A stretch of DNA of 64,000 nucleotides from Nostoc sp. 106C (GTDB lineage Bacteria; Cyanobacteriota; Cyanobacteriia; Cyanobacteriales; Nostocaceae), in assembly GCF_002154725.1 (NCBI RefSeq), contig NZ_MTAW01000098.1, forward strand, positions 1 to 64,000, read 5' to 3'. The notes beneath the pieces are model-generated. The model worked only from the letters and a program-made list of their open reading frames with translations. It was not told the origin of the DNA and made no database searches. How positions within the stretch are numbered: the stretch's first letter is position 1; each line of letters starts with the position of its first letter. Of this stretch, positions 1 to 64,000 are shown piece after piece. A program made the translations under genes and the position numbers.

Positions 1-407
1 CATACTTTCATGCTTGGTTGTGGGATTTTCCCGTGATTGACTGCCTTGAAAATAGGGCAGGAGGCAGAAGAAAAGGAAGGGTTAAGATTTTCATTGTTCC
101 TTGTGAACGCAGCTCATGGGGTCTCTTGCAAAAATATATTTTTGCAAGAGGGGGAAAGGGAAAAGGTAAAAGGGAAAGGGTTTTGAGTTCCTTTCCCTTT
201 TACCGAATTCTGCAAGAAGTCTATTTGTGAAGAAACAAAGTCCATTTGTAAATCCTTCTTTCCTGTTCCCTGACTCAACGAGTAATTTCACAACTCCTAC
301 ATGGATGGCTATAGGTTATTTAGGTTTTTATCTATACAAATAATTTTAGTCAGTATTAATACGCAAGCTATAATCGAATAATTCCGGATAAAACTATATT
401 TATTTTC
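1..407. other. Left-edge intergenic region without a convincing gene
   Basis: The short open frames here have no recognisable domain and overlap repeat sequence. The stretch is dominated by the palindromic and MITE-like repeat described separately. The AT-rich 90 bases before position 408 presumably hold the promoter of the kinase-TPR gene, but no clear -10/-35 pair or ribosome binding site is seen. Confidence 0.6.
123..316. repeat. Composite dispersed repeat: palindrome, purine hairpin and MITE-like arm
   Basis: Positions 123-150 are a perfect 28-base palindrome centred on AATATATT. Positions 165-179 and 190-204 form a perfect 15-bp hairpin of a purine-rich run with its pyrimidine complement. 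Positions 221-316, read on the minus strand, begin ctatagccatcc and match the element at 3310-3418 for about 85 bases, including the shared gtgaaattactc block. No transposase is inside, so this is a non-autonomous intergenic repeat. Its source element is not visible in the window. Confidence 0.65.
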
Positions 408-2411
408 ATGCATAGTCACCTTCTGGATGCACGTTACCGAATTTTGGCGGTTCTGAGTGTGGAAGAATTGGCGCAAACCTATTTGGTTGAAGATACTAAT
501 CTTCCTAACAGTCAATTTGTCTTGAAGCAACTACATCCTGCCAATAAAAATCCCCAAGATTTAAAAATACTGGGGCGCTTGTTTACAGGCGAGGCAGAAA
601 CGTTAGAAAAACTAGGTCAGGAAAACGATCAAATCCAGAAACTAGTTGCTTATTTTGAAGAAAATGAAGAATTTTATTTAGTTCAAGAATTCATTACTGG
701 TAATTCTTTAACTGAGGAAATTCTCTTAGGAACACCCATAGAGGAAGACCAAGTGGTCAGTCTCTTATCAGAAACATTAGAAATTTTGGTATTCGTACAT
801 AGTCACGAGGTAATTCATCAGGATATTAAACCTACAAATATTATTCGTCGAGAGTCAGACAAAAAATTAGTTTTGATTGACTTCGGTTCGATTAAAGAAA
901 TAGTGACTACTATTGTCGGAAATCTCGAATATATACCTGTAGAGCAATTGCATGGTAACACCCAATATAACAGCGATATATATGCTTTAGGAATAGTGGC
1001 GATCGCATCGCTCATCGGTTTAACAGCAGAGGAAGTAGCTATATTACCAAGTCACAAAAATTTGCTGACAGGTGAAATTGTTTGGCGTCACCGAATTCCT
1101 TCAGTGAACCGAGAATTAGCAAGAATTATCGATAAAATGGTGTGCTTTGATTACCGTAAACGCTACCAGACTGCTCAGGAGGTTTTACATGACTTAAAAC
1201 AGCTAAACAATCCTGAGAAAAAGCACGATAAGCACGAAAATAAAAAACCTTGGTTAATTTTAACAGGAATAGCTAGCTGTATTACTGTTGGCGTAGCAGC
1301 TTGGTTTTTCCTCATACCAAAATCTGTCAACGATCCAAAGTTATTATATCTACAAGGAGTGGAAAAATATGAATCTGGAAATTACAAAGAAGCAGTAAAA
1401 GATTTCAGTCAAGTTATTGAAATTAATCCCCAAAATGCTCTAGCTTATAATCGACGTGGTGATGCTTTTTATCGATTAGGAGATTACCAAAAAGCTCAAT
1501 CAGACTCAAGCAAAGCTATAGAGCTAAATCCTCAAGATGCTAATGCTTACTACGATCGAGGCTTTTCTGATTATGAATTAGGAAAATATAAAGAAGCGAT
1601 CGCTGACTATACCAAGGCAATTAATCTCAATGCCAAAAATCCCTATAATTACTATGGGCGAGGTCTAGCACGTACAAAGCTCAAAGATTATAAAGGCGCA
1701 ATGACAGATTTCGGCAAAGCGATCGCCTTTAAGCCCAAGTATACCGAAGCATACTTGCAACGGGGTATTCTCCACCGTCGCTTGAGACATAAGCAAGCAG
1801 CAATTCAGGATTTTGATACAGCAATTGAGATGAATCCTAATGATGCTCAAGCTTACTATCAAAGAGGCTTAACTCAATTTGCATATAACCAAAATCAAGC
1901 TGCAATTCAGGACTATAACAGGGCCATTGACTTAAATCCCAAATATATAGAAGCTTACCTAAATCGGGCAGATGTTTATAGTGATATGGGAAAGAATCTA
2001 GAAGCTACTGAAGATTATAATCAGGTTTTACAGCTTAATCCCAAATTATCCATAGCTTACACCCATAGAGGTATGCACCGCTTCTCTGTAGGCGATTATC
2101 AAGGCGCAATAGCAGATTATACTGAAGCAATTAAGCTAGAGCCGAAAAATGCCGCAGCTTATAACAACCGAGGTAATGCTCATCTCGAACGCGGAAATAA
2201 AAAAGCGGCAATTGCAGATTACTCTCAGGCGATCACAGTTAATTCTAGTTATGCCTTAGCCTACTATAATCGAGGTTTGATTCGGGCTAAACAAGGCGAT
2301 AAAAAAGGAGCGATCACAGATTTTCAAGCAGCAGCAAAACTATTTCAAAAAAAAGGGCAGAAAAATAGTTATCAAGATGCACAAAGAGAAATTAAAACTC
2401 TACAAAAATAG
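408..2411 (+). CDS. Ser/Thr kinase-like membrane protein with ten C-terminal TPR repeats
   Basis: The 667-residue protein has a eukaryotic-type kinase fold (about 8-265), one membrane helix (about 282-304) and ten 34-residue TPRs (about 313-655) that probably lie outside the membrane. The ATP-binding Lys (K40, FVLK), catalytic loop HQDIKPTN (137-144) and IDFG (157-160) are present. The glycine-rich loop, normally GQGGFGRTY in cyanobacterial kinases, reads SVEELAQTY, so nucleotide binding may be weak. The architecture suggests a sensor in which TPRs detect a protein partner and the cytoplasmic domain signals. It converges with the response regulator gene downstream. Substrate and signal are unknown. 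The domain assignment is firm; activity is doubtful. Confidence 0.88.
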   Translation: MHSHLLDARYRILAVLSVEELAQTYLVEDTNLPNSQFVLKQLHPANKNPQDLKILGRLFTGEAETLEKLGQENDQIQKLVAYFEENEEFYLVQEFITGNSLTEEILLGTPIEEDQVVSLLSETLEILVFVHSHEVIHQDIKPTNIIRRESDKKLVLIDFGSIKEIVTTIVGNLEYIPVEQLHGNTQYNSDIYALGIVAIASLIGLTAEEVAILPSHKNLLTGEIVWRHRIPSVNRELARIIDKMVCFDYRKRYQTAQEVLHDLKQLNNPEKKHDKHENKKPWLILTGIASCITVGVAAWFFLIPKSVNDPKLLYLQGVEKYESGNYKEAVKDFSQVIEINPQNALAYNRRGDAFYRLGDYQKAQSDSSKAIELNPQDANAYYDRGFSDYELGKYKEAIADYTKAINLNAKNPYNYYGRGLARTKLKDYKGAMTDFGKAIAFKPKYTEAYLQRGILHRRLRHKQAAIQDFDTAIEMNPNDAQAYYQRGLTQFAYNQNQAAIQDYNRAIDLNPKYIEAYLNRADVYSDMGKNLEATEDYNQVLQLNPKLSIAYTHRGMHRFSVGDYQGAIADYTEAIKLEPKNAAAYNNRGNAHLERGNKKAAIADYSQAITVNSSYALAYYNRGLIRAKQGDKKGAITDFQAAAKLFQKKGQKNSYQDAQREIKTLQK

Positions 2412-2454
2412 ACAGTAACCGTTAAAGTTTCTTTCTCTGATATCGAAAAGTTGG

Positions 2455-3165
2455 TTAATAAATAGACTGCACTTTGCGCCAAATTTGTTGAGCTTGTTTA
2501 CTAGCTAACTGAGCTTTTTCTATAACCTGTCGGGCTTGCTCCATAGCCAACTGGGCTTGCCTCCTAACCTGTTGAGCTTGCTCCCTTGCCAGATGAGCTT
2601 GCTTTTTTGTCTGTCGGGCTTGTTCAAGAAACTGGCAATACTCACTCTTTAACAACCGACTGTGTTGAGCGAACTGCCGCTGTTCCTGTGTTAAAAGTCG
2701 TTGTTTGTCACTTTGCTGTGCAAGTTTTGCGATCGTTGTAATTAGTGTATCTGGATGAAAAGGCTTAATAATAACCTCCTCAAACCCAGCATCGAGTGCT
2801 TTATTACGGTATTCCGGATATACATAACCTGTAAGAGCAACAGCAGGCAAAAACCTTCCTTGTTGTGCTTCTTGGTTTCTAATCCAGTTAATTAGAAAAT
2901 AACCATCCTTACCAGGCATACTGATATCGCTAACGAGAACATCTGGTTTCCACTCTTGTATCACTGCTATAGCTTCATCCACAGTTTTTGCTGTCTTGAG
3001 TTGCACCTGGTACTCTTCAAGAAGAAAAACAACTAAACTCAGAGAATCATTATTGTCATCAACAACAAGTAACCGCAAGCCATCGATGGATAAAGACTTC
3101 CTTTGTGGCTTTCGCTTGAGAGATCCTCTATTTTTACGATGTGAGTTAGCAACTTTAAGTATCAA
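2455..3165 (-). CDS. Response regulator receiver protein with long coiled-coil tail
   Basis: This 236-residue protein has a CheY-type receiver (about 30-150). Acidic pair D36/D37, phosphoacceptor D80 in VSDISMPG, T112 and K134 (IIKPF) are all in place. After residue 160 it is an Ala/Gln/Arg-rich amphipathic helix built on repeats such as AREQAQQVRRQAQ, predicted to be a coiled coil. There is no DNA-binding or enzymatic output domain, so it probably signals by protein contact or oligomerisation. The only start in frame upstream of the receiver is a TTG without a clear ribosome binding site, so the N-terminus is uncertain. It ends 44 bases from the convergent kinase-TPR gene; a functional link is possible but unproven. 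Confidence 0.85.
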   Translation of the reverse strand: MILKVANSHRKNRGSLKRKPQRKSLSIDGLRLLVVDDNNDSLSLVVFLLEEYQVQLKTAKTVDEAIAVIQEWKPDVLVSDISMPGKDGYFLINWIRNQEAQQGRFLPAVALTGYVYPEYRNKALDAGFEEVIIKPFHPDTLITTIAKLAQQSDKQRLLTQEQRQFAQHSRLLKSEYCQFLEQARQTKKQAHLAREQAQQVRRQAQLAMEQARQVIEKAQLASKQAQQIWRKVQSIY

Positions 3166-3309
3166 AATAGTTTAATATTTAACTAGTTAGTAGTAAGTAG
3201 CATACGTGGCAGATATTAGACAATATCTGCTAACATAACATGCATTTTTATAACATCTAAATTGAGTTTTTTACAATCCTTGATCTGAATATACATATCA
3301 GCATGGTAA

Positions 3310-3418
3310 CTATAGCAATCCCTGTAGGATTTGTGAAATTACTCTTTGAGCCAGGGGGCAGAAAACAAGGATATACAACTGTACTTTATTTTTTCACAAA
3401 TGATATAGAACTGCTATA
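3310..3418 (+). repeat. MITE-like repeat with tatagca ends
   Basis: About 109 bases bounded by ctatagcaatcc on the left and aactgctatat on the right, which form a short terminal inverted repeat (tatagca/tgctata). The interior matches the minus strand of 221-316, and the ends match elements at 28044, 28563 and 30111. It carries no gene. This marks it as one copy of a dispersed non-autonomous element family. Confidence 0.65.
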
Positions 3419-3490
3419 TCTATCAATAGCTTATACTATTTCACCAAAATCTGATACGGTCTATTCCTCCAGTTTGCCCAGCTTTCCCGT

Positions 3491-3652
3491 ACTAATCCAG
3501 TTGGAGCGAATCTAGCTCACGGACTCAAGAGTGAAAAATCCGGTAGTGAACTTGTTCAAAGTTTTGTACCCAATGCCAAAGTAGTCAAAGCATTTACGAT
3601 TTATGGGTTTGAAAACTTTGAGAATAATACCTATCCTGGTTTTGGAATCTAG
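3491..3652 (+). pseudogene. Fragment of an NAD(P)-binding F420-reductase-like dinucleotide-binding protein
   Basis: Reading from act at 3491, 53 codons are open and spell TNPVGANLAHG and then VPNAKVVKAFTIYGFENF before a TAG. This matches the middle of NADPH-dependent F420-reductase-like oxidoreductases (TNP...G, VVKAFN.YG). The N-terminal Rossmann nucleotide-binding part and the C-terminus are both missing and there is no start codon in a sensible place. It is a gene remnant between the MITE-like repeat and the TMEM175-like gene. Confidence 0.7.
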
Positions 3653-3743
3653 AGTGAAAGACACGCCCTGAAAAGGAGCAAAGGTTTTATCCTGTTTAGG
3701 AGAATCAAAAGTTCGCTGATTCCCAGTCAACAATTGTCCCTAA

Positions 3744-4361
3744 TCACATTGCTCCCGAATTCACCTTGAAGGCTTTATCGACGATAGCAGAGGTAACTGG
3801 AATTAAAAACCAAACCAAATCTGAAAAATCTGGGCTGATTATTGCGATTGGAATAGATATTAAAGCACAGCAAGGTTCAATCAAAGCCTTTGCTTTTACT
3901 AAGAGAATGATTTGACGATCTAGATTTTCATCAACTAGCCGATGTTTGTTTGTTGCGTACACCCAACTTATGAATGAAAGAAAACCAATCAAGCAAATAT
4001 TAACACTAAACCAAACTTTAACAAAAACATTATTAGAAATGGTCAAGATCAGCTCATTAGAAAAAGGAATGACAAATAAACACATTAAGTAAAGTGTATG
4101 GATTATTAAATGAATTTCATTAGTTTTTTTGTAATAACTAAATTGTTGAATGTGACTAATCCAGTAAAATGCAACCAAGATAAAAGTGGTAATATAAATA
4201 CCGAGTGATTTTAACTGTTCAAGAAGAAAATGATTAATTTCAATATTTGGCATTGATTTAATAGTTTCTGGCAAATTAAATCCCATAAAGGTGATTGCCA
4301 TAACTAGTGCAAAAACACAATCATTTAATCTTGCCAAATGATCAATGAGATTAAGGCTCAT
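3744..4361 (-). CDS. TMEM175-like (DUF1211) integral membrane protein
   Basis: The 205-residue protein has about five or six hydrophobic helices. The N-terminal RLNDCVFALVMAITFMGF corresponds to the RxxxFSDGVFAI helix of bacterial TMEM175 potassium-selective channels, and WISHIQQFSYYKKTNEIH in helix 3-4 fits the same family. Those channels assemble as tetramers and leak K+. Here the FSD motif reads LND, so selectivity may differ. The ATG at 4361 opens directly into the motif helix, as in relatives. The next gene upstream on this strand is the DevA-type ATPase, only about 10 bases away, so it may be co-transcribed with the exporter. Confidence 0.75.
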   Translation of the reverse strand: MSLNLIDHLARLNDCVFALVMAITFMGFNLPETIKSMPNIEINHFLLEQLKSLGIYITTFILVAFYWISHIQQFSYYKKTNEIHLIIHTLYLMCLFVIPFSNELILTISNNVFVKVWFSVNICLIGFLSFISWVYATNKHRLVDENLDRQIILLVKAKALIEPCCALISIPIAIISPDFSDLVWFLIPVTSAIVDKAFKVNSGAM

Positions 4362-4371
4362 GTTGCCTAGC

Positions 4372-5163
4372 CTAACAATTTCCTTGACTCTCCATTTTTC
4401 CCGCTTCTTCTACCACTCTTCCATCTTCCATGTGAATTATGCGGTCAGCAATATCAAGAATCCGGTTGTCATGAGTAACAAGCAAAATAGTGCTACCTTG
4501 TTCTTTGGCTAAACGCTGCATGATTTCTACGATATCTCGGCCCGATTTTTTATCAAGGGAAGCTGTCGGCTCATCTGCAAGGACTATTTTGGGATGACAA
4601 GCTAAGGCGCGGGCAATCGCCACTCGCTGCTTTTGCCCTCCAGAAAGACTGTCTGCGTAATAATCAACACGATCGCCCAAACCAACGGCATTAAGAATAT
4701 TGATTGCCAGCCCATCTATATCTTGGTTTAGGTACTCATCATGTAGTTCCAAAGACATTCGCACATTCTGTTTTGCTGTAAGGAAGGAAAGCAAGTTGTG
4801 TGATTGGAAAATGTAACCAATCTGTCGCCGCTTTTGCATCTGTTGCCGCTTACTTGCACCGCGCATTTCCTGTCCTAAAATTGTCAGACTGCCTTCTTGT
4901 ACTGAACGTAATCCACCTATTAGCGTCAGTAGTGTCGTTTTGCCAGAGCCAGAAGGTCCGGTCATAATGACAATCTCACCTGAATAAATATCGAGATTGA
5001 TATCAAATAATGTCTGCTTGCAAAGTTCTTTTGTACCGAAGTAATGATTAAGATTGCGAACTGAAATTAGTAGCTTTTCGGGAGAGTTTTGAATTTCGAC
5101 TTTTGGAGATTTTTGCTCTGGCGGTGGATTATTTTGAATTTCTAAGAGAGCTTCTTTAGACAT
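4372..5163 (-). CDS. devA: DevA-type ABC exporter ATPase
   Basis: This 263-residue nucleotide-binding subunit is of the MacB/LolD/DevA class. It has Walker A GPSGSGKTT (69-77), signature LSGGQKQR (about 173-180), Walker B IVLADEPT (193-200) and the switch His in VTHD. I start at the ATG at 5163 (MSKEALLE). The open frame runs upstream only through repeat sequence to a TTG at 5268, giving residues foreign to the family. It is the last gene of a DevB-DevC-DevA set, in which the fusion protein and permease form a TolC-coupled exporter. In Anabaena the prototype exports heterocyst glycolipids, but several paralogues with other cargo exist, so the cargo here is not assigned. Confidence 0.88.
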   Translation of the reverse strand: MSKEALLEIQNNPPPEQKSPKVEIQNSPEKLLISVRNLNHYFGTKELCKQTLFDINLDIYSGEIVIMTGPSGSGKTTLLTLIGGLRSVQEGSLTILGQEMRGASKRQQMQKRRQIGYIFQSHNLLSFLTAKQNVRMSLELHDEYLNQDIDGLAINILNAVGLGDRVDYYADSLSGGQKQRVAIARALACHPKIVLADEPTASLDKKSGRDIVEIMQRLAKEQGSTILLVTHDNRILDIADRIIHMEDGRVVEEAGKMESQGNC

Positions 5164-5186
5164 TGATTTGAAGGTAATACAAATTT

Positions 5187-5256
5187 GTAATTCGTAATGA
5201 CGCTCGTTCGCGTAACGTCTCCCCTTGGGAGCAGACTCGCTAACGTAATTCGTAAA
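5187..5256. repeat. Short palindromic cyanobacterial repeat
   Basis: A 70-base unit bounded by gtaattcgtaa at both ends contains the familiar gcgtaacgtctccccttggga core seen in intergenic repeats of Nostocales. It lies between devC and devA and is read through by the false N-terminal extension of devA. Confidence 0.6.
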
Positions 5257-5330
5257 TAAGATAGCCAAATTGAATCGGGGCTTTCAGGTTTAAATTTGTT
5301 GCCAGATTTTAGAGAATTAGAACTCCAAGC

Positions 5331-6500
5331 TTAAAAAATATCAGCAGGATCGGCTGCTCGTAGCTTTCGTATAGCGATCGCTCCCGCACCAAAACACATG
5401 ATAATTGTCAATCCCAGCACTGTTGTCGCGCGGCTGAGTTTCATGGCAAAAGGTAAAAGCGTCGCAGACTGAGCAATGGCATAAAATCCAGTTGAGATAA
5501 ATATTCCAGGTAAAAATCCCAAAACTGCTAACACAAGAGACTCTTGGAGGACAACGCCAATAAAATACACATCACTATAGCCCATTGCCTTCAAGGTAGC
5601 GTATTCAGGCAAATGATCGGAAACATCTGTATAGAGAATTTGATAGACAATAACTGTTCCAATCAAGAACCCCATCGTTACGCCAAAACCAAAGATGTAG
5701 CCGATAATAGAACCTGTTTCCCAATACACACGTTCACGATTGACAAATTCAGCAAGAGTTAAAACGACTAAATCATCTGGCACAATTGCTTGTAAATCTG
5801 CCTGTACCTGCTTAACGCTTGCCTGGGATTTTACTTGAATAATACCCACATCAATTTCGTTGGCTTGACGCTGGGGAAAGAGTCGCAAAAAGGTAGAATC
5901 ACTGGTAATGAGATTGCCCTCAGCCGCAAAAGAGGAACCAATCGTAAATAATCCTACAATTTTAATTTCAAAATCATTCACCTGAACGGAAAGCGAACTC
6001 TGCTTTCCCAACAAGCTAGGAACATCCCCAAGTAGGGGAAGTCCCCCAGCTTGATCAAATAGCCCTCGATTTATGAATTTCAGTTTATCCAAATATTGAC
6101 TGAGTTCTGGTAAGTCAAATGCTGGCTGGTTCGGATCTATACCGTAAACAAAAATTTGCCGATTGGTTTTGTTCTCAGGGTTTCGCCAATCTGCCTGACC
6201 AATATACAGTGAGCTAACAGAGGCTACGCCGTTAATACCTGATGCCTGATAGAGATTGTCTCTGGAGAACTTTTTCACAGATTGCAGGTTATCAGACAAT
6301 TTATTGATAACAAATAAATCCCCGCGAAGTTTGGCATAGGTGAGAACTTGCGAATCAAACAGTGAATCCTGGACGCCCAGTTGGACAAACATCAGCACAT
6401 CTGCAAAAGTAATTCCTGCTATGGCAACTAGCAGACGTGCTTTTTCTCGGCTCACTTGCAGCCAGGCTATTGGTGTTTTGCGGAATAATTGACGAAACAT
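5331..6500 (-). CDS. devC: DevC-type ABC exporter permease
   Basis: The 389-residue permease is of the FtsX/MacB type as found in DevC. It has one N-terminal membrane helix after FRKTPIAWLQVSREKARLLV, a periplasmic domain of about 220 residues, and three C-terminal helices (about 265-385). Length and layout match DevC. It begins at an ATG 26 bases after the DevB-like gene, and the ATPase follows after a repeat-containing gap of about 170 bases, so the three are probably one transcript. It provides the membrane channel for substrate loading into the periplasmic adaptor. Confidence 0.88.
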   Translation of the reverse strand: MFRQLFRKTPIAWLQVSREKARLLVAIAGITFADVLMFVQLGVQDSLFDSQVLTYAKLRGDLFVINKLSDNLQSVKKFSRDNLYQASGINGVASVSSLYIGQADWRNPENKTNRQIFVYGIDPNQPAFDLPELSQYLDKLKFINRGLFDQAGGLPLLGDVPSLLGKQSSLSVQVNDFEIKIVGLFTIGSSFAAEGNLITSDSTFLRLFPQRQANEIDVGIIQVKSQASVKQVQADLQAIVPDDLVVLTLAEFVNRERVYWETGSIIGYIFGFGVTMGFLIGTVIVYQILYTDVSDHLPEYATLKAMGYSDVYFIGVVLQESLVLAVLGFLPGIFISTGFYAIAQSATLLPFAMKLSRATTVLGLTIIMCFGAGAIAIRKLRAADPADIF

Positions 6501-6525
6501 GGATTCATCGGTGTTACACCGTTGA

Positions 6526-7719
6526 CTAATTGTTAGTTAATGTTGCATTCGGTTGAATGGCAACCTGTACTTGCAAGTTGGTTAAATTAGCAACCCGGCG
6601 ACTATCTTCTCGATTGAGTTGAATCCTGACTTCAATGACTTTGCGATCGAGATTTTCTCCAGGTTGACCGCTAGTAATTTCTTGTTTAATCACCTCTAGT
6701 CCAACAAGGCGAACGGTTCCACCTATTTGATTGGGAAATGATTCGCTGGTGATTACGACTTGTTGACCTTCACGAACTTTACCAATATCAGTTTGATAGA
6801 CCTCTGCCACGACTTGCATCTGGTCAGTTTGTCCTAAGTCAACAATGCCTTTATCACCAACAACTTCCCCTGGTTTGGTGTAGATATTGAAAATCCGACC
6901 TGCGATTGGTGCGCGAATGTATGCTTCAGCTAAGTCAGCTTTAGCTTTATTAGCTGCCGAGATTGCCTTATCTACCTCAGCTTGGGCTGCTTGTATATCA
7001 ACTGGGCGTACCTCAGCAATTTTGTTTAAGGTGGCTCTAGCTTGGCTGATTTCTTGACGAATTGTATCTACACTTTGATTTTGCTTGGCTTTAGCTTCAT
7101 TAAGCTGTGTTTGTGCTGTTTCTAATGCTAGCTGCTTTTGCTCTAGCTCTAAAGAAGCGATCGCTCCTTGTTTGTAAAGTGACAAATAGCGATTGTAGTT
7201 AGAATTGGCAGTTCTCACCTCAGCTTGCCAACGAGCAATAGTGGCTTGTTGAGTAGCAATTTCACCTTTTAACTGCTCCTGTAGGCGAACAATTTCAGCT
7301 TTTTGAGCAGCAATTTCTCCAGATTTGGCTCCTGCTTTCACCTTTGCCAGTTCTGACAGGGATACCTTGACCTGTGCTTGGGCTTCAAATAAGGTATTTT
7401 GCAGGCGAGCTTGTGCATCCATAATCGCCATCACTTGGCCTGCTCTTACGCGATCGCCCCGTTGCACCAGCAGTCTCGTCACGCGATCGTTGCTCAATGT
7501 AGCAGGTACAGAGACTTTGATAACTTCCGTTGCAGGTTCTAGTCGTCCTAAAGCCGTGATTTGCCGAATAATAGGAGCAGCTTTTACAACGACCGTTGGC
7601 TTACTGGTTGGTCTTGATTGGGAAATGCCATAGAAAATGATTGTACCTGAGATAGTAGCAGCAGCCGCAATCAGGGCAAGCATCCATTGTGAACGCTTTG
7701 ATAATATTTGAAGGTTCAT
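6526..7719 (-). CDS. devB: DevB-type periplasmic adaptor (HlyD family)
   Basis: The 397-residue membrane fusion protein has an N-terminal membrane anchor (about 15-35), two lipoyl/barrel-sandwich halves around a long coiled-coil hairpin (about 95-260) and a beta-barrel C-terminal region. It is specific in length and order to the DevB/HgdB adaptors that hexamerise and bridge DevCA to TolC. I choose the ATG at 7719 (MNLQILSK), preceded by AGGA at good spacing. An in-frame ATG at 7785 would add 22 unlikely residues. It lies downstream of hemF-1 on the same strand with about 216 bases between, so it could either belong to the exporter alone or be reached by read-through from the tetrapyrrole cluster. 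Confidence 0.88.
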   Translation of the reverse strand: MNLQILSKRSQWMLALIAAAATISGTIIFYGISQSRPTSKPTVVVKAAPIIRQITALGRLEPATEVIKVSVPATLSNDRVTRLLVQRGDRVRAGQVMAIMDAQARLQNTLFEAQAQVKVSLSELAKVKAGAKSGEIAAQKAEIVRLQEQLKGEIATQQATIARWQAEVRTANSNYNRYLSLYKQGAIASLELEQKQLALETAQTQLNEAKAKQNQSVDTIRQEISQARATLNKIAEVRPVDIQAAQAEVDKAISAANKAKADLAEAYIRAPIAGRIFNIYTKPGEVVGDKGIVDLGQTDQMQVVAEVYQTDIGKVREGQQVVITSESFPNQIGGTVRLVGLEVIKQEITSGQPGENLDRKVIEVRIQLNREDSRRVANLTNLQVQVAIQPNATLTNN

Positions 7720-7906
7720 CTTGATTCCTGCCCAAATTACGTATAAAAATATTATCCGGCTGTTTTGCCAAAACACTAGACACATCTGATGAGAAAATGG
7801 AATTTTGAAACTCAGCGTATATGCCTAGGTGCTTGTCGTTAGACATAGCCATTTCATTGCCGTCAGCCTGTCAATAAGACCCTTCTTTTTGGTGGTCAAA
7901 TAGATG

Positions 7907-7930
7907 AAAAGCTTAATAGCAAGAGCTTTT
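7907..7930 (-). terminator. Weak hairpin after hemF-1
   Basis: The inverted repeat aaaagct/agctttt (7907-7913 and 7924-7930) lies just past the hemF-1 stop and ends in a T-run on the minus strand. The stem is only 7 bp, so termination is plausible but weak. Confidence 0.35.
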
Positions 7931-7935
7931 AGTAG

Positions 7936-8988
7936 TCAAATTTCCTGTGCGGTAAGACTAGATGTCCAGCTAGCCCAATCTTGAGGTTTTAAGAAACTTT
8001 CTAACAACTCAGCTTCTGGTGTGTTGGGTTCTGGTTTATAGCCGTATTCCCAACGGACTAAAGGTGGTAACGACATCAAAATTGACTCAGTGCGTCCATT
8101 GGTTTGGAGACCGAAGATTGTGCCACGGTCATAAACCAAGTTAAATTCTACGTAGCGACCTCTGCGATAGAGCTGGAAATTACGTTGGCGATCGCCATAT
8201 TCTATTAACTTTCGCCGCTCTACAATCGGTACGTATGCTGGTAAAAAAGCTTTTCCACACTCACCCACGAAAGCAAATAATTCTTCCCAGGTGCGCGAGG
8301 GTAGAGTACCAACTTGATTACTATAAGCAGCTGCTGCATTCTCTGGATGCGGACCCCGATACAGCAGACCTTGACCATCTTGATAGTCAAAAAATATACC
8401 CCCTATTCCCCGCATTTCCTGACGATGTTTGAGATAAAAATATTCGTCGCACCAAGGCTTAAACACTGGATAATACTCAGGATGGTGAGCATCACAAGCC
8501 TGTTTGAGGGTAGAATGGAAATGAGCGGCATCCTCAGCAAAAGGATAGTAAGGTGTTAAATCTATACCACCACCAAACCACCAAACTGGTCCTGCTTCAA
8601 AGTAGCGGTAATTGAGATGAACAGTTGGTACGTAAGGATTGCGGGGATGCAACACCATTGAAGTGCCTGTGGCGTAAAATTTATGTCCAGCTGCCTCCGG
8701 ACGTTGTGCCAGAATTGAGGACGGAAGATGGGCACCCCAAACTTCGGAGAAATTTACTCCACCTTGCTCAAAAATAGCACCGTCACGCAAGACACGCGAT
8801 CTCCCTCCACCCCCTTCAGAACGTTCCCATGTATCTTCTTGAAATGTGCCTGAGTGATCCAGTTGTTGCAAGCCCTGACAAATACTATCTTGCAACTGCT
8901 GCATGAATTGGCTGACTCTAGCCTTGGCATCAACTGGAGGTAAAGATTTGGATGCAGTTATTTGCGCACTCGAAGCAGTGGTAATCAT
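7936..8988 (-). CDS. hemF: Oxygen-dependent coproporphyrinogen III oxidase, copy 1
   Basis: This cytosolic enzyme converts two propionates of coproporphyrinogen III to vinyls using O2. The 350-residue sequence is a canonical cyanobacterial HemF. It has [33 protein letters not shown], the GIGGIFFDY turn, and [16 protein letters not shown] followed by [12 protein letters not shown] near the C-terminus. The ATG at 8988 has AGGAG upstream. It is the last tetrapyrrole gene of the cluster, 61 bases after hemB. Because every substrate-contact motif is intact I expect normal activity, in contrast to the divergent copy at 16885-17889. It could be either the housekeeping gene captured in the cluster or a pathway copy. 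Confidence 0.95.
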
Positions 8989-9049
8989 CTCAACTTAATC
9001 TCCTGAAACGTGAATATCTGTGTTAACCAGTTCCGAGGGACTGCCTTGT

Positions 9050-10039
9050 TCAACTGCCTTTAGCTAACCAACGGGCAGCATCTTTGGCATGGTAGGTCAG
9101 AATCAAGTCAGCACCAGCACGTTTAAAGCTAGTCAATGTTTCCATAACCACTTTCTGTTCGTCTATCCAGCCGTTGAGTGCAGCAGCTTTAATCATGGAA
9201 TATTCCCCAGAAACGTTGTAAGCAGCAACAGGTAAGTTAGTTGCTTCCTTAACACGCCAAATAATATCCATATAAGCCAAGGCTGGTTTGACCATCAGCA
9301 TATCAGCCCCTTCAGCAACATCAAGTTCAATTTCTTTGAGGGCTTCACGGGTATTGCCAGGGTCCATTTGGTAGGTACGGCGATCGCCAAATTGTGGTAC
9401 TGACTCAGCAGCATCCCGGAAAGGGCCATAATAAGATGAAGCATACTTCGCAGCATACGACAAAATTGGCGTGTCTGGGAAACTAGCTTCATCCAATCCG
9501 ATCCGAATTGCTTGCACAAATCCATCCATCATTCCTGAAGGAGCGATGATATCCACACCAGCTTGAGCTTGAGAAACTGCTGTTTTCTTGAGTAATTCCA
9601 GTGTTGGGTCATTTAAGACGCGCCCAGTCAAGTCACCAACTTCCAGATAGCCGCAATGTCCATGACTGGTGTATTCGCATAAACAGGTGTCAGCAATAAT
9701 AATTAATTCTGGCACTGCTTCTTTTACAGCAGTAGCGGCTTGCTGCACAATCCCACAATCATGCCATGCGCCAGTTGCTTCTAAATCTTTATCTTCAGGA
9801 ATGCCAAACAAGATAATTGCCGGGATGCCGAGGTCGTAGATTTCCTTAGCTTCTTCTACGATTTTGTCTACCGATAACTGGTAAACACCAGGCATAGATT
9901 TGACTTCATTGGCAATTCCTTTACCAGGTACAGCAAAGAGAGGATAGATGAGATCGCTAGTTGTTAAAACAGTCTCACGCACCATCCGACGGAGTTGGGG
10001 ATGATTTCTTAAGCGACGAGGGCGATGTATTGGAAACAT
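9050..10039 (-). CDS. hemB: Delta-aminolevulinic acid dehydratase (porphobilinogen synthase)
   Basis: The enzyme condenses two 5-aminolevulinates to porphobilinogen. The 329 residues show the Schiff-base lysines K198 ([15 protein letters not shown]) and K251 ([12 protein letters not shown]), and Cys 119, 121 and 129 in [14 protein letters not shown], which form the metal-site region. Length is normal for the family. It lies 187 bases downstream of hemC and 61 bases upstream of hemF-1, all on one strand. Cyanobacteria normally carry hemB singly and scattered, so its placement next to hemC, hemE and two hemF genes is unusual. Confidence 0.95.
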
Positions 10040-10226
10040 AGTGATGATTCAAGATTAAAAAAGACGGATTGTAGAGGTGAGTTTTGCGATCGCAACCTTG
10101 TTTAGATTCAAGTTTTATCTACTCAACCCGCCTTTACAATTAGTCATTTATCAAACAGACTTTGATGCAACGAAACAATGCAAGCGATCCTACGTTCTTC
10201 GCAAATATGCTTCACAAGCGAATTTC

Positions 10227-11213
10227 TTAGCCTCGGTGGACTGTTTGAAAAATTTCTTCCAAAATCTCCTGCGCTCCTTGTTCTCGTAAACTTTGAGCTA
10301 ATTGAATACCTAACTGTTCGGCATTATTAACTGCACCGATCACAGAGTCTTTTATCAACCGTTTACCATCCACACTAGCGACTAACCCTGTTAACGCGAG
10401 TGTATTTGCATTCAACTGCGTGTGGACACCAATTGGTACTTGACAACCACCTTCTAGTTCCCGCAAGAAGGCACGTTCAGCAAGAACGCGATCGCGTGTT
10501 GGTACGTGTTCAATTGCCTTTAAAAGTGACAGCACTTCTATATCGTCAGCACGGCATTCAATACCCAAGGCTCCTTGTCCGACAGCATATAGGGAAACTT
10601 CAATTGGCAAAACTTGATGAATGCGATCGCTCATCCCTAATCGCTGTAATCCTGCAACTGCCAAAATCAATGCATCGTACTCCCCAGCATCCAGCTTTGC
10701 CATCCGCGTGTTCAAATTTCCTCGCACATCTTTAAACGTGAAGTGGGGAAACTGGTGGCGCAACTGTGCCAGTCGTCGTAAGGAAGATGTCCCGATGACT
10801 GCACCTTCTGGTAGTGTATCAATTTGCTTATCTTTGTGTTTTTCATGCACAACTAAAGCATCTGCTGGGTTTTCCCGCTCTGTAACAGTTGCTAATACTA
10901 ATCCTTCTGGTAGGCGAGTCGGTAAATCCTTAAGGGAGTGAACAGCAAAGTCAATCTCTTGGTTGAGCATTGCCAATTCCAGTTCTTTGGTAAACAGTCC
11001 TTTATCGCCAATCTTGGCTAAGGCAACATCTAGGATTTTGTCACCTTGGGTGGCCATAGTTTGGACTTCAAAACAGATATGAGGAAAGTGTTTCTGAAGT
11101 TCTTGTTGCACCCAGTAAGTTTGAATCAAAGCGAGTTGGCTTTTACGAGAACCGATGCGGATACTGCGGGAAGGAGTAGAAATGTTAGATGTAGTAGAGG
11201 ACAATGAAGTCAT
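10227..11213 (-). CDS. hemC: Porphobilinogen deaminase (hydroxymethylbilane synthase)
   Basis: The enzyme polymerises four porphobilinogens into hydroxymethylbilane on a dipyrromethane cofactor. The 328-residue protein contains [25 protein letters not shown] and the cofactor-attachment Cys257 in [11 protein letters not shown], all in the usual order. Its ATG lies 7 bases after the hemE stop, a strong sign of co-transcription. No hemD (uroporphyrinogen III synthase) lies nearby, so the correct III isomer depends on a copy elsewhere, or the cluster makes or tolerates the type I isomer. Confidence 0.95.
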
Positions 11214-11219
11214 AATCTT

Positions 11220-12284
11220 TTAGTTAAAATCATCAAACAAGTAGTTAGACTGCTTTACAGTCTCAAAGAAGAAAGCTACATTTTCTTCGGGAGTGTTTTG
11301 TAAAACCCCATGACCAAGATTGAAAATGTGTCCTTGATTTCCAGCTTTATGCACAGTGTCGAGGATGCGATCGCGGATAAATTCTTGGGAACCAAACAAT
11401 ACGCACGGATCTAAATTTCCTTGAACTCCAATACTGGCTCCAAGTCGTTGTCGTGCTACTGCTATATCAACAGTCCAGTCCACACTGACAATATCTACAC
11501 CAGATTGTGCCATGAGTTCTAGGATGCCACCACTGCCGTTGATGTACAAGATGAGAGGTGTGTCTGGATGGGTAGCTTTGACCTGTTCCACAACTCGTTG
11601 CTGATAGGGTAGAGCAAAAGTCTTAAAATCATGGGGGCTGAGTTGTCCCGCCCAAGAGTCAAATAGTTGCACGACTTGCGCGCCGGCATCAATTTGGTAG
11701 CGGACGTAGATGGCGATCGCATCTGCGAGTTTTCCTAAAAATTGATGCAGCATTGCTGGCTGTAAGAAAGCCATGCTTTTGATAATGGCGTAGTCTTTAG
11801 AGCTTTTGCCTTCAATCGCATAAGCAGCCAGCGTCCAGGGAGCGCCAACAAAGCCTAAGACAGTGGCTTGGTCATCAACCTCATGACGTAGCGTTTTCAG
11901 GATCTGGCGAACAAATGGTAAGGAAGCTTCAGGATCGAGGGAAGTGAGCGCATCAATTTGAGCTTGAGTGCGGATTGGGTTTTCAAATACTGGGCCCTTA
12001 CTTTCAATAATGTCAAACGGAATACCAATACCTGGCAACGGTGTCAGGATATCTGAAAACATAATTACACCATCGGGTTTGAAGGCATGGAAAGGTTGCA
12101 AAGAAATTTCCACGGCTAGGTCAGCGTTCTCAGAACGCTCCCGAAATGAGGGATATTTCTGACGTAAATCCCGATAGACTTTCATGTAGCGACCAGCTTG
12201 ACGCATCATCCATACCGGAGGGCGGTCTAGTACCTCACCGCGAGCTGCTTGCAGTAATCTATAGTTCTCCATACATATCTCCAT
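11220..12284 (-). CDS. hemE: Uroporphyrinogen decarboxylase
   Basis: It removes the four acetate carboxyls of uroporphyrinogen to give coproporphyrinogen. The 354 residues begin with the family signature [14 protein letters not shown] and include the active-site segments [32 protein letters not shown] and NLGHGV near the end. Two starts are possible. The ATG at 12284 is preceded by AAGGGG. The ATG at 12272 (MENYRLLQ) has GGAG at better spacing and gives the usual family N-terminus. It is 19 bases downstream of rfbA, tying the sugar genes and tetrapyrrole genes into one transcript. Confidence 0.95.
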
Positions 12285-12303
12285 AGAAGAATTCCCCTTA
12301 GAA

Positions 12304-13248
12304 TTAAGAGGCTTTATTTGTATCAGCTATTTCATAAAGTGGGATAATGCGATTGAATTGCTGAACCTGAGCAGTACTAATATCACTATGAATAATGTCT
12401 ATTAAGTAACTTCCGTAGCTACTTTTAGACAATGGTTTAGCAAGTTTATAGACTTGTTCCGCATCAATATATCCCTGTCGGTAGGCAATTTCTTCGATAC
12501 AAGCTATTTTGAAGCCTTGCCGTTGTTCTAGGGTTTGAATAAAGCTAGCAGCTTGGTGAAGCGATTCATGAGTACCTGTATCTAACCAAGCGTAGCCTCG
12601 ACCCAAAAGCTCTACTCTCAATTGCCCTTGACGGAGATAAAACTGGTTCAAGTCCGTAATTTCTAGCTCATTGCGGGCTGAGGGTGTGAGCTGAGTGACA
12701 ATCTCACAAACCTGAGAATCGTAGAAATAAATCCCAGGTACAGCATACTTAGATTTAGGAACTTTGGGCTTTTCTTCTAGAGACACAACCTGCCCTATGG
12801 CATCAAATTCAACTACTCCATAGTGCTCAGGCTCAGCGACGCGATAACCGAAGATGAGTGCGCCTTCATGCAAGTTTGCTGCATAAGTTAGCACGTCAAT
12901 TAAGCCATTCCCATAGAAAAGATTATCCCCCAAAATGAGGCACACAGAGTCGTCACCAATAAAATCTTTACCCAAGATGAATGCCTGTGGTATGCCTTCA
13001 GGTCTCAGTTGTTCGACATAGCTAAACTTGAGACCCCACTGACTACCATCTTGCAGAAGTTGTTGAAATAGTGGTAAGTGAGCAGGTGTGGAGATAATGA
13101 GGATCTCACGAATCCCAGCCAACATGAGAGTGGACAGGGGATAGTAGATCATGGGTTTATCGTAAACTGGCATTAGTTGTTTACTTACTACCTGCGTGAG
13201 AGGGTATAACCGCGTACCAGAACCACCAGCTAGAATAATGCCCTTCAT
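12304..13248 (-). CDS. rfbA: Glucose-1-phosphate thymidylyltransferase
   Basis: The enzyme makes dTDP-glucose from glucose-1-phosphate and dTTP, the first step of deoxysugar supply. The 314-residue sequence starts [18 protein letters not shown] and has the [17 protein letters not shown] nucleotide/sugar site and LGDNLFYG with the metal-binding Asp. Length is slightly above the usual 290, with an extended C-terminus. It lies 30 bases from rfbB. RmlC and RmlD (rhamnose branch) are not next to it, which points to a different dTDP-sugar. Confidence 0.95.
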
Positions 13249-13278
13249 AGTTAATTTCTCAGATGGTTTAGGGTTTTG

Positions 13279-14361
13279 TTAATGCGATCGCACTGTGATT
13301 CTGTCTGCATAATTTTGTTTAACCCAACTTTGGTAAGCGCCTGATTGAACTTGCTTTACCCAAGTTGGATGGCTTAAATACCAGCGAATTGTCTTCAATA
13401 AACCGCTATCAAAATCTTCCTTTGGCTGCCAATTTAATTTTCTGCTGATTTTGCTGCAATCAATTGCATACCGTCGGTCATGACCAGGACGGTCTTTCAC
13501 AAAAGTCATCAAAGAGGAGTGGCGGAAGTTGGATTTAGGAACCAGTTCATCAAGAATTGCACAAATTCTTTCCACAACTGTTAGGTTTGTCTGTTCGTTA
13601 TTGCCACCAATGTTATAAATCTCTCCAATTAGACTATGTTGCAAAACGAGGTACAAAGCTTCGCAGTGATCCACCACATACAACCAATCTCGAATATTTT
13701 GTCCATCACCATAAATTGGTAGAGGTTTGTCATGCAAGGCATTGAGAATTATCAGGGGAATCAGTTTTTCAGGAAACTGGCGTGGCCCGTAGTTGTTTGA
13801 GCAGTTAGTGATTAAAGTGGGGAGACCATAGGTGTGATAGTAAGCTCGTACAAGATGGTCAGACCCTGCTTTTGAAGCAGCATAGGGACTGTTGGGAGCA
13901 TAGGGAGTATCTTCTTGAAAGGCTGGATCTGCCGGATTGAGTGAGCCGTATACTTCATCAGTCGATATATGCAAAAAGCGGAATTGCGATCGCTGTTGTG
14001 GGGATAGTTTTTCCCAGTATATTTTGCTAGCTTCTAAAAGTTGGAATGTCCCTAATACATTTGTTTGGATAAACTCTTGAGGACTAAGAATTGAGCGATC
14101 AACATGGCTCTCAGCAGCAAAATTAATAATTACATCTGGTTGATATTGCTCTAGCAAACTATGCAGTATCTCAATATTATTAATGTCTCCACAAACAAAA
14201 TGATATCCAGGATCATCCTGTAATTGAGCCAAGGTTTGAGGATTGCTGGCATAAGTCAGCTTGTCTAGATTAATAATATTAGCCCACTGCTCTTTTCTCG
14301 CCTTCAAAATGAAGTTAGAGCCAATAAAACCTACTCCACCTGTTACTAAGAATTTTTGCAT
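13279..14361 (-). CDS. rfbB: dTDP-glucose 4,6-dehydratase
   Basis: This short-chain dehydrogenase fold enzyme converts dTDP-glucose to dTDP-4-keto-6-deoxyglucose. The 360 residues show the NAD-binding TGGVGFIGSNF at the N-terminus (with GVG in place of the commoner GAG), the catalytic STDEVYG segment, YAASKAGSDH with the Tyr/Lys pair, and the sugar-nucleotide segment SNNYGPRQFPEKLIP. It supplies the intermediate used by the FdtA-like isomerase encoded just upstream. The start ATG at 14361 is 65 bases from the aminotransferase stop. Confidence 0.95.
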   Translation of the reverse strand: MQKFLVTGGVGFIGSNFILKARKEQWANIINLDKLTYASNPQTLAQLQDDPGYHFVCGDINNIEILHSLLEQYQPDVIINFAAESHVDRSILSPQEFIQTNVLGTFQLLEASKIYWEKLSPQQRSQFRFLHISTDEVYGSLNPADPAFQEDTPYAPNSPYAASKAGSDHLVRAYYHTYGLPTLITNCSNNYGPRQFPEKLIPLIILNALHDKPLPIYGDGQNIRDWLYVVDHCEALYLVLQHSLIGEIYNIGGNNEQTNLTVVERICAILDELVPKSNFRHSSLMTFVKDRPGHDRRYAIDCSKISRKLNWQPKEDFDSGLLKTIRWYLSHPTWVKQVQSGAYQSWVKQNYADRITVRSH

Positions 14362-14425
14362 CTTGCTGCATCCTAACTAAGTCGCAATTCTCTGTAAATC
14401 ATGAATAGTATTTAATAGCTTCTAG

Positions 14426-15580
14426 TTAGGATGTAACCATTTGTTTTCCTGTCAATAAACCAACTTTAGTACAGTCAGCAGTTCCGCCTTCCTGTTGTAA
14501 AACTTCTATCACTCTCATGACTTCTTCATTGGCCATATGGGGACCGATGGGTAAGCTCAAAACATCTTGAGCTATTTGTTCTGTAATAGGAAAACTGCTT
14601 AAATGCTGTTTTTCTATATACGCATCAGATAAATGAGGTGGAACAGGATAATGAATTAACGTGTCAATTGCCGAATCTTTCAGGTGCTTTTCTAAATCAG
14701 AACGCTTTGGACAACGCACAACAAACAAGTGCCATACTGGATCTGCCCAAGTAGGAATAAAAGGTAAAGTTAAATCTGTGACACCGGAGAGTTGTTGAAG
14801 ATACTGGTTAGCGACTTGAACACGGCGAGCATTCCACTCATCAAGCTTAGCTAGCTTCACTCTTAAAAACGCAGCCTGTAACTCATCCAGTCGGCTATTA
14901 TAACCTTTAATTTCATTGAAATATTTAACACGAGAACCGTAATTTCTAAGCAAACGGATTTGATTCGCTAAATTACAATCATTCGTCGTGACTGCTCCAC
15001 CGTCACCTAATGCTCCTAAGTTTTTACCTGGATAAAAGCTGAACCCAGCTGCTTCTCCTAAACCACCAACACGCTGCCCTTTGTAACGTGCACCGTGAGC
15101 CTGAGCAGCATCTTCAATCACCTTTAACTGATAACGTTTTGCAATCTCGTTAATCGGATCCATATTAGCAGGTTGACCGTAGAGATGAACTGCTAGAATC
15201 GCCTTCGTTTTTGGTGTAATTGCTACTTCAATTTGCTCTGGTTTTATGTTGTAAGTTTTCTCATCTGGTTCAACTGGAACAGGGGTAGCTCCTGCATAAG
15301 AAACTGCTAGCCAGGTAGCGATATAGGTATTAGCTGGTACAATTACTTCATCACCTGGACCAATATCCATAGCCCGTAGAATCAGATGTAAAGCTTCCAG
15401 TCCATTACCAACTCCAATACAATACCGAGTTCCACAGTATGCAGCAAATTCTGTTTCAAATGCCTCCACTTCTTGCCCAAGAACATACCAGCCAGACTCC
15501 ATGACTCGTCTATAAGCTGCGTCTAACTCTTGCTGAAGTTCAAGATAATTTGCTTTCAAATTCAGGAATGCTACTTTCAT
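14426..15580 (-). CDS. DegT/DnrJ/EryC1-family sugar aminotransferase (FdtB/QdtB-like)
   Basis: This 384-residue PLP enzyme has the cofactor Lys K186 in [16 protein letters not shown] and the Asp that pairs with the pyridine (D157 in [10 protein letters not shown]). Retention of the Lys makes it a transaminase rather than a ColD-type 3-dehydratase, which has His. Directly after an FdtA-type 3,4-ketoisomerase, the expected product is dTDP-3-amino-3,6-dideoxyhexose, as in Fuc3N or Qui3N synthesis. It is 2 bases from the fdtA stop, so translation is likely coupled. Substrate is inferred from the neighbours. Confidence 0.87.
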
Positions 15581-15582
15581 AC

Positions 15583-16128
15583 TTACTCTCTAAAAGCTTT
15601 GATGAAATCTTCGTACTCACGGTAATAATCAGACTCATCATAAAAATCTGATGCCAGAGCCATACAAACTGATCCTGAGGAAAAATTAGTAATTTCACGC
15701 CATACCATCGGGCATATATAAAGACCATAATATGCGCGATTTAAATGATATGTTGTCCTTTCATAACCATCGTCTATTAATACATCAAAGCTGCCAGACA
15801 TAGCAACTAGAAATTGGTGTAGTGCTTTATGAGCATGACCTGCTCGTTCTGCGCCACCAGGAACATCATAAAGGTAGTAAACACGCTTGATGTCAAACGG
15901 AATATGTTTGTTGTTCTCAATAAATGTTAAATTACCACGGTAGTCATTAATCTTAGGAAGCTCAAGAATTTGGCATTGTTCAATGCTCCTATTACCGTAG
16001 TAATCGTTAATCTTAGGAAGCTCAATAATTTGGCATTGTTCAGTGCTGATCTTATCATAATAATTGGTAAGATTAGGAACTTTTTCGATAACTTGGTGTT
16101 GTTCAATTAGCCTTTTTTCTAGATGCAT
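15583..16128 (-). CDS. fdtA: dTDP-4-keto-6-deoxyhexose 3,4-ketoisomerase (FdtA/WxcM-like cupin) with triplicated N-terminal strand
   Basis: The cupin domain (about 60-170) has [35 protein letters not shown] with the catalytic His pair, and [14 protein letters not shown] at the end, as in FdtA/QdtA. These enzymes move the keto group from C4 to C3 before transamination. At 181 residues it is longer than the usual 135-150. The excess is three tandem 20-residue units (about 7-66), two of them reading [15 protein letters not shown]. Only the last unit fits the normal N-terminal strand. The fold should tolerate it because the family is a domain-swapped dimer through this strand, but the effect is unknown. 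Confidence 0.87.
15931..16110. repeat. Three tandem 60-bp units inside fdtA
   Basis: Units at 15931-15990, 15991-16050 and 16051-16110 each contain versions of ttaatcttaggaagctca and atttggcattgttca. The first two are nearly identical and the third has diverged. The period of 60 keeps the reading frame. Confidence 0.85.
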
Positions 16129-16160
16129 AATTCAAACAATGCTCCTTGTGTTTTTGAGTT

Positions 16161-16191
16161 AAGCCAATATTATTAATTGTAATATTGGCTT
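16161..16191. terminator. Hairpin with T-run on the plus strand
   Basis: aagccaatatta (16161-16172) pairs with taatattggctt (16180-16191) and is followed by tttt on the plus strand. On the minus strand, on which the genes lie, the T-run is lacking, so it may act as an attenuating or mRNA-stabilising hairpin rather than a terminator. Confidence 0.45.
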
Positions 16192-16604
16192 TTATTAGTT
16201 GAAATGCAGATATTGCAAGTAATACAAAAAAATCTTTTTAGTTACTTTTAGATTGTAAATAGATTACAATCGCTGTTTTTTCTCCTTTTCTTGCTACTAC
16301 ACATCAGAAACTTTGGAAGCCCCACTGAATTGAACTCCATATACAAAGCAAAATAACTACCAATGCCATATATCTACTAGCAAAAACAAAGAAGAAGACA
16401 ATGTCAATTTCCTCCATAGGTTTGATGTATAAATAGCTCAACCAATGGGAATGAAAAGATTTGCTCACTTCAGTTTTCAATATGGAAAATTGAGTTGAGT
16501 TCTGCCTGCGGAATACTTTAGTAATTTTTAGCACGCAATTTCTCAGTAATGCTTCTACAGAAACTTCACCTTTTTGTTTAGCATTTGGCTAGCCAACAAT
16601 TTTC

Positions 16605-16850
16605 GGCGTTGCATATTTGCGGGATGATTTGTCTCACGCAGAGGAGGACACTTGCGTGGGCGGCTTTGCCGACTTGAGGAGCCAGTGCGTTGGACGGGTT
16701 TCCCGGCTTGTAGACACCCGGAGGGTGGCTTCCCGCAGGGTAGCAACTGGCGTCAAAGTGTCCGTCGCGCAGAGACACAGAGAGAATGAGGGTTTCGAGA
16801 TCTTGATCCCAAAATTTCATCCCTTGTTTCAGCAACGCCCAATTTTCATT
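16605..16850. repeat. Dispersed repeat with a GC-rich insert, first cluster copy
   Basis: The left part (gttgcatatttgcgggatga, near 16609-16628) and the right part (aaaatttcatcccttg, near 16811) match the two halves of the repeat at 22108-22216. Between them sits a GC-rich block rich in short inverted units (gccgacttgagg, tttcccggcttgtag, ggcttcccgcagg) typical of Nostoc intergenic repeats. The second repeat appears to be inserted into the first. Confidence 0.6.
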
Positions 16851-16884
16851 AGCTGCTGTTTGTCAAGTAGACTTTTGAAGATCC

Positions 16885-17889
16885 TTACACCCACTCCCGA
16901 GGATTTCTCACCACCTCTAGAAGCATTGCTTCTTTGCTATCAGGCTCTGGTTGGTCATTATAATTCCAGAAAGCTTCTCCAGGCATACAATTGAGGACAC
17001 TTTGCGTACTTACAATGCCACTGGCCAATCCGAAGCGAACACCTCTGTCATGCAGTAGAATGAATTCAGCGTAACGTCCGCGTCTGAGGCGTTGCCAGTA
17101 CTTGTTCTGCTCTGTAAATTCCATATCCTTGCGTTTTTCGACAATAGGCATATAGGCAGGAATGAAAGCTTCAGAACAAGTTTTGACAAAGGAAAATAGG
17201 GTTTCTGCATCACGGTCTTGTAAATAATCAAAGAAGATGCCACCAACGCCTCGACACTCAGCGCGATGGGGGAGATAGAAGTACCCATCGCACGACTTCT
17301 TAAACTGTGGATAAAGTTCTAGGTCATGTTTGTCGCAAGCTTCTTTATGCACCTGATGAAAATGAACTGCATCTTCTTCAAACAGGTAAATTGGCGTTAA
17401 ATCGCCTCCACCACCAAACCACCAAGAACCAGGTTCTGTACCATCACCCAGTTGGAAATAGCGGTAGTTGACGTGGGCTGTCGGTACCATTGGGTTATGT
17501 GCATTGATCACAACACTAGTACTCGTGGCGAAAAAAGGAGTACTTTTTTCATTTCCCGTTGCGTTTGCTGGATCAAGCATTACAACATCCGCTCCTTGGA
17601 AAGTCACACCAGGAGGTAACTCTCCGTGCATTGATACGTAATTGATGCCAACTTTTTCAAATACATTGCCATTGCGTAATGCCTTATCAATGTAGGTGAT
17701 ACCGTTATTGTTTTCACCTTCTATCCATTGACCTTTTTCATCTTTTGTCCATCGTTGTTCAGTAAATTTATTACCATCTATTTCTTCAAGAGCTTGGCAA
17801 ACATTCTCAAACATATCTAGCAACACTTTTTCCGATTTTGTGCTGATGTTCGGTTGTTGTGTTGTGGGGTTTTCAAGAAGTTGAACCAT
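16885..17889 (-). CDS. Divergent coproporphyrinogen III oxidase homologue, copy 2
   Basis: This 334-residue HemF homologue starts at ATG 17889; a TTG 15 bases upstream is less likely. It keeps VPTAHVNYRYFQ, SWWFGGGGDLTPIY with the catalytic Asp, and GVGGIFFDYL. The C-terminal substrate region differs sharply from copy 1. FNLVYDRGT is FILLHDRGV, and [12 protein letters not shown] is replaced by VSTQSVLNCMPG. A middle segment (FVKTCSEAFIPAYMPIVEKRKD) looks more like plant and animal enzymes than like copy 1, so it is not a recent duplicate. I infer changed specificity, such as another propionate or a late intermediate. It is flanked by P450-A and fdtA. Confidence 0.85.
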   Translation of the reverse strand: MVQLLENPTTQQPNISTKSEKVLLDMFENVCQALEEIDGNKFTEQRWTKDEKGQWIEGENNNGITYIDKALRNGNVFEKVGINYVSMHGELPPGVTFQGADVVMLDPANATGNEKSTPFFATSTSVVINAHNPMVPTAHVNYRYFQLGDGTEPGSWWFGGGGDLTPIYLFEEDAVHFHQVHKEACDKHDLELYPQFKKSCDGYFYLPHRAECRGVGGIFFDYLQDRDAETLFSFVKTCSEAFIPAYMPIVEKRKDMEFTEQNKYWQRLRRGRYAEFILLHDRGVRFGLASGIVSTQSVLNCMPGEAFWNYNDQPEPDSKEAMLLEVVRNPREWV

Positions 17890-17949
17890 AAAAAATGACC
17901 TCAAAAGGAGTACTGTTTTGAATATATTGAGAGTTTTACCAGAGAAATA

Positions 17950-18012
17950 TTAGTTATAACGCTGCAATTTTTCTCTAGCTTTTGTTCCAGAAGATTTTGC
18001 AAATAAATCCAT
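17950..18012 (-). CDS. Candidate 20-residue ORF with a strong ribosome binding site
   Basis: On the minus strand AGGAGA sits 5 bases before an ATG that opens MDLFAKSSGTKAREKLQRYN and stop. It lies in the 230-base gap between P450-A and hemF-2. The ribosome binding site is better than those of its neighbours, and the peptide is basic and helical in character. It could be a short conserved peptide, a leader peptide controlling hemF-2, or the relic of a longer gene. Function is not recognised. Confidence 0.35.
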   Translation of the reverse strand: MDLFAKSSGTKAREKLQRYN

Positions 18013-18121
18013 AAGGTCTCCTATTATGAATGAGCTATCAAGTGCGGCTAAGATTGATCAATCAGTTTAGTTTTTCTGAAAAAACGCAGAAGAAATTAAT
18101 TATGTGCGTCTTTCTTGAGTT

Positions 18122-19501
18122 TTAACCAACATTTAGTGGTGTTGGAATACTTGTATAATTTTCTGTTTGATGATGGTAACCAGTTACCCTCATATAGATA
18201 TCTTTGTCTGGGGCTACTCCTGCACCCCTACGCACAGGATTAATTGGAAGGTTATCAGTTAGCTCCAATTGATAACGTGACACAATTGTTGCTAACATTA
18301 ACTTTACTTGAAAGGGAGCAAAGACATCACCAATACAGCGTCGATTACCACCCCCAAAAGGTAAATATTCATAAGAAGAAAACTGTCTTGACAAAAAGCG
18401 TTCTGGATTGAACTGTTTAGGATTTGGAAATAAGTCTTCACGATGATGAACTGAATAGATATCAGCAACAATTTGTGAACCTACAGGAAACTCATAACCC
18501 ATGATCTCGAATGGGGTTCTAACTACCCGCATAGCAACGACAACTGGAGGGTACAAACGCATTGTTTCTTGAGTAGTTGCTGTGAGATAGGGAAGTTTCA
18601 CAATAGCGTTGGTGTTTGAAGGATCGCTAATGTTATCTAATTCTTCCTGTAGTCGCTGACATACTTCTGGGTGTTTGTAAACACTGTATAAGCTACATAT
18701 TATGGCTGAGAATATTGAATCCTTACCGGTTAGAACTGTCATCGCTTCATCACGCAGTTCTTGATCGCTCATTGGCTGACCCTCTTCATCACGAGCTGAC
18801 ATCAGTAATGACAGAAGATCTGCGCCATCTGCTTGGGGTTGTTGATGGCGTTGAGCAATTTCGGCATAAAGTAGCCGATCTACTTCATTGCGAAGACGGA
18901 TAAAGCGTCCCCACGGACTCCAAGGCCCCAAATCTTTTTGCAGAGGTTTAACAAAAAAGTGTAATGCAGTCAGTGCAGAACTACTACACTCCAGCATTTC
19001 TTTGATTTTTTGCCGCAGTTCTATTGATAGTTCTCTTTCATCGGAGCCAAAAATAACTCGGAACATAATCTTGAGACTGAGGTCTTGCAGATATGCACTG
19101 AGATTAATTACTTCTCCCAGTTTCCATTCCTCCATCATCTCCTCTGTCAACTCACAGATGAAATTGCCGTAAGAGCGCATACGTTCGCCATGCAAGGGTG
19201 GCATCATTAGCGATCGCTGGCGACGATGGGGCTTACCATCCATGAGCATCAAAGACTGATCTCCCAAAATGGGACGCAAGATTTCGTAAATTTCTGCGGT
19301 ACTAAATGTTGTCTGAGGAGCTGTAAAAATCTGCTCAATGGCTTTGGGATCATTGACAAATACAGTCAAGCCGTAACCAGGCCACTGAGAGACGAAGATA
19401 TCACCGTATTCTTTACAGCTATCCAAAAACTTTGTAGGTCGGTTAGCCCACTGGTATATTTGCACAAAAGCTGGGCTGCTAGGACTTTTAGGTAATTTCA
19501 T
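18122..19501 (-). CDS. Cytochrome P450 (CYP110-like), P450-A, with altered I-helix
   Basis: This 459-residue soluble P450 starts MKLPKSPSSP, as in the cyanobacterial CYP110 family. It has the ExxR motif ETMR (312-315) and the haem loop PFGGGNRRCIG with Cys389. The I-helix stretch that normally reads AGxET/DTT is TGKDS (258-262): an acid remains (D261) but the oxygen-activating Thr is Ser. It is paired with P450-B at 22231, with which it shares many blocks, so the two arose by duplication. Inferred role: oxidation, desaturation or side-chain loss on the tetrapyrrole or its sugars. The gene lies between the glycosyltransferase and hemF-2. Confidence 0.92.
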   Translation of the reverse strand: MKLPKSPSSPAFVQIYQWANRPTKFLDSCKEYGDIFVSQWPGYGLTVFVNDPKAIEQIFTAPQTTFSTAEIYEILRPILGDQSLMLMDGKPHRRQRSLMMPPLHGERMRSYGNFICELTEEMMEEWKLGEVINLSAYLQDLSLKIMFRVIFGSDERELSIELRQKIKEMLECSSSALTALHFFVKPLQKDLGPWSPWGRFIRLRNEVDRLLYAEIAQRHQQPQADGADLLSLLMSARDEEGQPMSDQELRDEAMTVLTGKDSIFSAIICSLYSVYKHPEVCQRLQEELDNISDPSNTNAIVKLPYLTATTQETMRLYPPVVVAMRVVRTPFEIMGYEFPVGSQIVADIYSVHHREDLFPNPKQFNPERFLSRQFSSYEYLPFGGGNRRCIGDVFAPFQVKLMLATIVSRYQLELTDNLPINPVRRGAGVAPDKDIYMRVTGYHHQTENYTSIPTPLNVG

Positions 19502-19558
19502 TTTGCAATTTTGATTGTTGATGTGAAAAGGTACTAAGTTTGTACTGCCTGAGATTGC

Positions 19559-20827
19559 TCATCTACTGCTGTAATTGCCTACAGTAATTTTTTCACTGTG
19601 CAATATGTTCTCAACTGCCTTGACAGCTATTTCTTGAGAGTCCATTGCCAGCATTTTTTCAGACAGAGCTTTGACACGAGCGTGTAGTGCTTGGTCTTGT
19701 AGCAAAGCTTGGAGTGTGGAGCGAATGACTGTGGGTGTAGCTTTACTCTTAGGTAAATGATAGGCCAGTCCCAATTTGGCTGCTTGGTGACCTGTATTTA
19801 CTGTTTCTCCATAGCTGGAGATAATTAACATCGGCACGCCGTACTGAAGCGCTCTTCCCACACTTCCCGTACCACCATGTGTAACTAATGCTCTGATGTA
19901 AGGCAAAACTTCATCGAAAGGCACAAAAGTTTCTAAACGCACGTTTTCCCCAAGCCCATCTGGGATATCAGTAGCGCTAGCAGAAGTCGCAAGTATGGGA
20001 ATTCCCATCTGAGCAATTGACTCTAGCATCTGACGGAATAAACCCATATCCCCACTATCACCGGAAGTAGTAGTACTAACCAACACGGTGCCGGGTTCTA
20101 GATTTGCGCCAAAGGGTTGGCGATCGCTTACCTCAGGCATCTGAAAAGCAGTTGGCCCAATGAATACTTGATTTTCTTGCAGTTTTTCAGCAGGTATAAA
20201 TTCTTGAGGAAAGGTGACTAAATTGAGCAACTTAGAAACCACTATAGAAAAGAACTCGGCTGGTGCATTCTGAGGACGTGGGGGGAGACCGATTTGTTGG
20301 CGAACACGACCTAATGGAAAGATGAAGTCAACTAAGGTATGGATAATGCGCGGTGGTAGTGGTGTGGAGGAAATGAACAAAGGAATCGTATTCGCATTCA
20401 TTGTTACCGTCCATCCCATTGTCAAAGTCACGAAGGGAATGCCAAGTCTTTCTGCAGCATAAGATGCACCAAAACCAAGATAGTCCGCGACTAGACAATC
20501 TACTCGCTCTCGTTTGATTACAGTTTCCAATTCTGCAACCATACATGGGATCATTTTTAATATTTCGTTGCGAAAGCTCAAAAATCCCCGAACAAACTCA
20601 GGCAACCATTTGGGCATAGGTGCGGCAGGATTTTCTAACCGATGAGCAAAGTTACAATCTGGAGACATTGGCACAAGTTCAGCACCAGCCGCTTGTACCT
20701 TGGCATAATCGCTCTGTCCGGTATGGAATAAAACTCGATGCCCTCCCTTAACTAAAGCTTCAGCTAAGGACAACATAGGTAAGGTGTGACTGGCAAGGGG
20801 TAGTGTGGTGATCAACAAGGTTGCCAT
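19559..20827 (-). CDS. GT1-family (MGT-type) glycosyltransferase
   Basis: This 422-residue GT-B enzyme has the N-terminal catalytic His14 region (LPLASHTLPML) and the donor-binding motif THGGTGSVGRALQYGVPML (H317), as in UGT and macrolide glycosyltransferases that use nucleotide-activated sugars on small molecules. The residues after it (SSYGETVNTGHQAAKLG) differ from the usual DQ or EQ sugar contact. With rfbA, rfbB, fdtA and the aminotransferase nearby, the donor is inferred to be a dTDP-deoxysugar and the acceptor a tetrapyrrole. It is 57 bases from P450-A. Whether it forms C- or O-glycosides cannot be told from sequence. Confidence 0.88.
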   Translation of the reverse strand: MATLLITTLPLASHTLPMLSLAEALVKGGHRVLFHTGQSDYAKVQAAGAELVPMSPDCNFAHRLENPAAPMPKWLPEFVRGFLSFRNEILKMIPCMVAELETVIKRERVDCLVADYLGFGASYAAERLGIPFVTLTMGWTVTMNANTIPLFISSTPLPPRIIHTLVDFIFPLGRVRQQIGLPPRPQNAPAEFFSIVVSKLLNLVTFPQEFIPAEKLQENQVFIGPTAFQMPEVSDRQPFGANLEPGTVLVSTTTSGDSGDMGLFRQMLESIAQMGIPILATSASATDIPDGLGENVRLETFVPFDEVLPYIRALVTHGGTGSVGRALQYGVPMLIISSYGETVNTGHQAAKLGLAYHLPKSKATPTVIRSTLQALLQDQALHARVKALSEKMLAMDSQEIAVKAVENILHSEKITVGNYSSR

Positions 20828-20882
20828 AAGCTTTGAATAAAAAACTAATTACAATTGATTTACTTAATTAACTGGCTAAAAT

Positions 20883-22091
20883 TTAGAGGATACTTGAAGC
20901 CAGCAATGCCGCGATCGCCAACCAACCCGCACCAGTCCAGTAGGGAATATTCGCTCCCAGGTAATCGAAGGTAAGACCCGCCCAAATGGGGCCTAGAATT
21001 AATGCCATACTTTCGAGTGCTTGAGATGCACCTAAAATTGAGCCTTGTTGGCTGGGAGAAACTCGATTGGATATAGTACTAGTCAGCGTTGGCTCTGCCA
21101 TACCGCCGCCCACAGCTACTAGAGTCACGGCTGGGTAGAGCATCCAAACGGCTGGAGCCAAAGCAATACCCACAAACCCTAACATCATTAATACTAGTCC
21201 AGCTATGGTTAACCGTTGCTCATTGAATCGCTTCAGCAGAGGGCGAGTCAGTAATCCTTGCGCTAAGACAGAAACAATCCCAATGTAGGCAAAAAATTCT
21301 CCATTTTGCTGCGCTCCCAAGTTGAAGCGAACATAGGTGAACAGCACAAAGTTCGTTTGCAAACCACTGAGGGCAAAACTGATAACGAAGCCTGCTAGCA
21401 GAAATCGCCGGATGGTGACAGTTGCAAGTGCACTTTCAATCACTTTGAAGGGGTTCAGTTCTTTAAAAGCGATCGCTTCTCGTCGTCGTCGGTTACGTGG
21501 AAGCGACTCTGGTAGAGCGAAGAATCCGAAGGCAAAAGTTAATAGTGACAGAACTCCCGCTACAAATACAGGGGTCTGTAAACTAATCAGACTGAGCCAA
21601 CCACCCAATGCTGGCCCGAGAATAAATCCCAATCCGAAGGCCACACCAATCAGGGCAAAATTTTTGGCTCGATCTTCTTCCGGAGTAACATCTGCAATAT
21701 ACGCTTGAGCGATGGAGATATTTCCCCCCGTTAACCCATCAACTAATCGGGCGGCAAAGATCATCCACAAGGCAGTAGCAAAACCAAATATGAAGTATCC
21801 TAATGCTGTACCCGCAACACTAATCAGCAAAAGAGGCCGCCGGCCATAGCGATCGGAGAGAATACCCAGTGCTGGAGCAGCAAAGAATTGTGCGGCAGAA
21901 AAGGACACAGCCAGTAGTCCGATTACTAGGGCATCTTTGTTAAATTGCCCTACTACGTAAGGAATTACTGGAATCAGTATTCCTACACTCAATAAATCAA
22001 AAAAAACTGAAATTAAGAGAAATACGAGTGCCTTTCGACTTACCTTTGACTGAGCTGTTGCCACTGGTTTTGATTCATAGTCTTGCTGCAT
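20883..22091 (-). CDS. MFS exporter (TetA/Bmr-like)
   Basis: This 402-residue protein has 12 predicted membrane helices. Motif A is LGILSDRYGRRPLLL between helices 2 and 3, and the helix-5 antiporter motif region is FGLGFILGPALGGWL. It resembles proton-driven drug exporters. The protein ends abruptly after helix 12 (ASSIL). Its place between the glycosyltransferase and P450-B suggests export of the pathway product or self-protection against a photosensitising pigment. This is inferred from position only. Confidence 0.87.
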   Translation of the reverse strand: MQQDYESKPVATAQSKVSRKALVFLLISVFFDLLSVGILIPVIPYVVGQFNKDALVIGLLAVSFSAAQFFAAPALGILSDRYGRRPLLLISVAGTALGYFIFGFATALWMIFAARLVDGLTGGNISIAQAYIADVTPEEDRAKNFALIGVAFGLGFILGPALGGWLSLISLQTPVFVAGVLSLLTFAFGFFALPESLPRNRRRREAIAFKELNPFKVIESALATVTIRRFLLAGFVISFALSGLQTNFVLFTYVRFNLGAQQNGEFFAYIGIVSVLAQGLLTRPLLKRFNEQRLTIAGLVLMMLGFVGIALAPAVWMLYPAVTLVAVGGGMAEPTLTSTISNRVSPSQQGSILGASQALESMALILGPIWAGLTFDYLGANIPYWTGAGWLAIAALLASSIL

Positions 22092-22107
22092 AATATGGCT
22101 CTTGTTT

Positions 22108-22216
22108 TAAAATGGCGGCGTTACATATTTGCGGGATGATATTTCTCATGCACAGAGGATCAGGAGTTTTAGACTTCCATACATAAAATTTCAACCCTTG
22201 ATTGAGTAATGCCAAA
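22108..22216. repeat. Dispersed repeat, second cluster copy
   Basis: This fills the gap between P450-B and the MFS gene. It shares ggcgttacatatttgcgggatgat at its left and aaaatttcaacccttg at its right with the interrupted copy at 16605-16850. The uninterrupted form here shows the likely original length of about 110 bases. Confidence 0.6.
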
Positions 22217-22230
22217 ATGGCTCTAATAAG

Positions 22231-23601
22231 TTAAAAAGCACTGACTAGCTGAGTCACAAGATTTTGATGATAATAACCAGTCACCATCATCTTGATATCT
22301 CTATCTGGTGCTACTCCGGCGGCATGACGCACAAGATTAAATTGACGCTCCTCAGTCAGTTCCAGTTGATAACGTGACACAACTGTGGCTAACACTAACT
22401 TCATTTGAAACGGAGTAAAGGCATAACCAATACAGCGTCGATGGCCACCTCCAAAAGGTGAATACTCATAAGAAGTAAACTGTTTTTCTAAAAAACGTTC
22501 CGGCTGAAACTGGTGGGGATCTGGAAATAAATCTTGACGGTGATGAACCGAATGGATGTTTGCATAAACGTGTGTACCTGCGGGAAATTCATAACCCATG
22601 ATTTGGAATGGGGTTGTAGCTACTCGCATAGCAACTACAGAAAGAGGGTACAAACGCAGTATCTCTTGGGAAATTGCCGTGAGATAGGGAAGTTTAGAAA
22701 TAGCGTAGAAATCTGAAGGGTCGCTGAAGCTATCTAACTCTTCCCGTAGTTTTCGGCATACTTCTGGGTGTTTTAGAAGAGCGTATAAGGAGAATATTAT
22801 AGCTGTGGCAGCTACGCCTTTACCACTCAGTACTGTCATGACTTCATCACGCAGTTCTTGATCGCTCATGGCCTCATTTTGTTCGTCACGAGCTTTCATC
22901 AACAACGAGAGCACGTCTGTACCTTCTGGTTGAGGCAGTTGTCGTCGCTTTGCAATTTCAGAATAAAGAAGCTCGTCTACTTCTTTAAGTAGGCGAAGAA
23001 AGCGTCCCCACGGACTCCAAGATCCTAAATCTTTCCGCAAAGATGGTGTCAGAAGGTGCAATACGACAAGTGGAGAGCTAAAATAATCTAGAATTTCCGA
23101 GACTTTTTGCCGCAGTTTGACTAAATGCTCTCCTGTATCCGAGCCAAAAACGACTTGAAACATCACGTTCATCGAGATTTGATCTGCCCAGGAAGTCAGG
23201 TTAATCACTTCTCCTGGCCGCCATTGCTGCATCATCTGGTTTGTGATATCACAGATGAGCTTGCCGTAGGAGCGCATACGTCCGCCGTGCAACGAGGGCA
23301 TAACTAGCGATCGCTGCCGTTCATGAGGTTTACCATCCATAGCCATCAAAGATTTAGATCCCACCAACGGCCGCAAGATGTCATAAGTTTCAGCGACGTT
23401 AAACATCTGCGAAGGAGCTGTATAAATCTCATCAACTGCTTGGGGATTACTGACAAAAACAATGGGAGGAGAACCTGGCCACCGGGTCATGAAGATATCC
23501 CCGTAGCGTTGAGTACAACTATCGAGAAAATATGTTGGCTGGGTGCCCCATTGGTATACTTGCATAAACCAAGGGGTGCGCGGACGATTAGGTAACTTCA
23601 C
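22231..23601 (-). CDS. Cytochrome P450 (CYP110-like), P450-B, lacking the acid-alcohol pair
   Basis: This 456-residue P450 begins at a GTG (MKLPNRPRTP), with GGAGG about 12 bases upstream. ExxR is EILR (313-316) and the haem loop is PFGGGHRRCIG with Cys390. The I-helix centre reads SGKGVAA (259-265), so both the conserved acid and the Thr are gone. Normal O2 activation would be impaired. P450s lacking this pair include peroxygenases and enzymes with rearrangement or decarboxylase chemistry. It is a paralogue of P450-A and probably acts in the same pathway, downstream of hemA in the transcript. Confidence 0.92.
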   Translation of the reverse strand: MKLPNRPRTPWFMQVYQWGTQPTYFLDSCTQRYGDIFMTRWPGSPPIVFVSNPQAVDEIYTAPSQMFNVAETYDILRPLVGSKSLMAMDGKPHERQRSLVMPSLHGGRMRSYGKLICDITNQMMQQWRPGEVINLTSWADQISMNVMFQVVFGSDTGEHLVKLRQKVSEILDYFSSPLVVLHLLTPSLRKDLGSWSPWGRFLRLLKEVDELLYSEIAKRRQLPQPEGTDVLSLLMKARDEQNEAMSDQELRDEVMTVLSGKGVAATAIIFSLYALLKHPEVCRKLREELDSFSDPSDFYAISKLPYLTAISQEILRLYPLSVVAMRVATTPFQIMGYEFPAGTHVYANIHSVHHRQDLFPDPHQFQPERFLEKQFTSYEYSPFGGGHRRCIGYAFTPFQMKLVLATVVSRYQLELTEERQFNLVRHAAGVAPDRDIKMMVTGYYHQNLVTQLVSAF

Positions 23602-23654
23602 TGCCTTCTGTAGCCTCCCACAGTAATTGTTTCACTCAGATCAATTGCATCAAA

Positions 23655-24968
23655 TCAAGTGTGAGAAGATGTTTCAGTTACAGAGCTATATTGCGCCTTT
23701 GTATCTAAGTCAAATAAAACTTGAAGAGTTTGGAGGGCAAGATGTTGAGCTTCTATATCTCGCTGCGATCGCAGTTGAACCATCGGTTGGTGGAGAATTT
23801 TATTGACAATACCTCGAGTTAAAGCTTCGATCGCTTTTTGATGTTGTTGAGCAAAATCAGACCCTAGACGAGACAGAGTTTTTTCTAACTCTTGCTCGCG
23901 AATTGTTTCTACTTTTTCCCGTAAACAGCTAATTGTAGAAAAAGTTGCTATTGAGCGGTGCCAGAAACAAAATGCTTCTAACTCTTCTTCGATCAGCACT
24001 TGTGCCTCTAATGCAGCTTGGCGGCGGTGTTCTTGGTTCTGAGTCACGACTATTTTTAAATCATCAACGTTAAATGCTTGAACCTGAGATAACTCATTGA
24101 CATCTGCATCAACGTTACGCGGGACTGATATATCAAACAACATCAAAGGCTGATTTGCTGCCAAAGCAGTATCTAGTTTGGCTCGATCTAGTAGTGGTTC
24201 TACAGAAGCAGTACTGGTAAATACCAAATCTGAGGCGGCAACGACTAACATCATTTCTGTGAGAGGATAACATTGCAATTGAGCCTTATTGAACTGATCT
24301 GCCAATTCCTTAGCCCGTTCCACCGAACGATTTACAAGGGAAATTTGGGTCGTTCCTTTAGCTAATAGATGTTGCACCAACAGCCGCGACATTTTACCAG
24401 CGCCCACAATTGTCACTCGACAAGCTGATAAATTCTGTACTTTCATCTGGGCTAGCTCCACCGCAGCCGCACTAACCGAGATTGCACCTGTAGCGATCGC
24501 AGTCTCTGTTCTCACCCGCTTTCCAGTCATAATGGCTTGGTTGAACAAGTGATTAAGAATGCGTCTGATGCCATTATGCTGCTGACCTAACTTGTAAGCT
24601 TGTTTGACTTGAGCCAGAATTTGTCCTTCTCCCATGACCAAGCTATCTAGACCAGAAGTAACCCACATTAGATGTTTAATGGCATCTCGCTGTAGTAGCA
24701 CAAATAGATGTTGATAGAGGTCATGAAAAGGTAATTGACTATGTTCAGCTAGAAACTCAGCGACCTCCTGAGTTGCTAGGTCAGTCTTACTAGCGACAAT
24801 ATAAATTTCTAGGCGGTTGCAAGTGCTAAGAATGGCAGCTTCTTCAATATGAGTACAGCTACGCAAATACGCGATCGCCTGATCAACTTTATCCTCTGGA
24901 ATGCTCAGCTTTTCACGAATTTCAACTGGAGCGGTCTTGTGGCTAAGACCTACGACTGTGATGTTCAT
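23655..24968 (-). CDS. hemA: Glutamyl-tRNA reductase
   Basis: It reduces glutamyl-tRNA(Glu) to glutamate-1-semialdehyde, the committed and usually rate-limiting step of the C5 pathway. The 437-residue protein starts at ATG 24968 ([16 protein letters not shown]), with GGGGAGG six bases upstream; an earlier in-frame start adds unrelated residues. Nucleophile Cys50 lies in STCNRLEIY, the NADPH site is [10 protein letters not shown], and the C-terminal dimerisation helices are present. A dedicated hemA could raise flux into the cluster free from housekeeping control. The partner aminomutase hemL is not in the window. Confidence 0.95.
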
Positions 24969-25246
24969 ACATCCTCCCCTGAAGTTTGTTCTCTTCTCAA
25001 CTAGGCGCAAGACTAATTTGGTTGATTTTGGCGACAGAGTTTAAGTGCAGACTTGGCAGTACCAAGTCCTACAAATGCCTAATATGTTGCACAGATTTTG
25101 GAAAACTTTATAATTACAGAGTGAGTACAGTAGGTTGCAACACTAAACTTTTTGGCAGCAGCTAAGTTAACCTAACTAAAGTCTTGGGCTGAAGTCGATA
25201 AAGGTAGCTGATAACTTATCCTAAATAAGCGTTATTGAGAACCTAC

Positions 25247-26689
25247 TTATACTGCGATTCGAGATTCGCTAATCAAGTCTTCGGTGAGCTGAGTTTGGTG
25301 TTTATACGTCCGTGAATCTCTAACCTGTTGGTACTGAAAAAAGTCAGGATTGAGTATTCCTTGAGGATCATATTTCCTCTTCATTTCATTAACAGTAGAC
25401 CAGTAATCACCAAACTGAACCTGCCATTGTTGAAGATCGAATTTTACCCAACCAGTCAAGTATCGTTTTGCACCCATTTTCAAACCTAAATCAGTGAGCG
25501 CTTCCAATTCTGCTAAAACAGGTTGAAGCTGAGATTTAGGAATGATTGGATAAATTCCTAGCCCAACAATGAAGTTTTCATTAGGGACACGGAACATGGG
25601 CATATTGGTTGTTTTTTGAAACAGACAGAAGGAGCCGATCAGCGTATTTCCACAGTCAAGAATAGCAGGTAAGCGCTGTAGAACCGTCTCTATGTAAGTT
25701 TTTGCCTGAGAGCCTGGAAGGAGTAAATCTATCCAGGGGTGGACAGTATTTGTAGGAACACCTACTTTTAGTGCAGGGATGACAAACTCAGCGAAATTCA
25801 GGTCTTCTGTATGAATATGACGATAAAAATTCAATCCAGAAAGAACTTCTGCGTCATTGATGCTATCTGGAGAATTTGCTTCCACCGTCACTTGCAATAA
25901 ATAAAACCATTGCATGAGAGGTTTACCCACAGCTTTAGAAAATAATTCCAAACTGGGGTTAGGAACGGATAACAGATAATCAACGCGTCCTTGTTGTGTG
26001 AGAACTTGCTGATCATTTAAGAAAGCATCTAGGTTGTCGTAGAGCAGAAAATAAGTGCGTGTGGAAGGACGATAACGTCTGAGGCGATGACGCACCTGAG
26101 TGATAATGCCAAACTGACCATAACCACAAAGAACATGATGAAACAGTTCGCTATTCTCTTCTGGTGTACACCAGACAATTTCACCTGTTCCAGTTACAAC
26201 TTCTAGACCAAGACAATTATCAGCTTGAGTTCCATAACGAAAGGATGAATTACCTAAGCCGCCGGCTGAATGGGTTCCTCCCAATGTTGTATCAATGAAG
26301 TTGGTAAGAGATGGCGGGATTAAACCATGAGGTAATGAGTTAACAATGACCTCTCTCCAAGTAACACCTGTATCTGCTTGGAACCACAGTTCCTCTTTTT
26401 GAATTTCATGAATTTGATTGAAGTTGCTCATGTCCAAAACGATTCCGTCTTGGTTCAAACATTGACCACCTAGTGAATTTCCCCCAGCCCTAGGAGAAAT
26501 GGTTAAACCTTGATTACTAGCATACTTTACTACCTGAGCAATATCGACGGAATTTTGCGGGCGGACAACTACCTGGGGCTGTTTTTGAATAATGCGACCA
26601 AAATCTTGAGAAAAGTTACTTAAGATTTCTGGCGTGTTGGTAACTTCACCTTCTACTAGAGATTTGATATCGGAAAGGATGCTATTCAT
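25247..26689 (-). CDS. FAD-linked oxidase of the VAO/cytokinin-dehydrogenase type
   Basis: This 480-residue protein has an N-terminal PCMH/FAD_binding_4 domain (about 35-210) with SPRAGGNSLGGQ, where plant cytokinin dehydrogenases have GHGHS carrying covalent FAD. The His is Asn71 here, so FAD is probably non-covalent at this site. Further signatures are TLGGTHSAGGLGNSSFRYG and a C-terminal substrate domain ending YDPQGILNPDFF. It lies 278 bases upstream of hemA, on the same strand. A two-electron oxidation of a ring, bridge or sugar in the tetrapyrrole pathway is a reasonable inference; no substrate is known. The ATG at 26689 is preferred to the TTG just before it. Confidence 0.85.
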   Translation of the reverse strand: MNSILSDIKSLVEGEVTNTPEILSNFSQDFGRIIQKQPQVVVRPQNSVDIAQVVKYASNQGLTISPRAGGNSLGGQCLNQDGIVLDMSNFNQIHEIQKEELWFQADTGVTWREVIVNSLPHGLIPPSLTNFIDTTLGGTHSAGGLGNSSFRYGTQADNCLGLEVVTGTGEIVWCTPEENSELFHHVLCGYGQFGIITQVRHRLRRYRPSTRTYFLLYDNLDAFLNDQQVLTQQGRVDYLLSVPNPSLELFSKAVGKPLMQWFYLLQVTVEANSPDSINDAEVLSGLNFYRHIHTEDLNFAEFVIPALKVGVPTNTVHPWIDLLLPGSQAKTYIETVLQRLPAILDCGNTLIGSFCLFQKTTNMPMFRVPNENFIVGLGIYPIIPKSQLQPVLAELEALTDLGLKMGAKRYLTGWVKFDLQQWQVQFGDYWSTVNEMKRKYDPQGILNPDFFQYQQVRDSRTYKHQTQLTEDLISESRIAV

Positions 26690-26757
26690 CAAAGAATTTG
26701 GCCTTTGGTTTGATCAACTACTAACTGTCTTGAGCGTTAAAGTCGGAATATTTGACT

Positions 26758-27384
26758 TTATTTGGTTTTAAAGAATTGGTTTTTGAGCAAATTAATCCCA
26801 ATCTGGATAATTTTTGGAGTGAGTCTAATCACATCAAATAGGCGAGAAACAAAGGTTTGTGTTTCTTGGGTTTGAGGCGTAACCATTTTAGCTGGTCTTT
26901 CATACTTAAACAGACAGACACAATCGCCTTGGGATTGTCTGCTAATAATTGCAGCTTTAGTACCCGGAAATGCTTTTACTGTAGCATCTTGCTCCATCTC
27001 ACAAATGACGCGACAGGGGCTTTCCAGACCGTACTCTTTGGCTAAAGAGAGAACAGGACAAACTCTTTGAATTTCTAATACAGCATCTTTGCCATTTTGG
27101 GAAATATCTACTACTTCCATCGAGAAACCCATGATGCGAAAGATGGGAATTGCATCCGTGAAGCCTTGTGCTAGGGTAGTGTTATCAATAAAAGCTCCCA
27201 TAAATGCCTTCTGCTGTCCGGGATAGGCTTCCATCATTTTTTCATAAGCTGCATTCTCTCCAATTTCATCTGCTAGCTTTTTATAAGCTGCAAATCGATT
27301 TCTAAACATACTTACGGCTTTTGATGGATCCATTTTCATCACATCAGCCATTTGAATGTCGCCAATACCTACGATATTGTCCAT
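26758..27384 (-). CDS. Small CPV-motif protein, ATC-hydrolase-like or V4R-like
   Basis: This 208-residue protein is not firmly recognised. Residues about 90-165 contain QRVCPVLSLAKEYG, then SPCRVICEMEQD, then SRQSQGDCVCLFKYE. This pattern resembles the L-2-amino-thiazoline-4-carboxylate hydrolase family and, more loosely, V4R small-molecule-binding domains. The N-terminal third is helical. It is the first gene of the minus-strand cluster, 69 bases ahead of the FAD oxidase, with AAGGATG before its ATG. In this context it may act on or bind a tetrapyrrole intermediate, but that is inference from position only. Confidence 0.55.
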   Translation of the reverse strand: MDNIVGIGDIQMADVMKMDPSKAVSMFRNRFAAYKKLADEIGENAAYEKMMEAYPGQQKAFMGAFIDNTTLAQGFTDAIPIFRIMGFSMEVVDISQNGKDAVLEIQRVCPVLSLAKEYGLESPCRVICEMEQDATVKAFPGTKAAIISRQSQGDCVCLFKYERPAKMVTPQTQETQTFVSRLFDVIRLTPKIIQIGINLLKNQFFKTK

Positions 27385-28043
27385 GTTTCATCCTTAATAT
27401 TATTGTGATTGAGGGCGAAATTTTAGTGGTAACAGAATCTTTACGCAGCTTAAAATCCCAGATTTCGCTTTTTACATAACTCCCTACTTGCCTAAAATGA
27501 GGATTCAAGTATTCAATACGAGTTTTTAAAATTCTCCGAGCTTAACTTTATACATCTACTTGTTAAAAGTGCGATCGCCTAATCTAAAACTTTTATATAA
27601 ATATCTCCATTTTGATTTATAAAAATTATTAACTGCCTAAATGCCTTCATGTACTGTAGCTCCATAAAAGGATCTTTGCTAACGCACAGTGTGCCGTAAA
27701 GTTCAAAATATTTCCCACCTCGAACATTTCCATAGGTTAGGCTAGAACCTTAAAAGGATGTTTGAAAAGTGGGTAGTTGAATAAAAAAAGCTTTCAGGGC
27801 ATAAGCTGTGAATTCTTATCATGAATGATTTATAATCTTTATATTAATCATTCAGCCTTCCTATATTTAGTTTTTTATATAAGGTAGATTTTTACCAGTG
27901 AACTTATAAAAGTTAAGGAAAATTTTAAATAAATATTTGAGCAGCGAATACCTAATTTAAATTAACTTAAAACTGAATTATTGTTAACCAAGACTTAACC
28001 AATATCCTACCACTAAACCAATTTCACTCTGAAAATGTTAGTG

Positions 28044-28139
28044 CTATAGCAATCCGATTTCATTTACAAACTACTCGTGGAGGCAGGCACTAGGTAATAG
28101 GCAATAGATTGGTTTGCAACTCATTTAAGATTGCTATAG
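28044..28139. repeat. MITE-like element with perfect 11-bp inverted ends
   Basis: The 96-base unit starts ctatagcaatc and ends gattgctatag, an exact inverted repeat. There is no coding capacity. The same ends occur at 3310, 28563 and 30111-30210. Confidence 0.7.
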
Positions 28140-28562
28140 TATCTGGTTAATTTTTCTGCGTAAAAGGCTCAAATAGCTTCAGGTTGGTTGCCTATAGTAT
28201 TATCAATCTTGAACATAAAAACTCAATTATTTTTTATGTTCATTATTTTTATTTGGTGTATTTTTAATAAAATTTAGGTAGGTAATTGATGTTTCATTGC
28301 CAATCGCTCTGTTAAATTAAATAGAAAATAAAGTTTGGTTAAATTTAATTAAAGACAGAAGTTATAAAGTTTAGTAAACTATTTTTTTTGCTTAACAAAT
28401 TTATTCTAATATTCTTTCTAACCTTTCTGTAGTTAAACAAATAGGCAAATATAAACATAACTTATGTAAAAAACATGAAGGCTAAAACCCTCTTCTATTC
28501 TGCCTTAACGATAAATATCCATACGAATTACCTATACCTAGTAAATCATTTAGATAGGATTT

Positions 28563-28716
28563 CTATAGCAATCCGATTTGATTTCTGAAATTACTTGCGT
28601 AGTGCGCTTCGCGCAGCGCAAGCGCGATAGGGAAGGAACAGAGAACAAGGAAAAGGAAATAAGGGAAGTAGAGGTGTACTGAATGTTTTCAAAAATCAAA
28701 TAAGAGTCCTATATAT
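28563..28716. repeat. MITE-like element with internal GC-rich palindrome
   Basis: This begins ctatagcaatccgatt, like the copy at 28044, and contains gcgcttcgcgcagcgcaagcgc, a common cyanobacterial intergenic palindrome. It ends aaatcaaataagagtcctata, which matches the right end of the repeat at 37449-37616. It appears to be a mosaic of two repeat families. Confidence 0.6.
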
Positions 28717-28823
28717 TACGGCTACAGTTGATTTTTATTACTTAAAATGTTAAATAGATGAGTGAACTGAAACAGTTCATTAGTTATTTTTTTTAAGTGT
28801 TCCCATTTTTATAGAGATTATTC

Positions 28824-30152
28824 ATGCCAAGACGTAAACGTGGAGTAGTGCTTACTGCTGAAGGTTTGAAAAAATTTCAGGAAGTAAAGCATGAGTTTGA
28901 ATTTCAAAATAATTTTGGCAAGAGGTTTACTCTTGAAGAGTTGAGTCAGCGCGTTAATCTAGACGCTATAACGATCCGGAAAGTACTTAACTGTACTAAG
29001 GGAGTTGACAAGCGAACACTTGAGTCCCTATTTCTCGGTTTCCATATTGATTTATGCGAAAGCTACTACTCGGTGCCAGATTGCAATAGACGCCAAGATT
29101 TGAGAGAAGCTGTTTGTGTCTCAGCGTTTCACGGGCGTAGGCAGGAATTGAATATTTTAGATAAGTGGTTGAGCAATGATTGTTCTCGCTTAGTAACCAT
29201 CATAGGCATAGGTGGGGTGGGGAAAACTTGTCTGTCTAGCAAATTAGCAGAGTTAATGCAGGACAAATTTGATTGTATTATTTGGCGATCGCTGCGTGAC
29301 GCTCCCTCAATTGATACATTATTGATTAGCCTTATTCAGTTTCTGTCTGAAGAGAAAGAAACCGAGATTGAACTACCAGAAAAAACCAGTGATAAAATTT
29401 CACTACTAATAGACTATTTTCGGGATCTGCGCTGTCTAGTGGTGTTTGATAACGTAGATACAGTCTTACGTGGCGGGAGTCGGGCAGGACAATATCTTTC
29501 CGGGTATGAGGAGTATGGCGAACTTTTTGAAAGAGTTGGTGAATTAGATCACCAGAGCTGCTTATTACTAACCACACGGGAAAAACCCAAAGAAGTAGCT
29601 TTTCTAGAAGGAGAAACCTTGCCAGTGCGAACTCTGCGACTGGGTGGACTTAATGAGACAGAAGGGAAGGAAATTCTTAAAAGCAAAGGGTTGAAGGGTT
29701 CAGAGAATGAATTCAGCACATTAATTAAACTCTACACAGGCAATGCCTTAGCCCTAAAAATTGTAGCAACCACTATCAAAGATTTATTTAATGGTCATAT
29801 CTCTAAATTCTTACAGCAAGAAACAACAGTATTTGGTGAAATTCGAGATCTGTTAGAACAGCAATTTGAGCGTTTGTCAGACTTAGAGAAGGATTTGATG
29901 TACTGGCTAGCAATTAATCAAGAACCAGTTACCCTCTATGAGTTACGAAAAGATTTAGTGACATCTGTTCTACAACTTAATTTACTAGAAACTCTAGAAT
30001 CTTTGGAGAGGCGATCGCTCATGGAACAAAATATAGTTGGCTTTACTCTACAGCCAGTGGTAATTGAATATGTAACAAGTATTCGGTGTCAGATCCCAAT
30101 AGCGCCCTTGTATAGCAGTAGAGAAATTTTGGTCTCTACTACTAAGGGATGA
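28824..30152 (+). CDS. STAND protein (HTH + NB-ARC ATPase), C-terminus truncated by a repeat
   Basis: The N-terminus (about 1-85) resembles the helical/HTH domain that precedes NB-ARC in many Nostoc signalling proteins. The NB-ARC ATPase follows, with Walker A GIGGVGKT (128-135), Walker B CLVVFDNVD, and a winged-helix part ending near EYVTSI. In relatives a long WD40 or TPR sensor comes next. Here the last 13 codons and the stop lie inside a MITE-like element starting at 30111. At 442 residues it is therefore a nucleotide switch without its sensor. It could be an inactive remnant or a constitutive or dominant form, and it is the only regulator-like gene next to the tetrapyrrole cluster. Confidence 0.82.
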   Translation: MPRRKRGVVLTAEGLKKFQEVKHEFEFQNNFGKRFTLEELSQRVNLDAITIRKVLNCTKGVDKRTLESLFLGFHIDLCESYYSVPDCNRRQDLREAVCVSAFHGRRQELNILDKWLSNDCSRLVTIIGIGGVGKTCLSSKLAELMQDKFDCIIWRSLRDAPSIDTLLISLIQFLSEEKETEIELPEKTSDKISLLIDYFRDLRCLVVFDNVDTVLRGGSRAGQYLSGYEEYGELFERVGELDHQSCLLLTTREKPKEVAFLEGETLPVRTLRLGGLNETEGKEILKSKGLKGSENEFSTLIKLYTGNALALKIVATTIKDLFNGHISKFLQQETTVFGEIRDLLEQQFERLSDLEKDLMYWLAINQEPVTLYELRKDLVTSVLQLNLLETLESLERRSLMEQNIVGFTLQPVVIEYVTSIRCQIPIAPLYSSREILVSTTKG

Positions 30153-30210
30153 TATGTTGCGGGTAGCGATAAAATTACAGAAGCTCAAAAAATCATTTGG
30201 GATTGCTATA
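30111..30210. repeat. MITE-like element truncating the STAND gene
   Basis: The 100-base unit starts tatagcag and ends gggattgctata, the reverse orientation of the element at 3310. It supplies Tyr430 to the stop of the STAND protein. The gene for the AMP-ligase starts 47 bases beyond it. Confidence 0.6.
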
Positions 30211-30256
30211 AGCTTTCAGTAACTGGACTGAATCAACCATAAATTGGTAAAGAAAA

Positions 30257-31777
30257 GTGAATCTCCCTTTAATTACTCGTGCTCAAGAACATAACGAGAA
30301 AATAGCGATTCTCGTTCCGAGAGGCTGCGCCAACGCTACAAATGAAAGAGCATTTACCTATAGGGATTTGCTGCACACCTCCAGTCAAATAGCAACATTT
30401 CTTCTGAAGGATGCAGAAGATTTACAAGAGCAACGAGTTGCTTTTCTCATTCCGCCTGGCTTTGAGTATGTGACTACACAGTGGGGAATTTGGCGCGCTG
30501 GCGGAATAGCCGTACCTCTGTGTGTTTCTCACCCGCGACCTGAATTAGAGTATGCGATCGCAAATTCAGGAGCATCAATTATTGTTGCTCATCCCAATTT
30601 TGAGGCTATATTGCGTCCAATCGCCCAAGAGAAAAATTTGCGATTTATCCTCACCTCAGAAACGCTCCCAGATCGTGTTTGTCGCCTCCCAGAAGTAGAT
30701 ATCGCTAGACGCGCGTTAATTCTCTACACAAGCGGTACAACAGGTAAACCGAAAGGTGTAGTTACGACTCATTACAATATTCAAGCTCAAGTGACTAGCT
30801 TAATCAGCGCTTGGGAATGGACATCAAGCGAACGCATTTTGCATATACTACCACTGCATCATATTCACGGGATAATTAACGTCCTGACTTGTGCTTTATG
30901 GGCTGGGGCGGAGTGCCATATGTTGAGCAAGTTTGATGCCGAAGTTGTTTGGAACCGAATTTGTGAAGGTGACTTAACCCTATTTATGGCAGTACCGACG
31001 ATTTATGTAAAGTTGATCGCTGCTTGGGAAAACGCTTCTAGCGAACGCCAAAAGAGAATGACAGCAGGCTGTGCGAAAATGCGCCTCATGGTTTCTGGTT
31101 CAGCAGCCTTACCAGTTCAAGTTTTAGAGAAGTGGCAGAGTATTAGCGGTCATTTTCTGCTTGAACGCTATGGAATGACGGAAATTGGCATGGCACTATC
31201 CAACCCTTTACACGGTCAACGATACTCAGGATATGTGGGTCAGCCTTTGCCGCAAGTGGAAGTCAGATTAGTGGATGAGGGTGGAGAGTTAGTTCCACCA
31301 GGGACACCAGGAGAAATCCAAGTCAAAGGCCCCACAGTGTTTCTGGAATATTGGCAAAATCCCCAAGCAACTGCAAAAGCTTTCCAAGATGGCTGGTTCT
31401 GTACTGGAGATCTTGCCGTAGTTGAAAACGGTAACTACCGCATTCTAGGCAGAATGAGCGTGGATATCATCAAAACTGGAGGATATAAAGTTTCAGCTTT
31501 AGAAATCGAAGAAGTGCTGCGATCGCATCCAGATATTCAGGAATGTGCAGTGGTTGGAGTTGCCGATCCAGAGTGGGGTGAGCGAGTCTGTGCCGCGTTG
31601 GTATTGCAACCGCAACGCCAGTTGACATTAGAATCTTTTAGGAGTTGGGCAAAAGAACAATTAGCAGTTTATAAGATCCCAACCCGAATTCTCACAGTTG
31701 AAGAATTACCGCGCAACGCGATGGGGAAAGTGACTAAGCCGACAGTGGTCGAGTTATTTCACGCATCTTCATCGTAG
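30257..31777 (+). CDS. Malonyl-CoA synthetase-like AMP-forming ligase
   Basis: This 506-residue ANL-superfamily enzyme has P-loop YTSGTTGKPKG, HILPLHHIHGI, ERYGMTEIGMALSNP, GWFCTGDLAV and the C-terminal catalytic Lys in NAMGKVTKP. RYGMTExxM and the LP..H.HG..N segment are characteristic of MatB/ACSF3, which ligate malonate or methylmalonate to CoA. It starts at GTG 30257. No polyketide or fatty-acid genes lie nearby. Malonyl-CoA from free malonate could serve detoxification or acyl transfer, for instance to sugars, but no partner is visible. Confidence 0.82.
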   Translation: MNLPLITRAQEHNEKIAILVPRGCANATNERAFTYRDLLHTSSQIATFLLKDAEDLQEQRVAFLIPPGFEYVTTQWGIWRAGGIAVPLCVSHPRPELEYAIANSGASIIVAHPNFEAILRPIAQEKNLRFILTSETLPDRVCRLPEVDIARRALILYTSGTTGKPKGVVTTHYNIQAQVTSLISAWEWTSSERILHILPLHHIHGIINVLTCALWAGAECHMLSKFDAEVVWNRICEGDLTLFMAVPTIYVKLIAAWENASSERQKRMTAGCAKMRLMVSGSAALPVQVLEKWQSISGHFLLERYGMTEIGMALSNPLHGQRYSGYVGQPLPQVEVRLVDEGGELVPPGTPGEIQVKGPTVFLEYWQNPQATAKAFQDGWFCTGDLAVVENGNYRILGRMSVDIIKTGGYKVSALEIEEVLRSHPDIQECAVVGVADPEWGERVCAALVLQPQRQLTLESFRSWAKEQLAVYKIPTRILTVEELPRNAMGKVTKPTVVELFHASSS

Positions 31778-31896
31778 AGTTAGCAATTTGGAACAAAGCG
31801 ATCGCCGCTTATCTTTCGGGACATAGGAGGGTAGGCGATCTGGCTTAACTAAAACCAAGCAAGGAATGGCTCGAATTACCCAAATTTTCTCATAAC

Positions 31897-32376
31897 TTAA
31901 GAATGTTTAGATGTGGTTGTTCCTTTCCAAGTCATTATCTGAAAACCCAATGTACTCAAGAACAATCCTAAAATTGCAAAAAAATACTGTGCTTCATATC
32001 GCTCTAAAGTTAATGATTGTGTTTTGCCATCTTCGAGAAATTGTTGCGCTTTGAGTAAATCCCCCTGAATCTCTTCCAAATATAGAGTATTGCCAAACAT
32101 TAAATTACTTCCTTCTCCTTTCAAACAGATGAAGTACAGGGTACTATCATAATAATTTGTCCCCTTTCCCATACGAACTGCTTGCAAATTTTTTAACTGG
32201 ACTGTGTGAATTGGTATCCACCACAAGACTATTTCCTGCCTTTGACAATCCACTTGATTCACTGGTGTATGCTTACAAGTGACTGAATTAGTATGAGGTA
32301 TCCCTTCCCAAACAAATAACAGGCCGATGAGCAAAAATATTCCACCAAAAACCACAGAACATAACCGCTGCCTCAT
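31897..32376 (-). CDS. Hypothetical membrane protein with two helices
   Basis: This 159-residue protein has one membrane helix at about 8-26 and another at about 130-150. Between them is a domain of about 100 residues with an early Cys pair (CKHTPVNQVDC). No family was recognised. The layout resembles small cyanobacterial envelope proteins with a PH-like extracytoplasmic domain. It converges with the AMP-ligase gene. Confidence 0.65.
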   Translation of the reverse strand: MRQRLCSVVFGGIFLLIGLLFVWEGIPHTNSVTCKHTPVNQVDCQRQEIVLWWIPIHTVQLKNLQAVRMGKGTNYYDSTLYFICLKGEGSNLMFGNTLYLEEIQGDLLKAQQFLEDGKTQSLTLERYEAQYFFAILGLFLSTLGFQIMTWKGTTTSKHS

Positions 32377-32485
32377 ACATTTTTTTCTTTCTATATAGTT
32401 TCATATAGTTTCGTATTGTTTAGATCCCATATTGCCTTTAGCTTGTCAGTTCTCAATAAGTCTAAGAGCTTGCGATCGCTTTTCC

Positions 32486-34753
32486 CTACCCTTTTAAAGT
32501 ATCCTTAGGGTGATTCGGTGGGCACCAAAAGAGGTTTTTGCTGGACACACCAAGGGATTCGAGAATTCCGCGCATCACCTCTGTGCAGTATATCCAGTGT
32601 CCCAAATCGTCATACATGCGATCGGGATTAAACTCGACATTGTAATGGAGCACATAAGAGAGATTTAAGAACTCATCAGAGGCTTGAGGAGAAAGAAGCA
32701 GGAGGTGAAATGGCTTCCCTTGGCATTGTTTTTCCAGCTTGTTGACTAAATCGATCGCGCCACTGCGCTCGCTAATACCTGTGCGGACGAAAAGCAGTTT
32801 GTCGGAATTCTCAATTGTGTACCAAAACCTTTGCGAGCGTGCCGTGTAGCGAATGCGCATTCGTTCATGCACAGGAGACATATCATTAACAGGGTCGTCT
32901 GTGTCCTCAACTTCATGAGCAAAGGATAAACCCGTCCATTTGCTGTGGTAGATTCTGCCTGCTTCTGGATTGTAATGCAGAAAGGCAGGGTTCCACATAT
33001 CATAAAAGCGGTTTTCGATGATATCTGCGATATCTGCAATATTGGTAGTGCGTGTCAAATCAAAGGGAAAGGCGGGGCCGTCATACTCCATTTTGTATAA
33101 CATCATCCTAACGGCACAGCGATCGCCTAACGGCACGATTGCCACACGGCTGATGTTTGATAATTTGCACTTATACTCGAACAGCACAGCAGATTTTGGT
33201 GGTACTTTCACCCGACTTTCTAGCCCACGATCGCCAATCATCATTGTGCGGAAGGGGATATCGGGATGTAAGGGATCTTCATAGACACCTGGTGGCATAG
33301 CTTTAAGTGCTAGACGTACCTCTTGCCACATAGGTTGGATGTTGTACTCGTGATCTGATTCGTTGATCGCCCAGAGGTGGCGCTTGTCTTGTTGCAAAAG
33401 TCCGAGATGCCCGTCATAGAACAACACTTGTGAGTTGTTAGGTGCAAAGAGATTAAACGCAGCACTATATTCCACGTCAACACCAGGGGGGATCTCCACG
33501 GTTGTTGCGATCGCGCCATCCTCTTGCACGGCAAAGAATGGGAGTGTACCTTTCTGGGCATTTTTTGCAATGTAAATGCCTGGGATCAATCCGGCTTTAC
33601 TTTGCAGTACGGTTTGCAGTTCTTGCCAATAGGGAACAACGGTATAGCTATATTTTGATGGATTGTTGATCCGCAAACGCTTCTCTTCAATACAGGCACA
33701 AATATAGAAGCCTGCATTGTCAAGATAAATTGGGATTTCATTCGGCTGCCAAAAGCGTTGTTTTTCTTTTGCTAATTCGGCTTTGTCAATTTGGAAAAGA
33801 CTCAGTTCGATCGCCTGATACATGAGGCGATGACCAATTGTGTTGGGGTGAGCCGGATCGAAGGATATCCCCTCTCGCCAGCGTCCTTGTCCATCATCAA
33901 CGGCTGCTAACCAATCCAATATGGTCACGCCCCAATTCAACATCCGGTCGTGTGTATCCTTCAAGAGCCAGTGATGTTCGGGAGAATAGTCGTTGTTGGG
34001 ATAGACCCCGCCCAGAATTGGACGTGCTCCCAATGCCCGCGTCATTTGCACAAGCTGCTGCAAGCCGCTTTCAAAGAGCCTTTGTATGGCCCGTCGTTGG
34101 TGAGGGAGACAGTGAGCTAACCCTTCGTTACCCAATGACAATGCAATAATCACCACATCCGGTCGTTCTGGCGTAACTACCGATCCAAACCGAGCGATCG
34201 TTCTGCTGACATTAGCTCCTACCTCTGATACATTTACCAGTCTGTGCCCATATTGTTCCTGCAAAGCCTGTTCTAAAAGCCAAACCCAACCTTTCAACAG
34301 CCAGGCTTTATGACCTAAGGCGACGGAACTGCCAATGACTACGATTTTTAGCCCTTCAGTCCCTTTTTCTAGAGGTATTCTGACGGCAGACTCTTGAATG
34401 TATCCGAAAGGGTAAGGCTGCAAATAACCAAATGCACCATCATCCACAACAATAGTACCGGACTGCTCGTTAGGATTGATCGGCAGCCAACGGTTTGGGC
34501 CTAGAGCTTCCCATCGCCCACGGTCTTTTGCATCAAGACGTACATATTTATATTCCACTCTCTGGCGCTCGCCTGACTCCAAAGATGGCTGAATGTCGAT
34601 TTCTGTGTCTGTCCACCATAAAGGATAGCGATCGCCACTTGTGCGCAGGTGAACACATCTGGCGATGTCCCACAATCCCAACTCGGGAGTAGAACCTACT
34701 AGACCAATGGATTCACCAGTTTGCGTGTATGCACTAACCTGGAATTTATACAT
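32486..34753 (-). CDS. CBM20 + SGNH hydrolase + DUF1796 papain-like fusion
   Basis: The 755-residue protein has three parts. Residues 1-105 resemble a starch-binding CBM20 (VGSTPELGLWD, YKYVRLD, WE..GPNR). Residues about 133-315 are an SGNH/GDSL esterase with the nucleophile in IGSSVALG (140-147), LGNEG for the oxyanion block, and DPAHPNTIGH with the catalytic Asp/His. A beta-rich linker follows. From about 535 to the end it matches the DUF1796 putative cysteine-peptidase family (PLGDRCAVRMM, FPFDLT). ATG 34753 is chosen over an upstream GTG because CBM20 begins there. A role in removing esters from, or processing, a glycan is suggested; the combination is unusual. Confidence 0.75.
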   Translation of the reverse strand: MYKFQVSAYTQTGESIGLVGSTPELGLWDIARCVHLRTSGDRYPLWWTDTEIDIQPSLESGERQRVEYKYVRLDAKDRGRWEALGPNRWLPINPNEQSGTIVVDDGAFGYLQPYPFGYIQESAVRIPLEKGTEGLKIVVIGSSVALGHKAWLLKGWVWLLEQALQEQYGHRLVNVSEVGANVSRTIARFGSVVTPERPDVVIIALSLGNEGLAHCLPHQRRAIQRLFESGLQQLVQMTRALGARPILGGVYPNNDYSPEHHWLLKDTHDRMLNWGVTILDWLAAVDDGQGRWREGISFDPAHPNTIGHRLMYQAIELSLFQIDKAELAKEKQRFWQPNEIPIYLDNAGFYICACIEEKRLRINNPSKYSYTVVPYWQELQTVLQSKAGLIPGIYIAKNAQKGTLPFFAVQEDGAIATTVEIPPGVDVEYSAAFNLFAPNNSQVLFYDGHLGLLQQDKRHLWAINESDHEYNIQPMWQEVRLALKAMPPGVYEDPLHPDIPFRTMMIGDRGLESRVKVPPKSAVLFEYKCKLSNISRVAIVPLGDRCAVRMMLYKMEYDGPAFPFDLTRTTNIADIADIIENRFYDMWNPAFLHYNPEAGRIYHSKWTGLSFAHEVEDTDDPVNDMSPVHERMRIRYTARSQRFWYTIENSDKLLFVRTGISERSGAIDLVNKLEKQCQGKPFHLLLLSPQASDEFLNLSYVLHYNVEFNPDRMYDDLGHWIYCTEVMRGILESLGVSSKNLFWCPPNHPKDTLKG

Positions 34754-35203
34754 AGATAGGTTTTTTGCTGATTTAGGGATACAATGCCACACAGTCAGGC
34801 TGAATCATTACATCTGCTTTGGCAGAGTATCATATAGAACAATAAAGTCTTTCTCTTAAAATAACCTTAAATATACTTCCGCAGAAATGATCTCAGAAAT
34901 CAAACTCTTAGTCAGAGAGCTAATGAGAGTAATATCCTTTAGTCTTCAACTGACCATACTAGCCTTGCACCACTTCTTGAACTTCCAAATGCTACTCAAT
35001 AAAACTCCCTTGATTCTGCTGAATAAATTATTAATTGGTATAACTTGTTTATTTGATTTTATCCCATAAAGAATTAAAAATAATTTATCTGAGATTTTTA
35101 ATTCTTAGTTAATATTCATTACCAAACCTTAAATTGTAGTTAATCAATCTCAGAAAAACCCCAATACTATTATTTATATAAAATCCATAAGCAAATATAG
35201 AAA
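34754..35203. other. Intergenic region between divergent genes
   Basis: This AT-rich 450-base stretch lies between the minus-strand fusion gene and the plus-strand phosphatase. It should contain both promoters. A 60-codon frame at 34887-35069 is hydrophobic but has no ribosome binding site or recognised homology, so I do not call it. Confidence 0.5.
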
Positions 35204-35641
35204 ATGAAGAAAGTATTGTTTCTTTGCACTGGTAACTACTATCGCAGTCGCTTCGCTCAACATCTATTTAATCATCTGGCTAGTAAACAAGGCTTAGATT
35301 GGTATGCTGATTCACGAGGGCTAGCTCTGGAACAGGGTATCAACAATGTGGGGGCAATTTCTCAGTATACCGTTGTAGCTTTAGCTGTACGTTTAATCAA
35401 TCTACCTGATGAACGTTTTCCACTGCAAGCAAGTGAACAAGATTTTTGCACAGCTGCCAAAATTATTGCACTAGATGAGTCAGAACACCGATTTTTGATG
35501 AAAGAACGTTTTCCCCAATGGGTGGATATGATTGAATATTGGCTTGTTCACGACATAGACAAAACATCTGCTTCTGAAGCTCTTGGGCAAATTGAGAAAC
35601 AGCTATTGCAACTTGTAAAGCAATTAATACAAAATTACTAG
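35204..35641 (+). CDS. Low-molecular-weight protein tyrosine phosphatase-like protein
   Basis: This 145-residue protein begins MKKVLFLCTGNYYRSRFAQ. It has the LMW-PTP/arsenate reductase P-loop C-x5-R-S at residues 8-15, followed by the helix expected of the fold. The general-acid loop near VHDIDKT has Asp residues but DID rather than the classical DP, so catalysis may be altered. Length is typical. It stands alone, so its substrate (phosphotyrosine protein, arsenate or other) is not predicted. Confidence 0.8.
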   Translation: MKKVLFLCTGNYYRSRFAQHLFNHLASKQGLDWYADSRGLALEQGINNVGAISQYTVVALAVRLINLPDERFPLQASEQDFCTAAKIIALDESEHRFLMKERFPQWVDMIEYWLVHDIDKTSASEALGQIEKQLLQLVKQLIQNY

Positions 35642-35909
35642 CTGTGTTCTTAAGAATTATTTAACCTATATCCTTTAAGAGTAATCAAATAATCGCTGTT
35701 ATTTTCATAGGTTAAGAAATGGTTGTTGAATAATTTTCTGTATTTATAGTAATCTAGCGATATCAAATTAAACCTCGTCCATTTTGAAACCTGGAGTAGT
35801 ACGGGACGGAAAGCCCGCTACGAAGAGCAGAGAGGAAGATGCTCCTACTACTTTTAAAAATATGGTTTTCAAAATAGATGTGGTTTATTTACAATCTAAG
35901 TTTTCTAAT

Positions 35910-37283
35910 ATGTTAAAACGAATATTTGTAATTGCCGCTTCTGTAATCGTAACTTTAGGATTTGCATCTAATGCAACTGCTGCAACTCCCCGTTCGAGTT
36001 GGGTTGAAAATGAAATTTATCAATATAATCATCCATTTGCTGCTCAATTACCTCAAGAACTAGCAACAAAAATGCAAAAGATGACAGCTAGCCCTTTCGC
36101 CTTTTATCGAGGGACAGCGCACATCTTTTATCGCGATATGCAGACATTACCAGCTTCAGCATTCGTCAATTCTTCAACAAGAGCCATTTGGCTAGAAGGA
36201 GATATGCATATGCAGAATTTTGGGGTAATGAGAGATAACAATGGCAACAATGTATTTGATACCACCGATTTTGATGAAGGTTATCTCGGCCCCTACGTTT
36301 GGGACTTGCGACGTATGGCTGTGTCTATTCTTTTAGCAGCTAAAGAAAATGGACTAAGTTCCTCTGATGCTCAAGATGTTGTGCGCAATTTTCTGGATAC
36401 TTACCTCAACAAAATGAGCGATTTTAAGGGAACAAATGACGAATTATCTTATCGCTTAGAATCCAGTAATACCAATGGTGTAGTTCAAGATTTAATTCAA
36501 GCAGCTGCAAGCAAAAGCCGTTCGAGCTTTTTAAGCAAGTATACGTTGCTCAATAGCAATGGCGATCGCATCTTCCAAACCACCTCTGAACTTCAACCTC
36601 TATCTAGCACTACCTATGCAGATATTTCTGCTGCGATGAGTAGCTATATCGCTTCAATTCCTAGCAGCAAACGCTACATCAATAGTTACTACACTCTCAA
36701 GGATATTCGGCTCAAATTGAGTTCAGGTACTGGTAGCCTTGGCAGATACCGATATTTTTTACTAATTGAAGGCCCCAGTTCCGTAACTGACGACGATCGC
36801 ATCTTAGAGATGAAGCAGGAAACTAGTAGCGCTGTTGCGATCGCAGTTCCGGGTTTGTTATCGAGTTCTATCTATGACAACAATGAAGGAGCAAGAGTGA
36901 CAATTGCTATGAAGGCGATGCTTTCCAATACCGATCCCTTGGTTGGTTACGCTACGGTAAACAATATCCCCTTCATGCTGCATGAGAAATCGCCTTACCA
37001 AGAGGACTTTGATTATAAATTGCTCACAACCAAATCAAAATTTATGGATGCAATGGGATATGCGGGGAAAGTTGTAGCCAAAAACCATGCTATTTCTGAC
37101 AAGGATTATAACGATGCGATCGTTCCCTACAGTGTTGACAAAGAAGTAACAGATTTGGTAAGTGGGAACAAGGCTGCATTCAAAAATGAGATTGTCAACT
37201 TTGCCTTGGATTATGCAACTCAAGTTGAGTACGACTATGCAAGTTTCCTAGATGCTTACAACAGAGGGGTACCACTTTACTAA
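35910..37283 (+). CDS. Secreted DUF2252 protein
   Basis: I start at ATG 35910, which gives a Sec signal peptide (KRIFVIAASVIVTLGFASNATAA) and 457 residues. The frame is open upstream to 35784, but that part lacks signal character. The mature protein has FYRGTAHIFYRDM, WLEGDMHMQNFGVMRDNNG and FDTTDFDEGYLGPYVWDLRR, which define DUF2252, a family with a kinase-like (APH-type) fold. The EGDxHxxNFG and DFDE segments correspond to catalytic-loop and metal-binding positions of such kinases. An exported version is odd because ATP is scarce outside the cytoplasm. Function is unknown. Confidence 0.8.
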   Translation: MLKRIFVIAASVIVTLGFASNATAATPRSSWVENEIYQYNHPFAAQLPQELATKMQKMTASPFAFYRGTAHIFYRDMQTLPASAFVNSSTRAIWLEGDMHMQNFGVMRDNNGNNVFDTTDFDEGYLGPYVWDLRRMAVSILLAAKENGLSSSDAQDVVRNFLDTYLNKMSDFKGTNDELSYRLESSNTNGVVQDLIQAAASKSRSSFLSKYTLLNSNGDRIFQTTSELQPLSSTTYADISAAMSSYIASIPSSKRYINSYYTLKDIRLKLSSGTGSLGRYRYFLLIEGPSSVTDDDRILEMKQETSSAVAIAVPGLLSSSIYDNNEGARVTIAMKAMLSNTDPLVGYATVNNIPFMLHEKSPYQEDFDYKLLTTKSKFMDAMGYAGKVVAKNHAISDKDYNDAIVPYSVDKEVTDLVSGNKAAFKNEIVNFALDYATQVEYDYASFLDAYNRGVPLY

Positions 37284-37631
37284 AAATACAAAGCGTCAGC
37301 TTGTTAAGCAATATCACTCAACAGATTAAACCTATGCTTCGGTTCTGATAAACATTTTGAATGAGCAAACACATGTTGTCAATTGTGCTTTGGCTTTCAG
37401 TTTGTAATGTTTATTAAGTTTTTATTTCTGTTGATACCGATCGTCTTAACTAGAACTTACGCAGCAAGTACGGAATTTAGGGGTACTAAGCCGATTAGTT
37501 CTACTTAATATCTAATCAAATAGGGTGGCAATGCCCACCAAAACCCGGATAGGGTGGGCAATGCCCACCCTACAAGTACTACGTGTATTTCAGAAATCAA
37601 ATATGAGTCTTATAGATTGAGAGGATAGCAA
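37284..37631. other. Intergenic region filled largely by a repeat
   Basis: After about 160 bases of AT-rich sequence following the DUF2252 stop, the rest is the repeat 37449-37616. The start of the next gene is preceded by gagg, a usable ribosome binding site. Confidence 0.55.
37449..37616. repeat. Intergenic repeat with gggtgggcaatgcccaccct palindrome
   Basis: Begins agaacttacgcag and ends aaatcaaatatgagtcttatag. Inside are two units of gtgg(g)caatgcccacc at about 37523-37540 and 37551-37571, the second a near-perfect palindrome. Its right end matches 28563-28716. Confidence 0.65.
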
Positions 37632-38744
37632 ATGCTTTTGAAAAAAGTTTTCTTAATGGCTATGGGAGTGGTTCTGGCAATAGTAATTGGCAGTTTGACA
37701 GAATTAAAAGCAATAGCCCAATCTCCTACCGATCTAGATTTAGCTCTTTATCACGCTCCAATTCACTATCAAGATACAGATAGCACTAAATACAGCGGAG
37801 ACTATATCACGCGATTTAATTACGATGGAGATTGGCGAGGAACAAATAACTGGGACAATCTTCAACTATTTCCTCTGAATGCTCATGGCTATTATTCTGT
37901 AGTCGAGACTTGTACTCATTGGTTTATTACGTATTCCTTTTTTCATCCACAAGACTGGACTGATATTCCTTTCGACCAAGAGCATGAAAATGACTTAGAG
38001 GGTAAGCTGGCGATCGTTCGTAAAGATGGTTCAACTTTTGGTAAGTTAGAAGGAACTGTAACTGTATTTCACAACGACTTCTACTCGTATACACCATCTG
38101 GTAGTGCTTTGCGAAATGGTGCGGAAAGTATTGATGGGACGCTCACCATGAGCAACTATAATGGTTCCTTACATCCATTGACAACTCAGGAAGCTAAAGG
38201 TCATGGACTCAAAGCCTGGCCATACGCTGGGGATTTTACGGGAGCCAGTAACGAGGATGGAATTATATACTATCCTTCTAAAACTACTGCTGAAGTTCCT
38301 GCTTCCGGAAACGAGCGCAGCGTGCAATATTTATTAGTTGATGTATTTGCTTCTGGTGGAATGTGGCAGCATCAATTAGATGAAGCCTCTTTATCAAGTT
38401 CTTCTGCTTTAACCTACAATAGTTGGGGAACTTTCAAGGGAGATTCTAGTGGTAGTTGTGGTGCAGGTACGCCAACTTGTAGTAACAATTCTGCCAATGC
38501 ACCTTGGGGTTGGGATGATTCAAATGATGGCTCAGTATATAAGGGTGAAATGGCTTTAGATCCTGCTCACCTAACTGATGTTTACTTTGATGGTCTCAGT
38601 ACTTTTGATACCACATACATCCGTAACCAATTTATCCAAGATTTGAGAGATAGGGGATATAATTCAAGCAATCTTCCTCAAGGCTGGCCTACCCAAATCA
38701 ATCTTAATTCCCTGATCGGTAAGCTCAAAACCCAGTGTTTCTAA
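37632..38744 (+). CDS. Secreted protein of unknown function
   Basis: This 370-residue protein has a clear signal peptide (about 1-31, ending AIAQS). The mature part is rich in Trp, Tyr, Asp and Asn. Its central stretch is HWFITYSFFHPQDWTD followed by HENDLEG, a pattern seen in secreted proteins of unknown function related to the Vps62/necrosis-inducing fold. The C-terminal half carries CGAGTPTC and a terminal Cys. It follows the DUF2252 gene on the same strand after a repeat. No enzymatic assignment is made. Confidence 0.7.
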   Translation: MLLKKVFLMAMGVVLAIVIGSLTELKAIAQSPTDLDLALYHAPIHYQDTDSTKYSGDYITRFNYDGDWRGTNNWDNLQLFPLNAHGYYSVVETCTHWFITYSFFHPQDWTDIPFDQEHENDLEGKLAIVRKDGSTFGKLEGTVTVFHNDFYSYTPSGSALRNGAESIDGTLTMSNYNGSLHPLTTQEAKGHGLKAWPYAGDFTGASNEDGIIYYPSKTTAEVPASGNERSVQYLLVDVFASGGMWQHQLDEASLSSSSALTYNSWGTFKGDSSGSCGAGTPTCSNNSANAPWGWDDSNDGSVYKGEMALDPAHLTDVYFDGLSTFDTTYIRNQFIQDLRDRGYNSSNLPQGWPTQINLNSLIGKLKTQCF

Positions 38745-38766
38745 GCTAAAATACATCTTCATTTGA

Positions 38767-38800
38767 GTTGACAGTCAACAGTTAACAATTAACTGTCAAC
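38767..38800. terminator. Inverted repeat after the secreted-protein gene
   Basis: gttgacagt (38767-38775) pairs with actgtcaac (38792-38800), and the loop itself contains gttaacaattaac. This is the common cyanobacterial gttgacagt repeat, possibly acting as a terminator. No clear T-run follows. Confidence 0.45.
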
Positions 38801-38832
38801 ACGATTAAAAATATCTCCTTTAAGAACAGTTT

Positions 38833-39234
38833 ATGACTAGCGAAATTACTGAAAAGCTCAAGCAAGCTTCTAATGATTTGCTAATGATGAGTGAGTCAGA
38901 TTATCCCTTTGAAGTTTTTTTCTGGTCCGATCGAGGTAAAGAAGATTTGACAAATCAAAAACTCTTACAATTAACAAGTCATTCTCAAGATACATCTCTT
39001 GAAACAGTAGACTTAGACTATTTTTTTCGGAATTGTGCTGAAGAGAAAGATTGGTACGATGAAACACAGAAACAAAATGTTCAAAAGTTTCAATTACTTA
39101 TACAAACATTAAAAGATAATCTTATTGATATTAAGGTTTATCGGTTGGGTACAGTCAGTATTGATGTCTATATTGTCGGTAAAACTGTATCTGGTGATTT
39201 AGCTGGAATTGCAACAAAAGTTGTGGAAACATAA
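38833..39234 (+). CDS. nuiA: Nuclease A inhibitor
   Basis: This 133-residue protein closely follows Anabaena NuiA. Features are LKQASNDLLMMSESDYPFEV at the start, DYFFRN...DWYDE in the middle, VYRLGTVSIDVYIVGKT and the terminal LAGIATKVVET. NuiA is a cytosolic inhibitor that blocks the NucA active site through its C-terminus, and the Thr-Glu end seen here is part of that contact. The gene faces nucA tail to tail, 59 bases apart. Confidence 0.92.
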   Translation: MTSEITEKLKQASNDLLMMSESDYPFEVFFWSDRGKEDLTNQKLLQLTSHSQDTSLETVDLDYFFRNCAEEKDWYDETQKQNVQKFQLLIQTLKDNLIDIKVYRLGTVSIDVYIVGKTVSGDLAGIATKVVET

Positions 39235-39247
39235 CTGACAAATCACT

Positions 39248-39273
39248 AGCCTGTCTTTAGATATAGACAGGCT
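39248..39273. terminator. Bidirectional terminator between nuiA and nucA
   Basis: agcctgtct (39248-39256) and agacaggct (39265-39273) form a perfect 9-bp stem, followed by a T-rich run on the plus strand, in the 59-base convergent gap. Confidence 0.7.
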
Positions 39274-39293
39274 TTAGTTTCAACTAATAAGTC

Positions 39294-40136
39294 TTACAAA
39301 GTATCAACTCTGGCCTCAATTGTACTTTGAACAGATGAAGAGACATTAGAAAGCAAATTGTAACCCGTGTTCACTTCGATAGAGTCAACACTAACTCTAT
39401 AGTCTCTCCAATTTGCACTAACACTTTGTGTATTCGGTGTGTTTACAGCAATTACTCTTGTGCTAGTAGTTACGCTACTAGCTCCATTATTTGGCCTATC
39501 TAAGACTACAATCACCTTCCAAATTCTGGATGGGACTGTAACGTTACCATTAGCGATAGTAGTTTTTGTTCCGTTTGACCCTGTTCCACCAGTGCCATAA
39601 GAACCTGAAATAATGTAGAGTTCTTTTCCTTGATTAACCACCAAATCTCTACAATAATTTTCCAGATTTGCCCATAGTCCCTGATTATTATTGGGTGCTT
39701 GGGGGATCATATTTGTCATTAAAAATGTGGCTGAGTTATTGGCTATCGTATTTGTCCTATCTGCAGAGGGAGTCATGTGACCACGGTCAAAGCCACTACC
39801 ACTGTAATCAGTGCCACTTACTCGATAGCAGCTTGAAGGTAATGTAGTATCTGCACGGAAATCATCTTGGCGAGGCGCACTTCCTAACCATGATGGGTTT
39901 AACTGCCAACTTACCCAATTTGGCGTTCCTCTGTAGCAGTTATAGGAAACCGCATACTGAGTTTTGTTTAATAACAAATTATTGTAACTAGTGCCAGCAC
40001 CGCTCGGATTTCCCATAGTCAAATGTACACTTGATGTTTGAGCAGTTATTGGCTTTTGTAGGTAATTCAGCAGCGTGAAAAATATTGCAGGTGCAGCTAT
40101 AGGTAGAATGACCCTGAAAAGTTTAGACTTCTTCAT
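39294..40136 (-). CDS. nucA: Secreted DNA/RNA non-specific endonuclease NucA
   Basis: This 280-residue beta-beta-alpha-Me nuclease has an N-terminal signal peptide (about 1-33). The catalytic DRGHMTPSADR contains the general-base His, and the Asn metal ligand is in the N-x7-N-x3-W region NNNQGLWANLE. Anabaena NucA cuts DNA and RNA and is exported, and the cognate inhibitor NuiA is encoded next door. Length agrees with NucA (about 274). Likely uses are nucleic-acid scavenging or competition. Confidence 0.92.
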   Translation of the reverse strand: MKKSKLFRVILPIAAPAIFFTLLNYLQKPITAQTSSVHLTMGNPSGAGTSYNNLLLNKTQYAVSYNCYRGTPNWVSWQLNPSWLGSAPRQDDFRADTTLPSSCYRVSGTDYSGSGFDRGHMTPSADRTNTIANNSATFLMTNMIPQAPNNNQGLWANLENYCRDLVVNQGKELYIISGSYGTGGTGSNGTKTTIANGNVTVPSRIWKVIVVLDRPNNGASSVTTSTRVIAVNTPNTQSVSANWRDYRVSVDSIEVNTGYNLLSNVSSSVQSTIEARVDTL

Positions 40137-40844
40137 TTGTCGTGATTTGTTTTAACAAAGTACTTGTTTCCGTAAAAATTACAGAAACCAAATAAATTTC
40201 AGCAGTTAAAATTTAAATACCTTTTAATAAGGAGAAGTAAAGAATATATCTATTTAATGTTAAAAAATAGTAATCACTTAAGTATACTAGTGATTTTAGC
40301 TATTAAATATTATTAATAAGGCAGAAGGTTTCTAACTTAAACTAACAAATCATATTATTATGAAGTTCATTTACAACACAATGCCTCGGCTAAACAAAGC
40401 CTGTGTTCGACGATCGCTAGCCTCAATCAAAAATTCCATCAAGCAACCACAAGTTTCGTTTAGCAAAAGTATAATTGAGGCTCTAAAATTTTATCTCTAA
40501 ACTTGATAAAGACAAGCTGAATCATTACCAGCAAAAAATCACCTGAATGCCTATATTCTTTAATGTTTTATTAACCCAATTTTAATTGGTCTTTAAATAT
40601 AAAATATTTGTTTAGAAGAATAGTATAACCTCTACTAATTAGAGATGAGTATATGATTCTGGCTAATTATCAATCTTATTTTGGCTGTCAAGAGCAAATC
40701 AGCCTTAACATCTTAGTTGCAGCCACTAAAATCAAAGTATTCTAATTGAGTCGAAGATCTAAGGCTCAACCTCTGCTTATAGTTTGTTAATTTTGAAATT
40801 ATATACATTTTATAGATATATTGATTTCTGAATCAGGAGAAAAA
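40137..40844. other. Intergenic region upstream of the RiPP locus
   Basis: 700 bases, AT-rich, between the divergent nucA and the DUF7219 gene. No supported ORF, no clear hairpin and no operator were recognised. Confidence 0.5.
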
Positions 40845-41114
40845 ATGACAGATAAAGATGAGTTTTTGCACACAAGTAATCGCTATTATGGCGAAATTAA
40901 ACCGGAGAACTTGCTATTTAATGCTAACTTACAAGAATTTGCCAGTAAAGTCGATTACATCTGCTCTCTAGAAACTGGAGGGAAAATCAATCCTTTAGAG
41001 GCTTATGAACAAATTAAAACGCTTTGGGAAAAATTAGATTATTCCAAAAAGCAGCTCAACATAGGTAAAAACCTCTTTGACAGTGAAGACGGTAGCTCGG
41101 AGGAAGAAGCATAA
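40845..41114 (+). CDS. DUF7219-type small cytosolic protein
   Basis: This 89-residue protein starts at ATG 40845 with AGGAG ideally placed. It begins MTDKDEFLHTSNRYYGEIKP and continues ENLLFNANLQEFA, KVDYICSLETGGKI and KKQLNIGKN, a compact helical family widespread in cyanobacteria and annotated only as a DUF. The C-terminus is acidic (EDGSSEEEA). Function is unknown. It precedes the RiPP genes by about 670 bases and is separated from them by a terminator, so a link is not assumed. Confidence 0.75.
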   Translation: MTDKDEFLHTSNRYYGEIKPENLLFNANLQEFASKVDYICSLETGGKINPLEAYEQIKTLWEKLDYSKKQLNIGKNLFDSEDGSSEEEA

Positions 41115-41233
41115 ACTAATTAAATAAGGCTAGATTTAGCAAAGATAGGAGCGTAAAAAAAGGCTTTATCGCTACTTTGATGAAATCGAATAATAGACTT
41201 CTTGTAAAAAATCAGAATAAGAATCAAAAAACT

Positions 41234-41273
41234 ACAGATGCACACAGATATATATCTATGTGCATCTGTTTTT
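41234..41273 (+). terminator. Strong hairpin terminator
   Basis: A 17-bp stem pairs acagatgcacacagata (41234-41250) with tatctatgtgcatctgt (41253-41269) and is followed by ttttt. It resembles a common cyanobacterial repeat but has full terminator geometry for the plus-strand gene upstream. Confidence 0.7.
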
Positions 41274-41316
41274 ATCTGTGGTTCGGTATCTAACAAATCT
41301 GCTTATATTCAGAGGT

Positions 41317-41562
41317 TTATTGCAAAACCGATGCCTTATCAATTTCCTCCCAAGGCAAAACACCAATATCTAACCTACCCACATGGCCGTAGGCGGCAAG
41401 CTTTTTATAAAATCCGCCTTTAACGATCGCAGGTAAGTATCTCAGATTAAACTCGCGAATAATCCCCGCCAGCCGAAAATCAAAATTCTTTTCCAGAATT
41501 ACGGCAATTTCTTCATCATCCATTTTACCTGTGCCAAAGGTTTCTACCTGAATGCTCACCAA
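41317..41562 (-). pseudogene. metK: C-terminal fragment of S-adenosylmethionine synthetase
   Basis: About 80 codons spell SIQVETFGTGKMDDEEI, then FDFRLAGIIREFNLRYLP and AAYGHVGRLDI.VLPWE, the unmistakable end of MetK. The first 330 or so residues with the catalytic sites are absent, and several conserved positions (PAERGGRFYQ) have decayed to PAIVKGGFYK. It is a degraded remnant, not a functional enzyme. It is notable that the neighbouring locus encodes a SAM-dependent radical enzyme, but the fragment cannot supply SAM. Confidence 0.8.
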
Positions 41563-41787
41563 ATACTGATGAAAATTTGGATTCTATGCTTCCTATAGAT
41601 TCCAATCCTACAAGCGCCTTTTTTGATTAAAGCTAGCTAATTGAAATCAGACGGCAAAATTTTAGAACATAAATATTTTATTTTTATTCAATAAAAAGCC
41701 ACAACTTACGCTTAAATAATTTTCCTCTGCACTAGAATCAACAGATATTAAGCCTAAATTCAGTTATAAATTCTGAGGAGAATCAAC

Positions 41788-42033
41788 ATGGAAAAGCACA
41801 AAAAAAGCTACAACGGTCATCTAGAAATAAACAGTCTAATTGATGATGCTGTAAATAATGCGATCGCACGACGCAATCAAGGTTTGGTTTCAGAAGATGC
41901 TTTGGCAGCTGTATCTGATGAAGAAGCCAAAAATGTTGCAGGTGGTCTAGCATCTACAACTACAACCATTGGTTTGATTGCTAAACCTCCGATTATTGTA
42001 GGCATCATCGCCATCCCCACTGAAACCATTTAG
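41788..42033 (+). CDS. RiPP precursor with double-Gly leader, Thr-rich and Cys-free core
   Basis: This 81-residue peptide has an acidic helical leader (1-53) ending EEAKNVAGG, the consensus for cleavage by C39 peptidase-transporters. The 28-residue core starts LASTTTTIG and continues with hydrophobic Pro/Ile-rich sequence (KPPIIVGIIAIP) to TETI. There is no Cys, and it lacks the Tyr-Gly splice motif of the two Nif11 peptides downstream. AGGAG precedes the ATG. The four consecutive Thr are candidates for dehydration by the kinase/HopA1 pair encoded later. Precursor identity is inferred from leader, size and context. Confidence 0.7.
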   Translation: MEKHKKSYNGHLEINSLIDDAVNNAIARRNQGLVSEDALAAVSDEEAKNVAGGLASTTTTIGLIAKPPIIVGIIAIPTETI

Positions 42034-42065
42034 CCATAAAGATTCTCTTCAATGAGGCTCAATTA

Positions 42066-42503
42066 ATGGAAAACATTGCTGCTGAAAAAACTACACTTTG
42101 CCCCAGTGCTAGACCAGAACCTGAGAATAGTGTGGTTTTCGGTCTTATCAGTGGAACAGTAGCAGAACCCCGTGTAGCTTATCTTAAGCAGCCGCAAACA
42201 CTCACGGATGAACTCATAGCCAAAGCTAGCCCAGTTACACCCGCGGAAATTTTTCGCACAGCCTCGCCTTGTGCCATAAAAGGTTGCCAACATTTTGATG
42301 GACAAGATTGTCGTCTAGCTACGCGCATTGTCGAAAAGTTACCTGCAATAGCAGAGGAATTACCCCCTTGTGCCATACGCAGAGATTGCCGATGGTGGCA
42401 ACAAGAAGGTAAGGCAGCTTGTATGCGTTGTCCTCAAGTAATTACAGATAACTACAATGCCTCTGAACTAGCAATTGAAGTAGCAATGCCAACTGCTATT
42501 TAA
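42066..42503 (+). CDS. Cys-rich accessory protein, possible metal or Fe-S binder
   Basis: This 145-residue protein has eight Cys at 12, 69, 74, 82, 102, 108, 119 and 122. Two clusters, C-x4-C-x7-C (SPCAIKGCQHFDGQDC) and C-x5-C-x10-C-x2-C, resemble auxiliary Fe-S or zinc sites and share a CAI(K/R) start, suggesting an internal duplication. The first 60 residues are likely disordered. It sits between a GG-leader peptide and the Nif11 precursors and starts 32 bases after the former. It may bind precursor or deliver electrons to the radical SAM enzyme. Not recognised beyond this. Confidence 0.6.
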   Translation: MENIAAEKTTLCPSARPEPENSVVFGLISGTVAEPRVAYLKQPQTLTDELIAKASPVTPAEIFRTASPCAIKGCQHFDGQDCRLATRIVEKLPAIAEELPPCAIRRDCRWWQQEGKAACMRCPQVITDNYNASELAIEVAMPTAI

Positions 42504-42522
42504 CTCATCGCAGGAGCAGATT

Positions 42523-42840
42523 ATGTCCTTAGAAAATGTTAGATCTTTCTATGAAAGACTAGCATCTGATGAAGCTTTCCGTAACCAAATACAAAGTGTT
42601 GAAAGCAAGGATGCGGGTAGAGAAATTTTGCAAAACGCTGGTTTTGATTTTACTCCAGCAGAATTTGAAGAATATACAGAGCAATTGCTAGAAACTAATG
42701 CAGCCAATGATGATTTAAAAGATTTAAATCCACAAGAATTAGAAGCTGTATTTGGTGGAGCAATACCTGTAATTTTTCCCGGTGTTCTGCCAATCCTGAT
42801 GTACGGAGTCGTAATTACCCAAATTCGTGGGTTGCTCTAA
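42523..42840 (+). CDS. Nif11-leader RiPP precursor with one MYG splice-like site
   Basis: This 105-residue precursor has an N-terminal 79-residue Nif11-type leader (MSLENVRSFYERLASDEAFR, GFDFTPAEFEEY, LEAVFGG) ending in a GG cleavage site. The 26-residue core is hydrophobic and contains ILMYGVV with Tyr94-Gly95. In Pleurocapsa the radical SAM splicease PlpX removes a tyramine unit at X-Tyr-Gly in Nif11-type precursors, leaving an alpha-keto-beta-amino amide. The motif and the downstream radical SAM gene make this a candidate spliceotide. The core has no Cys. Confidence 0.82.
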   Translation: MSLENVRSFYERLASDEAFRNQIQSVESKDAGREILQNAGFDFTPAEFEEYTEQLLETNAANDDLKDLNPQELEAVFGGAIPVIFPGVLPILMYGVVITQIRGLL

Positions 42841-42880
42841 TTCCTGATGGAGAATTTTGGTTTTTCTTAAGGAGAAAATT

Positions 42881-43234
42881 ATGTCTTTAGAGAACGTCAG
42901 AGCATTTTACGAAAAGCTAGCATCTGATGAAGCTTTTCGTAGCAAAATGCAAACTGTTGAAAGTAAGGATGAATGTAGCCAAGTTGTCAAAAGTGCTGGC
43001 TTTGATTTTACCCAAGAAGAGTTTGAAGAATATACAACTCAATTATTAGAATCAAATGCTGCTGAAGGTGATCTCAAAGATTTAGGCGAAAAAGAACTAG
43101 AAGCCGTTTTTGGCGGCATTCTTGGTAAGCCCATAGTTCAACCTTTATATGGAGTGATTGTGTGGCCTCCTATTAAATGGCCGCCTATTTACCCTCAGCC
43201 TTTGTATGGAGTTGTCACCACCACTGATATTTGA
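42881..43234 (+). CDS. Nif11-leader RiPP precursor with two LYG splice-like sites
   Basis: This 117-residue precursor starts at ATG 42881 behind AAGGAG. The leader (1-79) is about 70 percent identical to the previous peptide's. The core differs completely: QPLYGVI (YG at 90-91), WPPIKWPPIY and QPLYGVV (YG at 109-110). Two copies of QPLYGV in one core predict two splicing events, and the Trp-Pro-Pro repeats are an unusual spacer. Leader conserved and core variable is typical of RiPP precursor families. Confidence 0.82.
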   Translation: MSLENVRAFYEKLASDEAFRSKMQTVESKDECSQVVKSAGFDFTQEEFEEYTTQLLESNAAEGDLKDLGEKELEAVFGGILGKPIVQPLYGVIVWPPIKWPPIYPQPLYGVVTTTDI

Positions 43235-43260
43235 GGCAACTTAAAAAAGCTCAAGTTTAT

Positions 43261-43288
43261 GGGGAGGGATAAACTCTCATCCCTCCCC
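43261..43288 (+). promoter_or_regulatory. Strong hairpin between precursors and radical SAM gene
   Basis: ggggagggat (43261-43270) pairs perfectly with atccctcccc (43279-43288) across an 8-base loop. No T-run follows, so it is more likely an mRNA-stabilising or partial-termination hairpin that lets precursors be made in excess over the enzyme. Confidence 0.6.
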
Positions 43289-43321
43289 TTCGAGAACAAT
43301 TGATTAAGGGAGTTTATTCTC

Positions 43322-44578
43322 ATGACCTATCGCAGAATTAGTTATGCGGTTTGGGAAATTACCCTGAAGTGCAATCTTGCTTGTCAGCATTGTGGTTCTC
43401 GCGCTGGCCATACAAGGGCAAAAGAACTTTCTACTGAAGAAGCCCTTGATTTGGTCAGACAGATGGCGGAAGTTGGGATTACAGAAGTAACAATCATTGG
43501 CGGTGAGGCTTTTCTGCGTCCTGATTGGCTAGAGATTGCCCAAGCAATTACCAAAGCGGGAATGCTTTGCGGTATGACTACCGGGGGCTATGGTATTACT
43601 CTAGACACAGCACACAAAATGAAGGAAGCTGGAATTCATGTGATTTCTGTGTCTGTTGATGGTTTAGAAACAACTCACGATCGCATCCGTGGTAGACAAG
43701 GTTCATGGCAATGGGCGTTTAAAACCATGAGCCATCTGAAGCAAGCGGGTATTCCCTTCGGTTGCAATACGCAAATCAATCGCCTATCTGCACCAGAATT
43801 CCCTCGTATCTATGAACATCTGCGCGATGCGGGAATCTTCGCTTGGCAAATTCAATTAACCGTACCGATGGGGAATGCAGCCGATAATAGCGAAATTCTG
43901 CTGCAACCTTATGAATTACTGGATGTATACCCGATGATTGCGCGTGTTGCTCAACGAGCCAAGCAAGAAGGGGTACAAGTACAACCGGGAAATAACATCG
44001 GCTACTACGGCCCTTATGAGCGCTTTTTACGAGGCGGCGATGCTTGGACGTTTTGGCAAGGGTGCAGTGCGGGATTGTCTGCTTTAGGAATTGAAGCCGA
44101 TGGCGCGATTAAAGGTTGCCCTTCACTGCCAACTACAGCTTACACCGGTGGAAATATCCGCGATCGCTCTTTGCACAGCATCATTGAAGAAACCGAAGAA
44201 CTGCGGTTTAATTTAGGCGCTGGTACTCCCAAAGGCACAGAACATTTGTGGGGTTTCTGCAAAACTTGTGAATTTGCCGAACTATGTCGAGGTGGTTGCA
44301 GTTGGACTGCACACGTCTTTTTTGACAAGCGAGGTAATAATCCCTATTGCCATCATCGTGCCCTCACTCAACAAAAACAAGGCATCCGCGAACGAGTGTT
44401 TCTCCAACGTAGTGCTGATGGTAATCCCTTTGATAATGGAGAATTCGCCTTAGTAGAAGAGCCTATTAATGCTCCTTGGCCGGAAAACGATCCGCTTCAC
44501 TTTACTGCTGACCGCATTCAATGGCCAGACAGTTGGCAGGAAGAACCATCACTACCATCTTTAGTTGTTTTGAGTTAA
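43322..44578 (+). CDS. Radical SAM/SPASM peptide-modifying enzyme (PlpX-like splicease candidate)
   Basis: The 418-residue enzyme has the radical SAM cluster C17-x3-C21-x2-C24 (KCNLACQHCGSRAG) and SAM-binding GGEAF. The C-terminal SPASM region has Cys in GCSAG, KGCPS, FCKTCEFAELCRGGCS and PYCHH for auxiliary Fe-S clusters. It acts in the cytoplasm on peptides. Next to Nif11 precursors carrying Tyr-Gly motifs, and with a small protein immediately after it, the layout matches plpA-plpX-plpY. Tyramine excision is therefore the leading prediction; epimerisation or cross-linking are alternatives for the family. Confidence 0.87.
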   Translation: MTYRRISYAVWEITLKCNLACQHCGSRAGHTRAKELSTEEALDLVRQMAEVGITEVTIIGGEAFLRPDWLEIAQAITKAGMLCGMTTGGYGITLDTAHKMKEAGIHVISVSVDGLETTHDRIRGRQGSWQWAFKTMSHLKQAGIPFGCNTQINRLSAPEFPRIYEHLRDAGIFAWQIQLTVPMGNAADNSEILLQPYELLDVYPMIARVAQRAKQEGVQVQPGNNIGYYGPYERFLRGGDAWTFWQGCSAGLSALGIEADGAIKGCPSLPTTAYTGGNIRDRSLHSIIEETEELRFNLGAGTPKGTEHLWGFCKTCEFAELCRGGCSWTAHVFFDKRGNNPYCHHRALTQQKQGIRERVFLQRSADGNPFDNGEFALVEEPINAPWPENDPLHFTADRIQWPDSWQEEPSLPSLVVLS

Positions 44579-44602
44579 ATCAAGTTCGGCAACCTGAATC
44601 TT

Positions 44603-44797
44603 ATGAATGATAGCTCGACTGATTATCTACCTACAACAGATGGCGATCGCTCTCCATTGGAATTAGACTCTCAAGAACCTCTTTTACCTCGTTTAGCTTG
44701 GAACAGCCAAATAGCATATATGCGAGTTGTCTTTAAAGCTAAAAAGGCTTTAGATCGAATCGAAAAAGAAGCAGGGATTTTGAGCATTAACAAATAA
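44603..44797 (+). CDS. Small partner protein, candidate PlpY-like
   Basis: This 64-residue protein has an acidic, Pro/Ser-rich first half and a basic helix (LAWNSQIAYMRVVFKAKKALDRIEKE, given as two segments: LAWNSQIAYMR and VVFKAKKALDRIEKE). It starts 24 bases after the radical SAM stop, without a strong ribosome binding site. Known spliceases need a small partner, PlpY, encoded directly after PlpX. Position and size fit, but I cannot confirm homology from memory. It could otherwise be another precursor, although it lacks a GG site. Confidence 0.5.
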   Translation: MNDSSTDYLPTTDGDRSPLELDSQEPLLPRLAWNSQIAYMRVVFKAKKALDRIEKEAGILSINK

Positions 44798-44825
44798 TTT
44801 TTTGATAAATCTTCAACATTGGTTT

Positions 44826-45023
44826 ATGTCTAGACTAAAAGTTTCCGATTTAAATTCTGCTGGTTCTGAGTTTTTTCAAGATTCTGAGACTTTTCTCTTA
44901 GACTTAAAAGATGATGAACTTTGTATGCAATATGGTGGAATTTTTATTACCACTAATATCAGCGTAATTAACGTTCCTATCTCCGAAGATATTTTTGCTC
45001 CGTCTATTTCTTTCATTCGGTGA
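44826..45023 (+). CDS. RiPP precursor with double-Gly leader
   Basis: This 65-residue peptide starts at ATG 44826. Leader 1-38 (MSRLKVSDLNSAGSEFFQDS ... DELCMQYGG) has the cyanobacterial leader pattern of a DLxxxGSEFFxDSE helix, acidic residues and a terminal GG. Core 39-65 (IFITTNISVINV, PISEDIFAPSISFIR) has several Thr/Ser and no Cys; the only Cys (33) is in the leader. The QYGG in the leader looks like a splice motif but sits at the protease site. The first of the phosphotransferase-HopA1 section, it is a plausible substrate for dehydration. Confidence 0.68.
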   Translation: MSRLKVSDLNSAGSEFFQDSETFLLDLKDDELCMQYGGIFITTNISVINVPISEDIFAPSISFIR

Positions 45024-45125
45024 TTGAACATTGATGACTGGTTTAGCGGCTATTGTTGCCTCTAACCTTACCTCTGTAAAAACCTGCCTAACCATAATCT
45101 GAAGAATCACGATTACTGAACAATA

Positions 45126-45162
45126 CTAAAACAATTATGTTCCAAAAAAATAATTGTTTTAG
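45126..45162 (+). terminator. Hairpin after the GG-leader precursor
   Basis: ctaaaacaattat pairs with ataattgttttag around a run of A, and the plus strand downstream is T-rich. Probable terminator. Confidence 0.5.
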
Positions 45163-45264
45163 TTGCTTTAACAATAGTTAAATGTCAAACTTATAAATAT
45201 AGCGATTGGATAACTGATGGAATAATTTTAAAACAAATTTCAACTCAACTCAAAAACCACACCA

Positions 45265-45494
45265 ATGTCTACCATTAAAATTGAAAACATCGCTCCTAAA
45301 GGAAGCGAATTGTTCTCGATCGAGAAAGCTATTTGGATCGGTTGTCAGAAAGCGATATTCTCACCATTCAAGGAGGATATTTAACAATTAACTATACAAC
45401 AGTATTGACAACAAAAACTATAGTAACCACACCATACACCATCATAGGAACAGGGCCAATAATTCAACCAACACCTCCAGTATTCATAGCATAA
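45265..45494 (+). pseudogene. Frameshifted RiPP precursor with Thr-rich core
   Basis: From ATG 45265 the frame reads MSTIKIENIAPKGSELF, a typical leader start, then runs off. One base out of frame, from gat near 45319, it continues DRESYLDRLSESDILTIQGG, completing the leader. A Thr-rich core follows (YLTINYTTVLTTKTIVTTPY, IIGTGPIIQPTPP) to TAA at 45494. A single missing base near 45318 explains everything. The core has no Cys. It is either a recent pseudogene or a sequencing error. Confidence 0.75.
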
Positions 45495-45534
45495 GAGGTT
45501 TTATTGTTTTGTTTTTGCTGTAGGTTATTTATAA

Positions 45535-45566
45535 TAATAAACCCTCATGGCTAGTGAGAGTTTATT
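45535..45566 (+). terminator. Hairpin after the frameshifted precursor
   Basis: aataaaccctca pairs with tgagagtttatt with one mismatch, followed by acttaataatttt. Moderate terminator candidate. Confidence 0.4.
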
Positions 45567-45658
45567 ACTTAATAATTTTAAAAAAATATTTCACTAGCAA
45601 TATTGGGTTTTAAAACAAACATTTAAACTTATAAAGCTTGTTCGGACATTTAAAGGTT

Positions 45659-46792
45659 ATGAAATTCATTTTAAACTCCGATAATGTTTTGACTTATTTA
45701 ATTGAGCAGTACGTATGTAATCAATCTGATGCAATTCCCTGCACGATAGAGCCAATAACTGCAAAGAACTTTAATTTATTGCTAACTATTGCAGATAATC
45801 GTAAGCTTCTTGTGAAGCAAGAACGACATAACCAAGAAGGGAAAACTGCTGGTGAGTTTTTGGCTGAGTGGAGAATTCAAAAGTTTTTACAGCAATTTCC
45901 AAGTCTGAATAACTATCAGCATTTTTTACCAGAGGTACTGCATTTTGATGAATACAATTCCATTATTATCTTCAGATACCTCGATAATTATCAAGATTTA
46001 ATGGATTTTTACACAAAAGGAAACTCCTTCCCTACAGAAATTGCCACAGCAATTGGTACTATCTTAGGCACTATCCATCGCGATACTTTTAACAACCAAG
46101 AATATCAAGAATTTTTCTCTAAATCTTCAGATAATTTAATGGTTGACCAAGTATCGTATTTGGTGCGGAGATTGGAAAGGGTTGAACCAGAGATTTTTGG
46201 CTTGATACCTGATGATGGGTTAAAGTTCTTTGTTCTCTATCAGCGTTATGATAGTTTGGGAGAAGCGATCGCAGAACTAGGTAATGCTGTAATTCCTTCT
46301 TGTTTAACCCACAATGACCTAAAACTGAATAATATCCTCCTGCAAAAAGATTGGCAGTCCTCCAGCAATCATACAATCCGCTTAATTGATTGGGAACGTT
46401 CTGCTTGGGGAGATCCAGCATTTGATTTGGGAACACTTATTGGTAGCTACGTACAAATTTGGCTGGGTAGCTTAGTCATCAGTAATTCTTTGAGTATTGA
46501 AGAATCTCTGCGTTTAGCAATGACACCTTTAGAACTACTTCAGCCTTCAATTGGCGCATTAACTCAAGCTTATTTAAATAGCTTTCCAGAAATTGAAAAA
46601 CATCGCCCTGACTTTTTACAGCGGGTAGTGCAATTTACAGGTTTTGCCTTAATTCAACAAATTCAGGCGATGATTCAATATCAAAAATACTTTGGCAATA
46701 CAGGAATTGCGATGCTTCAGGTTGCTAAAACATTATTATGTCGTCCTGTACAATCAATGCCAACAATTTTTGGTACTGCTACGGTTATATAA
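45659..46792 (+). CDS. APH-fold phosphotransferase, class V lanthipeptide kinase-like (LxmK-type)
   Basis: The 377-residue protein has an aminoglycoside-phosphotransferase fold, with Lys53 in KLLVKQE, catalytic loop LTHNDLKLNNIL (218-220 HND) and metal-binding D244 in RLIDWERSAWGDPAFDLG. I start at ATG 45659 behind AAAGG. Followed immediately by a HopA1-family protein, it matches the split kinase and lyase pair that phosphorylates and then eliminates Ser/Thr in class V lanthipeptides (LxmK/LxmY). A similar pair occurs in thioamitide clusters. Substrates here would be the Thr/Ser-rich cores. An unrelated antibiotic or sugar kinase is possible but unlikely in this context. Confidence 0.78.
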   Translation: MKFILNSDNVLTYLIEQYVCNQSDAIPCTIEPITAKNFNLLLTIADNRKLLVKQERHNQEGKTAGEFLAEWRIQKFLQQFPSLNNYQHFLPEVLHFDEYNSIIIFRYLDNYQDLMDFYTKGNSFPTEIATAIGTILGTIHRDTFNNQEYQEFFSKSSDNLMVDQVSYLVRRLERVEPEIFGLIPDDGLKFFVLYQRYDSLGEAIAELGNAVIPSCLTHNDLKLNNILLQKDWQSSSNHTIRLIDWERSAWGDPAFDLGTLIGSYVQIWLGSLVISNSLSIEESLRLAMTPLELLQPSIGALTQAYLNSFPEIEKHRPDFLQRVVQFTGFALIQQIQAMIQYQKYFGNTGIAMLQVAKTLLCRPVQSMPTIFGTATVI

Positions 46793-46817
46793 ATCATTTC
46801 ATTGCAACTAAATAATT

Positions 46818-47924
46818 ATGCAATTATTAAATTCTACTCAATCTCAGTTAACTTTAACTGGGCGATTACTGGATGTACTGCAAGATATTGTTCGCAAAAT
46901 TGAAATTAAATCTGATTTTTCCATTCACCATCCAGACTATAAACCTTTAGAATTACCATCTCAAATCATTGAACGGTTTCAAAAAATGCCAACTCAGATG
47001 CAGCAGAAATATCTGAGTCTGCAACTGCGGAGTTTTCTTTATGGGATTTATTACAACGGTTCAATGCGCACTGCGCTAGCACTAAATAGTGAAGGAAATG
47101 CTTTGCCTCTCGATTTGGAAAATAATACTGTCTTGGGTATAGATATCAGTTTTTATGAGCAATTACATGAAAGTAATTGTGGAGAAGGTTATTTCGATCC
47201 TGGTTGGTCTGTAATTAGAGAAGAAATAGATGGTAGTTTAGCTGTAACTAAAGGTGGTTTGAGGTTACATATTCAGCGACATAAGCATCTTCAAGCTATT
47301 GAACAAGCCGCCGTAGTTGGCGATCTAGTAGCTATCCGAATGCCTAAAAACAGGGTGCAAAATGGTTTTTATATGGCAGTTGGCAATCTAGGTTTTCCTG
47401 GACTTGCCAAGGATAAAAATTCCCTAGCGACTGTACGAATCTATTTCAATTTAACGCCGGAAGGTGCTGTGTCAGTTATGCAAAGCTTGACACAGAGGTT
47501 AAATGAGTTAGCGATTTATTTTAGTTTTAAGGTTTTATATAATCCCAAAGATTACGGACGATATGATTCTGGAGTTTTATACTTTGATAAAAGCGATTAT
47601 CAAGTATTTCGGGGAGTTTTAGAAATTGTTTATCGGGAAAATAAGTTACATTTTCAGCCGGAAGTTCCCTTATTTACAATGCAGCTTAAACCTGGATTGG
47701 GTTTAGCAGAAGAACCAGATCAAAAGTTTGCCGAACACGAAAGCTTTGGCATGAATCGCTGCCAAATTGTAGCCAATGGGTTACTGGCAGCTTGGTATCA
47801 AAGTGATAATTCTCCAGAAGGGCGGATGCAAGCTATCCATAAGGAATTTTCGCTCATGGGAATTGATTTGCAGCGTACTTACTTAAATGCTAATTCTGAA
47901 GACATTTACCAGTTTTTGAACTGA
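46818..47924 (+). CDS. HopA1-family protein, class V lanthipeptide lyase-like (LxmY-type)
   Basis: This 368-residue protein resembles the HopA1/HopPsyA family, first known as type III effectors and later as RiPP enzymes that eliminate phosphate from phospho-Ser/Thr. Recognisable segments are LRSFLYGIYYNG, DPGWSV, VTKGGLRLHI with the following RHKH, VRIYFNLTPEGA and the C-terminal SFGMNRCQIVANGLL. It starts 26 bases after the kinase, and its stop overlaps the start of the aldo/keto-reductase-like gene (TGATG), showing translational coupling. No secretion system is present, so a RiPP role is preferred to effector function. Confidence 0.8.
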   Translation: MQLLNSTQSQLTLTGRLLDVLQDIVRKIEIKSDFSIHHPDYKPLELPSQIIERFQKMPTQMQQKYLSLQLRSFLYGIYYNGSMRTALALNSEGNALPLDLENNTVLGIDISFYEQLHESNCGEGYFDPGWSVIREEIDGSLAVTKGGLRLHIQRHKHLQAIEQAAVVGDLVAIRMPKNRVQNGFYMAVGNLGFPGLAKDKNSLATVRIYFNLTPEGAVSVMQSLTQRLNELAIYFSFKVLYNPKDYGRYDSGVLYFDKSDYQVFRGVLEIVYRENKLHFQPEVPLFTMQLKPGLGLAEEPDQKFAEHESFGMNRCQIVANGLLAAWYQSDNSPEGRMQAIHKEFSLMGIDLQRTYLNANSEDIYQFLN

Positions 47925-48940
47925 TGCTAATAACTGATCTTTCTCCACAGGTTTTAGTCACAACAAATAAAAATGCTTCTGCAAATCCTAAATTCCCAGA
48001 AACAGATTTGCCTTTCTATCGAAAACTGGGACGAACTGACCTCACAGTTAGCTGTTTAGGTTTAGGAGGCGGCGGTCATATTTCTAGTGAAGATACCCAT
48101 TACGCCTTTGACCAAGGAATCAACTACTTTTTTTATTCCAGCGACCTGCATCACCATATCTATAGTTCAATGGCTGGGGCACTGCGCCAACTGTGTGGAC
48201 GTAGTTCTGCAAAGCGAGAGCAAGTTATACTCGCAACAGTAACTTATATCAAAAGTCCAGAAATGGCGATCGCTGCTCTGTTCGATCAATTTGTCGATTT
48301 ACAAATTGACTATATTGATGTGTTTTTCTGGGGCTGGATTGGCGTTAAAGATGGGTCGGCTTTACAAGATTGCTTGCAACTTTCTCCTGATTTAAGAGGG
48401 CCTAACTCTGTATATCAGCGCAGCATTGAAAAAATGCTTGGCATCTCAGAACGCCTGAAAAAAATGGGAGCAGTTCGCTATATTGGTGCTTCTTTTCACG
48501 ATCTCAATCTTGCTCAACAGTGGTCTAATAGCCCTCTGTTGGATGTAGTCATGGTCAGGCACAATGTTGCTCATCGGTCTGCACAATCGCAGGTATTTGA
48601 TCGGCTAGATCCCCAAGACCCTCATCGTCCTGGTATCGTCACATTTAAATCTACAGGCTCTCATACAGGAGTTCTTTGGGATGCGCCACAAAGCTTACCA
48701 GCAGGTTGTTGGCAACCATCAGTACCCGATTTATATCGCTACTCTTTAAGTCAGAATTGTGTCGATGTTTGTTTAGCCGGATGGCGATATCGGGAAGAAA
48801 TTGATGCTGCGATCGCCGGAATCCAAAAAGGCAAGCTTTCCCCAGCAGAAATTGACTATCTCAATCTATACGGAGATTTACATCGTAATAGGCTTTCGCT
48901 GGCGGATATTCCACCAGAACGCTTAATTTATCGTTCCTAG
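47924..48940 (+). CDS. Aldo/keto-reductase-like protein lacking the catalytic tetrad
   Basis: This 338-residue TIM-barrel protein is recognisable from YRKLGRTDLTVSCLGLGGGG, the strand/helix periodicity, and VRYIGASFHDL. The four catalytic positions of AKRs (Asp, Tyr, Lys, His) all look replaced. GINYFFYSSDLHHH stands where GINFFDTADxYG is expected, VILATVTY replaces VxxATK, and DVFFWGW replaces the DLxxxH segment. It may bind NADPH or peptide without reducing a carbonyl, or use different chemistry. Coupled to the HopA1 gene, it might reduce dehydroamino acids or act as a scaffold. Confidence 0.75.
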   Translation: MLITDLSPQVLVTTNKNASANPKFPETDLPFYRKLGRTDLTVSCLGLGGGGHISSEDTHYAFDQGINYFFYSSDLHHHIYSSMAGALRQLCGRSSAKREQVILATVTYIKSPEMAIAALFDQFVDLQIDYIDVFFWGWIGVKDGSALQDCLQLSPDLRGPNSVYQRSIEKMLGISERLKKMGAVRYIGASFHDLNLAQQWSNSPLLDVVMVRHNVAHRSAQSQVFDRLDPQDPHRPGIVTFKSTGSHTGVLWDAPQSLPAGCWQPSVPDLYRYSLSQNCVDVCLAGWRYREEIDAAIAGIQKGKLSPAEIDYLNLYGDLHRNRLSLADIPPERLIYRS

Positions 48941-48963
48941 ATATCAAAAATAAACTACAGCTT

Positions 48964-49710
48964 ATGCTAGATTCCATACCACAATTAACATTCCCAGAAA
49001 TTACACCCGCTTCAGATGAGGAAATCCTGGCTTACTTACGTCATTCTTTTACAATTGCGACAATAGCAGCAGCTGCGGAACAAAATATATACATACTTAG
49101 AGTGTGCGATCGCTTGGGAATTACTGTTACTGATGAAGAATTGCAAGCAGCAGGCGACTCTTTTCGCCACAAGCACAAACTGCTAGGAGTTTCAGAAACC
49201 ATAGCATGGCTGACACAGCAACGAATTAGCGCAGAAGATTGGACTCAAGGAATTCGCTTATCTCTACTCGCTCAAAAATTAAAAGAACATCTCTTTGGTG
49301 AGAACGTTGATGCTCACTACATTAACAACCGCGATAGTTATAAGCGTGTAGCTTTGTCGCAAATTTTAGTCAAGGATTTAACAGCAGCAACTACTATTGT
49401 TCAACTTCTACAAGAAAATCGGGTATCATTCCCTGCTTTAGCATTGGAATATTCACGAGGGAAACAATCAAAAGAAAATGGCGGTTTCCTTGGAATCCGC
49501 TTTCTGGCTGAATTATTGCCAGAAATAACAAGAGCGATCGCTTTTGCACAGGAAGGTGAAGTAGTTGGGCCAATTCAAACTCAAATGGGTTATCATATCC
49601 TCCGAATTGAGAAGTGGATACCCGCAAATTTAAGTGAAATTCGAGAAGAAATTTTAGAGTCTTTATTTCAAGCTTGGTTAAAACCAAACAACTTTAATAG
49701 AAACTTATAA
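48964..49710 (+). CDS. PpiC-type peptidyl-prolyl isomerase/foldase (plus strand)
   Basis: This 248-residue protein has an N-terminal helical SurA-like part (about 15-110) and a parvulin domain (about 118-225) with VALSQILVKD, GGFLGIRFLAELLPEI and GPIQTQMGYHILRIE. No signal peptide is seen, so it acts in the cytosol. Parvulin-like proteins are regular companions of peptidase-transporter bacteriocin clusters in cyanobacteria, and the Pro-rich cores here could need it. It is 23 bases after the aldo/keto-reductase-like gene. A divergent paralogue lies at 51937-52698. Confidence 0.83.
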   Translation: MLDSIPQLTFPEITPASDEEILAYLRHSFTIATIAAAAEQNIYILRVCDRLGITVTDEELQAAGDSFRHKHKLLGVSETIAWLTQQRISAEDWTQGIRLSLLAQKLKEHLFGENVDAHYINNRDSYKRVALSQILVKDLTAATTIVQLLQENRVSFPALALEYSRGKQSKENGGFLGIRFLAELLPEITRAIAFAQEGEVVGPIQTQMGYHILRIEKWIPANLSEIREEILESLFQAWLKPNNFNRNL

Positions 49711-49753
49711 TTTTAATTGATGGCATAGCAAAATAATTTTTTTGAAAATCATC

Positions 49754-49786
49754 AAGCCTACCTATAACTTTTGTTTAGGTGGGTTT
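49754..49786 (+). terminator. Imperfect hairpin after ppiC
   Basis: aagcctaccta pairs imperfectly with taggtgggttt and the sequence continues T/A-rich. It probably ends the kinase-HopA1-ppiC operon. Confidence 0.45.
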
Positions 49787-49995
49787 ATTCATATATCTCT
49801 AGTTATCAAGTAATTATTTTTACCTTGAGATCATGAAAATAAAAGTAACTTTTATGTTCATAAAATAGAAGTTTATCTGTAGATATATGAATTTATTTAT
49901 GGCAATTTATTAATAGAAAGCTAGAAATTCAATTGATGAGTTTCAGCGATCTATATCTCTAACCAAAAATTGTTCAAAATTCTCAGGAGATTGAA

Positions 49996-50211
49996 ATGGC
50001 TGCTATTGCAATTCATGATTTACGTCCTGCTGGTGCAGATTTATTTGCTGGTTATGAAAACTTCATGAGTGATTTAGTTGACTCCGAACTAAATGCAGTT
50101 AATGGTGGTATTTCACCTTTAGTTATCTGGGGTGTAGCAATCACATCAGAATATGTAATTAGTGCTTTTGGCGTAGGCGTTGGTGCTGGTATTTATACAG
50201 CACTTAAGTAA
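49996..50211 (+). CDS. GG-leader bacteriocin-like peptide alpha, copy 1
   Basis: This 71-residue precursor has leader 1-38 (MAAIAIHDLRPAGADLFAGY through ELNAVNGG) ending in GG. The 33-residue core runs ISPLVIWGVAIT to AFGVGVGAGIYTALK, hydrophobic with overlapping GxxxG motifs and no Cys. Such motifs drive helix-helix pairing in class IIb two-peptide bacteriocins. AGGAG is in place upstream. It is followed 26 bases later by its likely partner beta. Export through the CNBD-C39-ABC transporter encoded nearby is inferred. Confidence 0.75.
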   Translation: MAAIAIHDLRPAGADLFAGYENFMSDLVDSELNAVNGGISPLVIWGVAITSEYVISAFGVGVGAGIYTALK

Positions 50212-50237
50212 TTTAAAAATAAACTGAGGAGTAAACA

Positions 50238-50429
50238 ATGGCTACAATTCGCATTGAACAATTAAGCGCTGGTTTTGAACTGATTGCTGACGAAGAAACA
50301 TTTTTGGATGAACTCACTGATAGCGATCTAGATCTGAACAAAGGTGGAATCACCCCAGTAATTACAAGCCTGATCGTGTTCTCCGCAGGCTATGGTGTAG
50401 GCAGAGCAATCAGTGAAATTTTCAAATAA
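50238..50429 (+). CDS. GG-leader bacteriocin-like peptide beta, copy 1
   Basis: This 63-residue precursor has leader 1-37 (MATIRIEQLSAGFELIADEE through LDLNKGG) and a 26-residue core (ITPVITSLIVFSAGYGVGRA then ISEIFK) with a GYGVG stretch and an amphipathic Lys-ending tail. No Cys. It is paired with peptide alpha in both duplication units, so the two probably act together. Confidence 0.75.
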   Translation: MATIRIEQLSAGFELIADEETFLDELTDSDLDLNKGGITPVITSLIVFSAGYGVGRAISEIFK

Positions 50430-50980
50430 CCGTTGATATAACTAAAGGTTAAATTACCAATAGCAAGAGCAAAAGTTATGTTTTAACATGACTTTCTGCT
50501 CTTATTTTATTTATGTATTTTTTTAGCTAATAATACCAATTTAATATGAAGATGCATATAATTTAGCCTGCCTGCGCAGGCTTTGTTTATTTAGCACTGG
50601 GCTTCCAGCCTGAGAGTGTTAATGTGCAGCTTCACAGAGAATTTGTATAAGTCTATTCCACAAATTTTTAGTGTATTTAATTGAAAAGCTTAGGACAGAA
50701 AGCAGATTTATTCATTTAGTCTGTATATCTAAGCTTTGTTTGTTTAATCTCTGGCTATAAGTCCGATAGTATAAGCTACTTAATTTGATGTCGTCTTAGC
50801 TAGATACTTGGAAAATAATAGTAACTTTTATGTTCATTAAATGGAGCATTATCTCTAGATATATCAATTTGTTTATGGCAATTTATTAATAGAAGTTAAT
50901 AAAAGACTAAAAATTCAATTGACGAATTTTAGCAAACTTCTACCTATCCAAAATCCTTCAAAATTATTAGGAGTTTGAAA
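50430..50980. other. Intergenic region between the two peptide units
   Basis: This contains the hairpin terminator at 50465-50503, a further AT-rich stretch without ORFs that includes a short inverted block (agcctgcctgcgcaggct), and the duplicated promoter region from 50811 on. Confidence 0.6.
50465..50503 (+). terminator. Terminator after peptide unit 1
   Basis: aagagcaaaagttatg pairs with catgactttctgctctt (one bulge) around ttttaa, followed by attttatttat. Confidence 0.65.
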
Positions 50981-51199
50981 ATGGCTGCTATTACAGTTCA
51001 TGACTTACGTCCTGCTGGTGCAGATTTATTTGCTGGTTCTGAAAATTTCATGAGTGATTTAGCTGATTCTGAACTAAACACAGTTAACGGTGGTTTAACA
51101 CCTGTAGTAATTTGGGGTGTAGCAATCGCATCAGAATATGTAATCGGTGCTTTTGCTGTTGGTGTTGGTGCTGGTATTTATACAGCAGTTAAAAAATAA
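50981..51199 (+). CDS. GG-leader bacteriocin-like peptide alpha, copy 2
   Basis: This 72-residue paralogue of the peptide at 49996, starting at ATG 50981, has AGGAG upstream. The leader again ends NGG. The core begins LTPVVIWGVAIA and ends AVGVGAGIYTAVKK, keeping the GxxxG-type run but changing several residues. Divergence is mainly in the core, as expected of peptides under selection for altered activity. Confidence 0.75.
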   Translation: MAAITVHDLRPAGADLFAGSENFMSDLADSELNTVNGGLTPVVIWGVAIASEYVIGAFAVGVGAGIYTAVKK

Positions 51200-51225
51200 T
51201 CTAGAAATAAAGTGAAGAGTAAACA

Positions 51226-51417
51226 ATGGCTACAATTCGTATTGAACAGTTAAGCGCAGGTTTTGAACTGATTGCTGACGAAGAAACATTCTTAGATGAA
51301 CTCACTGATAGCGATCTAGACTTGAATAAAGGTGGAATCACCCCAGTAATTACAAGCCTGATCGTGTTCTCCGCAGGCTATGGTGTAGGCAGAGCAATCA
51401 CCGCAATTTTCAAATAA
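51226..51417 (+). CDS. GG-leader bacteriocin-like peptide beta, copy 2
   Basis: This 63-residue peptide is identical to copy 1 at 50238 except at the end (AITAIFK instead of AISEIFK). The leader and GG site are the same. Near-identity at DNA level in the core, with synonymous differences in the leader, suggests a recent duplication or gene conversion. Confidence 0.75.
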   Translation: MATIRIEQLSAGFELIADEETFLDELTDSDLDLNKGGITPVITSLIVFSAGYGVGRAITAIFK

Positions 51418-51441
51418 CCATTGATTATTATATCAATGGTT
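51416..51441 (+). terminator. Hairpin at the end of peptide unit 2
   Basis: aaccattgat (51416-51425) pairs with atcaatggtt (51432-51441), followed by atttctc. It overlaps the stop codon of peptide beta. Confidence 0.5.
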
Positions 51442-51584
51442 ATTTCTCAAGTTGTTAAATTGTGAAATCATTAAAAGTAGGAGTCACAAAGATATAAGTC
51501 TAGGATTAATTTTGACTCCTGCTTTCTCAGCAAAGATGAGGCTGTAAACAAAGATTTTGTCAACACTCAAAAGAGGTAAAATTT

Positions 51585-51842
51585 ATGTTCAGCAATCGTT
51601 CTAACCCTCTGGATATTACAATTCCCATATTTGTCATTATGGGAATTTCACAAATAATTCTTGGTAATTATGTACTCGCTGGTATTTTCCTAATAATAGC
51701 TTTAGGACAATTTGTTGTACCTAGAGTTGGAGTTAACAATTTAAATCAATTGCATAGACCTGAAGTTCTCTTTGTCTGGGCGATGATTACAACATTTACC
51801 TGTTTAGTTATCTACCAAATTTATAAAGACGCGTTTTCCTAG
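51585..51842 (+). CDS. Small membrane protein, possible immunity protein
   Basis: This 85-residue protein has about three hydrophobic helices (about 10-25, 28-48, 63-80), a short basic loop and the ATG behind AGAGG. No family was recognised. It directly follows the bacteriocin-like peptides, and small multi-helix membrane proteins in this position often give self-immunity. That role is inferred from position only. Confidence 0.55.
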   Translation: MFSNRSNPLDITIPIFVIMGISQIILGNYVLAGIFLIIALGQFVVPRVGVNNLNQLHRPEVLFVWAMITTFTCLVIYQIYKDAFS

Positions 51843-51891
51843 ATTACGCCTTAGTAGCATCAACCTAGGCAATTTTCTTTAACTTTAATAT

Positions 51892-51926
51892 AAAAAATTA
51901 TCCCACCTGTTGTATCAGTGGGATAA
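51892..51926 (-). terminator. Terminator shared by convergent operons
   Basis: ttatcccac (51898-51906) and gtgggataa (51918-51926) form a 9-bp stem. On the minus strand it is followed by a T-run (complement of aaaaaa at 51892-51897), just past the stop of the second PpiC protein. Confidence 0.7.
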
Positions 51927-51936
51927 AGCTTATTAT

Positions 51937-52698
51937 TCAGTTATTAGCTTTAACTAAATCTAGTGGAACTGATAATAAATAATTTATAGATTCAGTCTTT
52001 TTCTTTAACCATTCAGAGAATAATTCGGTGAATATTTTAGTACGTATATTATCATCCAACTGTGGCTGAATTATTTCTTCTACAAGAATGAGATGTATAC
52101 CAGAAGATGTTACAATTGGCTTAATTAGCTGTGGTGGTTGAGCAGCAAATACTGTAGCGGAAATTTCCGATTTCATATCTTTGCGTTGTACTCTACCTTT
52201 GTATCCTAATTTTCGCCTTAGTTCTGTGTCTTTAATATATTTGTGAGCAACATCATAAAAACTAACTTCACCCTCTTGAATGGCATAAAAGAGTTCTATT
52301 GCTAAATCTTCATCATCTAAGATAACTTCATACATCACAACACTAAAGTAATCTAGTTGATGTTCAAAAAAGTATGGTTCGATTTTATCTGCAAACAGAT
52401 AAAGAGCTAATTTGTTAGAGATAATAGTTTGGTAAATAATCTCTTCAAAATCATCTAGTGAAAGACTATGCTTTTCAAGCCATGCCCAGGTATCATCAGC
52501 ACTATTGAGTTTATTAGCTAACCTTATTTGGTCTGCTGTTTTTTGCAGTTCTTCAACCTCTACATTGATTCCAGCTTCTTCAGCAGCAGATATAATTACC
52601 TTACGGTTAAGAATTTGTTCAACTATCTCAGGAATTTTGCAAGTTAGCTTGATTTGATGAACAATATCTTCATTATTAATAGTAATAGGATGTGACAT
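51937..52698 (-). CDS. Divergent PpiC-like protein of the export operon
   Basis: This 253-residue homologue of the PpiC protein at 48964 has an N-terminal helical domain (about 1-110) and a parvulin-like region (about 118-220: FSVVMYEVILDDED, LGYKGRVQRKDM, IVTSSGIHLILVEEI). Several active-site-like positions are changed and there is no signal peptide, so it may be a chaperone for precursor delivery to the transporter rather than an isomerase. AGGAGG is seven bases before the ATG. It is the last gene of the HTH-ABC-HlyD-PpiC operon. Confidence 0.75.
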   Translation of the reverse strand: MSHPITINNEDIVHQIKLTCKIPEIVEQILNRKVIISAAEEAGINVEVEELQKTADQIRLANKLNSADDTWAWLEKHSLSLDDFEEIIYQTIISNKLALYLFADKIEPYFFEHQLDYFSVVMYEVILDDEDLAIELFYAIQEGEVSFYDVAHKYIKDTELRRKLGYKGRVQRKDMKSEISATVFAAQPPQLIKPIVTSSGIHLILVEEIIQPQLDDNIRTKIFTELFSEWLKKKTESINYLLSVPLDLVKANN

Positions 52699-52824
52699 AT
52701 TCCTCCTAAATTAAGTTAAGTTTATTGCTTGATTATTTTGACTAGCAAATATTTAAATTTTCATATTTGCAGATAAAAAAACTTAAAAAAGAATATTTAC
52801 AAATGCATAATTAAAGTAAAATTT

Positions 52825-54348
52825 TTACAATTTTACTCCACCTTGTTGCAACTTTTTAAACGGATCTATAAGAAAATCGATAATACGGCGCTGGCGTACA
52901 ATCACTTCAGCTGTAGCAGTATCTCCTGGATGTAAGGCAATACATTTATTAGCTGAAGGAATACAATCTTGTTTTAAAGCAATTTCTAAGTTATAAGCTG
53001 CCACTTTTCCATTAGGTGTATCTATCTCTGTTGTAGTAGGAGAAATCTTAATTAACTCCCCTGAGACGATACCATAGTCCTGAAATGGATAAGCATCAAA
53101 CTTTAACTTTACTGGTAATCCTTTTTGTAAAAAACCACTTTCGGTAGTTGCCATTTGTGCCCGAACTATTAGAGGCGAATTTCTCGGTGCAATTTCCGCT
53201 ACCATTGTGCCAGATTGCACTACAGAGCCGGCTTTTTGAATTGGTAACTGAAATAGCGTACCATTGACAGTAGCTCTTATCTCTCGTTGTCCTAATTGAA
53301 ATTTTAATGCTTCAATCTGACTATTAGTTTGAGCAATTTCTGCTTTTAAAGAAGTAATTTCTGTATCTAATGTTTTCTGTTGATCGGCAATTTTTAGTAA
53401 GGCTAGCTGACCAGAACGAGTTAAGGACTGATAACCTCTTTCTTGTTCTTTAAGTCGTAAATATGCTTGTTCAATATCTGCACTAGCTTGGCGAAGATTT
53501 CGCTCGTAACTACTTTGTTGTTCTTCTAGACGTAACTTGGACTGTTCAATATCTGATTTGCTTTGTTCATATAATTTTTGTTTATCTTTGCCTATATCTT
53601 GCTTTTCTACTAGATTAATTTCTGGAACAATTCCTTCTTGTTTTAGCTTTCTATAACGTTCTACTTCTCGTTGTGTACTTGCTAAACTACTCTCCATCAA
53701 TTTATTAACAGTTCGGCTGTTTTCAAGAGTTTGCCGTGCCTGATTTAATTGGGATAATTTTTCTTCTTTCTGTAATTCATAGGAATTTCTTAAAGTATTA
53801 ATATTCTGTCGTGCTTGGTCAACTTGAGCCTGTTTTTCTAACTGTTGAGATTGATTTTGTTGTTGTTGAGTTGTCAAAGATACAAGTAACTGATTTTGAG
53901 ATGAATTTAACTGTGACAACCGATTTAATTGTCCTTCTAACTTATCCTGAGCTTGACGCAACTCAGCCTTTACTAATTCCGATTCCAGCAGTAATAAAAT
54001 CTGTCCAGATTTAACTGATTCGCCTTCTTTAACGCGAATTTCAGCAACAGTTCCTGCTACAGGAGCATCGAGTTTAATTGTTTTATCTTTAGGTTCAATT
54101 CTTCCTCTAGATGTACCAGTTTCATCTACTTTAGATAATATTGCCCAAGGTAAAATTATAGATACAATAATCATCAAAAAATACAGCAATCCTCTTGTCC
54201 AAACCTGTGGCAGACTTTCAAGCGATTCTTTAGTTATTTCAGACCAATCATCTTTCGTTGTTACTGGTAATGGGGGTGGTAAATTTTCTGGAGAAGATGC
54301 ATTTTGTATTAATTGCGTTTTAACCCGTCCATTTAATAAATCTGTCAT
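52825..54348 (-). CDS. HlyD-family adaptor for the peptide exporter
   Basis: This 507-residue membrane fusion protein has a cytoplasmic N-terminus (about 1-48), one membrane helix (about 52-70), a lipoyl half (VAGTVAEIRVKEGESVKSGQ), a very long Gln-rich coiled coil (about 125-350), a second lipoyl half and a C-terminal beta-barrel. It pairs with the CNBD-C39-ABC transporter upstream to carry peptides across the envelope to a TolC channel. The layout is that of bacteriocin and RTX exporters. It lies 117 bases downstream of the transporter. Confidence 0.88.
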   Translation of the reverse strand: MTDLLNGRVKTQLIQNASSPENLPPPLPVTTKDDWSEITKESLESLPQVWTRGLLYFLMIIVSIILPWAILSKVDETGTSRGRIEPKDKTIKLDAPVAGTVAEIRVKEGESVKSGQILLLLESELVKAELRQAQDKLEGQLNRLSQLNSSQNQLLVSLTTQQQQNQSQQLEKQAQVDQARQNINTLRNSYELQKEEKLSQLNQARQTLENSRTVNKLMESSLASTQREVERYRKLKQEGIVPEINLVEKQDIGKDKQKLYEQSKSDIEQSKLRLEEQQSSYERNLRQASADIEQAYLRLKEQERGYQSLTRSGQLALLKIADQQKTLDTEITSLKAEIAQTNSQIEALKFQLGQREIRATVNGTLFQLPIQKAGSVVQSGTMVAEIAPRNSPLIVRAQMATTESGFLQKGLPVKLKFDAYPFQDYGIVSGELIKISPTTTEIDTPNGKVAAYNLEIALKQDCIPSANKCIALHPGDTATAEVIVRQRRIIDFLIDPFKKLQQGGVKL

Positions 54349-54465
54349 GATTATTCTCTGATAACGATTTTGAACTGTGGATTTGATATTTACTTTAAAA
54401 ATAAGTAATAATTATCGTAACTTCCTATTTACTATTACCTATTCTTTATTTCCTCAGTCCATTGT

Positions 54466-57216
54466 TCACGCTACTCCTAGCAACTGCTGTTGATTGAGGT
54501 AAAAATAATGCCCTCGCTTCAACATCAATTCATCATGGGTTCCGCTTTCAATTAACACACCTCTGTCTAAGACTAAAATCATATCTGCATTCTGTACTGT
54601 AGAAAGTCGATGGGCTATTACTAAAGTAGTTCTCCCCTTAAGAATTGTGTTCAGATTTTGCTGAATAATTCTTTCAGACTCGGTATCTAAATGGGAGGTC
54701 GCCTCATCTAAAATTAGCAATCGCGGATTACCTAATAATGCTCTAGCAATAGCTATCCGCTGCCTTTGTCCGCCAGATAATAACCCTCCACCTTCACCTA
54801 TTTGGGTTTCATATCCCATCGGTAATTTCTTAATAAAATCATCAGCACCCGCTAATTGTGCAGCCTCGATAACTTCTGTTAAAGGTGCCCCAGGATACCC
54901 TAAGCTAATATTTTCTCTAATAGTTCCGCCAAACAAAAAAGTATCTTGATCGACTACTCCAACCTCTTGGCGTAAGGAGCGCAAGGAAATACTAGTAATA
55001 TCCTGTCCATCAATCAGTACTTTGCCATCAGTTGGAGGATATAGGCCTAAAACTAACTTAGAAATAGTCGTTTTTCCAGAGCCGCTACGTCCTACCAGTG
55101 CCACCATTTGGCCTGCTTTCACTTCAAAACTGAGGTTTTCTATAATATTGATATCACTGTCTGGATGATAGCGAAATGTGACATTCTCAAAGCGAATATT
55201 TCCTAGAATGGATGGTAAATTTTGTCGTGCTTGGTATTGTAAATCTTCCTCTGGTTCTGTATCTAGTACATCATTAATACGTTCCACAGCAATTACTACT
55301 TCTTGTAATTGATTCCACAAAACTATTAAGCGTTGAAAAGGAGTAATAATGTTATTTAATAGCATATTAAATGCTACTAGTTGCCCAATAGTTAATTGGT
55401 TGTGAATTACCAAGTATGCGCCAAACCAAAGCAAGGCAGTAGTTATAACTGCTTGTATTCCGTTACTAAAAATTTGCAGCCGATTGCTAATTACTTGTCC
55501 AGAAAAGTTAGTTTTAATCTCCTTATTTAATAACTCTTCCCAATGCCAACGTACTGTATGTTCAACCGCTGTAGCTTTTACAGTTCGCACACCAGTCAGA
55601 GCTTCTATTAGATAACTACTCTCATTGGCGATCGCATTAAATATTTCTCGGGAAATTTTTTGTAAAAAGGGCGTGGCGATCAATGCCAATAAGGCAAAAG
55701 GTGGTACGATTACTAGTGCTAGCAACGCCATTTTCCAGCTATACCAGAACATTAATCCTACATAGATAAAGACGGTAAGCAAATCTAGTAGGATAGATAA
55801 TGCCTCGCCAGATAAAAAGCGTTGAATTTTGCGATTTTCCTGGACACGAGAAATAATATCTCCAACATAACGAGACTCAAAAAAACTCAAGGGTAATCGT
55901 AGGGTATGGCGAATAAACCCAACAATGAGTGCTAAGTCTATACGATTTGCTGTGTGGTCTAGCAGATATTGCCGCAACCCCATCATTGCTACGCGGAAGA
56001 GGTTAAACATTAGTAACCCTATCCCCACCGCTGTTAAAGTGAGTTCCGATCGCTGTACGACTACGCGGTCTAAAATTAACTGGGTAAATAGGGGGGTAAT
56101 CAGTCCAAATATCTGAATAAATACCGAAGCAATAAATACTTCTAGCATCACCAAGCTATGAGGCTTAAGCAACTCAAAAAATTGCCAAAAGGGAGTAGAA
56201 CTTTCTTTGGCATCCTTGAGCATGGCTGTCGGTTGTAGCAGCAGTGTATAACCAGTCCAGTCAGCTTGAAATTCTGCGTGACTCAAGGTGCGTTGACCAA
56301 TAGCTGGGTCTGCAACAATGACGTGTTTAGGGGTAATTTCGTACACCACAATGTAATGCTTGCCTTCCCAGTGGGCAATAGCAGGCAATTTTTGCTTTGC
56401 TAATTGGTTAAGACTGGCCTTTACAGGTCGTGTAGCAAAGCCAAGACTTTCTGCCGCCGTCAATAATCCCCGTAAAGATGCTCCATTGCGGTCTACATTG
56501 GCGATATCCCGCAAACGATTGACACTAAAGTGTTTGCCCCAATAGCGAGACACCATGACCAAACAAGCTGCACCACAGTCTGATGCACTTTGCTGGGCAA
56601 AAAATGGATAGCGCCGAGTTACCTTTTGCCATAAATGCCCAACTCGCTGGCTAGGGTTAGGAAAATAAGCTTTACTAATTTTGTTCTGCTGCGCTTGGGG
56701 GACAGACGTTGACAAAGTATCTATTTTATTGCTTGGATTAGATGCGTAGGCGTAGCCCGTCGTAGACATCGCTGCTTCTGGAGAATTATCCGAGCCTATC
56801 TGTAGCAAATTACGGGATAGTGCTTTTTGCCATAAATGCTCTTTAACTTGGGGATGATCAGCCATTAATGGCTGCAACACTTCACCTGGAACAAAGCATA
56901 AGTGTAAATTGATCGAAGCCCTAGCAGCATAAGGCATTAACTCAGCCTTCGGGAACAATGTAAATTCACCAAATGAAGTTCCGTACTCCAAAGTGGTAAT
57001 TAACTTATCTGCATTGTCAAGCAACCTTACCTTACCAGCAATCACAATGTAGATACCTGGTTCAACATCAGTTCCTTGCCAAAACTTACCAACCTTAGGA
57101 TTAAGGACTTTAACTTGTTGCAGACAGCGTTGAAATTCTGCCTCGGAAAGTGAATACCCCAAAATATTGCTGAACTGTTCCAGAGACACTAACGGATCTG
57201 ATAGATTTTGCACCAT
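54466..57216 (-). CDS. Peptidase-containing ABC exporter with N-terminal cyclic-nucleotide-binding-like domain
   Basis: The 916-residue half-transporter has a CNBD-like domain (about 35-140, GIYIVIAGKVRLL, GTSFGEFTLF) and a linker. A C39 peptidase follows (about 203-335) with Cys214 in QQSASDCGAACL, His287 in AHWEGKHYIVV and D303 in VADPA. Then six membrane helices (about 350-640) and an NBD with GRSGSGKTT, LSGGQRQRIAIARAL and ILDEATSHLD. C39 cleaves after Gly-Gly, matching all precursors in this locus. The CNBD could gate export or bind leader. ATG 57216 leaves a 107-base overlap with the upstream HTH gene. Confidence 0.9.
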   Translation of the reverse strand: MVQNLSDPLVSLEQFSNILGYSLSEAEFQRCLQQVKVLNPKVGKFWQGTDVEPGIYIVIAGKVRLLDNADKLITTLEYGTSFGEFTLFPKAELMPYAARASINLHLCFVPGEVLQPLMADHPQVKEHLWQKALSRNLLQIGSDNSPEAAMSTTGYAYASNPSNKIDTLSTSVPQAQQNKISKAYFPNPSQRVGHLWQKVTRRYPFFAQQSASDCGAACLVMVSRYWGKHFSVNRLRDIANVDRNGASLRGLLTAAESLGFATRPVKASLNQLAKQKLPAIAHWEGKHYIVVYEITPKHVIVADPAIGQRTLSHAEFQADWTGYTLLLQPTAMLKDAKESSTPFWQFFELLKPHSLVMLEVFIASVFIQIFGLITPLFTQLILDRVVVQRSELTLTAVGIGLLMFNLFRVAMMGLRQYLLDHTANRIDLALIVGFIRHTLRLPLSFFESRYVGDIISRVQENRKIQRFLSGEALSILLDLLTVFIYVGLMFWYSWKMALLALVIVPPFALLALIATPFLQKISREIFNAIANESSYLIEALTGVRTVKATAVEHTVRWHWEELLNKEIKTNFSGQVISNRLQIFSNGIQAVITTALLWFGAYLVIHNQLTIGQLVAFNMLLNNIITPFQRLIVLWNQLQEVVIAVERINDVLDTEPEEDLQYQARQNLPSILGNIRFENVTFRYHPDSDINIIENLSFEVKAGQMVALVGRSGSGKTTISKLVLGLYPPTDGKVLIDGQDITSISLRSLRQEVGVVDQDTFLFGGTIRENISLGYPGAPLTEVIEAAQLAGADDFIKKLPMGYETQIGEGGGLLSGGQRQRIAIARALLGNPRLLILDEATSHLDTESERIIQQNLNTILKGRTTLVIAHRLSTVQNADMILVLDRGVLIESGTHDELMLKRGHYFYLNQQQLLGVA

Positions 57217-57835
57217 GAATCCCTGAGTCTGTTCCTAATTTTGTAAAGTTAATAGGCAAAAATTCAGTATAATCTGGCGTATTGGCTGATTTGAGGTCAG
57301 CAATTAAAATTTTGGCACCCTTCGCTTTTTCTGCTGTCTTGTCTTCAGTAGTGACAGGTTTTGGTCGAATCGATAACCCCATTTGCTTCAACAGTCGATT
57401 AATGTGGTGACCACTGACTTTGATTCCCAACTCTTTCGCTAACTGTTGACTCAACCAGTTACCTGTCCAACGTTGAAAACCATAGCCGTAATCACGGGGA
57501 CTGTTACTTACAAGTTCTTTTAAACGCTCTAAATATTCCTCATTTATTGCTTTAGGACGACCAATTGCACAATCTTGCCATTGATGCGCCATACCAGTAC
57601 GCGCTATGTGCATCCAATGTCTAGCTGTTGCTGGACAGCACCCCAATATCTGACAAATTGTGGCTTGAGATTTCCCTTCATCTGTCAGTAACATAATTTC
57701 AATACGCTGACGATAAGACTCAGGTAGATTTTCTTGTAAGCTCTTTTGCAGCATTTTGCGCTGAAAAGATGTTAAACACTTACCATCAAAGCTACCTGAA
57801 TATTTAGTGTCAGTTTTCGTTTGGTAGTGCGACAT
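57110..57835 (-). CDS. IS630-type winged-helix protein without DDE domain, possible cluster regulator
   Basis: This 241-residue protein has an HTH with YRQRIEIMLLTDEGKSQATI, CQILGCCPATARHWM and then a winged-helix segment (YGYGFQRWTGNWLSQQLAKE, SGHHINRLLKQMGLSIRP) as in the N-terminal DNA-binding part of IS630 transposases. The DDE catalytic domain is absent. The last 36 codons overlap the ABC transporter start in another frame. As first gene of the export operon it may be a domesticated transposase fragment serving as a regulator; a simple pseudogene is the alternative. The overlap suggests translational coupling. Confidence 0.65.
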   Translation of the reverse strand: MSHYQTKTDTKYSGSFDGKCLTSFQRKMLQKSLQENLPESYRQRIEIMLLTDEGKSQATICQILGCCPATARHWMHIARTGMAHQWQDCAIGRPKAINEEYLERLKELVSNSPRDYGYGFQRWTGNWLSQQLAKELGIKVSGHHINRLLKQMGLSIRPKPVTTEDKTAEKAKGAKILIADLKSANTPDYTEFLPINFTKLGTDSGIHGAKSIRSVSVSGTVQQYFGVFTFRGRISTLSATS

Positions 57836-58925
57836 ATTTAATTAGCTATCTTCTAAGTTTTTAGGTGCGTTAGCCAAGTGTTGCTTTTATAAATTATAAA
57901 AACAAAATTAACACCACATCAATTATTAGTAAAGATAAATTATTCATGACAAAAAAGATGAAAAATTATTAACGAAAATAGTTGATTCCATTTTAATTTG
58001 AGAGCCATCTACAACTTTCAAGCAGTAACTTGAAAGTATGTCGAAGTCACTTTGTCATAGCCAATCTAGAAGCTATTGAGGCACGAATTATGCCAATATA
58101 TAAATAATTAAAACCGTAATAAAGTAAAGATAAGGTTAAAAGATAGTATTTTTGTGTTTAAGCTTTACTAGTTTAGTATTATTTATCGGTGTGATGAACC
58201 AATTCTTGGTTGAATAGTTCCTTCACTGGCTGACTCAGCCGATGAACTCAAAACTCATCTTAATGGGTGAAAAACACCTATCCGCTCGCTGAATCCTTGT
58301 GAAGTTGTTCAAGAAGTTTATGGTTAGCTTTTAGGGCATTGGGCAGTACGCTCTCTCATGTTCCACGCTTGAGTACAAGCCGGGATCTCGCCTGTGCGTT
58401 TAGGTTCTACTGGTACTCTCAAGGTTATTCGTTGCAATACGTGAGTTTCAAAATGCTTCAACCGAATAACTCCCTTTTTTTGATCATGGTTGATCATGGA
58501 GATTTTGGACGAAAAAATTCCGCCTCGGCAGCACAGAAGTAATACTCGCTTAGTGAAAAAAACTCGTTTCAAATTTCCGTCTAAGAAACCTATTCATCAT
58601 GGCACTGGTACTCATCGTCAGCAACTTAATTTTTCCACAATCAATACTGCTTAATTCTTAACCGAAAAGTATTGAGATCTCATCTATAAAAAATGCAATA
58701 AATTAGAGCAGAGATACTCTAAAATTTGATGTTGCATAAATTTTAATTGCGAGCGCTTCTAAATCTCAGGTAACTTTAATTTCTTCTAGACTTTATCTAA
58801 TCTTTTTTGAAGCCAGTATCTAAAAAAATAGTTATATCTTGAGGAAATTACGCAATTAAGGTGTAAGTAAGAATAGCTAAAAAAGCTAGATTAATTTCTA
58901 AAAACGCACTAAAGGAAGTTGTAAA
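57836..58925. other. Intergenic region with a decayed transposase
   Basis: This 1.1-kb region lies between the divergent HTH and peroxidase genes. It contains the IS4-type remnant (58241-58654) in otherwise AT-rich sequence. The last 270 bases should carry the peroxidase promoter. AAAGGAAG sits 9 bases before its ATG. Confidence 0.6.
58241..58654 (+). pseudogene. IS4-type transposase C-terminal remnant with five in-frame stops
   Basis: One frame of 138 codons reads DELKTHLNG, then EVVQEVYG, LLGHWAVRSLMFHA, VQAGISPVRLGSTGTLKVI, SWLIMEILDEKIPPRQHRSN and KFPSKKPIHHGTG to a final TAA. This is the C-terminal half of an IS4-family transposase. It is broken by TGA after NG, TAG after YG, and TGA after HA, NT and FF. 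All five are in frame, so decay was by point mutation; no frame change is needed. No terminal inverted repeats were found. Confidence 0.75.
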
Positions 58926-60692
58926 ATGTTTGGAATTCCCTGGCATCGCTTACCTACACCATTAGCATTATTAAAACTAGTTGGGTTTCGCAAAGAACTC
59001 AGACAAAAAAATCTCCACGATACGTCTCAACTCCCGGATAGAGACAAGCTTCCCCACCCCCAACCTAGCCCTGATGGTCGTCATCTGGTAGCTCGTACCG
59101 CAGATGGTAGTTTTAACGACCCTCTGCATCCAGAAATGGGTATGGTTGGCACTCGCTTAGGTCGAAATGTACCTCTGACAAAGGTCAAAGTAGATCACAA
59201 AAATCTACTGAACCCCAATCCTCGTGTCATTAGCCAGAGATTGATGACGCGAGATGAATTTATTCCGGCGACATCTTTAAATATCTTAGCTGCTGCTTGG
59301 ATTCAGTTTCAAAACCATGACTGGTTTGCTCACGGTGACAATCGACCAGATAAAAAAATTGTCATTCCTTTAGCAGAAGATGATACCTGGCCTCAAGAAC
59401 ATCGACCTTTGGCTATTAAAGAAAGCTTAGTAGATGAGAGCCGTCCTCAAGCAGAGAAATCAGAGCCGCCAACATTTATTAATAAAGTGACTCATTGGTG
59501 GGATGGCTCGCAAATCTATGGTAGTCATCTGGAGCAAGTCGATCAACTGCGCTCTCATATCGATGGCAAGCTAACTATTGGCGATGATGGACTGCTACCT
59601 GTTGACCCTGCAATTGGTATCGATCGCACAGGCTTTAATGACAACTGGTGGATAGGGTTGAGTTTATTGCATACCCTGTTTGTCAGAGAACATAACACTA
59701 TCTGCGATCGCCTAAAGCAGCAATACCCAGAATGGCAAGATGATGACCTCTTCGATCATGCCCGACTGATTAACGCTGCACTGATGGCAAAAATTCATAC
59801 CGTCGAATGGACTCCTGGTATCCTTGCCCATCCTGCATTACAACTTGCTATGAGTGCTAACTGGTGGGGGCTACTGGGTCAACACGTAAAAAGGATTTGG
59901 GGACGTGTCAGCGAAGATGAGACACTGAGTGGGATTATTGGTTCACCAACCGATCACCATACAGCTCCTTACTACATGACAGAGGAATTCGTCACCGTGT
60001 ATCGCTTACATCCCCTGATTCCCGATGAATTTGAATTTTATTCCCACAAAAATGGTCAATTGCGGCGAAGAGGCGATTTCTTTGAAGTAGGTGGTAAACG
60101 CGCTAGGGGAGTAGTAGAAGAAATCGGATTGGCAGATCTATTTTATTCTTTAGGAATTGCCCACCCAGGCGCAATTACCTTACACAATTACCCCAAAGCC
60201 TTACAAAAACTAATACGGGACAATGGCGAAACTTTCGATCTAGCAGCTGTGGATATTCTGCGCGATCGCGAACGGGGAGTTCCGCGCTACAACGATTTTC
60301 GCGAAATTATTGGTCGAGGTCGAGTCAAATCCTTTGAAGAGATTACAAGTAATCAAGTTTGGGCACAAGAACTGCGCGAAGTTTACAACAATGATATCAA
60401 CAGCGTAGATTTAGTTGTTGGTATGTTTGCAGAAGACTTACCAGAAGGCTTTGGCTTTAGCGATACCGCCTTTCGCGTGTTTATCTTGATGGCTTCTCGA
60501 CGCTTAAAAAGCGATCGCTTCTTTACCAAGGACTATCGGGCTGAAATCTATACTCTGTTCGGTCTAGACTGGATTGACAATAATGGGATGTTAACTGTCC
60601 TGCAACGTCATTTTCCTACCTTGGCTCCTGCCTTATTCGGCGTCAATAATGCTTTCGCCCCTTGGCGTCGTGTGGGTGTAGCTGGTTATTAG
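58926..60692 (+). CDS. Animal-type haem peroxidase / alpha-dioxygenase-like enzyme
   Basis: This 588-residue protein of the peroxidase-cyclooxygenase superfamily has the distal-His segment FQNHDWFAHGD, the SQIYGS and LLHTLFVREHNTICDRL helices, and the segment MAKIHTVEWTPGILAHPAL expected to carry the proximal His. Similar cyanobacterial enzymes oxygenate fatty acids to hydroperoxides; others oxidise halides or phenols. There is no signal peptide. The gene is monocistronic or leads into the GNAT gene 90 bases on. Substrate not assigned. Confidence 0.85.
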   Translation: MFGIPWHRLPTPLALLKLVGFRKELRQKNLHDTSQLPDRDKLPHPQPSPDGRHLVARTADGSFNDPLHPEMGMVGTRLGRNVPLTKVKVDHKNLLNPNPRVISQRLMTRDEFIPATSLNILAAAWIQFQNHDWFAHGDNRPDKKIVIPLAEDDTWPQEHRPLAIKESLVDESRPQAEKSEPPTFINKVTHWWDGSQIYGSHLEQVDQLRSHIDGKLTIGDDGLLPVDPAIGIDRTGFNDNWWIGLSLLHTLFVREHNTICDRLKQQYPEWQDDDLFDHARLINAALMAKIHTVEWTPGILAHPALQLAMSANWWGLLGQHVKRIWGRVSEDETLSGIIGSPTDHHTAPYYMTEEFVTVYRLHPLIPDEFEFYSHKNGQLRRRGDFFEVGGKRARGVVEEIGLADLFYSLGIAHPGAITLHNYPKALQKLIRDNGETFDLAAVDILRDRERGVPRYNDFREIIGRGRVKSFEEITSNQVWAQELREVYNNDINSVDLVVGMFAEDLPEGFGFSDTAFRVFILMASRRLKSDRFFTKDYRAEIYTLFGLDWIDNNGMLTVLQRHFPTLAPALFGVNNAFAPWRRVGVAGY

Positions 60693-60782
60693 TTATTGAG
60701 AATGGGGCATTGGTCAATAGTCCTTTGTCCTTTGTCATTGATTATTTCCCTTCCCTTACTTTCGTGCTCCCCTATCTTTAAT

Positions 60783-61649
60783 ATGCCTACTTTGAAAACC
60801 TTACAACCTGGAGATGAAATGTTGCTAGAGAGTTTTCTTTTGCAACATATTGATACTTCAATGTTTCTGCGTTCCAATTGGCGAGAGGCGGGATTAGGTG
60901 ACCAAGGAGCACGCTTTCAAGGAACATACGTAGCGGCGATCGCAAATGCAGATATAGTCGCAGTCGCCGCTCATTATTGGAATGGGATGGTTGTTGTGCA
61001 AGCACCAGTGTATCTCAAGGAAGTAGTGCAAGCAGTTGTAGCAGAGTCTAATCGCGCTATTTCTGGAATTGCTGGCCCAGCTGCACAAGTCGAAGCCGCA
61101 AAGAAAGTCTTGGGATTAGCTAATCGACCAACTCATCTAGATGAGCGTGAAATATTATTTTCCTTGAAGTTGCGAGATTTGCAGATACCCCCAGCTTTAG
61201 CATCGGGAAAACTAAAGTGCCGATTGCCACATCAAGAAGAATTTGATTTACTCAGTGAATGGTGGTATGCCTTTAATATCGAAGCGCTGAAAAAATCAGA
61301 AAGTACTGATTTACAGGCATCCTGCCGCCGTGAAATAGAAGCGCGTCAAGCTAAAGCTATGCATTGGGTATTGGTAGCTGGAGATACACCAGTTGCTTAT
61401 AGTGGCTTCAACGCTCGCCTACCTGATATTGTACAGATTGGTGGAGTATGGACACCGCCAGCCTTGCGGGGTAATGGCTATGCTAAAAGCGTGGTGGCTG
61501 GCTCATTATTAGACGCGCGATCGCAAGGAGTAGAACGCGCTATCTTATTTACAAATCGAGACAACTTGGCAGCACAAGCAGCTTATCGCGGTATTGGTTT
61601 TCGAGCTACTGGTGAGGAATTTGGTTTGGTGTTGTTTGAAACTAGTTAA
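60783..61649 (+). CDS. GNAT-family N-acetyltransferase with tandem halves
   Basis: The 288-residue protein starts at ATG 60783 (MPTLKTLQPGDE). The frame is open upstream through repeat sequence, giving an implausible extension. The C-terminal half (about 160-285) is a GNAT fold with VQIGGVWTPPALRGNGYAKS as the acetyl-CoA pyrophosphate loop (R/Q-x-x-G-x-G/A) and NLAAQAAYRGIGF near the end. The N-terminal half looks like a degenerate GNAT. Acts in the cytosol on an unknown amine. Confidence 0.8.
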   Translation: MPTLKTLQPGDEMLLESFLLQHIDTSMFLRSNWREAGLGDQGARFQGTYVAAIANADIVAVAAHYWNGMVVVQAPVYLKEVVQAVVAESNRAISGIAGPAAQVEAAKKVLGLANRPTHLDEREILFSLKLRDLQIPPALASGKLKCRLPHQEEFDLLSEWWYAFNIEALKKSESTDLQASCRREIEARQAKAMHWVLVAGDTPVAYSGFNARLPDIVQIGGVWTPPALRGNGYAKSVVAGSLLDARSQGVERAILFTNRDNLAAQAAYRGIGFRATGEEFGLVLFETS

Positions 61650-61776
61650 ATCAATTGCAAATCCCTATAAATATTTTCAAGGGCAAAAGTTCTTGCGCTT
61701 CCTGTGCTGAATTTGCTGGAATTGAATTTGTAACACTTGTAGTATCAAAAAGTGAATTGATCATAACATTTGGATT

Positions 61777-62652
61777 ATGAGTTGTGATCGCTTCAAAAAA
61801 TCATTTGCTGTTGACCCTTCCTTAAGCGCTAAGCTTTTTGACTTGTTGGAAATCACATTTCCTGGAATCAGCAGTGCAGCAGAATGTGGCAGAAAACTAG
61901 GTGCATCTTGGGAAGCTGCTTCGACTCCTTTTATTCGCTTTGATGATGATCAAGCAACTACCCATGTGGGAGTAGTAGAAATTCCCATGCAAATTATGGG
62001 ACAAAGAGTGACTGTTGGTGGAATCCATGCAGTAGCTACCCGCCAGGGATTTCGCAGAAGAGGTTATTATCGTGAAGTTATGAATGAAGTACTGGAATAT
62101 TGCGATCAAATTTATGAAACCCTGGTACTGACAACATCGCAACCAGAATTTTACCTACCTTTTGGTTTTCGCGTAGTTGAAGAACACATCTTCAAAGTCA
62201 AGTGTAGTTCTACAGGTAGCATTGATGGCTGGAGAACACTAGATTTTGCAGATGTCGAGGATTTGACTTTACTGCACAGACTTTTAGAAACACGCGTCCC
62301 TGTCTCTAATATAGTTGGAGTAGTCGAGGAAAAAGCCGTATTCTTGGTTAATGAAGGAAGTCGTCCTTTGTATTATGCAAAAGATTTAGATGCGATCGCC
62401 TGTATGGAGATAGAAGATACTCGACTTCATCTATTTGATTTAGTTACAACACAAATATATCCTTTGCAGAAAATCCTTGATAGGATACCTCAACCCATTG
62501 AAGAGGTGTTGATTTACTTTAGTCCAGAACTTCTCAATGTTAAGAATGTGCAAGCCTTTCCCTACGTAATTGATGAAGCTGTGTTGATGGTGCGTGGTAA
62601 ATTTGCCGCAGAGGAGCAAAAATTTATGCTACCTCGTTCTGCGCGTTGTTGA
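61777..62652 (+). CDS. GNAT-family acetyltransferase, Eis-like
   Basis: This 291-residue protein has VGGIHAVATRQGFRRRGYYRE (V-x-x-x-x-RxGxGR/Y loop for acetyl-CoA) and FYLPFGFRVVEEH, a pattern seen in Eis-like enhanced acetyltransferases. A C-terminal SCP2-like region may follow. It lies 127 bases after the other GNAT gene on the same strand. Substrate unknown. Confidence 0.78.
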   Translation: MSCDRFKKSFAVDPSLSAKLFDLLEITFPGISSAAECGRKLGASWEAASTPFIRFDDDQATTHVGVVEIPMQIMGQRVTVGGIHAVATRQGFRRRGYYREVMNEVLEYCDQIYETLVLTTSQPEFYLPFGFRVVEEHIFKVKCSSTGSIDGWRTLDFADVEDLTLLHRLLETRVPVSNIVGVVEEKAVFLVNEGSRPLYYAKDLDAIACMEIEDTRLHLFDLVTTQIYPLQKILDRIPQPIEEVLIYFSPELLNVKNVQAFPYVIDEAVLMVRGKFAAEEQKFMLPRSARC

Positions 62653-62710
62653 TAAAATTGATTATGCGCTTCCTTTCTTGGATAACAAATGAACCTAAGC
62701 GCTTAGTTAA

Positions 62711-62968
62711 TCAACGATGACGAGATTTCCAGATTCCTACAGCGACAACAATTCCTAAGATTGTACCAATCGCCAAACCTATCGGAGCTAACAATGGAAA
62801 AGTTAAATCGGCTTGAGTTCCCTTGGGATAATCGCCAAATACAATCACACTTATAAACCCAATGCTTGCGCCAACAATAGAGCCAAGCAGTACCCACAAT
62901 ATGACATCTTGTGATCTAACCTTGGCTGCGATCGCTAGCCCAAGCGAGGTGATAATGAATCCAGACAT
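62711..62968 (-). CDS. Small membrane protein with three helices
   Basis: This 85-residue protein starts at ATG 62968 (MSGFIITSLG); a GTG at 62995 would add nine residues. Three hydrophobic Gly-rich segments (about 4-17, 24-45, 62-81) are separated by short loops. No family recognised. It is on the opposite strand to the GNAT genes and converges with them. Confidence 0.6.
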   Translation of the reverse strand: MSGFIITSLGLAIAAKVRSQDVILWVLLGSIVGASIGFISVIVFGDYPKGTQADLTFPLLAPIGLAIGTILGIVVAVGIWKSRHR

Positions 62969-63112
62969 AGCTCTAATTGTGGCCTCATAACCCACAACGG
63001 AAAGAACCCAGGAATACTTGACATCGCCTCAAGTGAGCAATTACAAAATCTCTATTCTTCAAATGCTAATTTACTAGATCTCTACAGTAGAGTTTCAAGT
63101 ACAAATAACACA

Positions 63113-63147
63113 AAAATCCCCTGACTAACTCCAGTACAGGGGATTTT
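63113..63147. terminator. Bidirectional hairpin terminator
   Basis: aaaatcccctg (63113-63123) pairs with caggggatttt (63137-63147), giving A/T runs on both strands. It lies between ycf35 and the small membrane gene. Confidence 0.7.
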
Positions 63148-63196
63148 AACGTTGAAAGTTGACGGTTGACAAAGGCCTAATAATTAACCTAGTGCC

Positions 63197-63234
63197 AAAA
63201 AAGCGGGCTAACCGCTATTTACATGGTTAACCCG
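63197..63234 (-). terminator. Terminator of ycf35
   Basis: On the minus strand, cgggttaacc (63234-63225) pairs with ggttagcccg (63213-63204) with one mismatch and is followed by a run of T (complement of 63197-63202). It sits 30 bases past the ycf35 stop. Confidence 0.75.
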
Positions 63235-63263
63235 TGCAGCTTTGGGAACGCGCAGAGAAATTA

Positions 63264-63614
63264 CTATTGCAATACCAACTTAACATTGGCATTTTGCAGA
63301 CCGCGCTGTTTTACTTCAGCCAAGGTCTTGTTAACTGCATATTTTTGGTTGATGGAGTTGATCAACTCAGTTTGATTGTGCTTTTTAGCAACGCCCCACA
63401 GGTCAGCGATGAGGTCAAAAGAACCATCACTGTTGCGAGACCAACCGAGGTCATATTCGCCTTCTAACACGGCAACGATGTCAGAACGTACACGCTGACC
63501 GTTATAACCACGGACATCAGCTTCAGTCTTTACGCTGATACCTAGGTCGCGCAAGGATGCTTTGAGGATTTCTGCATCGGTGATCTTGGTGCGCAGGGTG
63601 CTAAAGTGAGACAT
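63264..63614 (-). CDS. ycf35: Ycf35 / DUF1257 protein
   Basis: This 116-residue protein starts at ATG 63614 with GGAGG nine bases upstream. The sequence MSHFSTLRTKITDAEILKAS and the segments VRGYNGQRVRSDIVA, YDLGWSRNSDG and KKHNQTELIN identify the Ycf35/DUF1257 family, conserved in cyanobacteria and red-algal plastids. Function is not established. It commonly neighbours ycf46, as here. Confidence 0.9.
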   Translation of the reverse strand: MSHFSTLRTKITDAEILKASLRDLGISVKTEADVRGYNGQRVRSDIVAVLEGEYDLGWSRNSDGSFDLIADLWGVAKKHNQTELINSINQKYAVNKTLAEVKQRGLQNANVKLVLQ

Positions 63615-63668
63615 TTGGGTTTCCTCCAAAGAGAAGATTGAGAAAAACGACAACGGTTTGTTTTTGGG

Positions 63669-63698
63669 GAAGCCGCGCTTAAATTAAAAGCGGCTTTT
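63669..63698. terminator. Hairpin in the leader of ycf35
   Basis: aagccgc and gcggctt flank a short AT-rich loop, and the T-run lies on the plus strand, opposite to ycf35 and ycf46. On the coding strand the hairpin has no T-run and may act as an RNA-processing or stability element. Confidence 0.45.
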
Positions 63699-63757
63699 TT
63701 CTATAACTGCTAGCATTGACTGCTAGCCTTTCCCCCTGGGTTAGCAGGAGAAAGCTT

Positions 63758-64000
63758 TTAAAACTCCATTCGCTGATACTCAGCAACGGAGGATGCTGCG
63801 GGTCGTGCACGCTGTCTGGCCCAGTCTCTTAAAGCTGTGACCTGTTCTTGCATAGTTCGAGACAGCGGCAGGGTTGCCTTCAGTGCAGCAATAATATCTA
63901 ATTGGGTGAACTCACGCTCTTGGGCAAAAGCTTCGTACATTGCCGCAACAATCGCTTGTTCAATTTCTGCCCCAGAAAAACCATCCGACATCTTAGCTAA
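63758..64000 (-). CDS. ycf46: Ycf46-type AAA ATPase, C-terminal end only (cut by window)
   Basis: The last 81 codons of a gene that enters from beyond position 64000. SDGFSGAEIEQAIVAAMYEA (sensor-2 region of an AAA ATPase) and LPLSRTMQEQVTALRDWARQ match the end of Ycf46, a cyanobacterial/plastid AAA protein linked to CO2 utilisation and photosynthesis regulation. An internal ATG at 63991 is not a start. It lies upstream of ycf35 in the same direction. Confidence 0.8.
   Translation of the reverse strand, partial: LAKMSDGFSGAEIEQAIVAAMYEAFAQEREFTQLDIIAALKATLPLSRTMQEQVTALRDWARQRARPAASSVAEYQRMEF

What the first reader, a model, noticed from the sequence alone, without database searches (positions are those of the whole stretch)
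41788..51842. Hybrid RiPP locus: radical SAM splicease-like unit beside a class V lanthipeptide-type kinase/HopA1 pair
Two maturation systems normally found in separate clusters sit within 4 kb: Nif11 precursors with Tyr-Gly motifs plus a radical SAM/SPASM enzyme and small partner (plp-like), and an APH-fold kinase plus HopA1-like protein (LxmK/LxmY-like). They share GG leaders and apparently one exporter. If one precursor is processed by both, the product would contain beta-amino keto-amides and dehydroamino acids, a class I do not know to be described.
Basis: partly seen in the sequence, partly recalled or inferred. Interest (0 to 1): 0.9.

Follow-up and report, generated by a model that had tools for sequence, protein, structure and literature searches.

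The report
Cyanobacterial peptide-modifying island, shared exporter
A stretch of cyanobacterial DNA holds several separate kits for making chemically altered small peptides, parked beside one export machine; the arrangement recurs in other cyanobacteria, and the peptides look like separate products rather than one hybrid molecule.

Summary
A PlpX-type splicease module (two Nif11 precursors with LYG/MYG sites, radical SAM TIGR04103, small partner) lies about 1 kb upstream of an APH-kinase/HopA1-lyase pair, and a C39-ABC/HlyD/SurA exporter follows. The pairing recurs: 5 of 17 splicease genomes in a class survey, and 23 of 78 named splicease loci, carry kinase and/or HopA1 genes nearby. On the radical SAM tree the association is gained or lost repeatedly.

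The "one hybrid product" reading is not supported. Precursors split by leader family. Nif11 cores carry the splice motif (116 of 117) and little Ser/Thr. Kinase/HopA1-associated "ELFxDSESFL" cores are Ser/Thr-richer and rarely carry it (3 of 64 in linked loci). Each module also occurs alone with its own precursors. None of the window's 9 precursors has Cys in its core, so "class V lanthipeptide" fails here; Dha/Dhb peptides without thioethers are expected.

A third unit, for which no description was found, lies in the same locus: a GG precursor with a G(L/I)I-motif core plus a Cys-rich 145-aa protein. It recurs with or without either of the others. Best model: modular RiPP island, parallel pathways, one exporter. 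Function is inferred, not assayed.

The parts
41788..42033 (+). precGG41: GG precursor, 81 aa, leader ..EINSLIDDAVNNAIARR..VAGG, core with two G(L/I)I motifs (IGLIAKPPIIVGIIA)
   Evidence: homologues beside Cys145 in 33 of 38 named loci with Cys145 and in 9 of 12 further loci, three of these weak or by eye
42066..42503 (+). Cys145: 145-aa Cys-rich protein, no Pfam/NCBIfam match; candidate maturation partner of precGG41
   Evidence: 8 invariant Cys positions in 22 sequences; AlphaFold model uninformative, pLDDT 42.5
42523..42840 (+). Nif11 precursor a, core with MYG
   Evidence: TIGR03798 51 bits; core
42881..43234 (+). Nif11 precursor b, core with two LYG
   Evidence: TIGR03798 57.2 bits; core
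43322..44578 (+). radical SAM/SPASM splicease (PlpX family)
   Evidence: TIGR04103 850.5 bits, cut-off 725; C17/C21/C24 and C-terminal-half Cys invariant in 17
44603..44797 (+). 64-aa partner at the position of plpY
   Evidence: homologue present in 79 of 79 named loci and 15 of 16 unnamed ones (not detected in L046); model: mainly one helix, pLDDT 68
44826..45023 (+). small GG precursor (SEFFQDSETFL leader), Ser/Thr core IFITTNISVINVPISEDIFAPSISFIR
   Evidence: leader-HMM 68 bits; similar cores just upstream of the kinase in L037/L118, L110, L121
45265..45494 (+). Thr-rich GG precursor, leader and core pieces in two different frames (broken here, or an assembly error)
   Evidence: Thr-rich cores on unbroken leaders in L112 and L110; not mended
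45656..46792 (+). APH-fold kinase, LanK-like
   Evidence: PF01636 E 1.6e-11; NF038156 89 bits, below cut-off 315; HNDLKLNN and IDWE motifs
46818..47924 (+). HopA1-domain protein, LanY-like phospho-Ser/Thr lyase (activity inferred)
   Evidence: PF17914 E 2e-58; R207 63/65, K238 51/65, R248 65/65 in the aligned set
47924..48940 (+). aldo/keto-reductase-like protein lacking the usual catalytic Lys and His; its first base is the last base of the HopA1 gene
   Evidence: PF00248 31.5 bits; 15-sequence alignment
48964..49710 (+). PpiC-like peptidyl-prolyl isomerase of the kinase/HopA1 cassette
   Evidence: PF00639 E 2.3e-13; TIGR04500 60 bits, below cut-off 180
49996..50429 (+). two-peptide GG precursor pair, copy 1 (49996-50211 and 50238-50429)
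   Evidence: leader-HMM 71 and 62 bits
50978..51417 (+). two-peptide GG precursor pair, copy 2 (50978-51199 and 51226-51417)
   Evidence: direct repeats 88% and 93%, spacing about 985; leader-HMM 72 and 62 bits
51585..51842 (+). 85-aa hydrophobic protein accompanying the peptide pairs (immunity candidate, inferred)
   Evidence: homologues beside such pairs in L037, L039, L050, L061, L068
51937..52698 (-). SurA/PpiC-like export accessory
   Evidence: PF00639 E 2.6e-8
52825..54348 (-). HlyD adaptor
   Evidence: TIGR01843 227 bits, over cut-off
54466..57216 (-). C39-peptidase ABC exporter, 916 aa
   Evidence: PF03412 E 3e-42, PF00664, PF00005

Best explanation
A modular RiPP island of a cyanobacterium whose nearest splicease relatives are Nostocales: separate precursor-plus-enzyme units work in parallel and deliver GG-leader peptides to one C39-ABC/HlyD/SurA exporter. 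(1) Spliceotide unit: the radical SAM enzyme and its small partner excise tyramine at LYG/MYG sites in Nif11 precursors and leave alpha-keto-beta-amino-amide residues. (2) Dehydration unit: the kinase phosphorylates Ser/Thr in precursors with the ELFxDSESFL-type leader, and the HopA1 lyase eliminates phosphate to Dha/Dhb. With no Cys in these cores no thioether is expected. The AKR-like and PpiC-like proteins act after or alongside this step (role unknown). (3) precGG41/Cys145 unit of unknown chemistry. Shown by sequence: the parts, their recurrence, and the split of motifs between leader families. Inferred: each enzyme's activity, leader specificity, and export by the shared transporter.
For: Splicease family over its cut-off with MYG/LYG cores. 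YG in 116 of 117 distinct Nif11 cores, 0 of 41 precGG41 cores, 3 of 64 ELFxDSESFL cores in linked loci; Ser+Thr about 9%, 14% and 19% in linked loci. ELFxDSESFL precursors in 27 of 40 HopA1 regions without splicease; the other 13 are exactly one 13-row HopA1 clade. They are also in 22 of 23 linked splicease loci but only 11 of 55 unlinked ones. Splicease modules occur without kinase/HopA1, several next to the same exporter type (L042-L045). SurA-, HlyD- or ABC-like exporter genes in 22 of 23 linked and 26 of 55 unlinked loci. In L180 a graspetide-type gene (MvdD pre-ATP-grasp domain E 2.5e-38) sits in the same kind of exporter island with kinase/HopA1 and Cys145. The kinase/HopA1 genes lie on the splicease strand in 17 and on the other strand in 6 of 23 loci.
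Against: Splicing by PlpXY does not need the leader (PMC10533398, passages), so leader families do not forbid cross-processing. Both copies of the second pair peptide in the window, and the one in L118, carry a GYG site. One HopA1 set of 20 rows is 17 splicease-linked and reaches beyond Nostocales, so the partnership is tighter than chance sharing of an exporter would suggest. Nif11 cores in linked loci have slightly more Ser/Thr than in unlinked ones (9.0 vs 7.4%, p 0.014, not corrected for kinship). The leader profile was built from peptides of loci with kinase or kinase/HopA1 genes, so its tie to kinase/HopA1 is partly built in; the 55 unlinked loci and the 13-row clade are the controls. 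The C39-ABC gene itself was seen in 12 of 23 linked stretches; several of the others are cut by contig or flank ends. No product is known.
Confidence: 0.75

Rival explanations
1. True hybrid pathway: at least one precursor is processed by both splicease and kinase/HopA1, giving a peptide with beta-amino-keto-amide and dehydroamino residues.
For: Recurrent linkage, 23 of 78 loci; HopA1 set 17 of 20 linked; leader-independent splicing; GYG in both copies of the window's second pair peptide and in L118's; slightly higher Ser/Thr in linked Nif11 cores.
Against: Motifs split between precursor families. YG in ELFxDSESFL cores is commoner in splicease-free regions (32 of 94) than in linked loci (3 of 64). 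Both modules occur as complete-looking units elsewhere.
Confidence: 0.1
2. Two independent clusters that touch by chance, with no shared exporter or function.
For: Each module is found alone; on the radical SAM tree the linked label changes 16 times, 7 forced by starred branches.
Against: 5 of 17 genomes linked against about 0.06 expected; exporter genes in 22 of 23 linked loci; a HopA1 set mostly found in splicease loci, 17 of 20.
Confidence: 0.05
3. Kinase/HopA1 make true class V lanthipeptides (thioether rings) here.
For: LanK+LanY-like pair; some relatives' cores have Cys: 17 of 64 in linked loci, 17 of 94 in splicease-free regions.
Against: 0 of 9 window precursors have Cys in the core; no second APH/cyclase gene among the 20 gene products scanned; kinase below the LxmK cut-off.
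Confidence: 0.1

Closest known systems
Spliceotide pathway (PlpX/PlpY, Pleurocapsa sp. PCC 7319)
   Same: radical SAM family TIGR04103 over cut-off, Nif11 precursor with LYG/MYG, small partner downstream
   Different: no PoyD-type epimerase or nitrile-hydratase-leader precursor among the 20 gene products scanned; precGG41/Cys145 and kinase/HopA1 units added; partner not shown to be an RRE
Class V lanthipeptide dehydratase LanK/LanY (CaoK/CaoY, LxmK/LxmY); cyanobacterial 'type-B' LanA noted in PMC9486802
   Same: separate APH kinase and HopA1 lyase encoded together, kinase motifs kept
   Different: no Cys in the window's cores, no LanX-like second APH found, AKR-like and PpiC-like genes instead, GG leader and C39 exporter
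Group I/II cyanobacterial bacteriocin clusters (Wang et al. 2011, PMC3140520)
   Same: C39-ABC + HlyD + SurA beside GG precursors
   Different: 'radical SAM' and 'phosphotransferase' do not occur in its main text; figures and supplementary tables not seen; here several enzyme modules share the exporter
Two-peptide class IIb bacteriocins
   Same: paired small GG peptides with hydrophobic Gly-rich cores and an adjacent hydrophobic small protein
   Different: sub-threshold profile match only (TIGR03949 16.3 and 16.9 bits, cut-off 21.5); associated with kinase/HopA1

Membership tests
Spliceotide (PlpXY) pathway | radical SAM/SPASM of TIGR04103 | tested here: met
   850.5 bits, cut-off 725; Cys positions invariant in 17
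Spliceotide (PlpXY) pathway | Nif11-type precursor with XYG in core | tested here: met
   116 of 117 distinct homologous cores carry YG
Spliceotide (PlpXY) pathway | PlpY partner (truncated RRE) | tested here: inconclusive
   conserved small gene with the radical SAM gene (79 of 79 named, 15 of 16 unnamed loci); model mainly one helix, pLDDT 68; PlpY sequence not compared
Spliceotide (PlpXY) pathway | tyramine excision | not testable with these tools
   needs MS
Class V lanthipeptide | co-encoded LanK (APH) and LanY (HopA1) | tested here: met
   PF01636 and PF17914 over their cut-offs, adjacent genes
Class V lanthipeptide | kinase in the LxmK equivalog family | tested here: not met
   NF038156 89 bits, cut-off 315
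Class V lanthipeptide | Cys in core for (methyl)lanthionine | tested here: not met
   0 of 9 window precursors
Class V lanthipeptide | LanX-type cyclase (second APH-fold protein) | tested here: not met
   only one APH protein among the 20 scanned gene products, 41.8-57.2 kb; rest of genome not searched
Group I/II cyanobacterial bacteriocin cluster | C39-ABC, HlyD and SurA/rotamase genes together | tested here: met
Group I/II cyanobacterial bacteriocin cluster | N-terminal CAP_ED domain on the transporter | tested here: inconclusive
   about 200 aa precede C39 but no Pfam match there at E 0.01
Two-peptide class IIb bacteriocin | profile match and paired peptides | tested here: inconclusive
   pairs present; TIGR03949 below cut-off

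The most novel reading that the evidence does not exclude
The locus carries an undescribed RiPP class. The Cys-rich 145-aa protein (8 invariant Cys, probably metal-binding) matures the precGG41 precursor family at its recurring G(L/I)I core motif. This unit is traded between exporter islands together with splicease and kinase/HopA1 modules, and in some species core sites such as GYG in the pair peptides are touched by more than one enzyme system.
Probability: 0.3. Interest if true: 0.8.

Novelty: new variant of a known kind. Interest (0 to 1): 0.55.

Why it matters
Splicease and kinase/HopA1 dehydratase pathways turn out to be repeatedly assembled beside one exporter in cyanobacteria. That gives a concrete set of loci to test whether GG exporters act as shared ports for unrelated peptide chemistries. 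It also points to a recurring third gene pair (precGG41/Cys145) without a known function, and to Cys-free dehydropeptides made by LanK/LanY-like enzymes.

Tried and rejected
Hybrid single precursor: tested by counting YG and Ser/Thr per leader family; rejected as the main reading, though not excluded. Chance neighbourhood: rejected by the linkage counts. Cys145 as part of the splicease unit only: rejected after the class survey and extra loci showed it beside HopA1 or alone. Structure of Cys145: model too poor to use; no relative among solved structures (best E 1.1). RRE nature of the 64-aa partner: not settled. AKR-like protein as an ordinary carbonyl reductase: doubtful, as the catalytic Lys and His positions are replaced in 15 of 15 (the tetrad is recalled, not from a call); nearest solved relatives are potassium-channel beta subunits (E 5.9e-7). 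Promoter/terminator scan: promoter-like matches below the shuffled mean (28 vs 35.6), terminator-like 12 vs 7.9 (sd 3.5), so no operon limits were drawn. Mapping of HopA1 R207/K238/R248 to CaoY R187/K219/R229 rests on spacing only (31 and 10 against 32 and 10; CaoY residues), without an alignment to CaoY.

Rows dropped before counts: L117 (same stretch as L116) (the 78-locus counts) and from the trees, but not nor's locus counts (24 of 79). In one search, 7 of 128 Nif11 rows, 2 of 44 precGG41 rows and 7 of 85 ELFxDSESFL rows had no GG found or a core under 10 residues and were dropped, as were repeats of a core already counted; the same rule held. ELFxDSESFL precursors were counted at 20 bits or more of my own profile. 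Some named loci are the same organisms as unnamed ones (L100=L041, L114=L038, L118=L037, L126=L040, L129=L042, L166=L050, L172=L044), so the two surveys overlap. 35 of the 78 named loci hold under 21,000 bases; of the 43 fuller ones 16 are linked, all 16 with exporter genes. Of the 23 linked loci, 20 have both kinase (over 300 aa) and HopA1 (over 250 aa); L114 and L156 hold broken or fragmentary genes and L166 a kinase without HopA1. Exporter genes among the 23: SurA-like in 22, HlyD-like in 17, ABC-like in 12; among the 55 unlinked: SurA-like 25, ABC-like 19.
Full report
OBSERVATION. The window lies in contig C147 of an 8.66-Mb cyanobacterial genome. On the plus strand from 41788 run: a GG precursor (precGG41), a Cys-rich 145-aa protein (Cys145), two Nif11 precursors, a radical SAM/SPASM enzyme, a 64-aa protein, a Ser/Thr-rich GG precursor, a Thr-rich GG precursor in two broken frames, an APH-fold kinase, a HopA1-domain protein, an AKR-like protein, a PpiC-like protein, two copies of a two-peptide pair and a small hydrophobic protein. 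A SurA-like protein, HlyD and a C39-ABC exporter follow on the other strand. The radical SAM enzyme exceeds the TIGR04103 cut-off (850.5 vs 725 bits). The kinase matches the class V LxmK model only weakly (89 vs 315). HopA1 is clear (E 2e-58).

RECURRENCE. In 388 genomes drawn from the class, HopA1 occurs in 68 and TIGR04103 over cut-off in 16 (one more, G168, full length just under cut-off; G313 in two pieces). Of the 17 full-length cases, 5 have HopA1 within 6 kb: the window, G348, G225, G357, G088. Chance would give about 0.06 (using rounded genome sizes). A scan of named genomes with 17 aligned radical SAM proteins found 363 relatives and kept the best 80, giving 79 loci, 78 after dropping one duplicate; this sample leans to the window's relatives. 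Of the 78, 23 carry kinase and/or HopA1 genes (20 with both at full length) and 22 of these 23 also SurA-, HlyD- or ABC-like exporter genes, against 26 of 55 without kinase/HopA1. The C39-ABC gene itself was seen in 12 of the 23, with several stretches ending before it. The kinase/HopA1 genes lie on the splicease strand in 17 loci (15 of them downstream) and on the other strand in 6.

HISTORY. On a quick HopA1 tree of 65 proteins the window falls in a starred set of 20, of which 17 are splicease-linked on the same strand and 3 unlinked. The set reaches from Nostocales to Okeania, Microseira and a unicellular strain. Other linked cases lie elsewhere, and the label needs 9 changes. On the radical SAM tree (81 proteins) the linked label needs 16 changes, 7 forced by starred branches. 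So the combination was made or lost several times, and one HopA1 lineage mostly keeps it. Both trees are quick ones with SH-aLRT support only.

WHO MODIFIES WHAT. Kinase/HopA1 regions without splicease (40 examined) carry GG precursors with an ELFxDSESFL-type leader in 27; the other 13 are exactly one HopA1 clade without such precursors. Within splicease loci these precursors occur in 22 of 23 with kinase/HopA1 and 11 of 55 without. The leader profile was seeded from loci with kinase or kinase/HopA1 genes, so only the controls, not the profile, carry weight. Distinct Nif11 cores carry YG in 42 of 42 (linked) and 74 of 75 (unlinked); precGG41 cores in 0 of 41; ELFxDSESFL cores in 3 of 64 (linked) and 0 of 12 (unlinked). 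In splicease-free kinase/HopA1 regions YG is commoner, 32 of 94, which is opposite to what cross-processing would predict. Ser+Thr is 19% in linked ELFxDSESFL cores and 9% in linked Nif11 cores. Against this reading: linked Nif11 cores have slightly more Ser/Thr than unlinked ones (p 0.014, kinship not corrected), splicing is leader-independent (PMC10533398, passages), and both copies of the window's second pair peptide hold GYG.

MECHANISM. From PMC11002830 and PMC10533398 (passages), PlpXY excises tyramine at XYG, naturally at MYG and LYG, the same sites as here. From PMC9486802 (passages and sections 6 and 7), CaoK phosphorylates and CaoY eliminates, with Lys219, Arg187 and Arg229 important. 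Here the kinase motifs H[NGS]DxxxxN and hhDWE are in 62 and 59 of 65 proteins aligned, and HopA1 R207, K238 and R248 in 63, 51 and 65 of 65. The correspondence to CaoY is by spacing only. With no Cys in any of the 9 window cores, dehydroamino peptides without thioethers are expected. The AKR-like protein lacks the usual catalytic Lys and His in 15 of 15 sequences (tetrad recalled), so its role is open.

THIRD UNIT. Cys145 is found in 19 of 376 genomes searched. It is beside the splicease in 7 of these (compare), beside HopA1 without splicease in L179-L182, and with neither in L175-L178 (L175 holds only a 53-aa kinase-like fragment; L178 is a 4.9-kb contig). A precGG41-type precursor lies next to it in 33 of 38 named loci with Cys145 and in 9 of 12 further loci; of these nine, L182 and L183 are weak profile matches (16-17 bits) and L181 was judged by eye, and the L178 core lacks the motif. 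No Pfam, NCBIfam or solved-structure relative was found.

KNOWN OR NEW. The exporter set resembles groups I/II of Wang et al. 2011 (PMC3140520, passages and sections 5 and 8); their supplementary tables and Figure 2 were not seen. Homologues of the kinase/HopA1 pair in cyanobacteria were noted before (PMC7794033 passages; PMC9486802). PMC9415263 (passages) describes kintamdin, made by a HopA1-like/kinase pair, and in the passages seen cites spliceases as background. I found no paper describing splicease plus kinase/HopA1 in one locus. The searches were made, in an open-licence library that lacks most subscription journals; most of what they listed was seen as listing only, and the 2018 Science paper on spliceases was not read. 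No paper search was aimed at precGG41 or Cys145, so 'undescribed' for that pair rests on the absence of a family match.

VERDICT. Real, recurrent and more complex than reported, but best read as parallel pathways sharing an exporter. All functions are inferred from sequence.

Noticed in passing
41788-42503; L175-L183: precGG41 precursor plus Cys145 form a recurring two-gene unit of unknown chemistry, also without splicease or kinase/HopA1.
   Followed up: partly
45265-45494: Thr-rich precursor with leader and core in different frames; Thr-rich cores on unbroken leaders in L112 and L110.
   Followed up: partly
47924-48940: AKR-like protein conserved in kinase/HopA1 cassettes but without the usual catalytic Lys and His.
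   Followed up: partly
49820-51425: Tandem duplication (spacing about 985) of a two-peptide precursor pair.
   Followed up: partly
L053, L064, L069, L070, L074, L075, L077-L082, L084: A HopA1/kinase clade in the window's family with no GG precursors of this leader type nearby; one member in the window's own genome (C175). Function unknown.
   Followed up: no
L180 10378-12374; L182 4091-5534: Graspetide-type genes in exporter or HopA1 islands that also carry Cys145: MvdD pre-ATP-grasp domain in L180; in L182 judged by eye.
   Followed up: no
38833-40136: NuiA-like nuclease inhibitor next to a DNA/RNA non-specific endonuclease family gene.
   Followed up: no
L184 9419-10297; L185 9520-9909: Cys145-like proteins (292 and 129 aa) with no RiPP gene recognised nearby.
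   Followed up: no
L116 11718 and 13035: Second, divergent kinase/HopA1 pair (39% and 44% identity) in one splicease locus.
   Followed up: no
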